The position numbers and the translations under genes were made by a program. Below, piece by piece: positions 1 through 64,000 of a stretch of DNA of 64,000 bases. Source of the stretch: Isoetes taiwanensis (Eukaryota; Streptophyta; Lycopodiopsida; Isoetales; Isoetaceae); the NCBI GenBank assembly GCA_021234155.1, contig JAJEKV010000057.1:2389821-2453820 (forward strand). The letters are read 5' to 3'. Positions within the stretch are counted from its first letter, which is position 1. The number at the start of each line of letters is the position of its first letter. Under the pieces are notes generated by a model. That model searched no databases, had not been told where the DNA came from, and worked only from the letters and a program-made list of their open reading frames with translations.

Positions 1-1554
1 AATACTCCCAGCAAGACCACAGTTGCCCAAATGAATGCCAACTGACCTACGGCACCAGAAAGCTTATCAAGAACACCAATCTGACTGCCATGAGAGTGAG
101 CCTCTGTTCTGGAGCCCTAAAACTTTCTGGGCAGTCTAAATCCTTCTGGACGTCATTGTTTTGGGAGCTTTCATCGTCGGAAGCATCGACAAGAACTGAA
201 GGAATTGAAGATGAAAACCTGGGCGAAAATGAGGAGAGAGATTTTTCACCTGATAGGGTTCGACCTTCCATACCCCTGTGCTTGAGGCCACTGTGTTTTC
301 TAAAAAAACGGCGTGGCCACGGCTAACCACGGCCGTGTTGCGCACCATCTTCCAAACCACGGTCGTGCCCGTGTTCACCACGGATTTCTTCAGAACTCCG
401 CTGCAGCCGTGGGACACGGCCGAAATGGCCGTGTTTTGTAACTATGCATACAACCCATAGCTTCAAAGATCAATCCCTAAAGCTCCACTGTGAGCCATAA
501 CGAAGTCTTTGCATTCCTCTTTAAGACTTTACATTTATTGTTTATTTAGTTATGACAGAGATCTGACACTCATTCTTAGTTGCAAAAAAAGACTTAAGTT
601 TTTCTGGGTATGATTATAGTCAATCAATGCTCAAGAGGCGACAATGAGATATTTTATACTTTGTTTCTGCGGAAAATGGGGTGTACATTAATGAGCATGC
701 ATAAAGATGCTACAGTGGAACATGGCAGGCATTAAAGAACGTGCATTAAGATGCTAAAAGGCAACATGACGGGCATTTAGAAACGTGCATTAAAGATGTC
801 ACACTGCAATGAACTGGTAGCTTCAAAATGCTAGAGCGTTATGTAAGTTCAAATGAATAACGATAAGCACTCTAAAGATTATCTTGCACTTCGAAATGTA
901 ATTCCTTTACTTTGTCGCGAGATAGATGATACGACTTTATGTGCTTTAGGAAGGAAGGAAGTATATTTTAACGTCCGCGGAGGCCAAACTGTCCATTTCA
1001 TCAAGTCCCACCTTAAAATAAGATCCATCTCTTCCAAGCATATGGATTCCAAGTGGGATGTCCAAGCATCTCCAGTCTAAATAGAGTGGCCACATGCTGC
1101 CAATAAGCCTTGAATAATTATTTCTTGATTACATACTATTGAAATAAAAAAGAGACTTTACAATGGTATAAAATATGCAATAAAGTGTAAGACATCTATG
1201 TGCCTTGGCATTCTTAATATAGAATGTCCAGAAGATAATGTCTCAAAAATTTTAGAACAGCACAGCACATGGAGATTTGTGGGCATTTCATATAGGCAAC
1301 CCATTCCACCTACAAACAATGCCATCATTTATGTGGATTTCCACAAAAACAAACAAATCATGTCGTCTTATATGAGCTTGAAATCATCAATACTAACTGC
1401 CAGATGATCTTGAAAATGAAGCATGCAGATAACAAAAGGTGGCTGACAAAAACCTAAACGACAAAACTCATTTCAGAAAACAGAATACTTTTCCAAGATG
1501 TTCAAACATAAAGGAATATCTGGTTTAAAAGCTTTTGACTATAGTAGTTTTCTC
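1..1554. other. Non-coding stretch with probable LTR-like GC-rich patch
   Basis: No convincing gene is seen. Positions 300-430 hold repeated CACGGCC/GGCCGTG motifs in otherwise AT-rich DNA, which looks like part of a degenerate LTR, but no boundaries can be placed. A short open frame at 853-1080 has no recognisable domain and no clear context, so it is not called as a gene. Confidence 0.4.
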
Positions 1555-1572
1555 AAGATCTTGAACTATATA
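1555..1572. repeat. Target-site duplication of LINE insertion (left copy)
   Basis: The 18 bases AAGATCTTGAACTATATA at 1555-1572 recur at 3325-3342, directly after a poly(A) run. This is the expected signature of target-primed LINE insertion. The first two As of the right copy are ambiguous with the tail. Confidence 0.9.
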
Positions 1573-3324
1573 AGGCCTGGAAGGTGGTCAAGGTTCTCTT
1601 TTCATTGGACCCTAGCAGGTGTACGGTAGCCTCATTGCCCTTTCTCTGGGTACCCTTGGACTCTGCATCTCCCTTGGCCTCTTCCCTACACCCAGCTACT
1701 CAACGCCGATGGATTGCTGCAGGGGTAACATCCATCCGTGACTGGTATTGGGAGGGTCATCTGGCGCCGTGGGAGTTTTTTAGGGAGATTTATTTGGCCG
1801 GCAGATGGGACATACGGACTTGGGGCAGAATTGCCAATGCTATTCCATTGCGCTTGTCTTCTCAAGTCAATCAGCGTTTGGAAGTCGATAGTGGACTTGA
1901 TGCATCTCGGTTGTAGCATCGGCTTATGGACTCCTAGCGCCGGGGACACGTTGCCTTCGGATAAGTGGTCGCTTAAGCTTCCGGGGAGTAAGTGGCCGGC
2001 CATGTGGAAGTGGGCGTGGAATACATTGCCTCCTCCTAAAACTTACCTTTTTGTGGCAGATCTTGCAACCGTAGCCTCGTGGTGAATGTCCGAGTCCACA
2101 GGTTCAAGCCTCAGGTAGCGGAAACATGCCCTTTATGTGGGAGGCGACGTGAGACCATTGAGCACTGCTTTGTCCTATGCACAGAGGTAGGGGCAGCTTG
2201 GTCCCGGGTGAGAGCCCTCTTTGGGACTTCATTATGCAAATCGAAGATTCTCTTGGGAGTCCCAAGATCTCGGTTTGTAGCATCGGCTTATGGACTCCTA
2301 GCACGGGACACGTTGCCGCCGGATAAGTGGTCGCTTAAGCTTCCAGGAGTAAGTGGCCGGCCATGTGGAAGTGGGGCGGGAATACATTGCCTCCTCCTAA
2401 AACTGCACCCTTTTGTGGCAGATCTTGCACCGTAGCCTCGTGGTGAATGTCCAGAGTCCACGTGTTCAAGCCTCGGTAGCGGAAACATGCCCTTTATGTG
2501 GGAGGCGACGTGAGACCATTGAGCACTGCTTTGTCCTATGCACAGAGGTAGGGGCAGCTTGGTCCTGGGTGAGAGCCCTCTTTGGGACTTCATTATGCAG
2601 TCAGAAGATTCTCTTGGGAGTCCTGCATCTCAGTTTGTAGCATCGGCTTATGGACTCCTAGCGCTTCAGGACACGTTGCCGCCTTCGGATAAGTGGTCGC
2701 TTAAGCTTCCAGGGAGTAAGTGGCCGGCCATGTGGAAGTGGGCGTGGAATACATTGCCTCCTCCTAAAATCCGTACCCTTTTGTGGCAGATCTTGCACCG
2801 TAGCCTCAGGGTGAATGTCCGAGTCCACAGGTTCAAGCCTCAGGTAGCGGAAACATGCCCTTTATGTGGGAGGCGACGTGAGACCATTGAGCATCGCTTT
2901 GTCCTATGCAATGAGGTAGGGGCAGCTTGGTCCCGGGTGAGAGCCCCTTTGGGACTTCATTATGCTTGGTAAGATTCTCTTGGGAGTCCTTCCTAGTTGG
3001 TGGGCAAAGGCTGCTTGGCAAAGCGTTTCATTTATGCAAAGCTTGGCTTTTGTGGCTGATTTGGAAAAGACGGAGAGCGAAGGTCTTTCATAATGCAGTG
3101 CTTAGCCCTTTTCGGTTGGTTCCGATCTTGAGGCATAAGTTGTGGCAGGCTTACCAAGTCTCAAGCTTGTCTGGCACAGTTAAGCGGGAAATTTGGTCGA
3201 CATTCCTACAGATTGTGGATCATGATGGGCGCTTCATTTCTTAGCACCGCACTTATCATTGTACTTGATCGCATTCTAGTGGTTTAATATATTCTTATAT
3301 TCTTCAAAAAAAAAAAAAAAAAAA
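1573..3324 (+). mobile_element. 5'-truncated L1-type LINE with tandemly triplicated zinc-binding region
   Basis: The insertion is bounded by an 18-bp target duplication and ends in a run of about 20 As (3306-3324). It encodes only the C-terminal end of a LINE ORF2. About 110 codons (1584-1916) come before the reverse-transcriptase zinc-binding domain (zf-RVT), recognised by the CPLCGRRRETIEHCFVLC motif. That domain occurs three times in tandem, and the element then runs into a C-terminal segment ending at a stop near 3243. Frames shift between repeat units, so no intact protein is possible. 5' truncation is normal for LINEs; the internal triplication is not, and might be an assembly artefact or a rearranged source copy. 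Confidence 0.88.
1911..2990 (+). repeat. Three tandem copies of a ~360-bp unit inside the LINE
   Basis: The sequence TTGTAGCATCGGCTTATGGA starts at 1911, 2275 and 2635, giving periods of 364 and 360 bp. Each unit carries the same order: CTCCTAGC, a GTGGTCGCTTAAGCTTCC block, the LINE zinc-binding motif, then TTCTCTTGGGAGTCC. The third unit diverges after about 2990 into unique LINE 3' sequence. Copies differ by small indels that change the frame. Confidence 0.9.
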
Positions 3325-3342
3325 AAGATCTTGAACTATATA

Positions 3343-4162
3343 GACTAGCAAATACCTTTTTGGTGCTATGATGTAGTAGGATTAATAAATAGACTGTTAC
3401 TCTTCAGCCTCAAAATGATTATTTATGTTTGGTCAACTGCAACTTGGCTGCCATTTCTTTTCCTGAAAGAGCAATATGGCAATATTGGTCATCACACAAT
3501 TAGCTACATCCCTCTATTTTTCTCCCTTCCCTGCAACAAATTACCAGATTCAAAAATTGAAAAATATAAGGGCACATGGCAACATCAAACTATCATGAGA
3601 CTTAACAGAACAGTAAATGAAAGTGCTCTTACCATGCATATAACAACATTGATTTTGCAAGCTCCAGTTATGTTGCTCTAAGGTAATTGAACCGAGAACT
3701 TTGTTCACGAATCTTGGACTTGAAATACCATCATTTGCGTCAGTGTCGAGCAATAAAAGACATGCAAGAAAACGCAAGAAATAAACATAGTACAAAATGC
3801 AATAAGATAATGCAGTTTTGATAAATTAATGCACGAACTGCGAAAAGACATCAAATATGCCAAAATCAGAGGCAACTAACAGCCAATTATGGCATGGTGC
3901 AGTGGCCATGGCATAGGCACCGGATCCTCAGCCAGAGAGGAGGATTGCCAGCAAAATAAAGGGAACAATTCTAAAGAGAAGTTGTCTATCTCAGAGCTTC
4001 ACATGGTGGTCCAGAAGTTAAGATATCTGCAATTATTCATCCTTTGGGGTTTTAGGTAGAATATGTTAATGCTTCGAGGCAGCATCTAGGGCCAGATTGT
4101 GTATGTAAAAGCATGAGTTTTAATCTTGATATTGACTTTTATAAGCATAAAGACATTCTTAC
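3343..4162. other. Intergenic or intronic, no feature seen
   Basis: AT-rich DNA between the LINE and the NHX exons. If the NHX gene on the minus strand is complete, this would be its second intron. I searched for the next NHX exon (expected to begin with a FQVKKKQFF-like peptide) and did not find it. Confidence 0.5.
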
Positions 4163-4551
4163 CCAGCATTGAAGATAATAGGTGGTAATAAATAAATAAA
4201 GAATAGCTGCTCATCAAATTGCAATATATGAGAATTTGTTCCTCCACTTGTTATAAGAACAATGAAGCCAGTAAAACAACCATGCAAAATGAGACAAATT
4301 TAGAATCATATCCAAACAAATAAATAACACTCAGATCTTAAATGACCGAATAGATGTACCAAAATAAGTGCAGTAATAGATTCATTCATCCACTTACTCT
4401 CCTCTAGGAGATGGCCAATAACAATACATGCACATATAAGGGTAACAAATAAACTAATTGCTACTACTGTAGAATGGTTCTCTGGTGATGCTAGGCCTGC
4501 CTTTATCAAGAGCGCATGCAATGGCCCAATATAAGTTGCATTTGCTGCCAT
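4163..4551 (-). CDS. NHX: NHX-type vacuolar Na+/H+ antiporter, exons 1-2 only (possible pseudogene)
   Basis: Exon 1 (4551-4360, 64 codons) begins MAANATYIGPLHALLIK and contains the family hallmark LICACIVIGHLLEESKWMNE, the first membrane segments of plant NHX exchangers, which swap cytosolic Na+ or K+ for vacuolar H+. Exon 2 (4281-4163) encodes LITSGGTNSHILQF and then LFFIYLLPPIIFNAG, the amiloride-binding region that is near-invariant in the family, and ends at a canonical GTAAG donor. Codon phase is kept: exon 1 ends in phase 0 before a GT donor. The acceptor of the 78-nt intron reads GCAT where GCAG is expected, with no other AG nearby. No later exons are recognisable down to position 1, so this may be a gene fragment, or a gene with long introns and one damaged or miscalled splice base. 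Confidence 0.82.
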
Positions 4552-6174
4552 AATTGTGAACTTCGAAAGAAAAAACCAATAGAAATTTTATATCCGGATA
4601 GCAATATAGATGACTTTTTCACCGGAAAATGACCTTAAGAACCTCACTACCTCCCCAATCTGTTTTAGACGAAACATATGCCACATCTGACTCATCAAGG
4701 AGTATGAACACGCATCAAACACAATATTTTCTTCATTCCTTGATCGCAGCAACCAAATTAAAGCTATAGATATCAAGAATGAACTGAATGAGCTGAACGT
4801 TTGGATTCGTCAGATTGCTACGATATCAGGCTCCGTCAAGCAACTCCTGCCATAGAGAACCGATCGAGGTTTGGATTATCAGACTGTCGCGATTGAAGAA
4901 GAAACTTTAAAGAGAGGTAAGTTGCAAGGAAAGGTGAGGATGATGCCACGTGATACGAATGAATCCAAACCATCCAAATTAGGGCGTGGTCCATTACTTG
5001 CACTAAAACATTATAATATAAGATTAAGAAACTATCTTAGGATCCATAGATGTGGAAATACTATTGGATAAAATGGTACCCAGGGGCGATTGGTCATGTA
5101 AACTGTAAGGAATTTCAAGCAATATGGTGATTATTAGGTTACAAGTCCGCATATAAATGGTCTCTTAGTAAATAAGGCACAACTTCATAGTGCAACGAGA
5201 ATCCACTAGCTCTATTGAAAATAGCAAAAAGATGAGATGGTGATGTTAAGGAGTAATTTAAAAGCAAGGTTGCATTACAATGGCTTCTGCTCAAGTTATG
5301 GATGAAACAATTTATATTTTCCTTTATTTGAGAAGCAATTATGAAGCATGGCCAAGTTATTCCTTCCAGTCAAAGCTACTGGAAAGAGTTGTGATGATGG
5401 GTAGATCGAGTTGAAGATGAGATTTCTCATGAACTTTGTCGGAAAATCAAATTTGTCTATGACATCATAACATAAGCTGGGGTCCATGACAATTATGGAT
5501 GATATGGGCGCTCATGATGGCGCTTAGGTATTCAGCCCCACTCTTTTGCTCATAGCTCGGGATTCTTGTGTCAGATTTAGGTGTTCTTGGGCTCTTAAGA
5601 AAGCTTGTCACGTGACCTTTCCATTGGTTATAATTTATATGGTGATTCTGCTGTTTTGGTGGAAAGAATCCACCTGACAGTCCCAGCCCTCTTTTGGCAG
5701 TGCTAGGATTTGGCTGCAATTTTCTTTTGGTCATGACTTCTGCATCTGGTAGCAGTTTTGGGCGTGTTTCGGCTCGTTGGGAAGCTCTTTGAGCACTCCA
5801 TCCATTGATGCTTAATCTTTTCAGAGTTTGGCCTTTTGGGAAAGACTGTTCTGCTCTGAAACTTCGGCCCCTTTTTGGTGGAGATGACAAGATCCAGTCA
5901 CAACCCTCCAAAATGTTCTTCTGGTAGTTCTCCCATAGTAGGTGGTGGAATTGGAAAAGAATATGCTGCAGATTCTCCCAGAATAAGTGTACGTGATGCA
6001 CACAAAATGGCTCGCGAGGGTGCTCTTTCGACTCCTGAGAGTTTGGTTTCTTTGGAACACCTCAATCCTTTGGTATTTTCCAATATGTATTCCAACGACA
6101 CGAATGGGTTGAGACAGAAGCTCCATCTCTCTCCTCTTCTCAGTTACTTGTTCCAGTTTCTGTTCCAAGTGTAG
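4552..6174. other. Upstream of NHX; no recognisable gene
   Basis: The sequence above the NHX start would hold its 5' UTR and promoter. Minus-strand open frames around 5465-6168 include a short Glu/Arg/Lys-rich stretch (EQKLEQVTEKRREME) that looks coiled-coil, but no family is recognised, and the frames overlap each other in a way typical of decayed repeat DNA. Confidence 0.35.
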
Positions 6175-6334
6175 TTGCCTCGCCTACAGTTCACACATAA
6201 ATCACAGAAATATCAGCCTATATATCTGGTGAGATTGGAAGATCTTACAGACATAAGTTCGGCCCATATGCTTGGTGAGACTAGAAGATGTGTTGAACAT
6301 GTGCCCTTGGGGAACTCTTCTGAGAATGTCGCAC

Positions 6335-6595
6335 TTCCAACGCATGTTGGAGGTTCCTTGGGTCAAGTGGTGTGCTCTGGCCAGTTAGCACTTCCAACAC
6401 TCATTGGAAGCTATGTAGGTCAGGCAAGACCCTCTTTGTCTACTGAAGTTGCTTCTTGGATAGCAGCACCTCCAACACATGTTAGAGGTCCCTATGCATG
6501 TTAGTTGAGATCTTACGTGCCTATGGAGTGCCACCTCTGGATAGGCTGCACCTAATAGTGTTGCACCGGCGGCACCTCCAACACAGGTTGGAAGT
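6335..6595. repeat. Four spaced copies of a ~24-bp imperfect palindrome
   Basis: The motif CTTCCAACGCATGTTGGAGGT near 6335 recurs in variant form near 6388, 6466 and 6568. Each copy is a short inverted repeat (TCCAAC...GTTGGA), spaced about 53-102 bp apart. In one plus frame the copies read as ALPTHVGGSLG, ALPTLIGSYVG and APPTHVRGPYA. I cannot tell whether this is a degenerate coding repeat or a structural repeat. Confidence 0.6.
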
Positions 6596-7666
6596 TTTTT
6601 GGTGCGGACTAATCGTGAGGTAGTGCTCGAATGGAAATGAAATTGATTTTCAGCCAATTGTGCCAATATGGAAATTAGAGGAGAAGATTTCACTAATTAG
6701 AGCAAAACATTCTTTATCACCTTATCAACACTAAAGAGGACCAGCCTTGCCAAGTACAAAAAAGTTGGTTTATTGTCATTGTTCCTTGATCGGGCGCGTA
6801 ACATATATATGTCATGAAATTAATAGGTATGCTCATGAAATAATTGAGGTTTTTGATCATTGTTTCTTTGAATAGGTGATGCTAACATATATGTCTCACG
6901 AAAAGCTTGCATCAGAGGGAGAGAAGATGCGTGTGATTTGGGCAAGATTATAGTGTGTGTGGACTTAAAAGGCAACAATCAAATTTAGATTTATGATCAG
7001 AATTGTGCCACTGCTTCCAGTTGTTGTAATGGCATCATTTATACATCACATTCTTCATTATATTGGGCCAATGAATCGCTGAACTGTGAATACATTAGCG
7101 TGATACCTTTTTGGCTTGACGGATGTCATGCAGATACATCAGAGCTTGGGATTTGGACCCAAGAATGCCAAATTCCAACCTCCTACTTTTTGTTCTTCCT
7201 AGACAGATGAAAGCAATCTACTCCTGCAATCGAATCTGCATACTCTTAGCAGGCATCTGCACACAGATGGAATCACCCAAATGAAACTGGCTGGCACAAC
7301 TCTAGCACAATTTTGTATTCAGGTGAAGCAATGAACAACTATTGGATCTACTGCAACCTTCTAAACTGACTCTTCTGCAGAATTTGGTTTCAACAAAAAA
7401 TCAACAATATCCTAAACTCTCAAACCTGGTTTGAATTCCTCCTGTCTGGGACCACAAGCAACACGAGCTCTGTACTCCTGTCAGATACAACCAACTCCAA
7501 TCACCTAGATCGATTCTCAATAGGCGGATCTGCTCCACGTCTCAGTCTCCTCTTTGCTTTAAAAACTTGACATTCCATTCTTACTGTCTCCATTTCTGCT
7601 TCCGTCATCGATCTTGATCTTTGCTCGTCCTCTGTCCCTTTGTTGCCCTCTCTGTTCCTTAAAAAA
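6596..7666. other. No gene seen
   Basis: AT-rich non-coding DNA up to the LTR at 7667. A minus-strand open frame (7501-7746) runs into the LTR and has no recognisable content. Confidence 0.4.
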
Positions 7667-8944
7667 TGTGATGCTCCCCGAATCCATACAATGCTCCCAT
7701 CATATAAATACGGGAAATTCCCCTCCCATGGCAAATCCATCACCATGGAAAGGCCCTCCGTCTAACTCGGACCACTTGTGATGACCAAGTGTCCAGGTGA
7801 CGGACACGAAGGTGTCATTCGTCCCACGCCTTCTATGGGAATCCTATATAGCGGAAGCGTATATACATGTTAGCACCTGGCAACAATACTAATAAATAAT
7901 ATACCACCACGAAGGGTGGCCCATCCATCATCAATACAACTAACAATAGAATACCAACGTAACAAAGGTAATGCACCATAAAGGAGGGCTCTACCCTAGG
8001 TTCAGGCTCATGGGGATCGATTGATGGCCACTATGAGACTACTCCGAGTTACATCTTCCCAGTCCAATGAGGCATGTCAGAGAAGCTTCCCCTCCCAGAT
8101 CACAACGGTTCCATGGGTACACCTGCAGCACCCATATCCGTACCCGACTTACCCCCCTAAATCTACGCAAAGCCGAGGACGTCCATAAAGACTATATCTT
8201 GCGACCTAGTGGGTGTCATACCCATACCCGGCTCACACGTAGTGACCGACTATAAGCCTAGCACACTGTAAGAGCCCCAGTAGTCACGCTCAGCAAGGCT
8301 CCGCCCCCACTTCACCAATTGTGTCCGTTGTTTGGTGCTGAACCACATCATAACATCCACAGCCAGGTGGGCTCTTGTGCACATGCCGCAATTACTGGGT
8401 TTTAAGGGTTCTAACTAGGAACATCTCTACTTCTGGATGGCCTTTAGGTCTCTACCCCCCTTTTGCCCATACAACACAGGAGGAACAGAAAGAGAACATC
8501 ATATCTGATACATCCATCACAATCTCATCTAGAACATAAAATAGAGAAACTAATCATCCATCTAACAAACAAGGGTTAGTTCCTAACTAGAATCTCAAGC
8601 TAACTAGTATCTGAGCTAGATCTCCCAAATCTCAGGTTCTCCATGCCCTGCTGGTGGAAATATTCTCCAACTGCCCCCAAATCGAATTGGGGCGAATTGG
8701 GCGTAACCCCAATTTGGGTGTTCCAAGTTAGCAAGTCTGCCTTGCCCTATCGATTTGGGCCAGGTGACAATTCTAGATTGGTTATCATTAATTAATTTGA
8801 TATTTTAATCCTTTTAATATTAGGTTAAGCCCTAAATTCGAATTAGGGTTTAGGGTTAGGTTTCCACCTTAATAATTAATGATTAACATAGCTAATCTTA
8901 GCTTATGAATCTCAAAAAGACGTATAAATACGTGGAACGTCACA
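7667..8944 (-). mobile_element. Ty3/gypsy LTR (family A), probable 3' LTR
   Basis: The 1278-bp segment has matching ends TGTGATGC...ACGTCACA on the plus strand, so on the minus strand it runs TGTGACG...CATCACA. Most of it is repeated at 24538-25430 (minus) and, in the opposite orientation, at 39663-41196. On the minus strand the sequence just before the LTR (8945-8990) reads like the C-terminal tail of a gypsy polyprotein (GAGGACAACATCATTTTTAA region), so this copy is taken as the 3' LTR of an element whose body lay at higher coordinates. Confidence 0.8.
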
Positions 8945-9778
8945 TTCTCTCCACGTTAAAAATGATGTTGTCCTCAGCATCAAGACTACTCTTGTTGTAG
9001 GGCAACACATCGTACATCGTACATTAGATGTATAGATCAGACATGATCATCGTTTAAGAGCGTCAAAAGTCAACAGTCAACGTTTGTGGAAGTCTCACTG
9101 TTACAGTCGGGGTGATGAGTTGACAGTATACCTAATTTAGATCTTTGTACACATATATGTAACTGATTATATATTATAGACTGCCATAGATATAAACAAC
9201 TTCGATTTGTTCTCTTAATATAATACACACTTATAATTCTCGCGCTGTTTAGTAGAGAAACTCATTCTAATCATATTAACTTTTGCGTATATGTCTATTA
9301 TATTCTCCCTTCACTTTACAATTTATTTTATTACAGTCAGCCCTAATTTAATTTTGTATCAAATTTTTTTTTCTTATTTCGTTACAATTTTAACAACCCA
9401 TATATTGCTATCCTCAGTGTTTTTACATGCCCATCAGATTTTATCCTTTAATACAATTATATAGTGCATTATATCTTACATTTTTACATATGTACTTTAA
9501 CATTAATTATACACAGACGTTTTTCATCATTTATTATTCATAACTCTCATTATTCGTTCCACAATATTTTAAAATACTTTTCTTCTTTTGACTATCTCGT
9601 ATCTTTCCTGACCCAGACTATTATTAATTCATATATATTAATTCATTCGTTATATGTATAAATTTATCAGACATGTAGAGATTCTTATATTTAGATTGCA
9701 CATATACATTCTATGGGGTACCGTTAAGTTGATGCCGCCTGGGTCGTTGTCCACCGATGATATGGCCATGCAATCTTG
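8945..9778. other. Pol-tail remnant followed by AT-rich filler
   Basis: About 45 bp next to the LTR resemble the end of a gypsy polyprotein on the minus strand. From about 9120 to 9720 the DNA is strongly AT-rich with no codon structure. It probably replaces most of the gypsy body by deletion or insertion. Confidence 0.4.
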
Positions 9779-10003
9779 CTATATCACAGAAGGGCAGTTA
9801 TGACTACGGTGTCGACGACGGAAGCATCGAAAGCATGCCTGGTCCTTCTGGAGTCTATTATATATTGATGGTTGAGCAGGGTCTGGACTCTTGCTTGAAG
9901 TAGAAGTGCTAAACGTTGGGAATACGGAGTGGTAAGGTATCCTTATTTTGGAACGATAGTCGAGAGAATTGGCATGACGATTTTTGTTATCCCATTGAAT
10001 CAC
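9779..10003 (-). pseudogene. Ty3/gypsy gag fragment with CCHC zinc knuckle
   Basis: A 74-codon minus-strand frame ends with CFRCFRRRHRSHNC, a CX2CX4HX4C nucleic-acid-binding knuckle, preceded by a Ser/Pro/Arg-rich linker. It resembles the knuckle CYRCFRPGHRMQEC of the gag at 58.9-60.7 kb, so this is likely a relative of that element in the opposite orientation. Together with the LTR at 7.7-8.9 kb it suggests one internally deleted minus-strand element. Confidence 0.6.
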
Positions 10004-10109
10004 TGCGCTTAATAATTACGAGAATTGATTTATCATGCGGCATATGTATTGCCATTCAACGTAGAAGTGGATATAGCGTGCAGTATAGATGCAAGGGTAT
10101 GCCCGAGTA

Positions 10110-10606
10110 ATATGACCACATAGCCACGTGGATACGCTTATCTTGCTAGTAGAAGGTGCAACCGTTTTTAAGCTACAAGGTATGTTGGAGCTTTGGTGAA
10201 GTTATACTATGAAAGAATGTTGACCTCCAACTAATGATACATTAGGGAGGCAAGTAATATACCCACACGACAAGTGGGAGACAAGAGCAGCTTGAAGTTG
10301 TTGTAAACAACATTTCAAATATAGAGAATTTGAATGGACACTTTGAATATTCCAAAGTCTGTAGTATGAGCAAGATAGGTGCCCAATGAACACGTCACCA
10401 GGGAGAATGTGCTCTAGACTTGGTATCGTGTGTGTATCGCACGGAGTATCTCTGTGTTGGTATATGCGTACTAGGACCATTTAATGGTAAAACATAACAA
10501 GAAAGAAATAGGATGTATAAGGGCAAAAGTATGCTGGTGGGTCGCAAATAAACGCGATGCAGCACCCAGCACCCAGTACTTTCCAGCACTTTTTTTTTTG
10601 TTTTTC
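10110..10606. other. Unassigned repeat DNA ending in a T-run
   Basis: No gene. A GCAAAAGTATGCTGGTGGG segment near 10523 is repeated in inverted orientation near 17760. A T-rich run (10590-10606) could be a minus-strand poly(A) tail, but no matching target duplication was found. Confidence 0.35.
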
Positions 10607-10666
10607 ATAATCGGCCATGCAATTCGATCATACATGCAAAATTTCAGGGCCTAATTTGGGATATTG
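10607..10666. repeat. Dispersed repeat shared with 17308-17377
   Basis: CATAATCGGCCATGCA followed 40 bp later by CCTAATTTGGGATATTGAGT occurs here and again at 17308-17377 in the same orientation. It belongs to an unidentified repeat family. Confidence 0.7.
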
Positions 10667-10835
10667 AGTGAGCAATTAGAATAGAATAGAATAGATTAGT
10701 TTTTTTATCGTCCACTGAGACCAATCGGCCTATGGGACCCAGAAGGAGCGCAGCAAACTTATTACTGTCCGGGTTAAAAAACCCCCGCCCCGAAGGGTTT
10801 TCGAGGGAAAAACCGTGGCAGTAATAAGAATGCTG
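10667..10835 (-). mobile_element. SINE-like repeat with (TATTC)n tail, truncated copy
   Basis: On the minus strand this segment matches the element at 21291-21504: the shared order is an AGGGTTTTCGAGGG/AACCTTTCGAGG block, a GGTTTTTTAA run, TGGGTCCCAT..., GGTCTC..GTGGACG, then a tail of repeated TATTC. The copy here is shorter and no target duplication is seen. The order and tail suggest a non-autonomous retroposon, but tRNA-like promoter boxes were not confirmed. Confidence 0.6.
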
Positions 10836-11596
10836 TCAAACTGTACAAGTATACATCATCATGAAATAAATGTGTATGTACATGTCAAGTGCGTGCCCGA
10901 GGACATAGCTGATCTCGCATGTCCATGACCTCCTGAAGGTATGATCCTAGCATCCGTACGGATGCCGTGCTCAATGTCACATGTAGCGGTGGCCGGGCGA
11001 CCAACTCAAAGATAGCGTCCGATTTGATCATATGCCGGATTTGATCATATGAGATTCATCCTCAATGACTCCCATTTGGCAGCATTGACAGAGCCTGTCC
11101 TGACGTGGCTCACCAATCCATCTTCTGTCTCAACCAAGATGATGTGCCCCCGTCGGCGAATGGAGGCAATGAGTGCGTCTTTTCATGGGCAAGTGGGTGC
11201 CGGGTAGCATTGTGGGCCTCGTTCCAATGTGGGATTTATGTGGCGCCGGTAGTGTGTCTTTGTCTTGACTGTTCAAGGGCGGCATCCCAAAGCTTGCTGA
11301 TGAAGCAAGCGTCAAGATATTGCCTCAAGCTATAGCGATCTGCCTCTGTTTGCACATGTATGCACTGTGCTCCCGCACATTCCATCTAGCCATCCATTGA
11401 GCTCTCTTTTCCCTCCAAAGCAGGCCTTGAGGCGTTGTGGCCCCATTGCCATGATATAAGCTAGTTTTGGGAGGCGAGCATCGTCCATGTTGACCACCTT
11501 CCGAAAATAGACAATGTGGCGATCAAGGGCCGCCCCCAAGAGGCAAGAATCCCGTTTCCTGCAAAGTAGAATTTGATATGGGACTGTGGACTTCCC

Positions 11597-12710
11597 CTAG
11601 TGCTCGTACCAAGAAGGCTTTTTCAGACTGCTCCAAGTCATTCCAAGTAGCGAGGGATACCTTGGGCCCCATACTTCAACCCCACAGATAAAAGGACAGG
11701 CTCCACTAAGACTTTGAACAGGTGTGTGATGATGGGTCCAATCATACAACTCCGCTCTATGACTATTGTTTTGCATTGCATATAGTGCTTTCCAGCCCGG
11801 CCAGTAACTTCGAGGCGTATGGATGTGTCCCAAAGGCATAGTAGACGGAAACTCCACTCCCAAATATTTGTATGTGGATGCTACTTCCACATTCGCGCCT
11901 CTCAGAACGGAAGGAGGGATCCCCTACCGTCGTGGAAGATGATATGAAAACCACCTTAGTCTTGGCCAAGTTGACGCCAAGATATCACGATTTGACAAAA
12001 TGTGTCCGTGGCATCGAGATGTCGTTGCATGTCCGCTGGTGTGTAAGCTAGAGGTCCACATCAAAGATATATTAACCGCTTGATGATCCGGTAGAGAAGG
12101 TGAGCCCCGTCAGCCCCATTATCGCAAAGCCGACTCTCCAATTGATCAATGTAAAGCCCAAACAATGTTGGGGAGAGAGGGCATCCCTGGCGAACCCCGA
12201 TACTACTATCAAATGGTTGGCTTGTCGGCTGCAACCGACCCGAGCATCTTTCATAAAGCCTGTACACTGCATTCTGCAAATCTACCGGAACCCCCAGCTG
12301 TCGCAATCTTGCCCATAGTTTTTCCCGAGGCACAGTGTCAAATGCCTTTGCAAAATCCACGAAGCAACAATATAGATCCTGACGGCGGTTCCTGCTGTCT
12401 TCAACCAGAGCTCGCAATGTGAAGATGTGGTCAATGGTTGAGTGTCGTGGTCCGAATCCTCGCCGGGTGAGGGCCCAGATCTCACGCCGCCCCGCCCGTC
12501 CTCACAACCGCCGCTCGAGAATCCCAAAGAAAGCAATTTTGCAAACACCGAACTGACCACGATTGTTCGGTAATTGGTCGGGCAAAGGCGGGTCACCGCC
12601 TTTATAGATGGGAACAACTCGCTATTGGTCCATTTGCATCGGGAAGCCTTTCCCTGTAATGCCTTGTTGAACAAGGCGGTCAAGACGGTATTATGGACGG
12701 CCCCGCCCAC
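11597..12710 (-). pseudogene. LINE reverse transcriptase, disrupted
   Basis: RVT_1-type domain. Motif A (FVDFAKAFDTVPREKLW) and motif B' (GVRQGCPLSPTLFGLYIDQL) are clear between 12417 and 12120. The catalytic YADD box expected next is lost in a frame slip near 12090-12107, where the DNA reads CTCTACCGGATCATC. Downstream pieces VNLAKTKVVF-like (11940s) and YKYLGVEF (11870s) are the usual thumb-region motifs. Upstream, NYRTIVVSSVFAKLL (about 12570-12520) is the fingers motif. It cannot make active enzyme. Confidence 0.8.
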
Positions 12711-13248
12711 TTAAGCAATTCGCACGCATGCCATCGGGTCCGGGGGCTTTCCCATTGGCAAGACGTTGTAAGCCTTGTTCCACGCCCGAATGCGTGATTT
12801 CCAAGACCGGGCCTTCTTGCGGGGTAATTTCGCATGTGCACCCCGAGGGTCAGATAGCCGCTGTTGCAAGTATTGCCTCCACCGCCGGGGAGTGATGTTC
12901 CCCGTGGGCTGTACGGCTTTCTAAGAACCCTTCGCCGGAAGGTCCGGGGTGACGTTCAGGAGATAAAACATTTCCTTTGATGTGCTGCAATGTACCGGCT
13001 TTCTTAGCTTTAAGGAAGACGCTGTATCGTCTCGACCGCATGTGGGCGTAAAGTGGGTCGTGACTTGGCGGAGCCGGCGTTTGTGTTCCTTGCACTCGCA
13101 TCAAACCATTGATTACGTGGGAAGGTTGTGTTCCCGGAGGTCCGTGCTGGCGGCTTATCCCAAAGCATCTCTGCCGCCAGTAGATCCTAAGCACATCGGT
13201 CACCGGCCGTTTTGCTCTAGTGTAGAATATTGCAAAATTTCTGCCAAG

Positions 13249-14387
13249 TCATCTATAAGCATCGGGCATAAGCCCCGCATGTTCATAATCCAATCGCAGG
13301 TGAGGCATGTGAGGAGTCAGGGCACGTGGGGTTCGCACAAACCGCCAAGCCAACTTCAAGTAAAAGTGGTAAGTGGTCCGAGTCGATCTCTTCATCCCTA
13401 TTAGTTGTTCCCACTGAAGTGCTTGACGACATGCATATATCCTTTCGAGCACCAAAGACATAGTCCACCACACTAGATCCTCCCCTGTTTTTCCCGTCTC
13501 TACAAGTGCTTTTTGTGGGTGGACGGCCACCGTGCCGGTCCATTGCAGATTACTGTGTCAAAGATACCACGCGAGCAAAAGCAATTGTCTACCATAGCGT
13601 GTGACTGATTGTCATTTGATGTCCGTGGCCAAGCCGCTTCGCAGACGCAGCTGCAATATATCATCGATCAAGGGATCAAATCTCATGGGTTGTTCTACCC
13701 GGTCGCGGCGCATTGAAGTCTCCAAGGAGTATGACATCGCCTAACCGCTTATCTTTGTTGTATGTCATCATATAGATCGACATAGGGGTTCAGCCTATCC
13801 ACATCCGAAAGTGGGTTTGATAGAAGTTGCTTTACGCATGTGGAAAGTAGCGGTGTCGCCACAAAGAGGGGTCTGCTACTGCAGTTTTGCACACGCATCC
13901 ACAAGTACCGGTTGTGCTTGTCTGTCTTGAACAAGGAAACCGGACCGCGCCAAGGCCGTTCGATAGTAGCAGGCAACTCCCCATGCCCCGCTTTCCCGCA
14001 GGCAATCATTGAAGATTGAGTAGCGCGGTATCGGCAAGTCGGGTATCCCGTGGTCCTGCATGCTCCCATGTTTCCATAAGGAAGATCAGATCCATATCTG
14101 CGCAAAGAACGAGTTGAGACTATCTCCCTTCGCCATGGGAAGCCCGACAATTCAGGACACCATCGAGGCACAATTCCTATTTGTCGGCAGGGCGGCGGTT
14201 GGGGATTCAGTGGCGGCAGCAGAAGGGGATAAGAAGTAGAAGCGGCTGAGATGTGCGAGCAACAGAAAGGTGAAGCAACTTGAGCAGGGCGTCGCGGCTG
14301 TAGCAGGCGAAGAAGTGGCATGGTCGAGGCTGCTGGAGGGTTAGCAGTGATTCGCAGCAAAGATTTGGCGGCTTGAAAAATTTGCAT
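13249..14387 (-). pseudogene. LINE apurinic-type endonuclease region, disrupted
   Basis: The peptide SVVDYVFG followed about 25 residues later by DSDHLPLLLEV matches the C-terminal catalytic segment of exonuclease-endonuclease-phosphatase (EEP) domains in LINEs. The N-terminal part (14387-13749) is a broken frame with no recognisable catalytic glutamate motif. Confidence 0.6.
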
Positions 14388-14712
14388 CTTACCCGAATCG
14401 GGCCCCGCACTCCTCCCCGCCTGCGAATGCTTTTAACTTTGGCCAACTTCGTTACTGCCGGTCTTCTTGTTGGGCTGGGGTCAGTCTCGGTCAACATACA
14501 AGGCGGTTCCCTTCGGTGCCCTACCGGGCGTAGGATAGCCGCTTTCACTTGGCGCATCTCGTGCATGCGGAGCGTGACTACCCGCGGGCGGTTCGTGATG
14601 CAGCTTTTGAAGCCATGGCGTCTCGCCCTAATAATATGTACCGCACGGGAATGTCATTCGAGCAAGAATCAACATTTGGAGCCGGTTAATGAGGTCCTCC
14701 CCGCCTCTTACG

Positions 14713-15946
14713 TTAGGGTACCACCACATTGTGGCTTCTCTGCCTCAGCTCCTGGAACTCGATTTTTGGGTCAATCCTGCCCGGCACAACAGGAGTTGTT
14801 TGTTGTCGGCGGAGCATAGGCTGTGGCCTACGTTGGGGCGGGGTGGCATAGAGTGGCTTGGGGTGCGAGAGTGACGGTCCCGACCGACACCTTGCGAGAC
14901 TCTTGGGCGTGGTGGGACTGCGTGGGTGTATAGCGGTCTCTCCTTCCTGAAGCCGGGAGCTTAGCTCCTGCTGAAATTGTTGCTGCCTTTTCAATTCACG
15001 CATGCACCGCTGCAATTGCTCATGAGCCTCTGCATTGAGGCCCTTGCCTTGTTCAGTGATGGCTGCCCTCAGCTCCTGCACCTTCCGATCTCGAAGCTGC
15101 GGAGCTATGCTCCGTGATTCTCGCAAGAGAGTCCAAAGGGTTCATTGCAGAGGCCACTTCTTGTGTCTCAACCCTAGTTTGAAGGGCTCTCAATTGTGAC
15201 CGGCTCTCTTCAAAAGCGACTGAACTTTTAGATCACAACGGTGGCAGCCTCCTCAGCCTCTGATTGAAGGCGGGAGATGGTTGCCATTGTCTCTTGCTCA
15301 ACACGTTGCTTTTCCCGTGTCATGGTTTCAATGGCGGTGGACATGGAATCCATGCGGGCCTGCATGTCAGCAAGACTCTTCTTGTCCTTCTGCCTTTCAG
15401 AGTGCACTAGGCGAAGGCCATCTTCTAGGTCTTTGTATCGCGGTCTCCATGCGGAGACATTTGTTTTTCAAGAGCCATTTGCTTCTTGAGCAATTTGGGT
15501 GCGGAGGCCTGCATTTCCTCTGCCAAGCAAGCAATTCGAGCTTTGTTGCCCTCTGCCATTGCTTGAACCTGTTTCCAGTGCTCCTCAACTGCCTGGTTTG
15601 GTGGTGGTGAAGCCCGGATACGGCTTGCCGCTAGGCTAGAGTATCTGTCATAGGCCTGTCGAGCTATATTTGTTGCACGAGACTTTGCCCGCGCTTCTCT
15701 TTTCAATGTGCACCTATCAATTTTGCCAGTGTCATCTGGTCTGCGATTGGGGATGGCATCTATGTACTCTCCCAATAGAAGTTTTGCTGCCATATCTGGC
15801 GCTAGGTAGAGGGGATGGCAGTATCGCACCATCCACATGCATATATGTGGGGTTGCATGAAGGGACGCAGGCTCGTCGGCTCTTCTATCACCGAGTTGCC
15901 ATGAATAGGGTGTCACCCTACGGGCGGCTTGTCCGAAAGCCTCCAA
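14713..15946 (-). pseudogene. LINE ORF1-like coiled-coil protein, disrupted
   Basis: Two broken frames (15946-15425 and 15126-14713) are rich in Gln, Arg, Glu and Ala with heptad-like spacing, for example LQRCMRELKRQQQFQQEL. Position and composition fit an ORF1 nucleic-acid chaperone upstream of the endonuclease and RT. No zinc knuckle or RRM can be pointed to, so the assignment rests on context. Confidence 0.45.
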
Positions 15947-15965
15947 GCACTTTGATCACGCACAA

Positions 15966-16380
15966 CCTCGCCCCTTTACGGGGCGCGCCGTCCAAAGCTT
16001 CCACGTGTCAAAGCGCAGGCTTTCAAGTGCAAGAAGCAAGTCGCGGGCTCTTTCACCTTACGCACACACACGTATGAAAGTGTTCAAGTGCATAAATCAA
16101 GCGCGACCTCAAGTTCAACCTACGCCACCTTACGGACACTTGTCCGAAATGAAACCTCGTCCCTTTACGGGCCTTGGTCCAGAAAGCTTCCACGTGTCGG
16201 CGGCGCAGGGCTTCCAAGTGCAGGAAGCAAGTGGGCTCTTTCACCTTACGCACACACATGCCGAAAGTGTTCAAGTGCATAAATCAAGCGCAGCCTCAAG
16301 TTCAACCTCTGCCACCTTACGGACACTTGTAATTTGTCCGAAATGAAAATAAGCAATGGCTTTCCCTCTTACAGGGCGCC
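15966..16380. repeat. Tandem repeat, ~189-bp unit, two copies plus a partial third
   Basis: CCTCG(C/T)CCCTTTACGGG starts at 15966 and 16155. Each unit continues with AGCTTCCACGTGTC, TTTCACCTTACGCACACACA and TTCAAGTGCATAAATCAAGC. A decayed third start (CCCTCTTACAGGGCG) lies near 16364. Confidence 0.85.
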
Positions 16381-16689
16381 CCTCGCAAGGCTTTAGCATG
16401 TAAATGTTTTAATCCAAGGTGATTGGATGGTATCACACCCTTTGAATCGCTTTAAAATCGGTCGCGAAAAAATCGGCCGTTTTCTCCTCTCAGATCTTAA
16501 GCAAATGTGGATAAACCATATGTCTTTAGAATCATCACAGAACAAGCATTCTAATGATATGCATTGCTCCCAAAACAGAGCTGCAGATCAATAGATATGA
16601 AGAAAAGTATATAGTGCTAAAAAATAGAACAATGGAAACCCTAAATCCAGCACTGAAAATCTGTTGTTTTCACTCTGAAATCCTTCAGA

Positions 16690-17290
16690 AAGATCTCTGA
16701 GGGAGCTTTCCAACGCGATAAATTTCAGCTGAAACGGAGTTAAAATTCCCCAAATATGATAAAAAATATGTGGACAATACCACGAGCACTTCAGGGTTTT
16801 TTGTGCCCTCAATTTGCAGCCCAAAAATCTGAGTTTTTGCTGAGGAAATAGTATTAAAAACACATATAGATTACATACCAATAGGAAGAAATCTGAGATG
16901 GCTTCCCAACGCAATAAATTTCAGCTGAAACAGAGTTCTTGATCTCCAGATATGATCAAAAGTGGGCAGCACCACCAACACTTCAGGGTTTTTTGGGGGC
17001 CCCCAATTTGCAGCCCGGAAATCTGTGTTTATAATCCAGAATAATTAGTGAAACATATACAAATCACATACCGACAGAAAGAGCTCTGAGATGGCTTTCC
17101 AGCGCAACAAATTTCGGCTGAAACGGACTTCCAGATCTCCAGTTATGATTGAAAACGTGTGACCGGCTTTCAGAGCGCCTAGGGTTTCAGAGCGCCTAAA
17201 GTACCTAAGAGAGAAAACCCATTTCTGCAGCAATTTTGGTAAAACAGAACAAAATTTCTTAATTCAGCCCAAATTAAGCTAAATCAGATG
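16690..17290. repeat. Tandem repeat, ~195-bp unit, three copies
   Basis: The block CTTTCCAACGCGATAAATTT with CAGCTGAAACGGAGTT occurs at about 16706, 16902 and 17095 (periods 196 and 193), each followed by an ATATGAT...TTTGCAGCCC segment. Similar 'sheared' arrays are common in LTR or leader regions of plant retroelements. Confidence 0.85.
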
Positions 17291-17307
17291 GGGCTTTTCA
17301 GATTTTC

Positions 17308-17480
17308 ATAATCGGCCATGCACCCATATCCTAAGTGCAAACTTTCAGAACCTAATTTGGGATATTGAGTGAAAAATTAAAGAAAAACCATTCTTGCAAC
17401 AGGTTTTTTGTAAAACAGTGAGAAATCGCTTAAGTCAGCCCAATTTAAGCAAAATTAGATGGGGCTTTTAGGCTGAATAT
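17308..17480. repeat. Second copy of dispersed repeat with inner duplication
   Basis: Copy of the 10607-10666 repeat (CATAATCGGCCATGCA...GGGATATTGAGT). The flanking AAAT..CTTAA.TCAGCCCAA.TTAAGC...GATGGGGCTTTT segment is found on both sides (17255-17300 and 17420-17472). Confidence 0.65.
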
Positions 17481-18536
17481 GGTCGAAATGACAATCCTAC
17501 CTTGGTGGATAAGTTTTATGAAAAGATATAATGGATTGAACAACTAATTGGAGATTCACATGCCAATTTGGCGCACTAGTCAGACTCCAATCTAATGAAA
17601 ATCGATGCTAATCTGATGGAAAATTCGAGCAATGTGGAATGATTCTTGGCTGAAGAATCCTCTTAACAAATGAATGGTGTAAAAAAACGAACCCACCAGC
17701 ACCCCAAAAAAAGCAGGAAGCAGGGGTGCTAAAAGCATGCGTCCGGACGCGTGCTTTTGCACCCCACCAGCATACTTTTGCCCATAATAGAACTTTTGGT
17801 TTACAGTCCAGATGAATACGGAAATAATGAAGACTAGAAACGTGTGCCCGGCGATGTCGGGCATAGTTGTGGAAGTGTGGAATAAGTGGATGTATTAGGT
17901 GAAAATGTGAAGAGTTGGCTTGGGATGTCGAGCAATACCCTTGGGTGCGTGGTAGGAATAATGGAACGCATGTTGTAAGATAGAATGGGTAATGGAACAT
18001 AGACTTCAGTGTGGCGAGTATATGTGATGTGAAGTTTCCATCATATGTTTTGATTTACTGCAAATCTTACTACTTTTTTGTATTTCTATAAGAAGGAGAG
18101 AGCTTATTTTTAATTATGCATAGTCATGCCATCCATGTACTCATGTCTATCCGCATCTAAATTTTCTAAGAAACATATATTATACGATGTGAAGACATGG
18201 ATATCTACCATTGCATACTCGATCCCTGAGATGTATGTCACATCCTCTTAGTTCTTCGTAATTCATGATGATAATGATATTAGACCCTAAATCTGCTACT
18301 TTTTAATCCCTAAACCTTTGATTATGAACCAATGGGTATTAATGGTTATGTCACCTTTAATTATGAACTAATGGGTATTAGCGGTTGTGTCTTCATTTGA
18401 TAAATCTTAAATATTCCATTGTTGAATTGGATGATATAATAAACTCTATAACCTAAATCTATAAACCCTAAACCTAAACTAAAAGCTTTAGCTATTCCAT
18501 TGGTTGTCTATTGGGTAGAGGTGCTCGACAATGTTA
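17481..18536. other. No gene seen; short hairpins
   Basis: Contains a GCATGCGTCCGGACGCGTGC near-perfect palindrome near 17738 and the inverted copy of the CCACCAGCATACTTTTGC segment from 10.52 kb. Around 18320-18400 the phrase ATGAAC(C/T)AATGGGTATTA is duplicated. Otherwise AT-rich non-coding DNA. Confidence 0.4.
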
Positions 18537-18758
18537 GGCTATGTATGGGTGTGCATGTAGTATAGGCATATTTAGGCACAACCTTTGTGCGCTGTCAATG
18601 TGAGTTGTTTGTGAGTGTCTTGTACAAATAAATTACACAATTGCCTTGGCTATATATGGGTGTGCATGTAGTATAGGCATATTTAGGCACAAGCTTTGTG
18701 CGCTGCCAATATGAGTTGTTTGTGAGTGTCTTGTACAGATAAATTACACAATTGCCTC
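18537..18758. repeat. Tandem duplication, 111-bp unit
   Basis: GGCTAT(G/A)TATGGGTGTGCATG begins at 18537 and 18648. The two units differ at only a few bases and end in AAATTACACAATTGCC. A weak continuation (TTTGTGCGCTTAC...) follows. Confidence 0.9.
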
Positions 18759-19179
18759 TTTTGTGCGCTTACTTAAATTTATGTTATGCTTATAACCAAT
18801 GCGAGTTCTTTGTGAATGTTTTATATAAATGGCATGTGCAATGTTTTCTCCCGTGATTAAAGCTCAAATTACAAATAAGAGGAAATAATAATCAGTAACG
18901 AAGAAGTTGTATCATAATAATAAGCATTTTTATTAAAAATGTTATTCATGCAAGTCTATACAATTCAATATCTTGCATAATAAGAAGCAACAACTCTGTC
19001 CCGTTATGGGGAGTGTTGAAAAGTAAGGATGCAAAAACAACTATTAAATTAAAGAAACAAAGGAGAAAAGAAAACTTGTACTTGTTTCTTGTAGAATCTT
19101 AGCATAAATTCTAGTTGATTCTGCCCTCAGGCACGTGTAGCACAATACCCTGAACATGTTGATAAGGACAATGCTAAAT

Positions 19180-20282
19180 TTAGCCAAGATCTAAAGCCTG
19201 CTCCAATATCAAAGTGGGAACACTTTTTTTAGAGATTTTGCATTTTAAATTGCGAAGTTCACTAAATACAGTATTGCACAATTGTGAAGGGAAGCCAAGG
19301 TCTAAAAATGAAAAGTAGACCTCCAGGTCTAGCACAATGAACCCTGCTCAAAATATTGTGGAATAAGGTCTAGCACAATGAACCCTGCTCAAGATATTGT
19401 GGAATAATGCTTGTGAAGTGCTTTTGCTTCTAACATAATGATGACAAATGATAAGAAACCTCATGTTTGCTCTGCTGTAAGATAGATCAATATGCAATGA
19501 AGCTTCTGATTTGTTGCTGCAATCAACATATATGCTATGACAATATTGCTTCTAAGAACAGGTGCTTGCAAATTCTAAAACTAATGAATAATGGGCTTTT
19601 TCAAGCATAGCAATCCAGACAGAGAAACAGAAGAGAAAAATAGCAATGGAAATCAAATATTAGAGAAAATTAAAGGCAGTAATATGTCATCTTACCTGCT
19701 TTTAGAACTGTAAATCAATCTGTTGCTCCAGTTCACAAATGAAGGGTTATCTGAAATATAGAAAATGTTAGATTACTTCTACACACAGACCAACTGCTCA
19801 ACTCTCAAGAGTTTTTGTTTTTTCTTTGCATGCAGGATGGGCTTATTCAAGATGAGCAATCCAAACAAAGAAACTTAGAAAGGGGCTATTTGACAACAGA
19901 AAAAGGCAACAAAGCAAAAAACATAAAGATGGGTTACCTTGCATGATGCTTCCAGCTGGAACTATGACTTCACAATTGAGAAGCACTTCTTGCTAGTTAG
20001 TCTTCTTGCACGAATATTTCAGTTGCAAGTGTATTAGAGCTGAACTCAAATATCTCACTCCATATATAAGGAAAATCAAATAAGATTAAAAAGAGAACAG
20101 GATGACAGGTTACCTTACCCGATGCTTCAAAAAACTCACTACACAATCGGAGCTCTGCTTGCTCTAAAGCTTCTAAAGAAACAGAGAACCGGGGATAGAG
20201 ACGTCGATCAAACATTTTACATGCGGCGTTCCCGGCACAACTACCAACACCATCCCAAAATAAAAAAAGAAGATAGGAGTTC
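19180..20282 (-). CDS. Unrecognised multi-exon gene (short, phase-matched exons)
   Basis: I do not recognise the family. Exon A (20282-20114) is an open frame of 56 codons containing FWDGVGSCAGNAACK and SLEALEQAELRLCSEFFEA. Exon B (19992-19938, 55 nt, VLLNCEVIVPAGSIMQ) follows a GTAACC donor and a CTAG acceptor. Exon C (19750-19696, 55 nt, NPSFVNWSNRLIYSSKS) and exon D (19516-19460, 57 nt, NKSEASLHIDLSYSRANM) follow. GT donors, AG acceptors and codon phases agree across A to D. A last open segment (19328-19180, LGFPSQLCNTVFSEL..., stop TAA) looks coding but its phase does not fit exon D directly, so an exon or boundary is missing. Because frames and splice phases match over four exons this is probably a host gene, perhaps truncated at the 5' side. 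Confidence 0.5.
19326..19409. repeat. 41-bp tandem duplication
   Basis: GGTCTAGCACAATGAACCCT...TTGTGGAATAA occurs twice head to tail (starts 19326 and 19367). It overlaps the start of the last proposed exon of the minus-strand gene and may have disturbed its splicing. Confidence 0.9.
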
Positions 20283-20299
20283 CTATACTAGGAGTTAAA

Positions 20300-21276
20300 C
20301 ATGTCCACTAGGAACTTAGGGTGGCATCTGTCCCTGTGGAATTTGTGACTAGAGCTTGAGGATCAAGGCAACTAAGGTTAGAGAGTCTAAAAAATGTGGT
20401 GTCAAAATCCCAATATGTATATGGTACAAGATAAACGAGTTGAGGAAATACATTTGCGGCAAGTATGAACATAGCTAGGTGGCTATGTCAAAGAATCACT
20501 ATGAGTCTAGTCTTCGGGTTGGCTTTCACATGTTACTATATCACATAGTTACACGATAGGGATTGTGGATGTTGGAAGGATTTAGTAGTATCAAATACTA
20601 CACTAGTGAGGATATCAAGGATGTCGATTGTGACATCCAGATGTATGTCCTATTGGAAGATAGTAGAATATTCGTACAAGGCGAGTGAAATATTACTTAA
20701 CAAGGTTAAAGAATAAGCCTAATGATATGCTTATATACGAAGATATTGGGTCAAGTATGATCCACCAGAGATAAGCATTTAAGTTATCCCAATGGTTGGA
20801 GTTGACTATCTTAGGTACATGGTACTAAGGGGTATGAAAAGAGTTTAAATCAGGGAAGATAGCTAGAGTAAGTCTAGCATATACGGTGAGGTTACATTCA
20901 AGAACATCCCGAGGATGGTTGGAACGGTATTGGAATAACAGATAATGAGAGGTTAACTACTCAAAGGTTCTAGATACCAATGAATTAATTCAACATTATA
21001 AGCTGAGAGTATCTATTGGGTTTGGGTATGACAGGATGTATGAAATATCCCATCAAATGATGGGAAAGAGAAAGATGACTACTTTGCCGATCATCCTTCT
21101 AGGCTGACCTACAAGAGGGCAAAACATAAGAATTGGAAGTCCCAATGAAAATCCAAACGAGGTGCCTAAATTAGAAGGGGGGAGATTATATAGACCAATA
21201 GCCCACATATCTTAAGAGTTACCCTACTCATGGGGAGCAATTGTAGATACTGAAGTAGAAGCTGGAGGATCCCTTG
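20300..21276. other. Degenerate repeat DNA, no gene recognised
   Basis: The plus strand has a purine-rich, stop-filled texture with stretches such as AGAAGGGGGGAGATTATATAG (near 21173) that resemble gypsy coding or polypurine sequence. No motif is firm enough for assignment. Confidence 0.35.
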
Positions 21277-21518
21277 CCTTGAGGTATAGAATAGAATATA
21301 ATAGATAAACGTCTGCAATTACTGAGCCCTCAGTAGTCATTATCTCCGCTTGTCTAGTATCATCATTACTGCAAAGGTTTTTCCCTTGAAAACCTTTCGA
21401 GGCAGGGGTTTTTTAATCCTAGTAGTAATGATTGTACTAGCCCATTGTATGGGTCCCATGACCTATTGGTCTCCGTGGACGTTAAAAAACTATTCTATTC
21501 TATTCCTTGAGGTATAGA
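21277..21518 (+). mobile_element. SINE-like insertion with 14-bp target duplication and (TATTC)n tail
   Basis: CCTTGAGGTATAGA at 21277-21290 is repeated at 21505-21518, enclosing a 214-bp element (21291-21504). The element ends in a CTATTCTATTCTATT tail, and its start carries the reverse-complement motif ATAGAATATAATAG. Inside are AACCTTTCGAGGCAGGGG and GGGTCCCATGACC. A truncated relative lies at 10667-10835. The target-duplication length and simple tail fit a SINE; internal Pol III boxes are not obvious. Confidence 0.78.
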
Positions 21519-24060
21519 CCTCTTACAGATTATGACTTTAAGACTAGGTTCGAACATAGGGGTTTTTTTTATTAAGAGATCAAGAGGTTTTAATGCCTCC
21601 ATTTCATTATGAGGGAGCCAAAGACGACAATATTTAAACCCGATCAAAAGCTGAAGTAGACATGATAACTTAAGAAAAAAAATTGATTGTGACAAAGCAT
21701 GGTTGATCTTAGGAACACGAAGGATATTTAGCTGGAGGAACCTTTAAAAAAACTCTGCAACTGGGGTAGTAACCTTTGGAATTATGGCATAATCCCATGT
21801 GGGGATCATAGTTTATGTACGGGAATGAAGTACCATAAGGCATTCCAAAAAATAGTTGAAATACCTAGGGACCCTATTAAAATGTAGGCAGCATATACCA
21901 TTCCAACATAGAGTTGGCTACTGTCCATTTGGCAAGCCTGTGGGTCAGCCACACCATAAAGGTATATAGGCAATGGGTTTTGTTTCAAGGAACTACCAAG
22001 CTTACACTTTAGCCAAGTAGAGCAGAGCTCTAGCATTGTGGTATGAAGATATATGTTTATTATGTGCATACTATGTACACATATGATAAACATCTTGGAG
22101 AGGTAATCTAAGTGGTGACACGGGGAGAGAAAGACGAGTGTACCCCAAAGTTACCGATGAAAGGGTCTAGAGATATGTTTGAAATGTGCAAACGACCGTC
22201 AATCTGTTGCATGCTAGGGTATGATGTTGTAGTTGGCACTTGAAATAAATATCAACGGCCCATAGAATAAAGCTCGAGGTGATGGGGTTGAATAGTACAA
22301 TAGTACAATTCCAGGATGGGTAGCGAATAGCAGTTACCTGCTAAGAACACAGATGACATAAGAATGCCGGAACTACCCAGGCCACCAAACCTAGAAGTCC
22401 GACCCCGGAGGATCCAAGTACATAATGCAATACTAAGACAACAAGACACATTGAAGCAATTACCAGATTATGAGAATGAGAATGATTTTTTATCGTCCAC
22501 GTGTGATGTTCAATTATGACCTTTATAATACATGTGCAGACCACTCTTCCCGAGGATGTCCATGGTCACAACAGTCTATCACAGTCGAAGCAGCTAGCTC
22601 CAGAATTCTGTCACATTGATGGTGTGCCACTGCCTCACGCCCACAAGGGGCAATTCCTCAATGTTATTCTAATAAGCCACCCTTAGATATGATTTTTATA
22701 TTATATATATTATATTAAAAAGCCACTTTCATAGCTAATGGATTTATTGAAACAAGTAATGCAGAGTCACATAATTACGTACATACAGCTTTAAAATCTA
22801 CAGAGTCTTATGACCGCAACTACTTGTAAGTTCTGCCCACTGGTCCTAGGCTAGGTTCTGTCTCCAGCGCAAAAAATTATCCACTTTTAGGAGTTCTCAT
22901 ATTATTACTCTCTAATTATACTTATTCTTTATTACATGTTTTTCGAAGCAATACCATTTCTTCCATATTCTTGGCCCTTGTGTTATGCCAATCACCTTGC
23001 TAGGACTTAGTCGGTGGATGACCTGCTAGATTCCATCACCTTATACTTTCATACTTCCTTTCTTATATCTATGTATCCTAAAAATAACAATTTGTTAACA
23101 AGCAACAATTAGCAAATTCAAATATAATAAACAAACAAAGAAGACCAAAAAAGTTACAGAAACAAAGAGAGACCTGGGCCTCTTTTGACTATGATTTTGA
23201 GCATCAATTCTCTCTATACCAATGATCCACAGAGAAATCGGCATATTCCAGCCCCAAATCGACCTGATCCAAGTGGTTTCCAATTAAAAACATCCAGCAG
23301 AAACAAATAGGTTGGGTTTCTGAAACATATCCGGCAGCCCCAATCTTGATCAAATCCTCTATAATCAGGTTTGTTACTGATGCTAAAGCCTATCTTGACA
23401 GACGCATAGGAGATTCACATCATTTTATGGCAATTCTAAGTCATTCTGGGTTGTTCTTGGGCACTACTATCACCATCCAACAAGTACTTCCAACTCCCAA
23501 TTCAATCCAATAACTTATGCTTCTACAATTTCGCCCTTTAGCAGGCCAAATCGGCATGTTTCAGATCAAATCAGCATGTTCCAGGTGTTTCCATCAAACC
23601 TGGTTCTGGATGAGACGATTTTGTTGCAGGTGAAAACTGTTGCTGCAGCCTATACTTTCTGAATTAGATCCATACTGGATCAATTTCGACCTATTCCAGA
23701 CCCTTTTAAGATAATTATTTTGTCAACATAATCTCTTACTTGCTCAGATAGAAAACCTCTCAATCAACAAATTCTTAACATGCAAATCAATTCCTGGCAG
23801 CCTACGCAACCCTCAATTGAATTCTAAAAATCAAAATTCAAACCCCACCTGATAAGAGAAATTTATGCAGTCTCAGTCTCCATCTCTGTCTCCGACAAGC
23901 TTCGATACTTCTCTGCCTTGATGCTCCAGATAGCCTTCTCTTGCAAAGAGCTTCACGTCTTCAAAAAGCCTTTTCTAAACCCTTGCTCATATGCATCTAT
24001 GCAATACATGTATCTTCATGTATTTATGTACAAATACCTTGTACAATACTGGTCCCTAAC
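21519..24060. other. Non-coding; a few hairpins, no gene recognised
   Basis: Includes an imperfect hairpin at 22047-22093 (ATGTTTATTATGTG ... CACATATGATAAACAT) and a short TTTTTTATCGTCCACG piece at 22486-22501 that matches part of the SINE-like family. The 23.1-24.06 kb part has the look of a retroelement leader. No protein motif is supportable. Confidence 0.35.
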
Positions 24061-24537
24061 TTCTCATACCAAATGTAACATTCCTAACTGGCATGCCCTT
24101 AGCCAACTGGGCAAAACCGTCTAGACGTTTATGAGTAGTCGCTTCTACCCATTTATGCCGATGTCTCGAGAATGCAAAATCAAGATCTACTCGAGCAGTC
24201 TCCTATGGGTCCATTATAATCTCTCCCACTAGACTATGCTTGTCCTCAAGCATCACAAACAAACCAAGTTATGACCTACCGTCCAACGGTATTCGAGGTC
24301 GTACTTGCCCTCATGGGGACTCGAACTCGAGCCCTGCTCTGATACCAAATGCAACGTTCCTAACCAACATGCCCTTAACCAACTGGGCAAAACCGTCTAA
24401 ACATTTATGAGTAGTCGCTTCTACACATTTATGCTGGTGTCTCGGGAACGCGACACCAAGATCCACTCGAGCGGTCTCCCATGGATCTGTTACAAGTGAT
24501 ATGATCTGGTCTACCAAAATCATGGTTCTAATACCAC
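24061..24537 (-). repeat. Two LTR/primer-binding-site junction fragments in tandem
   Basis: On the minus strand GTTGCA then TTTGGTATCAGAGC (primer site 24336-24347) marks an LTR end followed by an initiator-tRNA-Met-type primer-binding site. A decayed version (TTTGGTATGAGAAG) is at 24061-24073. The LTR parts, 24074-24205 and 24350-24490, are similar to each other (CCAACTGGGCAAAACCGTCT, TGAGTAGTCGCTTCTAC). A third primer site, TGGTATTAGAACCATG, abuts the family A LTR at 24520-24537. Confidence 0.72.
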
Positions 24538-25430
24538 TGTGATGCTCTCCGAATCTATACGATGCTCCCATCATATAAATAGGGGAAATTCCCCTCCCAT
24601 GGCGAATCCATCACCATGGAAAGGCCCTCCATCTGACTTGGACCACTTGTGATGGCCAAGTGTCCGGTTGAAGGACACGGAGGTGTCATTCGTCCCATGC
24701 CTTCTATGGGAATCCTATATAGCGGAAGTGTACATACATGTTAACACCTAGCAACAATACTAATAAATAATATACCACCACGAAGGGTGGCCCATCCATC
24801 ATCAATATAACTAACAATAGAATACCAACGTAACAAAGGGAATGCACCATAAAGGAGGGCCCCTAGGCTCAGACTCATGGGGATCGACTGACAGTCAAGG
24901 CCTTGGGATAATAGCAGACAGAAGTATAACATGGCGTGGGCTGGCATAGAACAATGGCTAGGGTAGTCCACTCCATCCGCCCCTCCTGTGCGCACTTTGC
25001 AGATAGGCTGAAACATGCTATGTCGTGATTGTAGCCCTCCGAAAATGCAATCCCAAGGAATCACCCTATGAGACTACTCCAGGTTACATCTCCCCAGTCC
25101 GATGAGGCAGGTCAGAGAAGCTTCCCCTCCCGGATCACAACGCTTCCATGGGTGTGCTAGAGGATACCTGCCACACCTGCAGCACCCGTATCCGTACCCG
25201 ACTTACCCCCCTAAATCTACACAAAGCCGAGGACGTCCATAAAGCCCATATCCTGCGACCCAGGGGGTGTCGGACCCATACCCGGCTCACACGCAGTGAC
25301 CGACTATAAGCCTAGCATACTGTAAGAGCCCCAGTAGCCACGCTCAGCAAGGCTCCGCCCCCACTTCACCAATTGTATCCGTTGTCTGGTGCTGACCACA
25401 TCATAGCATCCACAGCCAGGTGGGCTCTTG
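24538..25430 (-). mobile_element. Ty3/gypsy LTR (family A), truncated 5' LTR
   Basis: About 90 percent similar by eye to 7667-8560. It begins TGTGATGCTC on the plus strand and keeps the primer-binding site TGGTATTAGAACC next to it on the minus strand, so it was the 5' LTR of a minus-strand element. Similarity stops at about 25430, so its outer end is lost. Confidence 0.8.
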
Positions 25431-27180
25431 TGACGTTTATTCCAATGTGTATGCACCTTACAGTCTATGGATGAAATATCACAAACTTACAGCACTGAAA
25501 ATAGAGTTCAAGATAGAAGGATGAATATCTCCAAGATTCTAGGTTGCCATGCTGCACAGTGGTGATAAACATTGCTAACAAAACTTTTACTGGATGCCAC
25601 ATCTTGCAGAGGTGTTAGAGTTGCAACTAAATAAATACAGAGACTTTGTGGTCTGTTATTGGTGGCGTGAGACTGTTTATTTGCTCATGTTAAAGATGAA
25701 ATTTATTTGCCCCATCGGATGCCTGCACCAAAATTTGCTCATATTCTACCTACTTTGCATACAATGGAGCATAAAGATGGATTGAATGCAAGTAAGGGCT
25801 GATGGAAGGCTGCGAGTAAATATCCAAAAGGCATATGAAATTTCTGTAATCAAGTGGTGCCAGCCGAGAAGGAAAAATGCATGTAATTGGTTCTATCGGA
25901 TGGGGCAAAGCTGCAGCTCTGTCGTTTTGATGTGAATATAATGTTGGAATTCGTGAGATTTGATCAAGTTGATCAATGCTTAAGAATTTCCAAGTTATCA
26001 AATCGGTTGCTAACTTTTTCACAGGAATGGAATGAAGGTTGGAACATGCCACTTTACCTTAAGAATCCTTTGCTTCAATGACTCTTATGCCTCAACCACT
26101 CATTCAGGTCTTTGCATTATCTACCTTTAATCTTTGGCGTTGTTTTCTTATGCTCATATTTATTTCTGATGTTATCTTGTAGTTAACTAGATTTGCCTGT
26201 GGCGGTCTATGCATATCTTTAAATATTGTCATCAGGTTTGCGATGGCACCAGTACTTGGCAGTTTATTCGGTCACCAGTACTTGGCAGTTTATTCGGTCA
26301 TGGTCGGCCATAGCCAGAGATGAAGGGATCTGTGTTGTTCCTGATATAGGCTATAGCCCTATCCAAATAGGCTAAAATTTTGGCATCGGAAAGCTTAAGA
26401 TCTTATCTTTCCAATGATGCCTCATTCTTGCAAGTTTGATGCATAAAACACTACTTACAGAGGTTTAAACTTTAAGTGTGGGATTAGTGGGCACCCTCCC
26501 TGACAAAAGTCTAAAGGTAAATAAAAGAACCTTCCATTTGACTTTTATGGAAAAGATTTGGAAGTTATGGCAACTTGGGGCCGATTCTTGAATAACGACT
26601 TACCTTAGAGACATTTGGTACTATTCTCATATATGTTCGCCACCTAAACGGTTGCCCATGTTATATATGGAGAGCATAGCTCAGCAACACAATTGTAGCA
26701 TACAGGATTCTGAGTAACAGGGTTTGGTGGTAAGTATGGATAACGGCTCAGCCTTTAAAAGATGATCTCAATACTGTGCAGTATTTTTGCCTCTTATTTC
26801 AAGTTGGGATGAAGATCAATACTACCTTCTCGCATATGCATGACATGCAACCCATTGATCAAGATAAGTGTATCCCATGTCATGTTTTAAATGCTCTGTT
26901 TTGTCTTCTTAGAAATTTTGGAAAACTCTCATTAAGGATGTGCAGACTTTAACTAGCCATATAGACAAACCAATGGCGCAGAAAGCCATGGCTATGGATC
27001 AAGAAGGGACCAAGCAGAGAGCATCCGAGCTATAGCTATGGCAGCTTCTTCTGGAAACAAAGAGTGTGGTACAACGGGATCTCCGGCTCAAAGTTGTGTA
27101 GCAAATTTCAAAATTTAAATATGGGTGGGAAGTAAAAGCGGGGTATAAAAAAAGCGGGGTATAGAAAAATTTAAAAAAAA
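25431..27180. other. No gene seen; one 25-bp tandem duplication
   Basis: CACCAGTACTTGGCAGTTTATTCGGT is repeated back to back at about 26246-26297. No coding or mobile motifs are recognised elsewhere in this stretch. Confidence 0.4.
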
Positions 27181-27189
27181 AATGACGTA

Positions 27190-27625
27190 AATATATGGTT
27201 GAATTTTTATATTGGCAATGGTTAAACTTTAATATTGGTAAATATTAGTAATGGATGAGCTTGATTATTGGTAAGTATTGGCAATAGCTAAACCAAAAAA
27301 TAAGAGATAAAAAAATCTCATGATAAATATTGGTAATGGTTGAAATATTAGTAAATATTGTTAATGGTTGAACTTGAATATGGATAATGGTTGACGTTAT
27401 ATTGGACTTAAATATTGGATTGCTTGAACTTGATATTTAAGTCCAATTTATGTCCAATTTTGTACATTACCAATATTGGTGATGGTTTAACAAGAAAAAA
27501 AAAACTTCTTCTATTAGTATGGTTGAACTTGAATTGGAAATGGTTGAACTTGAATATTGGTAAATACTGCTAATGATCGAACTTGGATATTGGTCATGGT
27601 TGAACTTAAATGTTGGCCCTCGGAC
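27190..27625. repeat. Degenerate AT-rich minisatellite
   Basis: Irregular repeats of AATATTGGTAATGGTTGAACTT and fragments of it occur more than ten times. Confidence 0.8.
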
Positions 27626-27699
27626 CTGCCTCTTTTAAGCCCTCAGACTTGCATTTTTTACTTTGGCCCTCAAACTACATTTTGAACTCTGAAAGGCCA

Positions 27700-28160
27700 T
27701 CAGAGGGGCCTTGAGTGTCTTTCTCAAGTCGAGAAAGGCCCTCATAAAACCCTTTTTTTTCTACTTAAAAAAAGGATTTTTTTTTTTTTTTTTTTTTTTT
27801 TTTGGGGGGGTGGGTAAGCTCTAAGCTGCGTTTCTCAAGTCGAGAAAGGGCCTCAGATGTTTGCTTTTTTTTTTGTCTACTTAAAAAAAAAAGGGAGAGA
27901 GAAAAAAAAACCCTTTTTTTTTGCTCTAAGGTACATTTCTCGACTCAGGAGTCGAGAAAAGCCCTAAAACTTGCATTTTTCAATCTGAGCTGCGACGAAA
28001 TCTGCAAGATCATTTGAATCCCTTGTTCCCTCAGATCTGTCTTTTCCATTCTGAGCTACCTTTCTCGACTGGCCTCAGGCTTGCATTTTTCACTCTAAAC
28101 TGCCTTTCTCGACTCACGCGTCGAGAAAGGCCCTCAGATCTGCTTTCTTCAGAAATGGCC
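27700..28160. repeat. Series of TTTCTCGACTC / GAGTCGAGAAA hairpins
   Basis: Four or five units contain a TTTCTC(AAG/GAC)TC...GTCGAGAAAGGCCCTCA block with T-rich spacers. The last is a perfect 12-bp hairpin (GCCTTTCTCGAC 28102-28113, GTCGAGAAAGGC 28120-28131). Poly(T)/poly(A) runs at 27770-27920 interrupt the series. Confidence 0.75.
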
Positions 28161-28199
28161 CTTAGAACTCTGTAACATCAATTGCATTAACTTGATTTT

Positions 28200-30420
28200 G
28201 CCTTTTCAATTACAGATCGCGAATAGAGAGGATATGATCAGGAGCCATGGAGAAAGACTCGTTCGTTGAAGAAACAGGATGAGAAGAGATTGATGGCATG
28301 CATTGGACCCCGGGGGGTTCACCTCTATGTAAAGGGGATATGGCATGTGCGTTCCAGGGATCGGGAGAAACCCTTCCGTATACGGCTCGCCCCCCATAGA
28401 AACCCCTATGTATACAGTCTGGTGTTGGTAAAAAATAATACCTGATTCCATACTTTTACGCCTAGTCCAATCCCCATTGACCCTACCCTTAACCGTATTT
28501 TTACGTCATGTATATCACTAATGTAGCCTACCCTCTACCTTACATTTACATTCAACCTCCAAATTTTCCTCTCAGATTTAACCTTACCCTTACAACCGCT
28601 TGACATCAAAATTTTATCTTTTAACAAACATATTTCAATAAAAACCGAAATAGAAATAGCTTTACATCTCTGGTTTTTGGCTTAAGTGGTCGATATATCT
28701 TCGTGCTTATAGCACAATAAGTTCATTTATGCAAGACCTGCTTAAATATCAGTCTTAATATATTCTCAACTATTATTTTCAATAATAGAGTTTAAACTGC
28801 CGTACATGATTGACTCATGTTTAAATATTCTCAAACACATCAAGAAGTACGAGAACGATCTCACCGTATCATTAACCCAATATTCAATTTGACCAGTGAG
28901 ATCAACCTTCCAAATCCTAGTTGTATAGTCCACATTACTTTAAAAGAACTTGACACCCAACCAATGCAAATGTTAGCAAATCTATGGTAACAAAGCAAGG
29001 GGCGTCAGGTAAGCTATTAAACACCATGGCTTATCGCCCTTCACCTAAATTCATTAAAGCAATAATTTAACCAACCCTATAGGGCAGTGCTGTAACCAAA
29101 TAAAGCTAGATGTACCATAATACAAACAACCAGCTATTTTATTGCTTGCCTCAGCATTTTAGACCTCAAGCAGCACAAGCCTTCTCATAAATATGCGCGA
29201 TAGAGCAATAATAGAAGTCCTAACTAAGTGCTACACTTCAGCATGGGCCTGATTGTCCCATACCCGGTAGCAAATACCATTTAATTAGCCTGATAAATAA
29301 GCTTGAATGAATCGCCACATAGCATAGGTATCCATAACTGATTTCGGTTCAAAAGGCTGCAAAATGCATGGTCCAGACATCTACTATCCATAATAGATCA
29401 TACTCTTACTTCTGTGTTGGAGATATCTGAGCAGGGCATATCAACCATACATGCATTCTGCCCTTTAGTTCTGGTCACTAAATAATCATTAGATAGCCAT
29501 AAAACCATCTGTTACATCAGCCAATCAGCAGACCTATATTATTATTATGCATGCCATTATGTTTTCAGCAGTAATCATCTCCCTTTCTACGCATGAACAA
29601 TATAGATCTATCTTCTCATTAAACTATATCTCGTACATGCTTTCATTGATAAAGCATATAACCCTGTAAGCCTGCCATAATAGTAGCACTGTATAGTCCA
29701 TCAAGGACCTTATATATCTATTTATCAATCATATAACACCCTGAGCCACCATTATACACATTAACCATCACGGAAATGATGAATCTTAAACTACGAAATT
29801 ATGGTAATGCATAAAAGAAGTTCACCTATCTGCTTCCCTTAAGCCATTTAGACAAGCATACTAAATTGCATGCCAGCATTATATCTTATCCTAATAACCA
29901 CACATCATGCAAGCATGTAATCAAACCAGCTCCCCTGTCGCACTAGGCTTTTCACTGGGAGAGATTCCCATCCTGCCACAGAATCCACATGTTGAATTTA
30001 TTTTTATTCTCGTTTAAACTAGCTGCTGTAGGCAAGATCAAGTACTCTGTTATAAACTTGAAACCTCCCTCATGAGTCTTGATTAATAATATTATCAAGC
30101 ATACAGCCATGCAATATAATATAATGAACCTATTGAGCCAGTTTTTGATCTACCAGGCTTCAGCAAAACTTATTAATCGGGTATTCCAGACAGAACATCC
30201 GGCCAGCCACTCACTAGCTCAAGTCACAGAGGAAAGAAAGAAATAAAGAAAGCGAAATAATCATTCTCCTGTATTCTGGCCGAAGTCAGCAATAGATAGT
30301 AAAAAATTGCTTAAGTCATAGCAAGCGCCCAAAATGTCAATATTTTAGCATACTATCAAAACCTTTATGCTGTAAACTTAGCTAAACATCTATCCAATCT
30401 GATCACAAGGGAAATAAAAA
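28200..30420. other. Non-coding; one GC-rich patch
   Basis: The patch 28230-28420 is more GC-rich than its neighbours and includes CCGTATACGG. Its minus-strand open frame has no recognisable family. 28450-30420 shows no gene, repeat array or retroelement motif that I can support. Confidence 0.35.
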
Positions 30421-30424
30421 TTCT

Positions 30425-31154
30425 TTAAGAACTTATTTGGACCTGTTTTTGCTCGCTCCTTTCATTAGCTCCAGGTCGTCCAGACTTTTGGATTGGTGCA
30501 CTCCTTCCACCATTATTTTGTCTTGGATATCGCCTGTATGGGAAGTTCCCAGCCTGCTGGGCACGACTCCTATTGCCTGGTCGCCTCACATACACCCCTT
30601 TTGGCATATTTTCTAATCTTCAGAAGATCAGTATTGTAACCTTAGAGATAAAGAACAGATGAGCATAGAAGAACAGTGCAGAATAACTCAAGTGCCAGAT
30701 CTTTCCTTCCCGCCGGACCCAACAAGGAAAAAGAAAATTAAAAGCATACCTCCGGAAATCCAAGGACACTTAAACGTACCTGCCCGGCAACCAGCAAAGC
30801 ATCTAACCCCCTTGAACATATTTCTAAGTGCATACCCCTGCAGGAAAACCGCTCCTCAAACCGTGGAAATACAGCAGCTCCGGCGCCAAAACGTGGGAGA
30901 CACCTTAAGTATACGTACTTCAAAAACTCAAAAAAACCCCTTCACCGCCCACGCACATGTTTTGTACGGAAAAAAGAGGTGAACCCCCCGGGCATTGGAC
31001 AAGCTAGCTCGTTCAGATTTCTATTCTCTTCAAGTTGCTCTCGTGGTTTGGAACACCTCAGACCTTGCTCTGCACGTTGTTCCCAGTAGGTGGTCTGTGT
31101 GTGAAGATGATGTAATATTTGTGCCAGCCCAACCATCACGGTCTCTTCAACCAC
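30425..31154 (-). other. Possible decayed gag-like region
   Basis: Three short minus-strand frames occur in order. One at 31154-30942 has a LAQILHHLHTQTTYWEQRAE helix like retroelement gag N-termini. One at 30607-30425 is Arg/Gly/Gln-rich (VRRPGNRSRAQQAG), like the basic region before a zinc knuckle. No knuckle is found, so the assignment is weak. Confidence 0.3.
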
Positions 31155-31189
31155 TGCAAATACAATGTAATGAAATTATTTATGTCTAA

Positions 31190-33550
31190 AAGTTCAAGGC
31201 AGATTAGTACTTTGTTTATAGCGAGATATCATTTTCATTGGTTTTAGATGTGCTCTTTACCTTTTCGACTCGCTAACTGAGCAAAATACACCATGTAATT
31301 TTCCTTAATATTTTTTTTCACACAGGAAAAAAAGGCATCTTCTAAAGCAATAAAGGAGTTTCAAAACTTTTCCCTCATCCTTTTCGTGTACTTTTCGGAC
31401 TTATAATCCTGCGAGACTGCTTCGAGGCTACATGAAAAGCACATTGCAGAGATACATTTATCTATGAGATACATTATGCAAATAGTAGTTCAATATAGGA
31501 TATCTATAACGAATACCTCAAAGCAATGACCTTATACAGAGTTTTGAGCATGGAGCTGGAAATTATGAGCATTCATTACTCCATCCAATGAGTAATACAT
31601 TTATGTGACAATTGAGCAGCAAGATTTATGCTTGCCCAAAAACTTCTACATGACAATAAAGTCTCACATTTGTTGTTGACTTCTTTATGAAGGCAAAGAT
31701 GTCAATTGGAAGAAACTTCATGTAGCCAATATTTTGTAAGGATCACATGTGAGATTCACCTGTCAACTGGCGTCATAGATAGCCAAACATGCGATTATAT
31801 GAATACCTGAATGTTTACCTCCATATCTGCCTTAGGCTGTCAAATTTCAAGAATAAAATAGTGCTTTAGGCATAATATGTTTATGAACTTCATCCAAATG
31901 CTTGATCAAAAGTTAATGGACCTGAGGTAGAAGGCGATTGAGCTGCAAGAGGTTCCTGTATCAAATGCTCATTTTCCATCTCCATTTGTAGATATACGGG
32001 CATATCTGTATTTGCAATAAAAGGCTTAGTAAAGTAAGGATCTAACTGATTCAACTTTGTGATAAGTGCCCAAAAGACCCAAGTGAATTTTCCAATAAGT
32101 CATTAGACTGTATAAGGTAAGCGCAACTCTAATGTTCCCAACAGAATCATGCAATACTTTAGATCAAATATGAGACACGAATCTAAATCCAGATCCAGCT
32201 CTGGCTTCATACATGCTTGGCAAAATGCATTTGAGCTATTTCGGAACTTGAAACTATCACTAAATAATCTTCCCTTCAGAACATGGGGCATTATGCTACA
32301 TCATTACTGCCTTGCATCAGCACAACAAAACCACTATTTTGGTCTAGCCAAATCAAATCTAAAGCCATCATGAGGATAAAGAAATAAGAATCTAATGCTG
32401 AAGTTCTTGAAATGTGAGAAGCTAAGTGGCGACAAAAGTAATTCTTCTATTAAATTCTTCTATTAAGAAATACAAAGATAAAGCTTTATGAACTTTACTT
32501 ATTTCTGTCTCTGCCATGGTCATGGACAAAGAACTCACACAAAACATGAGCCATCTCAATGTTCCCGAGCTCCATGACTTTCGCATTTTCAACATGCTTT
32601 CAACATCCTTGCCTCTGCCTAATCCTTTCCTACACCACCCCTTCCTATTGTAATTGTTAGAAAGGATTAGGGACTTGTTCAAGTTCCTGTTGGAAATAAA
32701 TTGCATAGCTATCCAAGAAACCAAGTTACAAAATAACTTCTGGTAAAAAAGATGCACTGTTGCTTTATATTATCCCACTACATCAAGTAATGCATCTACA
32801 TCAAATGGCTTGCGTCTCTAGAAAAGCTTCTGTCTGGTGTATCACCAACTCTTTAAGTATTAAGGTTAGTGAGCAAAGAGAAGCATCAAATATCAGAAAT
32901 ACATTTCCTGTATTATTTGTTCTTGGAAAAAATGCAAAAAAATTGAGACGTACATATACAAAGCAGATCCCTTGCCATTTGAGCTCTGTTTGAGCTCCAT
33001 ATACTGCTCAAAGTCATGAATTTGAGAAGATGGGTTTGCTCATTTATTCTATTTTGATTCATCCGCATTTTCTGAAACACAAGAAATCCTTCAATATGCA
33101 GCACTAATTAGACAAGTATCAATTTTTTCACAGAGCAGGAGCTATGGTGCATCCATAATATGCTGAAGGGCAAGAGTTACACATACATACATGCATACTG
33201 AAAATTCTTCTGCGAATAACAAAAGTGCACGTGGCTATAGATGCATAAACACGAGGTCCCAGAAACCGATTTTTCTAGTAAGGCCTAAATTTTTTTTGTA
33301 GACCTCCTTCCCAAGGCCTAGCGATGGTGATCTCCTCTAAGGATGATAGGGCATGAAGGAGGCATCAAGCAGAAATAACACTGAATGAAGCGACTGGGTA
33401 TGATGCCATCTAATCGCATATAATAATATGAAACCCGTGCTCCTAAGCAACTCTTGCTCTGCTTCAACTCACAGACGTCCTCGGCAGGCCTAACAGCAGA
33501 TTCGAAGCTCCCCTTTCTTCTACTAAAAGATTGATACCTTTTTTGTCTTG
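31190..33550. other. No gene seen
   Basis: AT-rich non-coding DNA without repeats, exons or retroelement motifs that I can defend. Confidence 0.4.
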
Positions 33551-33639
33551 TGGATACCAAAATAAAGGTATATGTCTTGTGGATATTCCTCTGTATTAGG
33601 CAGATAGGTACATGATGGGATAGAAGACCCTTGGAAAGA

Positions 33640-35668
33640 ATGACACCAGGGGATGATCGCTGAGATATCCCCAGGAAAATGGTATTTGGATTTAGAAGCC
33701 AGCAATCACATGAGGGTTCAGGATAGACTTACCCTGGTTTGGGTTGATCCTGTCCTCCGGGATCCCCAAATGGGATCCCCTCCTCCGAGATCCCCACGTG
33801 GGATCCCCTCCTCCGGGATCCCACAGTTAACTGCGCAGTTAACGCCTTACTGCGCAGTTTTTGCTATTTTTTTTTTTGCCGGATTGGAGCGAGGCCAGTG
33901 CAGCGGCGCTCGCCCTGCTTCCTCCTCCGCATCTACCTGATCCCCTTACCCTCCCGATTCCGACCAGCTACGAACTGATCCCATGTGATTCGGTGCCGAA
34001 TCGAGGGAGAAAATCCCACAAAACAAATTTGCCCCAAAAATCCCTATAAGGGCCAAGATTTTTGCGCAGTAACTGCGCAGTAACCGGGGATCCCGTCCTC
34101 CGGGATCACACCTCGTGGGGATCCCGTCCTCCGGTATCACCCCTCCGGGATCCCCGAAACCAGGGTAAGGATATCCCGCGCCTCACATGAGAGGGAGAAG
34201 AGACCTCTTGGAATCCCTTGAAGAGTTCTCTGGCAACAGAAAATCCAAAATAGGAAAGGGAATTTTGTCGATCAAAGGTGTTGGAACAACATGTCTTGAA
34301 TTGTCTCCAGTTAATGTCCAGTGATAAAACACCATATATGTGCCAGTTGGAGGTACCTTTATTATCCATATCTAAGATGGATGATATAGATCTTTTTGTG
34401 ACCTTTGACAATGAATGGTGCTTAATTTGAGAGCAACATCATAACATCTGCTAAAGGAGTTCGAGACGAAGCACTTGTTACCAATGGGATAGAACTTTCA
34501 CATGATGCTAGTTCTCAAGATACAATGCTTGCTCTGCCCTATCAGTATAGTGGGTTCCCTCATGTATGTTATAGTTTCCAACCATCTAGGCATATCCGAA
34601 AGTGTGATTACAGTAAGTTGTGTTGGCAGGCAGTGAAGCGCATCGTTTGTTACCTGCACTCCACCACAGGTCTTGCCCTCTTGTAGGACTATGTTGATGC
34701 TGACTATGCAGGGGAAGTGAAGTATAGGAAATCATGCACGGGCTTCTGTTTCAAGCTACAAGTTGGGTAGTTAGCTGGTCCAATAAAAAGCAAACGGCCA
34801 CGACTGTGAGCACATGCGAATCAGAGTATATGGCCATTTGTGTAGCTTCGAAAGAAGCCATCGGTTAAAGTGACTCTTGAAGGAGATAGGAGCATAACAG
34901 GAAGGACCTACTATGATATTCAATGATAATCAAGGAGTTGTGAGCTTGGTTAAGAATCCTAGCAACTTCTCTAAGGCAAAGCATATCCAAATAAAATTTC
35001 ACTTTTCTAGAGAAAAGGTGGAAGAGGGCAAAATCATGATCAAACATCTAAAAACTCACCTCATGATAGCTGATGTCTTCACTATACCACTTGGAAGAGA
35101 GGGATAACACCCTGGAACGAGGGTGTTATGCCCTAGTTTGTTATAATGGGGAATGACACCTGAGTTCGAGGGTGTTATCTGCCTTAACAACCTGAGCCCG
35201 AGAGTTTTATGGTGGTTTTGTAGTGGTTTTATGCTGGTTTTCATAACAAGCTAGGTGTTTATGGCGATGTCGTATAACAAACTACAAATTTATGGGCTTT
35301 TTAATGTGTTACTCGTGGGTAAGACCACTGCAACCAACGGCTGAGATTTGATCTCAGCATTAAAACTTGAGGGCCAGGTTGTTAAGGAAAAGGCACAATG
35401 AGGGCCTCGAGGAGATGGGCATGATGAAAATCTAAAACACTTGAGTTTTCTTTGTATCCAATGTATGAAGCATCCTCTTGCTTTGTATCCATTACAAGTT
35501 AAAGTTCAGTTTTAGTGTAAAGGTACGAAGCATCCTTTTTATCGGCGGCGCCGCTTAGAATGCTGCCAAAATAAAAACAGGTACAAGAAATCTTTGCAGT
35601 GACACAGAAAACAGAGTATTCATAATTAATCATTCTCTTATCAACAAATCAACAATTTCAACTTTACA
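33640..35668 (+). mobile_element. Internally deleted Ty1/copia element with 3' LTR
   Basis: The left part encodes WYLDLEASNHM, the copia protease/GAG-pre-integrase segment (usually WxLDSGASNHM). After a nested insertion it continues in GRRDLLESLEEFSGN. RNase H peptides appear from about 34610: a decayed YSKLCWQAVKRIVCYLHST, then DNQGVVSLVKNPSNF and MIADVFTIPL (34913-35107). Integrase and most of RT are missing. A candidate 3' LTR begins TGTTAAGG at about 35372 after the purine-rich GAGGGCCAGG and ends ..CTTTACA near 35668. No 5' LTR is seen. Confidence 0.75.
33706..34191. mobile_element. Non-autonomous MULE-like element inserted in the copia protease region
   Basis: A 468-bp element (33715-34182) is flanked by the 9-bp target duplication TCACATGAG (33706-33714 and 34183-34191). 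Its ends are inverted: GGTTCAGGATAGACTTACCCTGG at the left, and GGCGCGGGATATCCTTACCCTGG read from the right. The interior has repeated GGGATCCC and ACTGCGCAGT palindromes. A 9-bp duplication suggests a Mutator-like transposase in trans. Removing one duplication rejoins the copia frame exactly. Confidence 0.82.
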
Positions 35669-35874
35669 GATCGAAACAAATTGTGAATCCCTTTCTGTAG
35701 AGGAGCTAGACGATGCCAAACAGAGTAGAGTTACCAAAAAATGCATGCCTTACCAAAAATGCATGCAAAGCAACCAAACTTCTTTCCTGCTTACGCTGCG
35801 GATAAGATCTGAACCCCAAATAACAAATTGTGAAGCCCAAGATATTTCTAGGGGTTGCATTCGCCGAAAGTTAA

Positions 35875-36234
35875 TCACGGCATAAACTTTCTGACAGACA
35901 TATATCTGCATATTTCCTCCATTATACCATCTAAATCGAGTTCTTTAACGTCGGATACAGGCACCATAGGCAGGCCAACGAAAAATTGCAAGAACCTATA
36001 GAAATCAGTGATATCATGGAGAAACTTCAAGAACAGAAGAAAAATCGAAGATAAAGATCTGAAAGAACCTCCAGAATCAAGGTTGAGCAAAAAAATTAAG
36101 AAACTCCTACATTTAAAACAAATAATCGCTCCAGCGTTAGCCCTAAGCTCCAGCAGCAAGGAAAAGCAAACAGATTAGCAAGCGCCTTGGCGACGACGAA
36201 GATCGCCATCCTCGAAGCTCCGGAACTCCGCCAT
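35875..36234 (-). other. Possible small unrecognised coding region
   Basis: A minus-strand frame ends FVGLPMVPVSDVKELDL...SVRKFMP stop (35875) and is preceded by a plausible TATAG acceptor. A start is possible at 36234 or 36207 (MAIFVVAKALANLF) with a GTAGGA donor near 36107, but phases do not join cleanly. No family is recognised. Confidence 0.25.
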
Positions 36235-36335
36235 CGTCGCACGAGAAAAGGAGAAAAAGAAATGAGAGCTAGAAAAAAATATATATATTTGCCGGCCACG
36301 TCACCGGAATTTTCGACTCCCGGCGGTTTACGTGA

Positions 36336-36435
36336 GGGAGCCTGCCGGCTGTCGAGGTTTCCGGCAGTAAACCGGCGGCGGCGCGCCGCCGCCTGCCGGT
36401 TTACTGCCGGAAACCTCGACAGCCGGCAGGCTCCC
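36336..36435. repeat. 100-bp GC-rich near-perfect palindrome
   Basis: Two 41-bp arms (starting GGGAGCCTGCCGGCTGTCGA and ending with its reverse complement) enclose an 18-bp, itself palindromic GC core (GGCGGCGCGCCGCCGCCT). Weaker complementarity continues outward to about 36318 and 36451. It could be a foldback transposon end, a hairpin RNA source, or a replication or assembly artefact. Confidence 0.9.
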
Positions 36436-36440
36436 TAGCA

Positions 36441-36750
36441 CATAAACCTAGAGGAGTGTTGGAAATATGCACATCAACAAGTTGCGAAGGTTAAATACTT
36501 CTTTCTTTTATAACTATTCTCGTTCTCCATGGAATCATGCTTTTTGGTTGTTTGTCCATTTTGTGTTCTTTTCTGTTCCTTTGGCAGATTTATGAAAACA
36601 CTAAAGAAGCCAATACAGTCACATTTGCCGAATCAGGAGCTAGTGCACCCGAGTATCAGGGCGAAAGCGAAAGCATTACTTGCAGTGTTTCTTCTGTATC
36701 TTTCGGTTCAGCTTTTAAACCATGCTGAAATTCGTGAGAACGATGGTAAA
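36441..36750 (+). pseudogene. Tail of an unrecognised gene (two exons)
   Basis: A segment reading ECWKYAHQQVAK ends at an AAG|GTTAAA donor near 36489. After an intron ending TTTGGCAG (36586) the frame continues in phase as IYENTKEANTVTFAESG and ends at a stop near 36727 (FGSAFKPC). The 5' part is replaced by the palindrome, so this looks like a truncated gene end. I cannot name the family. Confidence 0.35.
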
Positions 36751-36852
36751 TGAAGAAAACAAAACATGGGTATTTTAAGCTCTCAGGCGACTAAATTTGT
36801 AGTGCTTGGTGGTGTTTCAAAACACCATATTTTGTAGAATATGAGAAGTTTC

Positions 36853-37353
36853 TCAAGCCTTGCTCTTTTTCTCTGCCTTCTCAGCGGCCTTTTCTTGAGC
36901 AGCAGCACTTTTCTTTGGAAGCAATACCTGGTGAATGTTAGGGATCACACCTCCATATCCAATTGTCACTTTTGACAGAAGCTTTCCGAGCTCATCGTCA
37001 TTTCTCACAGCCAACTGAATATGGCGAGGGATGATTCTGTTCTTTTTATTATCGCGAGCTGCATTTCCAGCGAGCTCCAAAACCTAAAAAAAAATCAAAT
37101 CTACCTTAATAAGCCCCAAAACCAAAGAAATCCCTAAAAAAGATCATCAAGAAGAAGAAAGAAAAAGAAATCTGACCTCGGCTGCTAAATATTCAAGAAC
37201 AGCGGCTAGATAAACAGGGGCGCCGGAGCCAACGCGCTTGGCATATCTGCCCTGCTTCAGATACCTTGCCAATCGACCCACCGGGAACTGAAGTCCGGCT
37301 CTGGTGGTCTTGGACACTGCCTTTTTCTTGGACTTGGATCTGCCGCCGGACAT
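36853..37353 (-). CDS. H2A: Histone H2A (two exons, complete)
   Basis: The gene encodes a 135-residue core histone that pairs with H2B in the nucleosome. Exon 1 is 37353-37177 (59 codons, [20 protein letters not shown]...YLAAE). A 93-nt GT-AG intron follows. Exon 2 is 37083-36853 ([14 protein letters not shown]...). The intron sits between AAE and VLEL, in the histone fold. The acidic-patch region (AEVLELAGN) and docking-domain sequence ([16 protein letters not shown]) are present. The tail ends [11 protein letters not shown]. It lacks the SQ(E/D) motif of H2A.X, the SPKK motif of H2A.W and H2A.Z signatures, so it is a canonical H2A. The frame is intact with clean splice sites, and this is the one gene here that looks fully functional. 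Confidence 0.95.
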
Positions 37354-37540
37354 GTTGAAGAGATGAAATTTTCAATAGTTCGCAAGATCGATTGGAGGGC
37401 TGGTGTAGAAACATCTGCTCTGTTTCTCCCTTAAATAGGCTTCTGAGAACAAGGCGCCAATGTTGTCTTTTAAATTTGACCAATGGGAACGCACGACATG
37501 GATCGATCCTTTTCTATTGGTCTATAAATGAGCGTATTTT
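37354..37540 (-). promoter_or_regulatory. H2A promoter
   Basis: Reading the minus strand, a TATTTAA box (37437-37431) lies about 80 bp before the start codon. CCAAT-type boxes occur in both orientations further up (CCCATTGGTC near 37480, GACCAATAG near 37516), along with a GATCGATCC motif. This is a usual set for S-phase histone promoters in plants; function is inferred. Confidence 0.6.
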
Positions 37541-37817
37541 TTTTCTTAGCCAAAAATCGCTTCCGTCCATCTTCTATTCTATCTTATCCATACATTTTTC
37601 CCCCATTTTTGGGTTGCCCCTAGTGGCGCAAACCCTAGTTCAATATCACAATCCGGTCGTTTTTTCTCACGGTGGTGCATTTTTGTGATGCCATGTGGCA
37701 TAGGCCAACAATCCAGAATAACAATCGGGTCGATTGATTCCGAATTACCTACTGCAAGGTAATATTTGCTCATCAGGCTTCTTTCCATCCTCAGATCCAG
37801 TTTTGTCCTCCCGCAAA

Positions 37818-38048
37818 ATACTTGAATCTTTGCAAAATAGGCTTGAATCAGGCAAAATATGCATGATTCCGACAGAGAAGGCTTGAATCTGTGCAAAATA
37901 GGCTTGAATCTGGCAAAATAGGCATGAATCCGGCATCATAGGGTTGAATCAGATGATCTTGAATTCGGCAAAATAACCTTCAATCGGGCAAACTAGGCTT
38001 GTTTCTGCCAAAATAGGCTTGAATCAGATGATCTTGAATCAGATTTTA
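37818..38048. repeat. Degenerate ~21-bp minisatellite
   Basis: About ten imperfect copies of AGGCTTGAATC(A/T)GGCAAAAT, some stretched by TCAGATGATCTTGAA. Confidence 0.85.
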
Positions 38049-38077
38049 GAAAAAAAAAAAAAAACTCCCCGCTGATA

Positions 38078-38180
38078 TTGTAAGAGTGAGCTAACCCGTC
38101 CAGTTTTCCCGGTTAGCTGCTCTCGGCTAATGCTGGTCCCAACTAAACCGGGAAAACTATCCTGGTTAGCTTACTCTTAT
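38078..38180. mobile_element. ~100-bp MITE with ~35-bp inverted repeats
   Basis: TAAGAGTGAGCTAACC...AGTTTTCCCGGTTA at the left matches, inverted, TAAACCGGGAAAACT...GGTTAGCTTACTCTTA at the right, with about 25 bp between. No certain target duplication is seen. Confidence 0.75.
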
Positions 38181-38339
38181 ACATGTTTGTTTTTTGGCAT
38201 ATTACAAGTATATGCTGGTATATGCTTGGAATATTGTAAAAACAGCTCCAAACCATCTGTTGCCATTAATCTTCCGGTCACCCTGGATGCAGCTATTGCG
38301 GATGCAGAGAATTTGTTGTGATAAAGGGCTTTCCTTAAG

Positions 38340-39087
38340 CCTGAACTAGATGCAGGAAAGACTAAGGCATTCAGTGAACTTGAGTCTAGGCCAAACGTTT
38401 GCCACTAACGGCCAGACTACCCGATTCTAGACAGCTTATTATCATTCAGATACAAAATCTCCAGATTTCAAAGCCTGCCTATCCTAGAATGCGATGGTGG
38501 GATTTGCCGAATATGCCACAGGAAGAAAGATTGCTTTGAACTTGTCATTTCTAATACTAATTTTAAAGCTGGTAGATCTGGTGGTTTGGAATATCAATAG
38601 CATAACCTATTGTGGATATATTCTTATTTAAAAGGCTAGCAGGATGACTATTATTTATCATTGAATGTACTATATTCAATTTCTTCTCCCGGAGCACCAT
38701 TTACCAATATACTGGACTTATTGCTATGTTCTGTATATGATGGCTTTGTGGCAAGATCGAAACTGGTATCGTGGTTAGGTCTTGTTTACTTGAAGTAGAT
38801 TTTTTGCTGCATGCTTTGATCTTGCTAGCTCAAAGTAAGTAATCACTTACAGTTTTCATATTTAAGGTATTCCTCCTGACCAGCAAGGGCTAATATTTGC
38901 TGGAAAACAACTCAATGATGGATGTACACTGATTACAATATTCAGAAAGGTACTTTATAATTTAAATATGAAGTTGCATTAAGCAAAGTTAATAATATAA
39001 TTTACAGGAAGATATAACAAAATCTACGTTGCACCTTGTAATTTACATGGCGGCATTATTGAACCCTCCTTGATGGCATTTTGATAT
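38340..39087 (+). pseudogene. Ubiquitin-eL40 fusion pseudogene
   Basis: A ubiquitin segment (38867-38949) reads GIPPDQQGLIFAGKQLNDG and follows an AG acceptor. Next comes a 4-nt loss in the codons for LADYNIQK, which shifts the frame. After an intron ending TTTACAG (39007), STLHLV is followed by GGC ATT ATT GAA CCC TCC TTG ATG GCA. That encodes GIIEPSLMA, the start of ribosomal protein eL40, which is made as a C-terminal fusion to ubiquitin. A faint ubiquitin first exon (GKT...ELES) lies at about 38351-38395. The eL40 part is cut after SLMA by the copia L​TR at 39088, so the gene is dead. Confidence 0.8.
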
Positions 39088-39662
39088 TGTTTAAGGTTAA
39101 TATCTAAGAAAGAGCTTGGGGGGCGGCCAATATGATTATGCAATAGGCGAAATCGTATAGAGCTAGTATATATATCATAGTTGGGAAGAAAAGGCTAAGG
39201 CATAGGCAAAGGCATGCCAAAGAAGGTTAAAGTCGTAGAGACTTCTATAAATAGAACCTGAACTTTAGCGGCGATACCTTCTCAACCAGAGATCCGATTT
39301 GAGCGAGTTTTACCTTTCTGGAATCGGATCAAAATCTAGTTTCTGAATTCAAGTGGCAATTCTTCTAGTTCTTCCGTATGAGGGAGCAATGGCAAAAAGA
39401 GTGACCCTAGCTCGAGGAAGGAGCTACAAGAGGATGTGTGAATTGTCAGATATGCCTTACAGTCTTTGTGTTCCGGCCTGAATATTGCTAGCTCAATGAC
39501 CCGGTTGGGTGGAGAGCTCATTTGAATAAGGCTTAGGCTAAAAATTTGTCTAAAAGTTCTTATCTTTGTTCAGATATATTCAGGGGGGATCGTAACAATT
39601 GGTACGTGGTTCTTTATTTTCCAGACTGTGGGATATGGTTTGGCATTTCTATTGGTGAAATT
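39088..39662 (+). mobile_element. Ty1/copia-type LTR with primer site, truncated
   Basis: A 510-bp segment with inverted ends TGTTTAAGG...CGTAACA (39088-39597) is followed by ATTGGTACGTGG, which resembles a primer-binding site. A TATAAATAG promoter box is near 39250. Internal sequence ends after about 65 bp at the gypsy LTR. It interrupts the ubiquitin-eL40 pseudogene. Confidence 0.65.
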
Positions 39663-41225
39663 TGTGACGTTCTAGGTATCTATACGGTATACGTATGCAT
39701 ACCATGACACGTCACCAGGACACAATGGGCTTAATGGTCCAAGTGAGGGTTACCCATAATGGTTTTTATTATCTATGTTAATAAAGCCAAAGGGATAATT
39801 ATGAATTATAATGGCCTAGTTAATCTAATTAAGTCATTATGGTCTAATTAGCTAATTATCACCAATAAGGGGGTGCCACCTGGCCCAAATCGATTGGCCA
39901 GAAGGGACTTACTATTTTGGGCCTAGGAATAGGGGTGCTACCCCATTTTCTATCCCAAATTCGAATTGGGATTGAGGAGGAGCAGCAGCCAGCAGCCTAA
40001 GCTTGTTTTGCTAACACTTACCTACCAATTTCGAGAGATGGATGCCTACCGTGACCATGGTTCCAGCCAGGACACTGGTTAGTCAGTAGATGTTTCTTTT
40101 CTGCTGACACTTCTTTGAGTAGATGGAATGGTTAAATTCTCTTTATGAATTGTTCTGAATACATGAATGGTGATTACATTAGTTCTTTCTGCTTCTTCCG
40201 TGTATTGGGAATTAAGGGAAGGGTAGTGGCCTAAAAGCTTCCTAGAATTAGAGATGTCTCTAGTTAGATCCCTTAATACCCAATAATGCGGCCTGTGTAC
40301 AAGAGCCCACCTGGCTGGGGATGCTATGATGTGCTTCAGCACCAGATAACGAGTATGATGGTGAAACGGGGGTGGGGTTTTGCCTACGTGGCTACAGGAC
40401 TCCTACAATGTGCTAGGCCTATAGTCGGTCACTGTGTGAGGGCCGGGTATGGGTCTGACACTCTCTGGGCCGGAGGGTGGGAGTCTATATGGCCGCCCTA
40501 GGCTCGAACGGGTTGGTGAGCTGACCTTTAGATTTGGGAGAGTAAGTCGGGTACGGACGCGGGGGTCACTGAGGGGGCACGTATTCTCTAGCACACCCAG
40601 GGATCCGTCATACTCGGGGAGGAGACGCCTCTCTGACCTGCCTCATCGGACCGGGGAGATGTAACCCGGAGTAGTCCCAAAAGGGTGATTCCTGGGGATT
40701 GCGTCTCCGGAGGGCTACAAGCACGTCATAGCATGATTCAGCCTATCTGCAAAGTGTGCACAGGAGGCGCGGATGGACTGGACAACCCTAGCCATTGTCT
40801 TATGCCAGCCAACGCCATGTTATACTTCTGTCTATTGATATCTTGAGACCCTGGCCATCAGTTGATCCCTTGGAGTCTGAGCCCGGGGTAGTGCCATGTT
40901 ATTGTGTTATTTCATGTTGTTATGAATGGATTGTCTTTTCCATGATGATGATGGATGGGCCACCCTTCGTGGTGATATATTATTTTGCATTATGATTGTA
41001 TGCTAACGTATATGTATGCTTCCGCTGTATAGGATTTCCCATAGAGGACGTAGGAGGAATGACACCTCCGCGTTCCTCGCCCGGATACTTGGCCATCCCA
41101 AGTAGTCTGAGTTTGACGGAGGGCCTTGCCATGGTGATTTAGTCGCCATGGGAGGGGAAGTCCCGTGTCTATACGATGGGAGCATCGTATGGATTCTTAT
41201 CAGAGCATGATTTTGGTGGACCAAA
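39663..41225 (+). mobile_element. Ty3/gypsy 5' LTR (family A) and primer-binding site
   Basis: The segment starts TGTGACGTTC and matches, inverted, the LTRs at 7667-8944 and 24538-25430. Its 3' end has lost about 20 nt, including the final CATCACA and the TGG of the primer site. What remains (TTATCAGAGCATGATTTTGG at 41197-41216) is clearly the initiator-Met-type site TGGTATCAGAGC plus leader. Length is about 1.53 kb. It is the likely 5' LTR of the plus-strand element that carries the accessory ORFs and gag-pol below. Confidence 0.78.
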
Positions 41226-41587
41226 ATTGTTGCACTGGCCATAGTCTAACTCGTTAGTTGATGGTAAATCTTCCTAGGATAGGACGTCCCAACTCTGTAA
41301 GTAGTATCTCGGTTGGCCTAGTTAAGGAGAGGATGACCTAGTTGTGAGGGGATGTGTTCCATAGTAGGATGGTTAAGGTCAGCAGGTGGAGCCAGAAGTA
41401 CGAGTTTTGTAGTCGCCATAACTTCCTCCACATAGCTCGGATCGACGAGATTTTTGCTCCAATGAGCCGGACATACTCCAAATACCCTATAGGGGTCGTT
41501 AACCGGCAATAGAAAGTTGAGCAAGGGGCCAAACCCAACAGATCCATGAGTATACGGGGAGCAAACCAAATGTTTGCAAAGTAGTGC

Positions 41588-41815
41588 ATGGTGCAATATA
41601 TCTCTGAGATAGTTGATGATGCAGATGTCCAAGTTGATGAGAAGCCAAATGTCAGCAATAAGAAAAATGTTGGAGACAAAAAGAATGCATTGGTGCAGGT
41701 CATGGAGAAAGGGAGGCAAGAACTCCTTCAGCAAATGGCTATTTGGAAGGTAAAAAAGATTGAAGCTATAAACAACTTGCAGGCATCTATTGCAGAACTA
41801 GTCAATAAAATTTAA
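41588..41815 (+). other. Short Lys/Asp-rich coding-like segment
   Basis: Open frame between the 304-bp repeats with DDADVQVDEKPN, NKKNVGDKKNA and a helical end (EAINNLQASIAELVNKI). Codon-like and hydrophilic, perhaps a 3' gene exon carried in the repeat. No family is recognised. Confidence 0.3.
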
Positions 41816-41999
41816 GCCCATGCTGTTGGGTCGCATTAAACATTCTGATTTTTTTTTATGGCTTGAACACTAGTTTAACTATGTCTTGTAACTGCCTAAG
41901 CAGCAGCTGAAAGGGTTTTTTCAGTCTAGATATTTGTTGTAATTCTATAACAACAAACTTTTTTGGCATTTCTAGAATGGTTAACGTCAAAATTTGCGA

Positions 42000-42420
42000 A
42001 ACTCTTGCCAAATATAAAAAATAGAACTCTTGAGGTTCTTTTCACTGACGGTGTCTTTTTTTTAGCTAAGAAGAATTGTATTAAGAAAGTTATAGCCAAT
42101 TTAGTGTGACTGTTGACAGTATAAGTTTTTGGTATTGTTAGCATGAATAGACTTCAAATTTGCAGAAATCTTATATGAAAGGTCGTTCTCTAAATTTCTT
42201 TGCAACAATGGTTTTCTTTAGCTAAACAGATTTGTATTAACAACATTATGACCAATTTAGTGTGACATTTTAGTATTTGTCTTCATGGATAGGCTTCAAA
42301 TTGCAGAAATCTTACTCGATATGAAAGGTAGTTCTGTGAAATTGCTTTCCAACGGTGTCTTATTTTAGACAAAAAGAGTTGTATTAACAAAGTTATTGCC
42401 AATTTAGTGTGATTGTAAAT
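42000..42420. repeat. ~150-bp tandem repeat, three copies
   Basis: CCAATTTAGTGTGA occurs at 42096, 42252 and 42399, each with ATTGTATTAA(G/C)AA before it and, in two copies, CTTCAAATTTGCAGAAATCTTA after it. Confidence 0.8.
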
Positions 42421-43082
42421 TTATGACTGCATTGAATCTAAATCCAGATTCAGAATTTTGCTAACGCGAAATGATATTAAGTTAGAGTATAACCGAGAAT
42501 GTTGTTATTTGTCTTGTTTTACATAACATTTGCTTAAGACGGTGAAAAATTTGATACTTCATGGGTTGAGGGGGCAAAATTGTTGCTCTGATACATTGTT
42601 GTTGAATCATTAATAAAATCCAAGACGCATCAGGTAATAGAACAGAGTTGTTTAAATGAAATAACTGTATGCAAGTAATAGAATGGATTAAATGCTTTTA
42701 TGGCTTATTGTAGATAGCAGAGTATAAAAGAGTTGGTTCTGGGGATGAAATGAATTACAATTGTTAATTGTAACAAGAAGGCCATAGTCTAACTCGTTAG
42801 TTGATGGTAAATCTTCCTAGGATAGGACGTCCCAACTCTGTAAGTAGTATCTCGGCTGGCCTAGTTAAGGAGAGGATGACCTAGTTGTGAGGGGATGTGT
42901 TCCATAGTAGGATGGTTAAGGTCAGCAGGCGGAGCCAGAAGTACGAGTTTTGTAGTCGCCATAACTTCCTCCACATAGCTCGGATCGACGAGATTTTTGC
43001 TCCAATGAGCCGGACATACTCCAAATACCCTATAGGGGTCGTTAACCGGCAATAGAAAGTTGAGCAAGGGGCCAAACCCAAC

Positions 43083-43162
43083 AGCGGCGCTGCTCGGGTT
43101 TGGTCGCTCCAGAATTTCGAAATAAACGGATATAACCGGAGCAGCGCCGCTCCGTATAAAAA
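43083..43162 (+). promoter_or_regulatory. GC hairpin and TATA box upstream of the histone-fusion ORF
   Basis: AGCGGCGCTGCTC (43083-43095) and its exact complement GAGCAGCGCCGCT (43139-43151) form a 13-bp stem. TATAAAAA follows at 43155-43162, about 215 bp before the ATG at 43378. This may be the ORF's own promoter or an embedded foldback element. Confidence 0.5.
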
Positions 43163-43377
43163 CGCGTATTTTCTGCCGTATAATTTAAAAAAAAAAAGTT
43201 TTAACAAAAAAATTTCAAATTTAAAAGTTAACGGCCGTTTTCTTTTCTTGGCTTGTGTGCGCCTTCCTCCCGCCTACTCCCCCGTCTGCCATAGCCATCG
43301 TACCCCCAAGCTTGCAACCTTCCTTTTTCTTGCGCCCGCACCCACCTTTTGCCTCTATACCCGCCAGCGCCTCCACC

Positions 43378-44690
43378 ATGGCCAACACCAAGAGTACTTT
43401 GGACCCTGCCAGCCTCACTATACCCCAGATCTATGCACTGATCGGGCAGCACTTGGCCACCGACAGTGACCTGATCGACATCCTCCTAAATGAGTTGGTA
43501 CGGCGCTTTAGCAACGACATTATGATACCTTACCCCATATTCCATTACTCTGAACAATTCTTGATTAAGCTTAATCTCCAACAGCTGCCGTATACCATGG
43601 TCGAGCAACCTGACCAGGTGATGATGCTGATCAAGTTTTACCCCCCTGGGTGCGAAGAACATTCGCAAGAGGAGGGCATTCGAAGAGAGGCCGCCCGTAT
43701 CCGAACATTGGCCCGAGAAGACGACCTTCGGGAGATAGAGCACGCAGACACCGTGGCCCGGGGTCGTGAGTACAGATACTTGGGAGATGGGAGGGCCATC
43801 ATCAATGGCGAGCCTTTCGAGATTCCCCCATACCAGTGGCATGAGGCTGCCAGCACTTTACCTGGACTGAGATCCCAGATATCGGTTTGGACTACCTGAC
43901 AACGGTCCAGATTGATATGAATCTCCGGCCCGACCGCTACCATGCTGAGCTAATCCGAAGGGTCGCGGCCCGGCGGTTTGCCCAGGTGGAAGCCGACATG
44001 GCACGAGCCTGTGAGGCTCGGGAACAGGCAGAAAAGGCTCAAAGGGAGCAACAACAAAAGGAACAGCAGGAAAGGGCCCAGCAAGAGCAACAATAGCAGC
44101 AGGCCAACACAGAGCAAGAGACCCAGCGTGGGCTTGATCAGGCGGACAAGCCGCCCATCAAAAGACGGAGGAAATCCACGGCCCACAAGTCTGGCAGCCA
44201 ATACAAAGAGAAACTAAAGGCTGTCGGAAGCATAGACAAGCACACCAGCTCTAGTCGGCGGCAGGAACGGGTGGAAGCTGCACTGCCCCATCCCGTTACC
44301 GCAGGCAAGACGGTGCCAAAGAAGCCTGGTCCGACTCCAAAGGCTGCCACTTCAAGAAAGCCTCACTGCTTCAGACCGGGCACCGTGGCCTTACGGGAGA
44401 TCCGTAAGTACCAGAAGACTACGGAGCTCTTAATAAGGAAGCTGCCCTTCCAGAGGTTGGTGAGAGAGGTAGCCCAGGAGTTCAAGACTGACCTCCACTT
44501 CCAGACCTTTGCTATTTTGGCACTTCAGGAGGCTGCTGAAGCCTACCTGATTGCTCTCTTCAGTGACGCCAATCTTTGCGCTATCCACGCAAAGAGAGTC
44601 ACAATAATGACCAAGGATTTAGCCCTTGCCCGGAGAATCCGGGGAGATCATCTGTACCTGCCTTCGGGCATTGTCATTGTAAAAATTTAG
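43378..44690 (+). pseudogene. Accessory ORF1: unknown N-terminal domain, coiled coil, and histone H3 fold
   Basis: Start ATG at 43378 (CTCCACCATGG context); about 437 codons. Residues 1-160 (PASLTIPQIYALIGQHLATD...) match no family I know. A Gln/Glu/Arg-rich coiled coil follows, then a basic Ser/Lys region. Residues about 325-425 (44355-44649) form a full histone H3 fold. [20 protein letters not shown] is the alphaN helix, [18 protein letters not shown] is alpha1, and [13 protein letters not shown] and [13 protein letters not shown] are in alpha2/loop 2. [11 protein letters not shown] is alpha3. The H3-H3' interface residues (CAIH...D) are kept, but the ARTKQTARKS tail is replaced. Loop 1 has canonical H3 length, so it is not CENH3. 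Two breaks are seen: a frame slip near 43848 and an in-frame TAG at 44094 within a poly-Gln run. An AATAAA (44757) and an A-run follow the stop. Confidence 0.8.
44355..44649 (+). other. Histone H3-fold domain within accessory ORF1
   Basis: About 80-85 percent identical by eye to canonical plant H3 from the alphaN helix to alpha3, with no gap. Lys residues equivalent to K56 and K79 are kept; the residue at K36 is Arg, and tail residues K4, K9 and K27 have no counterpart. After the fold a 14-residue hydrophobic tail ([12 protein letters not shown]) replaces the usual ERA end. This part is in one uninterrupted frame. Confidence 0.92.
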
Positions 44691-44756
44691 TACATCGTAA
44701 TAGAAATCCCATTTTTGTCTACTGTGTCCCTGTTATAGCATAACTATCTACGATTA

Positions 44757-44812
44757 AATAAACAGATTTTAATGTTCCTTAAAAAAAAAAAGTCAATGCT
44801 GACGTCAGCATA
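44757..44812 (+). promoter_or_regulatory. Poly(A) signal, A-run and 16-bp palindrome with TGACGTCA
   Basis: AATAAA (44757-44762) and 11 As (44781-44791) close the ORF1 unit. ATGCTGACGTCAGCAT (44797-44812) follows at once. It is a perfect palindrome around TGACGTCA, the classic bZIP (CRE/as-1 type) site, about 90 bp before the next ORF. Role inferred from position. Confidence 0.6.
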
Positions 44813-45558
44813 AAGGTACAAAGGGTACTTAAAACGTTTTTAGGGTTTCATTTTCACTCCCTAGTTTTTGTTTATCCTCCTCCCTTCGTCCTTCCAGTGC
44901 CAATGGCCGCCACCAGCATGCTTGAATGGTATCAAGATGGAGAACATTGGGACCCTCAAGTCCCCTTCGATCTCCTACAGCCTTTCTTGCTCCAGCGCAT
45001 CGACCTCATCTCCAACATGCAGAGCCACCCTGATTATGCCGGGTTTTTGCAGTTCTATACTGAGGAGATGCTTCCTCTTTGCACCCCTCTGGGAGAACCC
45101 CCACAGCTATACATTGAGCGAGCTGTGGTGAAGGACATACTTGGAGGGGGCAAGAGTGGCTACGAGGTGCTCAGGGGCAAACTCCGGTGGGCCTGGCACC
45201 CACCCATCGTCATGCATGAGGGACAGGAGCTCCTCGAGGTGTCTTTTGCCCTGGCCATCCTCATGGACCAGTATGTAGAGGATGAGACCTTGCCAGCTGA
45301 GAAGGGCAAGGTCCCTGAGTCGTCAGATGAGGAAGAGGATGAGCATATTGGAATGGATGATTTTGCCCGTTGGAAGCAACTAGCCGAAGAAATGCCGCCA
45401 CGCCGGGAGCGAGGAGGACGTTTAACTGGATTGGATGTCATTCCAGTTATATATCACCAGGGCCAGGAGTTCCTCCTCTTGGATGATATTATATGGACAT
45501 ACCATGTAGTGGCCGGGCTCAAGGGATGGGAGAAAGCACAAGTTCTCTATGAGCTGGC

Positions 45559-45563
<5 letters not shown>

Positions 45564-45598
<35 letters not shown>

Positions 45599-46305
45599 GT
45601 AAGAGTAGATTTTTCCATTAATCAAGAAAAATAATACATAGATCTGCTTAGACCAGCAGAATACATCTTAGTAGAGGTAACTGTAACCATCCTACATAGA
45701 AGGAGGAGATATAGTCCAGAAGTAAATAAAACAAGTCAAGTCTGAAAAATACTGTATTGACCAATGAAGAAAATTCAGCTAGTATGAACCAGTCTTCAAG
45801 AGAAGGATAGTAGTCACGACCCCAACCAAAATTGGATCTTGTTAGCACCTAAAAAAAACAACCAAAATTCTGACCAGATTAGGAATAAAAATTGAGCAAT
45901 TGATGACCGAGCAGGGCAGAAAATGAAGCCAAGAGTGCTGAAAAAGGCTCGGCAGTTTCAAAGCATAGAGAGTCAAGCTTAGAGTTAAAGTAGGCATAGA
46001 AAGGAGCAGCAGATCCAAAAGCATAGGAGTCATCGGTCTGCTCAACAACTTCATCAAAGCAAGATAGATCAGTCTCACTCAAGCAAAGCAAAGAGCCGTA
46101 TAGGTCTGCCAGCAATCTGTGTGTGTAGTACTACTCCCTGAACCTTGAAAACTGATTCTCCGACATAAAGTAGTGGTACATAGAAAGGAAGTCGAACATA
46201 CAATACACCTGCACCACTTCCCTACAGAATATTCCTGCTAAAGTTGTGTTTTTGCACAAAACTGTCTCATTCATAGTAAATTTGCTGAAAAACAAACTCA
46301 GATCA
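45564..46305 (-). mobile_element. 742-bp poly(A) retroposon (5'-truncated LINE or processed transcript)
   Basis: A run of over 30 Ts starts at 45563 and is the poly(A) tail of a minus-strand insertion. TGGCAGAGT at 45555-45563 recurs at 46306-46314 as target duplication. Minus-strand open frames (for example SETDLSCFDEVVEQTDDSYAFG) suggest coding origin, but no RT or known family is seen. The 3' end, TTAATGGAAAAATCTAC followed by As, resembles LINE 3' UTRs. Confidence 0.8.
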
Positions 46306-46734
46306 TGGCAGAGTATTGCATGGATGATTTTATTGATTTCTCATCCATGGATCTCCCTCCTGAGGTATAGCAGCTGCTACAGTTCCACCAGCAAACCATT
46401 GAGCCGGCTGAGACACTTCTCAGGCTTAGGGATCTTGTACTTGAAGATCCTCCATCCCAGCCTCTTCCAGAAGCCTTCACGGCTATGGGACCCCAAGTTC
46501 CAAGTATCAACATGGTCGAGATTCCCTCTCATTCGGATGAGGAAGGGGAAGACCTTTATTATAACCCTGCCCATAGTAGGGAAGAGAAGGAGGAGCTTAA
46601 GGAGGAAGAGGTTCTTATGGACCTAGAGAAGGAAGTAGCCACTTCGGTTACTCCCCAGGGGAAAGCGTCGGGAAACCATCTTACCCGCTTTTTGTTTGGG
46701 GTCTGGGTTCGGGAACTCCTGCAAGACAGCCCTC

Positions 46735-47279
46735 TGTGAGGACCTTTGGATCTAACAGGAGAATCCGGGGGACTATGTCACGCGGGATTTGCAAGAAAAG
46801 AACAAGAAGGAGAAAACAGAACAAGAGAGAACAGTGAGAGGAAAATGATAAGCTTCCTTGATATCAATGATGAACATACATGAGCTCTCGAAATCGAGAG
46901 AAGACTGAAGAGAGACAAGACTCAAAACTCATCTAGAACTCAAGTGCGAGCTCTAGTCCTATATATAGTACAATGGCCTTGGGCCCAATATAGACACTCT
47001 GACTGATCTCGGTGCCGACTCCTGGAAGGAGGCCTGATTTGCAGGAATGTGGGCGGTGCCTCTTGAAGTACTGGAATCATCTTGTGACCGACGCAGCGGT
47101 GGTGGCGGGCCGTCACTTGTCCCGCGGCGGCGTCTCTTGATAGCCTTTGGCTGCGTGGTGCGTGGTCTTCTGGCGAGCCTTTGATGGTGACAATTCGTGG
47201 CTGATTGAGGATCCTTGAGCTTGACACGGTTCTGTCAGATGCATGAATAGTCCCGTGCCGGGGAGGCACGGGACTAACA
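46735..47279 (-). repeat. 3' LTR of the nested gypsy
   Basis: 545 bp. Identical to the 5' LTR over about 335 bp (46739-47070: TATA box, R and U5 portion) but clearly different in the last 205 bp (U3). A TATATATAGG promoter box on the minus strand lies near 46965. Confidence 0.9.
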
Positions 47280-47672
47280 CTCCCCCACCAAACGACACTC
47301 GGTGTGAAGAAAAAGGAGGAAGGGTTTCTGATGGCGGGAAGCCATGGTTCGAAAGTGATCCTCACGGGGAGTGAGGACCGGGCACCATTATGGTAATCGC
47401 CAATGAGATCTGGCGTGTTTGAAGAGCCGTGGGTGTTGAGGCCAAGGGCGTGATCTCGCATCAATAAGAAAGCGAGATCGGACCATGTTTTCAAAGGGCG
47501 GCATGGGCGCCGGAAGAAATGTACCGACATTCCATGAGGAGGTCACGGAGGCCAAAGGCAATCGACACCGCATTCGGATTGCAAAAAAAATGGGGCGTTA
47601 CCCGATTTAAGGAAGCCGAGCAAAATGCATTTGAGAGCCGCACAAAAACACGCTTGAAGATGGTGAAAAGGA

Positions 47673-50264
47673 TCAGGTGAGGTGGTGGCATTCATAAAAA
47701 GGTGTCAAGACCATGAAGCGCATCCGCCGGCCGTTGCCAACCACGCTCATTAGCAATATAGATCCAATTCGTGGTGGTATCCAGAGTGGCACCTTCTTCC
47801 CAATTGGAGCGGCGAACAAAGCGTGGATCCCACCGGAGATCCGTCGAGATCTGAGGTGGTGTCCATCCGGCATGACCATATCCATGACCTTGGTCCAAAA
47901 GGGGAGACGCCAATCAGAAGTCAGGAACCTGGGGCGTGGAGGTACGTCCAGGGAAGCATAGGGAGAAGGAACCATGCCCGTGGGCGTGGGTTGCTGAGCA
48001 GTCTCCCTGAATTGACTGACAAGATCCGGATCAAGAGCTTGACACCAACGATCCCAAAGAGAAGCAGAGAGTTGAGAGTTGACAGGAGGGCTATCCCATC
48101 CCGTGGGGACCGTCTTGCTATCCAACAGAGCCCGTAATTGATTATAACCTGCAAGGTGCTGCATATAAATTTGTGCATAGGGAAGATCCTCAGGATGTCC
48201 CAGATACTTCCTTATTTGTTGCAGCACTTCCGCTTGCCAGAGAGGTAAATGATGCGCAAGCTCAGACATGTACTCTTGATGAAGAGCGTGTGTCTGAGCA
48301 TGATCAGCCAGGTAGGGGTTGTTATCCCCAAGCAACCAGTGAAGGGTGGGGTCACCCTGATAGGTCTGTGGTGGCCCATCCCGAAATCTCTCCTGTGTAT
48401 CACCCAGATAGAAATCATGAAAAATGTAAGCCATGGGCTGAACAACTCTGAAGGTGATGAAATCCGGATCTTCGCAGTGAATGAGATCAAAGACTAAAAG
48501 GGCACAGCAGACACCTTTGTCTTCAATAGAGAGTTCGGGCCAAATGCGAATAAAATCTGCAGTGCGCAGTGGAACATCCACGGGACCATCAGCCCCATGC
48601 CACTTCAGAAGAAAGAGGTGGCGGCGGGCAACCACATAATCCAGATAGCAGGAAGGTACTGGGAAATCAACAGGCAGGTGGCTAACGATGGTGATATAGC
48701 CGTCTAGTTTGGTCTGAGCCTCATCAGCAGACTGAATAGCTTGCTGTAACTGTTGTTCGAGGTCACGGATCCGGTTGTCCTTTTCGAGCAGCAGGCGTGA
48801 TTGGTCACGGACCCGTTTCTGAGAAGTATTGACCTGAGAGGAGGATTGCCCTGGAGTATTGAGACGAAGCACGGCAATCTCCGCGTCATCAAGAATCTTC
48901 TGTTTCTGCACCTCTGTAAGCTGATCTTGAAGAGAGGTGAGCTGAGAGGTTTGGGTAGAAAGTTGAGCCGTCAAGGAGGCAATTTGAGCGTCCCGCTCTG
49001 TAAGGTTTTGAACTTGAGTGCTGAAATTTCCACAAAGTTCAGAGTACAAGGCGTTGAGCTTGGCAATATCTGCATCCTTGGTATCCAGGAGAGCTGCTTT
49101 GGACTTGTTGTGTTCCAATAAAGTCTGAATTTCTGATTGGAGCTGAGCCTGTTGATCTGCAAGTTGGCTGACTTGATCCTGTGCACTTTTGAGATCTATG
49201 CGGGCCTGTAAGAGAGCCCCATGCTTTTCTTGAAGTTGGGCTTCCAAAGTTTGAACTTGGGCTGTTGCAGCTTGAAGGTCCCGGTGTACCGCATCAGAGG
49301 CCTCTAGTGCCTGTTGAACCCCATTCATAAGAGCGTCTTGGGATTCTTGTAACTTGAGAGTAGCAGCTTGAGCATCCTGCTGATACTGATACAATAACTG
49401 ACGAGGGTGTTGTGGTGGTGGAGCCGGCTGTTGCCTGGTTTGTGATGTCTGGGAAAGATGGTGTGAACTGGATGGTGTAGCGGAGGAGGAGACAGTGACA
49501 TGGGTGTGCTGATTTTGGACATGACCAGGGGAAGAAGGGCGTGAAGTGCCAGCACGGTTAGTCAGTGGAAGAGACCGCTGAGTGGAATTATGAGAATTTT
49601 GTGGTGTGGGAGGGAAGTAATGACGGATGAGGGCTTGAAGGTGGCCTCCCACAGAAACTTCAGAAATGGAGGTGGCACCCCGAAGGCGGTCCACTTCTTG
49701 GAGAAGACGATAGAACATCAATTGGGGCCAATCTATGTGGTGGTTGGAGTGTGTAGCAGTGATGACCATGTTATAGAAAGGCTTATTGATATGGGTGTTC
49801 TTGATAGAATACCCAAGGAACTTTCGCCACAGAAACTTAACAAAGGTTTCGTGAGGCTTGTCGATATTGGTCAGACGATGCACATTGGCATGATAAGAAG
49901 GAGCACCAAACTCTGTGACATCTAGATCCTGTATGGCAGACCATGATAAACAAGGGGCTTGCAAGGGAATATGAAATACCTCAGAAATCAAATGTTGAGT
50001 CAGCGAAATGGTGATGCCATCGACCACAGTGGTGTATCCATGCGGGCTGTTAACAATATTGGCGATGAACTGCTTCAGTTGGTCAGGATTTGGAGCCGGA
50101 AGTTCCATTTGAGAGAATTCGTAAAGCTTTTGTCGTTCAGCAACTTCTTTATTTGGGCCAACAAGGGCTTCACGGAAAGTGGGCGTCAAGAAGGATACAG
50201 ATGCAAAAAGAGCCTGATCTTTGGGAGCAGTAGCTTGAAGAGTGGAAAACTTTGGTGCAGCCAT
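47673..50264 (-). CDS. 863-residue coiled-coil ORF downstream of pol in the nested gypsy
   Basis: The longest intact frame in the window (MAAPKFSTLQATAPK...). Residues about 15-215 form a globular region (ISLTQHLISEVFHIP, FVKFLWRKFLGYSI) resembling the plant-transposon-protein domain found in Athila-type ORFs. A Ser/Pro/His-rich linker (220-290) follows, then a long coiled coil (about 290-530) full of Gln and Leu heptads. The C-terminal region (LPVDFPVPSCYLDYVV..., WPELSIEDKGVCCALLVFDL) ends near the LTR; its last ~100 residues may be out of the original frame. It occupies the env/extra-ORF position and has no signal peptide or membrane segment. Its integrity contrasts with the broken gag-pol. 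Confidence 0.75.
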   Translation of the reverse strand: MAAPKFSTLQATAPKDQALFASVSFLTPTFREALVGPNKEVAERQKLYEFSQMELPAPNPDQLKQFIANIVNSPHGYTTVVDGITISLTQHLISEVFHIPLQAPCLSWSAIQDLDVTEFGAPSYHANVHRLTNIDKPHETFVKFLWRKFLGYSIKNTHINKPFYNMVITATHSNHHIDWPQLMFYRLLQEVDRLRGATSISEVSVGGHLQALIRHYFPPTPQNSHNSTQRSLPLTNRAGTSRPSSPGHVQNQHTHVTVSSSATPSSSHHLSQTSQTRQQPAPPPQHPRQLLYQYQQDAQAATLKLQESQDALMNGVQQALEASDAVHRDLQAATAQVQTLEAQLQEKHGALLQARIDLKSAQDQVSQLADQQAQLQSEIQTLLEHNKSKAALLDTKDADIAKLNALYSELCGNFSTQVQNLTERDAQIASLTAQLSTQTSQLTSLQDQLTEVQKQKILDDAEIAVLRLNTPGQSSSQVNTSQKRVRDQSRLLLEKDNRIRDLEQQLQQAIQSADEAQTKLDGYITIVSHLPVDFPVPSCYLDYVVARRHLFLLKWHGADGPVDVPLRTADFIRIWPELSIEDKGVCCALLVFDLIHCEDPDFITFRVVQPMAYIFHDFYLGDTQERFRDGPPQTYQGDPTLHWLLGDNNPYLADHAQTHALHQEYMSELAHHLPLWQAEVLQQIRKYLGHPEDLPYAQIYMQHLAGYNQLRALLDSKTVPTGWDSPPVNSQLSASLWDRWCQALDPDLVSQFRETAQQPTPTGMVPSPYASLDVPPRPRFLTSDWRLPFWTKVMDMVMPDGHHLRSRRISGGIHALFAAPIGKKVPLWIPPRIGSILLMSVVGNGRRMRFMVLTPFYECHHLT

Positions 50265-50802
50265 GGTAACGATTTTTCAGAAACGAAGAGTGTTTCAAAG
50301 GCGGAGGACGAAAGCCAAGTGCGGAGGACGAAGACGCAGAGGAACGAAAAGGTTTTAGGGCGCGCAAAGGTGGGCGAAGGGGCATGATAAGGGCGAAGCT
50401 GCAACCGTTGATGGTGCCAGGTGTCGAAAGATGCCAAGGAGGCGAGTTGAGAGGCAAAAATTTGGCTAAGTCCCCGAAAAACGTAAGGGAGAAACAATGA
50501 ACGGTGAGGATGAGACGTGAGAGAAGGATCGGATGTGACAGGTGGCCAAAGGACATACATTAATGTCCGACGGGCGTGAAAAGAAGAATTGGCATTCAAT
50601 GCTGGCAACTCGAAGTGGGATATCATTAAAAGGAATGTGTCAGAAGGTACTATGGCTAGATATGCGGCGGGAGAAAAGATTCTCATTTTAGAAACAGCCT
50701 TGCATTGCAAACACGTTGGCAATTTGTGTGATTGGTCCACGTCGACAAGGAGTTCCTCATTTGGCTATATAAGACGAACCGGGAGTGAAGCGCAGGCATC
50801 CG

Positions 50803-51069
50803 ATGGCGCTCAGTATGGCTGCGGCTGGTTTGAACGAGGACTGCACTATGCCCACAAACTGTCAGGAGTGGCTGACCTGCAAGATGAATTGCCTGGATCT
50901 CTGGCGCAGCCACAACCGTGGCATTCGAATGGACGGCTGGTGTGCCGGGATGGCTGAACATCCCGATCCGAAGACCAACGCGATGGAGGTGGTGCTGCAC
51001 CTTCGCTGGGACCCGGAGCAGAACCTCTACCACCTCCTGCGCATCACTTCTGCTCCGAACCCGGAGTAG
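50803..51069 (+). CDS. Antisense 88-residue Cys-rich ORF in the nested gypsy
   Basis: It lies between integrase and the 863-residue ORF, on the strand opposite to both. The start ATG (50803) is 39 bp downstream of a CTATATAAG box (50764-50772). The protein is Met/Cys/Trp-rich (CTMPTNCQEWLTCKMNC, RMDGWCAGM) and ends SAPNPE stop. Antisense ORFs at this position are known for some Tat-lineage elements; sequence kinship is not shown. Codon use is GC-rich and clean, unlike the neighbouring pol. Confidence 0.55.
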   Translation: MALSMAAAGLNEDCTMPTNCQEWLTCKMNCLDLWRSHNRGIRMDGWCAGMAEHPDPKTNAMEVVLHLRWDPEQNLYHLLRITSAPNPE

Positions 51070-51353
51070 AGGGTTTTTCTTCTTAGGACGTAGTAGATAG
51101 GGCTCTGAGCCCGTTTTTGTATATAGGGCAGTGCCCATAGCGGAAATAGCTGGGCAGTGCCCACATTTTGTAACAAAAATATCCACTATAATATAATATG
51201 CCGCCTTTCTAGTCACTTTCTGTGGTGTTTTTGCTTGAAGCGTATCCATTTTGTTGATTGTCGTTTTACGTTTGATGAAATGTTTTGAGGCGAAAACCAT
51301 TAACCAATGTTGGTAATGGAGTGCCATCTAACTCTGCCCGGTTGGAAAACGCT

Positions 51354-52512
51354 TTAGTCCGACCACTTGAACAATTTGATAAGGGCCAAGCCAGCGAAAC
51401 TTGAGTTTACAGGAAAATTTTTGTACACGGAATCATAAAGAAGAACCAAATCGCCTTCTTTGAATGTTTTGGTCTTGAGGCGTTTGTCATGGAAAGATTT
51501 TTGCAATGTTGTCCATGAAGAACACGAATATAAGCATCCTTGAAGTTCATCCAACTGTTTCTAATTGATAGACCCGTTCTTTGAGTGCGGCGGTGGATTA
51601 TGAGCGTGCCATTGAAAAGCGAGTGTGGGAAGGATGTATTCAAACGGCATGAGAGCTTCTTGACCATAAACCAACTTGAAAGGAGTGTGACCCGTAGCTA
51701 TTTTGAAACAAGTGTTGTAAGCCCAAAGAACCGTAGGGAAGCTTGTGTTGCCGGTCGGTCTTGCGGCGTCACAAATTTTCTTGAGAATTGTGACGAGTCT
51801 TGTTGGTGCTACGCCAAACCATTGCCTTGAGGATAGTAAGGTGTGCTCTTGTGATGATGTATCGGGGAGATAATCCGTCGGCTCCTTGATGGTATGATTG
51901 ATAAAGTGGACACCCGATCACCGACCAGCTCAGGTGGGGCAGCCGAATCGGCGTGATGATTTGTTGATAGATAACCTTGGGCGTGCTTGCCGCGGTGTTG
52001 TGCGGAAGTGCGCATAAGCTTCCGCCCATTTGGTAAGCGTAGTCGGTGAGAACGAGAATGTGGCGGCACGCGGGTGTGTGCAGCGGGAGGATCGATGGGT
52101 CCCACAAAATCCATTCCCCATTTCTTTGAAGGGAAGTGGGCGTGGCAACCGGCGTCAAAGGGAAGAGCGTCACGGGCCGTGGGGCGTCCCACCCGGCCCG
52201 GCAAAAGCGTCACCGCGTCTTGGCGTGGGCGTGAGCATCTTTGAAGCGTGGGCCAATAATACCCGGCGAGAAGGATTTTTCGCAATGCGTGGTGTCACCA
52301 TGAAAATGACCACCACCTAGCCCTTGATGAGCTTCTCGAACAATATCACGGAACTTCATGAGGGAGAACACGGCGTCGAAGGATGGTGTCGTTACCCTTT
52401 TTGTAAGATGTCCGCAACCATGGTGTAGTCCACCGGACCTGTGCGGGAAAATTGATGGCGGCAGGATTGTCGCTTGGTAGGAAGAGCGTCTCGTCTTACG
52501 GTGGAAGAGCAC
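51354..52512 (-). pseudogene. Nested gypsy integrase, broken
   Basis: Motifs appear in several frames: an HHCC-zinc region (EAHQGLGGGHFHGDTTHCEK), GYYWPTL, KKWGMDFVGPIDP (first catalytic Asp region) and STPYYPQGNGLA (second Asp/Glu region). Frame changes between them rule out active enzyme. Confidence 0.8.
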
Positions 52513-52593
52513 TGTGAGGAGAATGCTTGCTGAAAATCATGGAACCAATGTGGTGTTGCCGTGACTAAAAAAAGCTGAGCATCGGGAAAGGCG

Positions 52594-52973
52594 TCACGAG
52601 ACTCCGGTTGAGGGATCATCTGTGTGGATGCGTGCAAAGATAATCCGGGACGACATGAGATTTGCGGCCTTATGAACAATTTCAAAAGGAGCAAATTCTT
52701 GGAGAAGAAGGACCCAACGAAAGCAATGCGGCCCGTGGGCGTGGACTTGTTGATCAAATAAAGGAGTGCTTGGTGGTCCACAAAGAACTTGATTTGACTG
52801 CTTAAAAGATAGTGGCGGGCGTTGGACACAAAAAATGAGACCCAAAGCTTCACGTTACGTGGCGAGAATAGTTTTTCAGCGAAATTGAGTTTTTCTTGGC
52901 GTAGCGATTTGGTTTGTCGGTTGCGCATCATATTCTTGAGAAAAAACGGCTCAATAGCAAGCGCCAGAGACAT
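52594..52973 (-). pseudogene. Nested gypsy RNase H, broken
   Basis: FFVDHQALLYLINKSTPTGRIA is the usual Tat/gypsy RNase H segment (TDHxALxYLxxK). SRIIFARIHTDDPSTGVSDA is the linker towards integrase. Frame changes occur within. Confidence 0.7.
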
Positions 52974-53088
52974 CTACATGAACATGAAAGGGCTTGTCCC
53001 ATTGAGGAGGAACAAGAACGTGTGCTGAGTAAGTAAAAGCTTCATTTGTTGGAAGCAAACATCCGCTGGGAATTCCAAGCCCGGTGGA

Positions 53089-54300
53089 TTAAATCACCGT
53101 GAGTTTATGAATGGGATCAGCAATGGCTGCTAGTCCAGGTATGAAGGTGGAGTAATAATTGACCTTACCGGAAAGAGCGTGTCTCCTTGATATTGGCTGG
53201 TGCTTGAGCCTTGAGCACTGGCCCGATTTTGGCGGGGATCGTGGTGATACCCCGCTGCGACAACATGGCCCTAACGGAACACGGAGGTGGCTAAAAGGTG
53301 CATTTCTCGGGATTGAGACTAATGCGGACTCATCACATTTACGGAAGGCGAGTTCCAATTTATCCAAATGGTCACCATGGGCTGTGTAAGGCGAGAAGTC
53401 ATCTTGAAAAATTTGTAAGAAGGGATTTTCCTTCATGAAATCATGAAAAGCGAGAGCATGATCGTTGAAGCGTTGATGGAGAGTTTGATAATCCAAAAGG
53501 AACCACCTTGTAGGCAAAAAGTCCCCACGGTGTGGTGAAGGTAGTCTTGAGTTGATCAGATTCTTTGATTGAGATCGATTGTAGCGAAAAAACCCATCCA
53601 TGAAAGAGTACATCTCATGTCCGCAACCTCTTCGGAACACAGTGCGTGAAGGGAAGTGGAAAATGATCACGCTCGTGGCTTTGATTGAGTTTTCGGTAGT
53701 CCCGCAAAAGCGGATCTTACCATTGTGTTTGAGGGCAATGACAATGGGGCTCACCCACTCGGAATGTTTGACCTCATAGATCAAAACTGCGGCAAGGAGT
53801 TTGTCAATTTCCGCCTTGGCGATCCGGTAATTGGGGTTGGCCGTCATCGCATCGTTGCTAGACTGGGCGTGCATCAGATTTGGTAGGAATGGTGAGTTCC
53901 CCCAAGGTTTTGTTAATCCCCGAAGATCTCTGTAGCTCCAGGCAAAAATGTGTTTGAACTTTTTGAAGAGCTTGACAGCCTTGTTACGATAGGGTGTTGG
54001 AAGATTGGCAGCAAGTCGGACAGGCTGATTGTTGCCAACGTCCACGATCTCAACTTCAGGAGTCTGAATATGGGGGATAACTTCCGTATCCTGGACAATA
54101 TGAGCAGGAGGTTGAAGCATAACAGGATGCGTGGCACTCTGCGTGGTGAAAAAGAGAGGTTGCTGAGGTTCCTCAAGCAGTGGTTGCTTCATGACAGCGT
54201 GTACATCGACAGGAGCTGCATGAGGTTCAGCGTCTGAAAAGTGATCAACACGTTGGATTCGATTGCAAGGAGCCAGGTAAGGGTCAAGCAACGCAGCCAC
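53089..54300 (-). pseudogene. Nested gypsy reverse transcriptase, partly open but altered
   Basis: A 403-codon frame keeps FKHIFAWSYRDLRGL, NYRIAKAEIDKLL, EWVSPIVIALKHNGKIRFC and GHEMYSFMDGFFRYN. The catalytic aspartate box expected after FHDFMKENPFLQIF reads FQDDFSPY, and sequence between motifs is out of frame in places. The family is that of Tat/Athila RTs. Confidence 0.8.
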
Positions 54301-54567
54301 GGCTGGTCACGATCAAGAGTCATTTCTCCCCAAGGATCGGCATACCGGGGTAGGATGACGGGCGATTCGCTTGGTGGAGCCCTGAACTTGATAAATATTA
54401 CGGGCGTCTTGAATCGGTGTGGAGAGAGAGGGTTCGGCATTTTCGGCGGAAATGATTTTTGCTGTTTCAAGTCCATGGTGACTAACCGATCCCGTGGCCC
54501 GGTAATGGATGCTCTTGGCTGGCGGAGAAAAGGTGCGCCGACCAACATTTCATAATCACACGGATCT

Positions 54568-54900
54568 TCAGGCCTTCCAAACACCAAATTCAAGGGGAAT
54601 CACGAGATCACCAATGTTGATGTGAAGAAGAGGCGTGATGCCTTGAGGTCTCGTGATATGGCCATTGGCCAATTTGATGTCGTATGGGGCACGATAGAGT
54701 TGTTTGATGCCCATTTGTTTGCGGAGTTTATCCGTGATGAGATTGACCGCGCTACCTCCGTCAATTTGAACATGATTGACTTGTTGATTGCCCACCGTGG
54801 CATGTACCGTGGGAGTAGAGGTAGCAACAGCCCCAACCATAACAGTTGGGAGTGGTAACTGGTCCTTGAGGGCAGGACAGAGTTTCAAAATTGTGGCCAA
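54568..54900 (-). pseudogene. Nested gypsy aspartic protease region
   Basis: HVQIDGGSAVNLITDKLRKQ contains the D-G-G-S active-site loop typical of Tat/Athila proteases (DTG/DSG elsewhere). The local frame is open for 110 codons. Confidence 0.75.
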
Positions 54901-55511
54901 GCTTAAAGGAATTTTGATTTTTGCGAGCTCCTCTTAGAGTTCCAGAGGCACATGAGAAAAAGGATCAGCGGGATCCACAGGTCTTTGGAGTCGCGTGTGG
55001 TAACGAAGCGGCAACTTCTTTGAGTAGGTCAACCTCCGCAGGCGATATTGGGATATGTCCGAGGCGTGGAGGTTGAGGCGTGGAAGGTGCGTCTTGTCTT
55101 TGTTGAGCTCTCGTGGTGGCATGGACATTAGCCAAGCGTCGGCCTTGACGCCAGCTTTTGCATGAGGTTCAAAATGCTCTGGCGAACTTTAGGCATGACA
55201 TGCGGCATGAGTTTCTCAAGTCGGGTGCAAAATGGACCTTTTGTCTTACGCATGAGGAATTGCGTCACCGCAAAGGCAAGGGTTGCGTGCCATTAGGAAT
55301 AATGGTTAAGGGGCGTGGGCATACAGTGCGGCGTGAAACCAAACCAACCCAATTTGATGGCCGGATTTGGAGGATTAAGAGCACGAAAAATTTCTTCACG
55401 TGCTTATTGATCTAGCTGAGGTTGATTTTGCGGGAGCTGGTTGATAAGCGTGATTTGCCGAGGCACGCGAGGTGGCTTCAGAAGAACGGGGCCAGCGGGC
55501 CTTGTTTGCCA

Positions 55512-57076
55512 TTAGCAATCGAGTTGGTAAGCCGTGAGGCTTAACGGAGGTGGTCTGATTGGTGCGTGAAGCTGCACCTGAACTTGTGGGAGTTGAGGAC
55601 ACGCCCGTGGTGGTATGACCCCATTCTTGTGATGATAACACCGAAGCCAAGGATCAAAAGGAGGGCGTGTGTTGGGTCCCCGTTGTTGCTCCATTCTGAT
55701 AGAGTTGATTGGGTTGCGCTGCGGTGGTGGCTGCCGATATGGCGATTGGTGCTGAGGTGTTATCCGCACTTGATAAACCATCTTGTTGCGGAAAGGTGTA
55801 GGATGAGTGCGAGTGCATTCTTCCGTGGCATGATTGCACATGTTGCATCGTTTACAATGAGGCGGGCCATTGGTGGAGTTGCACTCATTCGCCAAGTGGC
55901 CTTGATATTTGCGGATATGGCACCGGATCATTGCTGGCTATGATTGGCGTGTTGAGGTTGAACGCAAATGTCACGGGGAACCATGGCCGGGTGGAATGAA
56001 AGGGAGCTCCCTGAAGAGCCACGCCACGAGAGGAAACATTGGTCGAAAAGTGATTGACAAGATCGATAGCTTTGTTCCAAAGTCTTGGTATGAGTATTGA
56101 TCATGAGTCTAATAGTTTGGAGGAAGTCCTTGGAGAAAACGGACCAAGATCGGCTCTGTGTGGGGTACTCCTTGAGTTCTTTGGCGAATGTGAAGGCGGT
56201 TACGCAAAATCCCGAGGCGGAACTCCGTGGGCTCTTGTTGAAGGTCATTGAGTTGCTTGAGATGAAGTTGATCATCATCCGTGGTCCCATAGTGAGAAAG
56301 AAAAGCAGTTTTCATTTCAGACCAATCTTGTTTCCAGTGGCTTTTGTTGGACATGAGCCATTGATGAGGGGAGCCCCGCAATGTGGTGGAAAAGATGTGG
56401 AATTTCAGTTGAGGTTGCGCATGACCATTGGGACAGCGAGCCTCAAATTCTTCCATGTGGGCTGAGCACTTTGGTCTAAAGGTTTGCCTTTCGTGTTGCC
56501 AAAGGTGGGATAAGTCAGCTTAAGGGTCCGAAAGGTAGAGGTAAAAGTCTTTGGGCTGGACAGAACATGATAGTGAGGATATTGAGGTGGAGTTGGAGGG
56601 GTATGGTCTTTGGAAAGACCCGGCCGAAGGGGTGGCCGAGGTGGGGGTACAGGGAGGTGCCCGATCATTGGATTTGAGGTCCGTGGAGATTGTAAACGGG
56701 GAAGAGCGGTGGGAAAGGTAGGGAAGGGAAATTCCCCGGGAGGAACAAAGAGACATGTGGATATCCCCGGCCCACCCGTAGGGAGATGATGGTGGTGGAA
56801 GGAGAGAGGGTATGGCCGGAAGAGTGATGGATGAAGGCATGTTCGGGGTATGAAAGTAAGGTTGAGCAGGTGGGGCCGGATAGGGCTCCCCCGATAGTGA
56901 TGAGGAGACCGAGGTCGTGGAGCAATGTTTGCACGCTGGAGGTGGAGAAGTTGGACGAGACATGACACGAGGGGTGGGTGGCGCCGACTGAGCCCTAGAC
57001 CTAATGTGGCCTCCCTCAATGTCATAAGCAGATCCATACATGTCACGAACAGTTTCCCGTCGATGATGGCGCCCAA
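55512..57076 (-). pseudogene. Nested gypsy gag with two zinc knuckles, broken
   Basis: A Pro/Ser-rich N-terminus (57041-56520) comes first. The retrotransposon gag core (56456-56109: LKFHIFSTTLRGSPHQWLM, EPILVRFLQGLPPNY) follows, then knuckles CHIRKYQGHLANEC and CNMCNHATEEC (55931-55800). Frames change at least twice. Confidence 0.78.
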
Positions 57077-57213
57077 TCGAGCGCCTCCGGGAAAGAAGTT
57101 CTTCCGGGCGTGAAATTGCGACGCATTACATGGCGACGTAAGAAAGGAAAAACGAATCAGACCGCGGGGCGGCGTTGTTTGGGGTCAGGTTCGAACTCTC
57201 GCAAACGACCCTC

Positions 57214-57752
57214 TGGAGGACCTTTGGATCTAACAGGAGAATCCGGGGGACTATGTCACGCGGGATTTGCAAGAAAAGAACAAGAAGGAGAAAACAGAAC
57301 AAGAGAGAACAGTGAGAGGAAAATGATAAGCTTCCTTGATATCAATGATGAACATACATGAGCTCTCGAAATCGAGAGAAGACTGAAGAGAGACAAGACT
57401 CAAAACTCATCTAGAACTCAAGTGCGAGCTCTAGTCCTATATATAGTACAATGGCCTTGGGCCCAATATAGACACTCTGACTGATCTCGGTGCCGACTCC
57501 TGGAAGGAGGCCTGATTTGCAGGAATGTGGGCGGTGCCTCTTGAAGTACCTGGAATCATGCTGACGCTGACGCAGGCGGTGACGGGCCGTCACTTGTCTG
57601 AGCGGCGTCTCTTGATAGCCTTTGACTGCGTGGTCTGCGTGGTCTTCTGCTGAGCCTTTGATGGCTGACCCGTGGCTGATTGAGGATCCTTGAGCTTGAC
57701 CTGGTCTGTCGTATGCATGAATAGTCCTGTACCAGGAGGCACAGGACTAACA
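57214..57752 (-). repeat. 5' LTR of the nested gypsy
   Basis: 539 bp; see the 3' LTR for comparison. The sequence just inside it (57172-57213: GTTTGGGGTCAGGTTCGAAC...) should contain the primer-binding site. It is not the initiator-Met type used by the family A element, and the tRNA cannot be named from it. Confidence 0.9.
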
Positions 57753-58277
57753 CTTTTTCCTATCAGCCTTTAGGCATGGACAAGTTCTTTTTGTGGCCCG
57801 CGACCTGGCCCCAGAAGCAGAGGCATCGTGGTGGAGCCTCCGTGCTTTGTCCACCCTGGCGGGACACAAGAAGTTGTCATACCACATCTTCACTTATGTG
57901 TTGGTACGTCGAGACTTCGCCTTGACCGCCTTGGGCCAGGATATAGCACCCTGGATGAGCATGAAGCTCCTCATGGCGGCCCCACTAGCTGCCGCCTATC
58001 CGCCAGAGATTGCTTCTCTTGTGGCCGCTACGGTGGATCCAGGGGTCACTTTGTTACGTCAGCGGCCGCCACCACCACCTCCTATACCGATGGACCAGGA
58101 TGCGGGGCCTAGCTCCTAGCTACCTATATCATGCATTGTAGAGTATAGCCTTTGGCTACTCAAAAATATGTAACCTTGCATTGATCTTTCATGCACTTTT
58201 TGAACGCAAGCAAATTATTTTTTCCTACAATACTTGTCTTTCTCTTTCTGGAGTTTGAAGTATAAGGAATAATTCAT

Positions 58278-58735
58278 TTGTTGTATATCCATTCTTGCCT
58301 TCTTACAGAAGAGGAAGAGGAAGAAGGGGAACCAGAACAATGGAAAGAACTGGAAGAGGACGAGCCGCCGCCAGAACAAGACTATGAGGAAGAGGATGGA
58401 GAATTTGAAGATGACGACGAAGATTATGAAGAGGAGGAACCAGAGGATGAAGGAGAGCCGCACGACCCCATCAAGGGGTTTGAGATCATTAACATCCTTC
58501 GTGAGCATGCTTTTGAGCATTTGCAATAGACGCTCCGTCGCACATGGAATTATTGGGATATGACTAAGCATGAAGCCTTTGCTGATGCGAACGATCACCT
58601 CTGGCAGATATTTTATGCACTTCGAGACCTCTTTAATTTGTTAATCATCAACCCTACTTTGGACTATCAGTATGTTATAATTCAGGCTTGGGCTAGGTAC
58701 AAAGTGGTCCGAGCAGTGAGGGAGAGTATTTGATA
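58278..58735 (+). pseudogene. Accessory ORF3: acidic protein
   Basis: The frame lacks an ATG before its acidic region but has a strong splice acceptor (TTCTTACAG, 58300-58308) just before it, so it may be an exon. Residues are overwhelmingly Glu/Asp (EEEEEEGEPEQWKELEEDEP...) and then FEIINILREHAFEHLQ. An in-frame TAG (58527-58529) interrupts it. The frame then goes on as TLRRTWNYWDM...QAWARYKVVRAV to a TGA at about 58733. Acidic stretches of this kind occur in histone chaperones, which is suggestive beside an H3 domain but not evidence of function. Confidence 0.55.
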
Positions 58736-58907
58736 CTCTATCTTATATCCCTTCACGCAGCCCTAAGCTTGTTGTTTAAGGACCTTTCCTGTCTACATGT
58801 AACTTTGGTTTTATTTCTTCTGTATAGCCAAAACTTCTTGTAACTGTGCTTTTCATCTTAATGATAAACGTGTTTCCTTTTGTAATCTTATTGTTATAAC
58901 AAATGGA

Positions 58908-60659
58908 ATGAGTATGCTTATCTTTGACTTGTTCTATCTAGACGGTGCACGCCCTCCCCCTTGGGCGACACCCGTTCAACCAGGCCGTCTTACCCCGGAA
59001 CAGGAGCTCACCATTATGAAACGTCAGCTTACTGAGCTCCAAGCATACGTATTGCAGCAGAATCTGCCACAGGAATATGGACCAGAGATTCCTGCTCCAC
59101 TGAACCCGCAGCCTGCACCTGCACCTGCGCCCGCTACGGCAAGTCGATCTAAGAGGACACGCCCTAGCTCATCCTCCAATGCTGCCTCGGAGTCTTCTGA
59201 CTCTTCTGATTCCTCTGAGGATGAGGCCGACCATGCCAAGACCAGCAAAAAGGATTACCAGAAAACGGTGGATTCCGCCATCACTACCATATGGAAGAAT
59301 CGGAAGCTCGCGCAATTCTCAGGGAAAACCAGGAATGGGATAGATGCCGAATCATGGTTGGACGAAATGCAGGAGTTTGGAAAGTCATATGGGATGACTG
59401 ACAAGGATATTGGTAAAGTTGCCACCACCAATCTTACAGGGTCGGCACGAATCTGGTGGAAAGGATATGCTCGCTCTCATGGGCTCACGAGGGGAAGGTG
59501 CCGCTACAAGATTTTTGCCAAAGCCTTTAAATCACATTATGTACCAAAGGCTCATTGTTGCCAGCAGATCCAAACTTTCTATCGCGTAGAACAGAAAAAC
59601 ATGACTGTCCAGGCTTATACAGATGAGTTCATGCGCTTACGCTTATACATCCCAGGGATTAATGAACGTAGGCCCGTTGAAGGCTATACAGATGGCTTAT
59701 CCCCTACCATAAGGAAGATGGTTCAAGCTATAGACCCTAAGACCATTGCAGAAGCAGAGGCTAAAGCACTTAGCCTAGAGGAAGACACCCCGAAGTACCA
59801 ACCACCACGACCCTCTTCGTTCACTCATAACAAGGGGTATACACCTTACAGAGGGCGCTCGCCTAGTCCAGGGCCTCTCGCCTCTACCGGATATCAGAAG
59901 GCTGATAAGAAGGTTTCCTTCACTGTGCCAGAGAAGCCTACCAACACTGCAGGGGCCTTCCGGGATATTCTCCAAGCTATCCCTAGAGATCAACGTGAAC
60001 AGTTACGTAGAGAGAAGGCCTGTTATCGGTGTTTCCGCCCAGGCCACCGTATGCAGGAATGCCCTTTCATCACACAGACAATGCAAGCTGCCCTAACAGA
60101 CATGGATTGGGAGGACCCGGATAATACCGCTGAGGATGACGCGCCTGCCTATATCACAGGTGAGTCTCACATATATGCTGCCATTGAAATAGGTCAAGCA
60201 ATCCACCAGCCCTCTGTCATTTCTACGGTTGGTCAAGTAGATTGTAAACCTTTTGTTATTCTTATGGATACGGGTAGTACTCATAACTTTGCATCACCTA
60301 GAATGGCGGAAGCCTTACAGCTCACCCCTTTGAGGTCTAAGCCACGTCCAGTTACGTTGGCAAGTGGAGCTATACGCCACACCCGTGGTCGCCGTATCAA
60401 TTTGAACATTCAATTGCCAGGAGCATCTATTGCTCTAGGAGCAGAAATAATGGATATTGGCCGTTATGATCTCATTGTGGGAATGGAATTCTTGGCCGCT
60501 GCCAAAGCCAACATTGATTGTGAGAGACGGAGGTTACCTTCAACGCGACCAATGGAGCCCGAGTTACTACAGCAGGTAAGCCGGTTAACCCTATTATGCA
60601 ATGTATTTCCTTACGCCAATTGCATAGGGCTCTCAGGAAGTCACAGATCACGGGCATGA
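58908..60659 (+). CDS. Ty3/gypsy gag-protease (chromovirus-like)
   Basis: 583 codons from ATG 58908. N-terminal Pro/Ser-rich region; gag core (about residues 130-290: FSGKTRNGIDAESWLDEM, TGSARIWWKGYA, TVQAYTDEFMRL); zinc knuckle CYRCFRPGHRMQEC (CX2CX4HX4C, about 60021-60062); aspartic protease with FVILMDTGSTHNF (about 60255-60293) and IMDIGRYDLIVGMEFL. The frame ends early at 60659 because of a slip near 60590, after which RT continues in another frame. An alternative start is an exon boundary at CTATCTAG (58938) just inside the ORF. Confidence 0.88.
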   Translation: MSMLIFDLFYLDGARPPPWATPVQPGRLTPEQELTIMKRQLTELQAYVLQQNLPQEYGPEIPAPLNPQPAPAPAPATASRSKRTRPSSSSNAASESSDSSDSSEDEADHAKTSKKDYQKTVDSAITTIWKNRKLAQFSGKTRNGIDAESWLDEMQEFGKSYGMTDKDIGKVATTNLTGSARIWWKGYARSHGLTRGRCRYKIFAKAFKSHYVPKAHCCQQIQTFYRVEQKNMTVQAYTDEFMRLRLYIPGINERRPVEGYTDGLSPTIRKMVQAIDPKTIAEAEAKALSLEEDTPKYQPPRPSSFTHNKGYTPYRGRSPSPGPLASTGYQKADKKVSFTVPEKPTNTAGAFRDILQAIPRDQREQLRREKACYRCFRPGHRMQECPFITQTMQAALTDMDWEDPDNTAEDDAPAYITGESHIYAAIEIGQAIHQPSVISTVGQVDCKPFVILMDTGSTHNFASPRMAEALQLTPLRSKPRPVTLASGAIRHTRGRRINLNIQLPGASIALGAEIMDIGRYDLIVGMEFLAAAKANIDCERRRLPSTRPMEPELLQQVSRLTLLCNVFPYANCIGLSGSHRSRA

Positions 60660-61398
60660 TCCGACTTGCTTCCGTGGAAGCTAAGTCCAAACAGGATGAA
60701 GTCCTTGATGCCTTGCCTTCAGCAATAGCCATGATGCTTCGGGAATACCATGATCTTTTCCCTGATGAAATCCATCGGCTACCACCTTTCAGAGGGGTAG
60801 AATGTGAAATTACCTTGGAACCAGGTACCAAGCCTACCAGTAAGGCCCCATATCGGATGAGTCTTCCTGAGTTGACCGAGCTTAAGAAGCATTTTACAGG
60901 AACTCCTCAAGTTAGGCTTCATTAGGCCTAGTGTTTCACCCTTTGGAGCCCCAATACTCTTTGTTAAGAAGAAAGATGGCACCATGAGGATGTGCATTGA
61001 TTACCGGCAACTAAATAAGCATACTATTAAGAATCGGTATGCTTTACCACGGGCTGATGATCTTATGGATCAATTGCAAGGGGCTAGGTATTTCACGAAG
61101 ATTGATCTTCGCTCAGGATATCACCAGATAAGAATCAAAGAGGATGACATCCATAAGTCTGCTTTCCGGACTCGCCATGGCCATTATGAGTTTACAGTGA
61201 TGCCATTTGGCCTGTCCAATGCTCCAGCCGCCTTCATGAAACTCATGAATGATGTCTTCCGCGAATACCTTGACGATTTTGTCGTTATATTCTTTGACGA
61301 TATCCTCATATACAGTAAGACGTTAGAAGATCATGAACGGCATCTTCGATTGGCATTACAGAAACTGAGACGCCATCAATTGTATGCCAAATTCTCTA
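60590..61398 (+). pseudogene. Ty3/gypsy reverse transcriptase, truncated
   Basis: In two frames: YHDLFPDEIHRLPPFRGVEC (60660-60925), then [56 protein letters not shown] and the catalytic [10 protein letters not shown] (about 61290). The FFDDIL form and order are typical of chromoviruses. The protein stops after LYAKFSK at 61395, where unrelated AT-rich sequence joins. RNase H, integrase, any chromodomain and the 3' LTR are missing from this copy. Confidence 0.88.
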
Positions 61399-61558
61399 AA
61401 TGGTTTGCAAACCATTAAAATATATGGTTTGCAATAATACATCATTCATTTTGTGTTTTTATTTTCTTGTTTACCTCAAAGTTTATCTATGTTTGCTTCT
61501 TTTGGGGCCCGAAGGGCCCAAAATTTTTTTAATATAACAACCAACATAACTACTATTA
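61399..61558. other. Foreign sequence at the pol break
   Basis: Begins with two near copies of ATGGTTTGCAA(A/T) around an AT-rich core and includes the hairpin GGGGCCCGAAGGGCCC. Its identity is unknown. Confidence 0.4.
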
Positions 61559-61956
61559 ACATTAATCAACACAAACCATTACATTCAACATGTTTAAATT
61601 AAAATCCCCCTAAAACCCCCTTTGGTTTGGGTGCAGCGAGGGGTGACGTAGGGCAGCGAGAGCCCCTATAATTATGTTTTGCACATACAAAATCAACACC
61701 ATATAGTATATTACCTCAAATCTCATAGTATTTTGCGAATCTTATTATACAGTATAGCAAATTCTGTACATCGATACCCCACAAACGAGGAACTTTGTGT
61801 ACGGCGTAGATTAAAGAATAAGAGGTGAATATGCCTATCCAACAGCTCTCATTGCCCGGAGTCACCCCCCGTGTGAATATGCACCCAAACCAAAGGGGGT
61901 TTTAGGGGGATTTTAATTTAAACATGTTGAATGTAATGGTTTGTGTTGATTAATGT
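61559..61956. mobile_element. 398-bp MITE with perfect 77-bp inverted repeats
   Basis: ACATTAATCAACACAAACCA...TTTGGTTTGGGTGCA (61559-61635) is repeated exactly, inverted, at 61880-61956. The interior (about 244 bp) has no coding sequence. The palindromic ATTAAT at both ends hides the target duplication; a TTA/TAA target would suggest PIF/Harbinger. Perfect arms imply recent insertion. Confidence 0.92.
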
Positions 61957-63090
61957 AGTATGTCTGTTTACGATATTATGTAGATATTCCAACTTGTCTC
62001 ACAATCTGCATCATCTATTTAAGATATTCTGCAAATATTCCAGTTTTCTCACTACCATTTCTAGGATATGCCCATTGGTCAATTCAAAAAGAGAGATATG
62101 CCATAGGGATCATACAATGGTTTAATTAAAGATTTCTTTTGGTGGTTAAGGCTCAGATTCCACTAGCAGTGTTTAGAACTTACTAATTTTGTGTAGCTAT
62201 ACATAAGAAAAACTGTTGGAACCTGTGATTCCATTAGAGACTGACAGTTGCTCCTTTCTTGCCGATGTGTATATTCTGACTTTGCCGGTAATTATTAGGT
62301 AATGTGGATTGGGACTCCAATTGCCATCCAAATTTTTTTTTGGCAAGTCATTGGGGTTTTTGCGGGAAGAAGAGGAGATCAAGTTTTTGGCACCAATCCG
62401 CTGCTTCTGCAGCCTCTACCCTTGACATCATCAAGAGAAACAACCGAGATATTTATTAATTGTCCTTTTCTCCCAAACATTATGTTTTTGTTAGAAGCTT
62501 TTCTTAATCGATATTGGAAGCTTTTCTGAATCAAAACCACAATTAACAATTTCTCTTATTAACTTTTCACTCCAATTGAGCTTTTCTATTAGAAAATTGT
62601 GAATCTAGAACATAAATATCTAATTAAACTTTTCTTTTGTGGAAGCTTTCCTGAAGCTAGCTTTTCTGTATAAAATTGTCCAGTTGCCTTCTCCGATTAT
62701 TATAAACTTATGGGTAAATGTCAACGTGTGAATCTATCATATTTGTGTTATCCTAGATTTCATACATCTATGTTATTGTTTGATGCAGATGGATTCACAA
62801 CCTGAGATTGTGCATTGCTCATAAGAATTGGATAAGGAGATGCACTCTAAAAAACAAAGTGCATATCCACAAAAAATACCTTCTGCTAATCTGCATTTCC
62901 ACAATTACTGCCTGCACTTCCATAACCACCAGCATTTCCATTTCATGTTTTCAACTTACCTTTTTCATCATCTTCATGGCAGTAACACTATATAATTGCC
63001 ACCTTTTATGAATTATGTGCCATTCTCTTCTAAACCACCTTATTCAGCACATGCATCTCCCATAGATCTGACAGTTCCATCAGAAGAAGC
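61957..63090. other. AT-rich, no gene seen
   Basis: No exon, repeat array or mobile-element motif recognised. A splice-like start of the next gene could lie near 62790 (ATGGATTCACAACC), but its frame closes quickly. Confidence 0.4.
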
Positions 63091-63097
63091 AAAACCT

Positions 63098-63483
63098 CAA
63101 CCCAAGGGCAGCATGCACTAATAAGCAATGAAAGGCTCCCACATGGTAAGAAAACTTCAAAGCGGAACAAGGATAAGGATCAAGTTGATGGTGCTGCTAG
63201 TAAGGGACCTACAATTGCAGTATATGATAAGGTAGATAGTGCTAGTAAGTACGCCATATGGGAAGGTAAGTGAACCGTTTTCTTGATCCATATCCAAGGA
63301 GAAATGCTTCTCTAAACCCTCCAAGCAAGGTGTGAATCTTTGGGTTTCAGCTTGGACAAAGCTTGTCGTAGCGTGTCCGGACTTTAACAAAGACTATGAA
63401 GCATGCAGGAAGAAGTGGAAAGCCTTATACAATGAAACAAAGAAGTTAAGGCATGCAATAATGTCTCAGGCAATGATAGGGCT
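63098..63483 (+). pseudogene. Myb/SANT (trihelix)-like gene fragment, interrupted
   Basis: Exon 1 (ends 63265) reads NERLPHGKKTSKRNKDKDQ ... DSASKYAIWE and has a GAAG|GTAAGTG donor. Exon 2 (from 63330 after CAAG) continues in phase: GVNLWVSAWTKLVVACPDF, then ACRKKWKALYNETKKL. The spaced Trp residues and CRKKWKALY match Myb/SANT-like DNA-binding domains seen in trihelix factors and in the partner protein of PIF/Harbinger transposons. Exon 2 is cut by a LINE tail at about 63484. Confidence 0.5.
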
Positions 63484-64000
63484 GATTTTTTATTTTTATT
63501 TTTTTTTGAAGGAAAGAAGATATTTTATTCATTAGATGGAAGTATTACAGCACATAGATCCCTTATGGACCAAATAGAAAATTAAGCACATAAGATCCCA
63601 TACGGATCAAATATCCTATCTGAATCTTTGATACTCAGAGGCCTCTCTCAACCTCTTCTTCAATCTAACTAGTACTACAGGGGAAATCACCATCTTCCCA
63701 GCTAGAAAGAGTACTAGAGGAGACAAGTACCAACTTTCCAAAAGATTCAAATAATCCCTGAATGCATAAGAAAGCCTCCTGCAAGAATAGAGGTGAATAG
63801 AAAAAGAACTGCAGAAACATGAACATTCTGCCACAATATTCAAAGAAACTGCCACTGCTTCCAAAATCTAATCAACAATGCAGATTAAGCAACCAGTAAT
63901 TCTGAAGACAAAAGTATAAGACCAAAAAAGATGCTGCATTGCCGGGACCTGTAGCAATCAGCCTGATGCTGGCCAGCCACAAAGCCCAGCTGCCAAACTT
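63484..64000 (-). mobile_element. 3' end of a minus-strand LINE (runs out of the window)
   Basis: A T-rich run (63487-63510) followed by GAAGGAAAGAAGATATTTTATTCATTAGATGG reads, on the minus strand, as a LINE-like 3' UTR with a poly(A) tail. A minus-strand frame (63864-63616) may be its last coding part. Target duplication cannot be checked because the other end is outside. Confidence 0.5.

What the first reader, a model, noticed from the sequence alone, without database searches (positions are those of the whole stretch)
43378..44690. Histone H3 fold fused to an unknown coiled-coil protein, upstream of a gypsy gag
The C-terminal ~100 codons are an almost canonical H3 histone fold (alphaN to alpha3, interface residues kept) but with the regulatory tail replaced by an unknown ~320-residue N-terminal region. 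It lies on the same strand between a gypsy LTR/primer site and the gag of a chromovirus-like element. I know of no LTR retroelement described with a captured histone. One idea is that it places the element's product into nucleosomes, for targeting or for escape from silencing; this is inference.
Basis: partly seen in the sequence, partly recalled or inferred. Interest (0 to 1): 0.92.

Follow-up and report, generated by a model that had tools for sequence, protein, structure and literature searches.

The report
Retrotransposon family carrying captured histone H3
In a quillwort-like plant genome, a very abundant family of virus-like jumping genes carries its own copy of the DNA-packaging protein histone H3, fused to an unknown protein and kept almost unchanged by natural selection, which suggests that these elements handle the host's chromatin directly.

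Summary
The histone H3 fold is real (Pfam E 1.1e-38). The window copy is broken: stop at 43897, frame change near 43860, TAG at 44094. It belongs to a Ty3/gypsy chromovirus: LTR, tRNA-iMet-type primer site, ORF1 (unknown domain, coiled coil, basic linker, H3 fold), ORF2, ORF3, gag-PR-RT-RH-IN-chromodomain, LTR; about 13.2 kb. Two insertions split the window copy. The genome (by its size probably Isoetes taiwanensis) has 4,444 LTR-end/primer-site junctions and 1,269 sites with the element-type H3 peptide. Of 20 copies chosen by ORF2 rather than H3, 19 keep an H3 match upstream (11 full-length and stop-free); dN/dS there is 0.05-0.07, not far from the RT's 0.03-0.04. The tree fits one capture, from ordinary H3, not CENH3. 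Histone-partner and DNA-contact residues are kept; the ordinary tail is not recognisable. ORF1 modules seem to have moved between pol lineages. Seven literature searches aimed at such an element showed none. Best reading: an adapter histone that pairs with host H4 and carries the fused domain into host nucleosomes. That mechanism is inferred.

The parts
39663..41190 (+). 5' LTR-like region of the H3-carrying chromovirus (diverged; limits approximate)
   Evidence: 39663-40602 is 88% identical to L028 911-1849; 40260-41190 is 69-73% identical to LTR regions of L013, L014 and L027
41195..41206 (+). degenerate primer-binding site, 10 of 12 match to TGGTATCAGAGC
   Evidence: read; intact in other copies
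41237..43079 (+). leader with a direct duplication (about 41237-41536 and 42780-43079) around about 1.2 kb of other sequence
   Evidence: repeat D2
43378..43899 (+). ORF1, start of the N-terminal domain; ends at a premature TGA
   Evidence: homology to L028 ORF1
43857..44690 (+). ORF1 continued in another frame: rest of the N-terminal region, coiled coil, TAG at 44094-44096, basic linker, H3 fold, about 11 codons past the usual stop
44364..44648 (+). histone H3 fold (alphaN to alpha3), 95 residues
   Evidence: Pfam Histone E 1.1e-38; tblastn 83% to host H3
44691..44902 (+). ORF1-ORF2 spacer with poly(A)-signal-like, TATA-like and AGGGTTTCATT motifs
   Evidence: last motif exact in 7 of 9 spacers printed, by eye
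44903..45565 (+). ORF2, first part
   Evidence: 150 scored hits of 4,198 candidates in this genome
45566..46305 (-). insert with poly(T) head inside ORF2 (looks like a retroposed sequence in minus orientation)
46306..46736 (+). ORF2, middle part (alignment to L028 runs to 46693)
   Evidence: 81% to L028
46738..57752 (-). nested minus-strand Ty3/gypsy element (long direct repeats starting near 46738 and 57216)
   Evidence: repeat D1
57753..58119 (+). ORF2, last part
58266..58770 (+). ORF3 remnant (acidic; limits approximate)
58803..60659 (+). open frame with gag, CCHC and aspartic protease
   Evidence: Pfam Ty3_capsid, Retrotrans_gag, RVP_2; CCHC only below the cut-off
60876..61418 (+). reverse transcriptase, truncated
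   Evidence: Pfam RVT_1 E 4e-34

Best explanation
A Ty3/gypsy chromovirus lineage of this plant captured an ordinary histone H3, most simply once, as the C-terminal part of its first ORF. SHOWN: the element anatomy, high copy number, one clade of element H3s, purifying selection close in strength to that on reverse transcriptase, and conservation of the H3 residues that (from recalled lists) meet the second H3, the chaperone Asf1 and DNA, without a clearly recognisable H3 tail. INFERRED: the protein works as an adapter histone. It pairs with host H4, is loaded by host H3-H4 chaperones into nucleosomes (perhaps together with one normal H3), and so fixes its N-terminal domain and coiled coil on chromatin. 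There it serves the element, either by tethering the integration complex to chosen chromatin or by making nucleosomes that lack the usual K4/K9/K27 tail sites and so resist silencing. I think incorporation into nucleosomes about 55% likely, and cannot separate tethering from anti-silencing.
For: Elements: LTR pairs in 6 of 8 loci tested; 5-bp target duplications exact in 4 of the 5 whose two ends were in hand, 4 of 5 bases in the fifth; PBS and PPT; gag-pol domains and, in L019, a chromodomain. Abundance: 4,444 LTR-end/PBS sites, reversed control 0; 1,269 sites with the element-type H3 peptide, control 0. Both lists show only their first 100 places; of the 59 listed exact PBS sites on C1-C548, 21 have that peptide 1.5-5 kb downstream, 0 have it 0-5 kb upstream. 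Selection: H3 fold dN/dS 0.012 and 0.038 (types A, B), RT 0.041 (one pair) and 0.034, ORF1 N-term 0.128 and 0.132; in copies picked by ORF2, 0.051 and 0.069. Contact residues (lists recalled): of 55 copies, T45, R69, F84, K115, R116, T118, C110, H113, A114, D123 and R129 kept in 55; L126 in 53; R49 in 52; R63 in 51. If the protein only bound chaperones, the DNA-contact arginines would not need to be kept. The linker shows no clear similarity to the H3 tail. Precedent: bracovirus H4 is recovered in host nucleosomes (PMC9145170, passages).
Against: No expression, protein or binding data. The N-terminal domain and ORF2 gave no recognisable fold or relative of known function, so the cargo is unknown. 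The H3 part of the AlphaFold model has low confidence (alignment of 19), so the fold rests on sequence identity. All 55 copies are changed at 86, 87, 105 and 107, 54 at 102, and most at 89 and 124, which might weaken or redirect histone contacts. R42 is K in the 12 type A copies and K64 is R in the 26 type B copies. The residue lists are recalled.
Confidence: 0.55

Rival explanations
1. The H3 fold serves inside the virus-like particle: the ORF1 protein, with or without host H4, binds and compacts the element's RNA or cDNA, as viral histones package viral DNA.
For: DNA-contact arginines are kept; the 45 residues before the fold are basic, net +7 to +11 in 20 copies; giant viruses encode histones that are listed under DNA packaging and are found in marseillevirus virions (PMC9405923, passages).
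Against: H3 alone needs H4 for a stable fold (established knowledge); the H3-H3' and Asf1 faces are also kept, which packaging may not need; ORF1 is separate from gag.
Confidence: 0.18
2. ORF1 is a decoy or hijacker: the fold captures H4 and the chaperones Asf1/CAF-1 to disturb host chromatin assembly or silencing, without entering nucleosomes.
For: The Asf1 face (C110, L126, R129, I130; recalled) is kept in 53-55 of 55 copies; the variant chaperone patch (recalled) is changed at 86 and 87 in all 55 copies.
Against: DNA-contact residues are about equally conserved, which a decoy would not need.
Confidence: 0.15
3. The H3 is a passenger: a host gene fragment carried along without function.
For: Gene transduction by plant LTR elements is known (PMC7264820, passages); many copies are decayed.
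Against: dN/dS 0.01-0.07 in the comparisons made; kept in all three ORF1 types although synonymous sites between types are saturated or nearly so; thousands of element copies.
Confidence: 0.02
4. A host histone-fusion gene or gene family, only by accident beside LTR elements.
For: None found.
Against: ORF1 lies between LTR/PBS and ORF2/gag in dispersed copies, some with target duplications.
Confidence: 0.01

Closest known systems
Plant Ty3/gypsy chromoviruses (REXdb clades such as Galadriel, Tcn1; PMC6317226, passages)
   Same: LTRs with TG..CA ends, tRNA-type PBS, gag-PR-RT-RH-IN, C-terminal chromodomain (seen in one copy)
   Different: three extra ORFs between the LTR and gag, one with a histone H3 fold; about 13.2 kb long; in the one copy read the chromodomain seems to lack the first and third aromatic cage residues (placed by eye; cage positions recalled)
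Orchid (Phalaenopsis) Ty3/gypsy elements with a captured AlkB demethylase (PMC9289625, abstract and passages)
   Same: host-derived protein added as an extra ORF, fixed in a lineage, likely directed at host control of the element
   Different: acts on RNA m6A; here a structural chromatin protein, ahead of gag, in several module types
Singlet viral histones: bracovirus H4 and giant-virus H3-like singlets (PMC9145170, passages)
   Same: a single captured host histone (bracovirus H4 about 87% identical in the fold), found in or thought to enter host nucleosomes
   Different: large DNA viruses or polydnaviriforms, not retroelements; no fusion to a long unknown region in the passages that I saw
Additional ORFs of plant LTR retrotransposons (aORFs; PMC7264820, passages)
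   Same: extra ORFs kept in most copies of a family
   Different: that review finds them more often between pol and the 3' LTR; the word histone does not occur in its main text

Membership tests
Ty3/gypsy chromovirus | paired LTRs with 5-bp target duplication | tested here: met
   LTR pairs in 6 of 8 loci; duplications exact in 4 of 5 testable, one with 1 mismatch
Ty3/gypsy chromovirus | gag-PR-RT-RH-IN order | tested here: met
   Pfam on L014 (gag through the integrase core) and L019 (RH to chromodomain)
Ty3/gypsy chromovirus | C-terminal chromodomain on integrase | tested here: met
   Pfam Chromo E 6e-8 in L019, CHD1 match E 1.7e-6; in 21 oriented sequences only L019 itself matched; full-length copies were not fetched that far
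Ty3/gypsy chromovirus | placement in a named clade by RT tree | not tested
   no reference set of plant chromovirus RTs was fetched
canonical histone H3 | H3 histone fold with H3', Asf1 and DNA contact residues (lists recalled) | tested here: met
   by sequence only
canonical histone H3 | ~38-residue N-terminal tail with K4, K9, K27 | tested here: not met
   ORF1 linker mostly no better than shuffles: 24 to 454 of 500 shuffles reach the score in 20 copies; a few type B copies are borderline
centromeric H3 (CENH3) | diverged fold with loop-1 insertion (recalled) | tested here: not met
   the fold aligns over 95 residues without gaps to host H3, type consensus 81-84 of 95 identical; no CENH3 was compared or put in the tree
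singlet viral histones that enter host nucleosomes | incorporation into nucleosomes | not testable with these tools
   needs protein experiments

The most novel reading that the evidence does not exclude
The element makes its own designer nucleosomes: an H3 whose regulatory tail is replaced by a retrotransposon domain is loaded with host H4 onto chromatin. There it marks sites for integration or shields new copies from H3K9-type silencing, while different fused heads are swapped between element lineages in an arms race with the host.
Probability: 0.3. Interest if true: 0.96.

Novelty: new variant of a known kind. Interest (0 to 1): 0.87.

Why it matters
Host silencing of retrotransposons works largely through histone H3 tails (general knowledge). 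A retrotransposon family that encodes its own H3, fused to another domain and kept nearly unchanged by selection, would be a direct molecular handle on host chromatin and makes a testable case of element-encoded nucleosomes. The apparent swapping of ORF1 types between related pol lineages suggests an arms race. It also means that H3 gene counts in this plant must be made with care: most of the 1,269 sites with the element-type H3 peptide are probably transposon-borne.

Tried and rejected

Results against or weakening: the copies were ranked by H3 score, so dN/dS from them is biased low. The ORF2-chosen sample was 20 drawn at random from 112 of the 150 hits (I left out 38 when typing the list, the window itself among them); those hits are the ones most like the window's ORF2. 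Of the 20, 14 folds are full-length and ungapped, 11 of these stop-free, 5 partial or split (one only 20 residues), 1 none; only the 14 entered dN/dS. Of 10 gag-chosen copies (random from 87 of 121 without a listed H3 or ORF2), 6 show H3 at the expected place, several decayed, and 4 do not. N-terminal homology was found in 18 of 20 copies drawn from 114 of the 135 non-canonical H3 hits. In the 20 10-kb loci ORF2 was found in 19, ORF3 in 16, gag in 18, RT in 15. L026 and L027 gave no LTR pair in the stretch fetched. Pairs with dS above 1.5 were dropped from the means. In one search the type C pairs do not show the RT/H3 contrast clearly (see full report).

Literature: ten searches, seven of them on histones and retroelements; judged by titles and abstract starts, no listed paper reports an LTR retrotransposon encoding a histone (one search listed 15 of 172, 10 of 11). 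Bodies were seen only as passages. The word histone does not occur in the main texts held of the two Isoetes genome papers. The library lacks most subscription journals and bioRxiv.

Full report
WHAT IS IN THE WINDOW. The window is G000:C1064:2389821-2453820 of a genome of 1,658,258,908 bases in 1,110 contigs. The published Isoetes taiwanensis assembly is 1,658.30 Mb in 204 scaffolds plus 909 contigs (PMC8566536, passages), so I take the source to be this quillwort; that is an inference from size. The region 44097-44690 encodes an H3 fold (Pfam Histone E 1.1e-38). It is not one open frame with the start at 43378: the frame from 43378 ends at TGA 43897-43899, the rest continues in another frame with a TAG at 44094-44096. 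So this copy is dead. The same strand carries ORF2 in three pieces (44903-45565, 46306-46736, 57753-58119), an ORF3 remnant, gag-protease (58803-60659) and a truncated RT (to 61418). A minus-strand insert with a poly(T) head (about 45566-46305) and a minus-strand gypsy element (about 46738-57752, repeats D1) sit inside ORF2. An LTR-like region and a decayed primer site precede the leader.

THE FAMILY. Pfam Histone against the genome scored 150 of 8,705 first-look candidates: 15 match from profile position 2, as ordinary H3 does, and 135 start at position 4 to 25, many in open frames of up to 494 codons. I fetched 20 loci of 10 kb from these, 18 for long frames and 2 because H3 and ORF2 hits lay together. 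20 of 20 have an ORF1 of 400-459 aa, which in 19 ends within a few residues of the H3 C-terminus and in L020 reads on; ORF2 was found in 19, gag in 18, ORF3 in 16 and RT in 15. Pfam finds Ty3 capsid, protease, RT, RNase H and integrase, and in L019 a chromodomain. LTR pairs were found in 6 of 8 loci tested, with ends TGTGACGTTCC...CGTCACA, a PBS of the initiator tRNA-Met type (recalled) and a polypurine tract. Target duplications of 5 bp are exact in L012, L013, L014 and L016, and 4 of 5 in L015. The L014 element spans about 13.2 kb. LTR divergence (K2P) is 0.045 to 0.122 in six pairs over 1,258-1,385 sites; at a recalled rate of 1.3e-8 this is about 2-5 million years.

COPY NUMBER AND LINKAGE. 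The junction of LTR end and PBS occurs 2,189 + 2,255 times with up to 2 mismatches, reversed control 0. The element-type peptide D-A-N-L-C-A-I-H-A is encoded at 651 + 618 sites, control 0; the counterpart for host-type H3 did not complete, and I did not check how many of the 1,269 sites lie in elements. Each list shows only its first 100 places; of 59 listed exact junctions on C1-C548, 21 have that peptide 1.5-5 kb downstream and none has it within 5 kb upstream. Of 121 gag hits (of 16,227 candidates) 34 have a listed H3 or ORF2 hit upstream within 8 kb, 1 downstream, although those lists are capped. Of 20 copies drawn at random from 112 ORF2 hits, 19 have an H3 match in the 460 nt fetched upstream, 14 of them over the full fold and 11 of these without a stop. 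Of 10 gag-chosen copies without listed H3 or ORF2, 6 show H3.

SELECTION AND ORIGIN. The 41 H3 folds first compared are 82-89% identical to this genome's H3. Within types dN/dS is 0.013 (A, 12 copies), 0.035 (B, 26) and 0.042 (C, 3), against 0.012 between eight host H3 genes. These copies were ranked by H3 score. In the ORF2-chosen sample the ratio is 0.051 (79 of 91 pairs, dS below 1.5) and 0.069 (27 pairs, dS below 0.5), for the 14 ungapped folds, three of them with stops. For comparison RT has 0.041 (one pair) and 0.034, the ORF1 N-terminal part 0.128 and 0.132, ORF2 0.072 and 0.157. In 11 copies with both genes (2 A, 7 B, 2 C) the synonymous difference between types A and B is 0.39 in RT but 0.88 in H3, while within types A and B it is 0.34 in RT and 0.42-0.44 in H3: the ORF1 module seems to have been exchanged between pol lineages. 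Type C is less clear: against A and B, RT 0.58-0.59 and H3 0.81-0.90; the one C-C pair has RT 0.82 and H3 0.62.

WHAT THE PROTEIN LOOKS LIKE. ORF1 has an N-terminal domain with confident predicted structure (about residues 7-230, mostly pLDDT 75 or more, running into a long helix), a disordered Q/E-rich part, a basic linker and the H3 fold; the model of the fold itself is of low confidence because the alignment is shallow. No structure match was clear for ORF1 or ORF2, no protein homolog of the N-terminal part was found, and ORF2 has one distant homolog. In 55 folds, 66 of 95 positions keep the host residue in at least 95% of copies. Residues for DNA contact and for H3-H3' and Asf1 contact (lists recalled) are kept in 51-55 of 55, except R42K in type A and K64R in type B. 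All 55 copies are changed at 86, 87, 105 and 107, 54 at 102, most at 89 and 124; 87-90 is the recalled H3.1/H3.3 chaperone patch. The linker is not clearly like the H3 tail. The chromodomain of L019 appears to have I, W and L at the recalled HP1 cage positions, set by eye; aromatic cages are reported in many non-seed-plant chromoviruses (PMC6317226, passages). The spacer between ORF1 and ORF2 shows poly(A)-signal-like and TATA-like motifs and, in 7 of 9 spacers printed exactly and in one with an extra T, AGGGTTTCATT (by eye), so ORF2 may have its own promoter (inference).

MECHANISM. Shown: a captured H3 under selection, in a retrotransposon family with near-complete copies, with its recalled histone and DNA faces kept. 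Inferred: it enters nucleosomes with H4 and brings the fused domain to chromatin. A pure chaperone decoy would not need the DNA-contact residues; a pure packaging protein may not need the H3-H3' and Asf1 faces. Anti-silencing and integration tethering remain open.

KNOWN WORK. Extra host-derived ORFs in LTR elements are known, e.g. the orchid AlkB element (PMC9289625, abstract and passages) and the aORFs reviewed in PMC7264820 (passages). Single viral histones are recovered in host nucleosomes for a bracovirus and thought to enter them for giant viruses (PMC9145170, passages). My searches listed no paper on a retrotransposon with a histone (judged by titles and abstract starts).

Noticed in passing
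window 47673-50276 (-): 867-aa open frame with coiled-coil character and no Pfam family over its cut-off, between pol and one repeat of the nested minus-strand gypsy element; looks like an additional ORF of Tat/Retand type (recalled).
   Followed up: no
window 7667-8800, 24538-25395: Two further copies of LTR-like sequence, inverted relative to 39843-41164 (D4, D5, D11, I1-I6); probably solo LTRs or fragments of the same or a related family.
   Followed up: no
ORF1-ORF2 spacer, window 44691-44902 and 8 loci: Shared poly(A)-signal-like, TATA-like and AGGGTTTCATT motifs suggest that ORF2 is its own transcription unit inside the retrotransposon.
   Followed up: partly
L009-L028 and window: Between types A and B, H3/ORF1 modules are far more diverged than RT is: probable module exchange between pol lineages.
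   Followed up: partly
window 12061-12501 (-): Reverse-transcriptase-like frame of non-LTR type (judged by eye).
   Followed up: no
window 61559-61635 and 61880-61956: Perfect 77-nt inverted repeat 244 nt apart just after the truncated RT; perhaps a small foldback element (I4).
   Followed up: no
L019: A copy that keeps ORF1 and gag-pol but lacks ORF2 and ORF3, with a 3' LTR start within 10 kb.
   Followed up: partly
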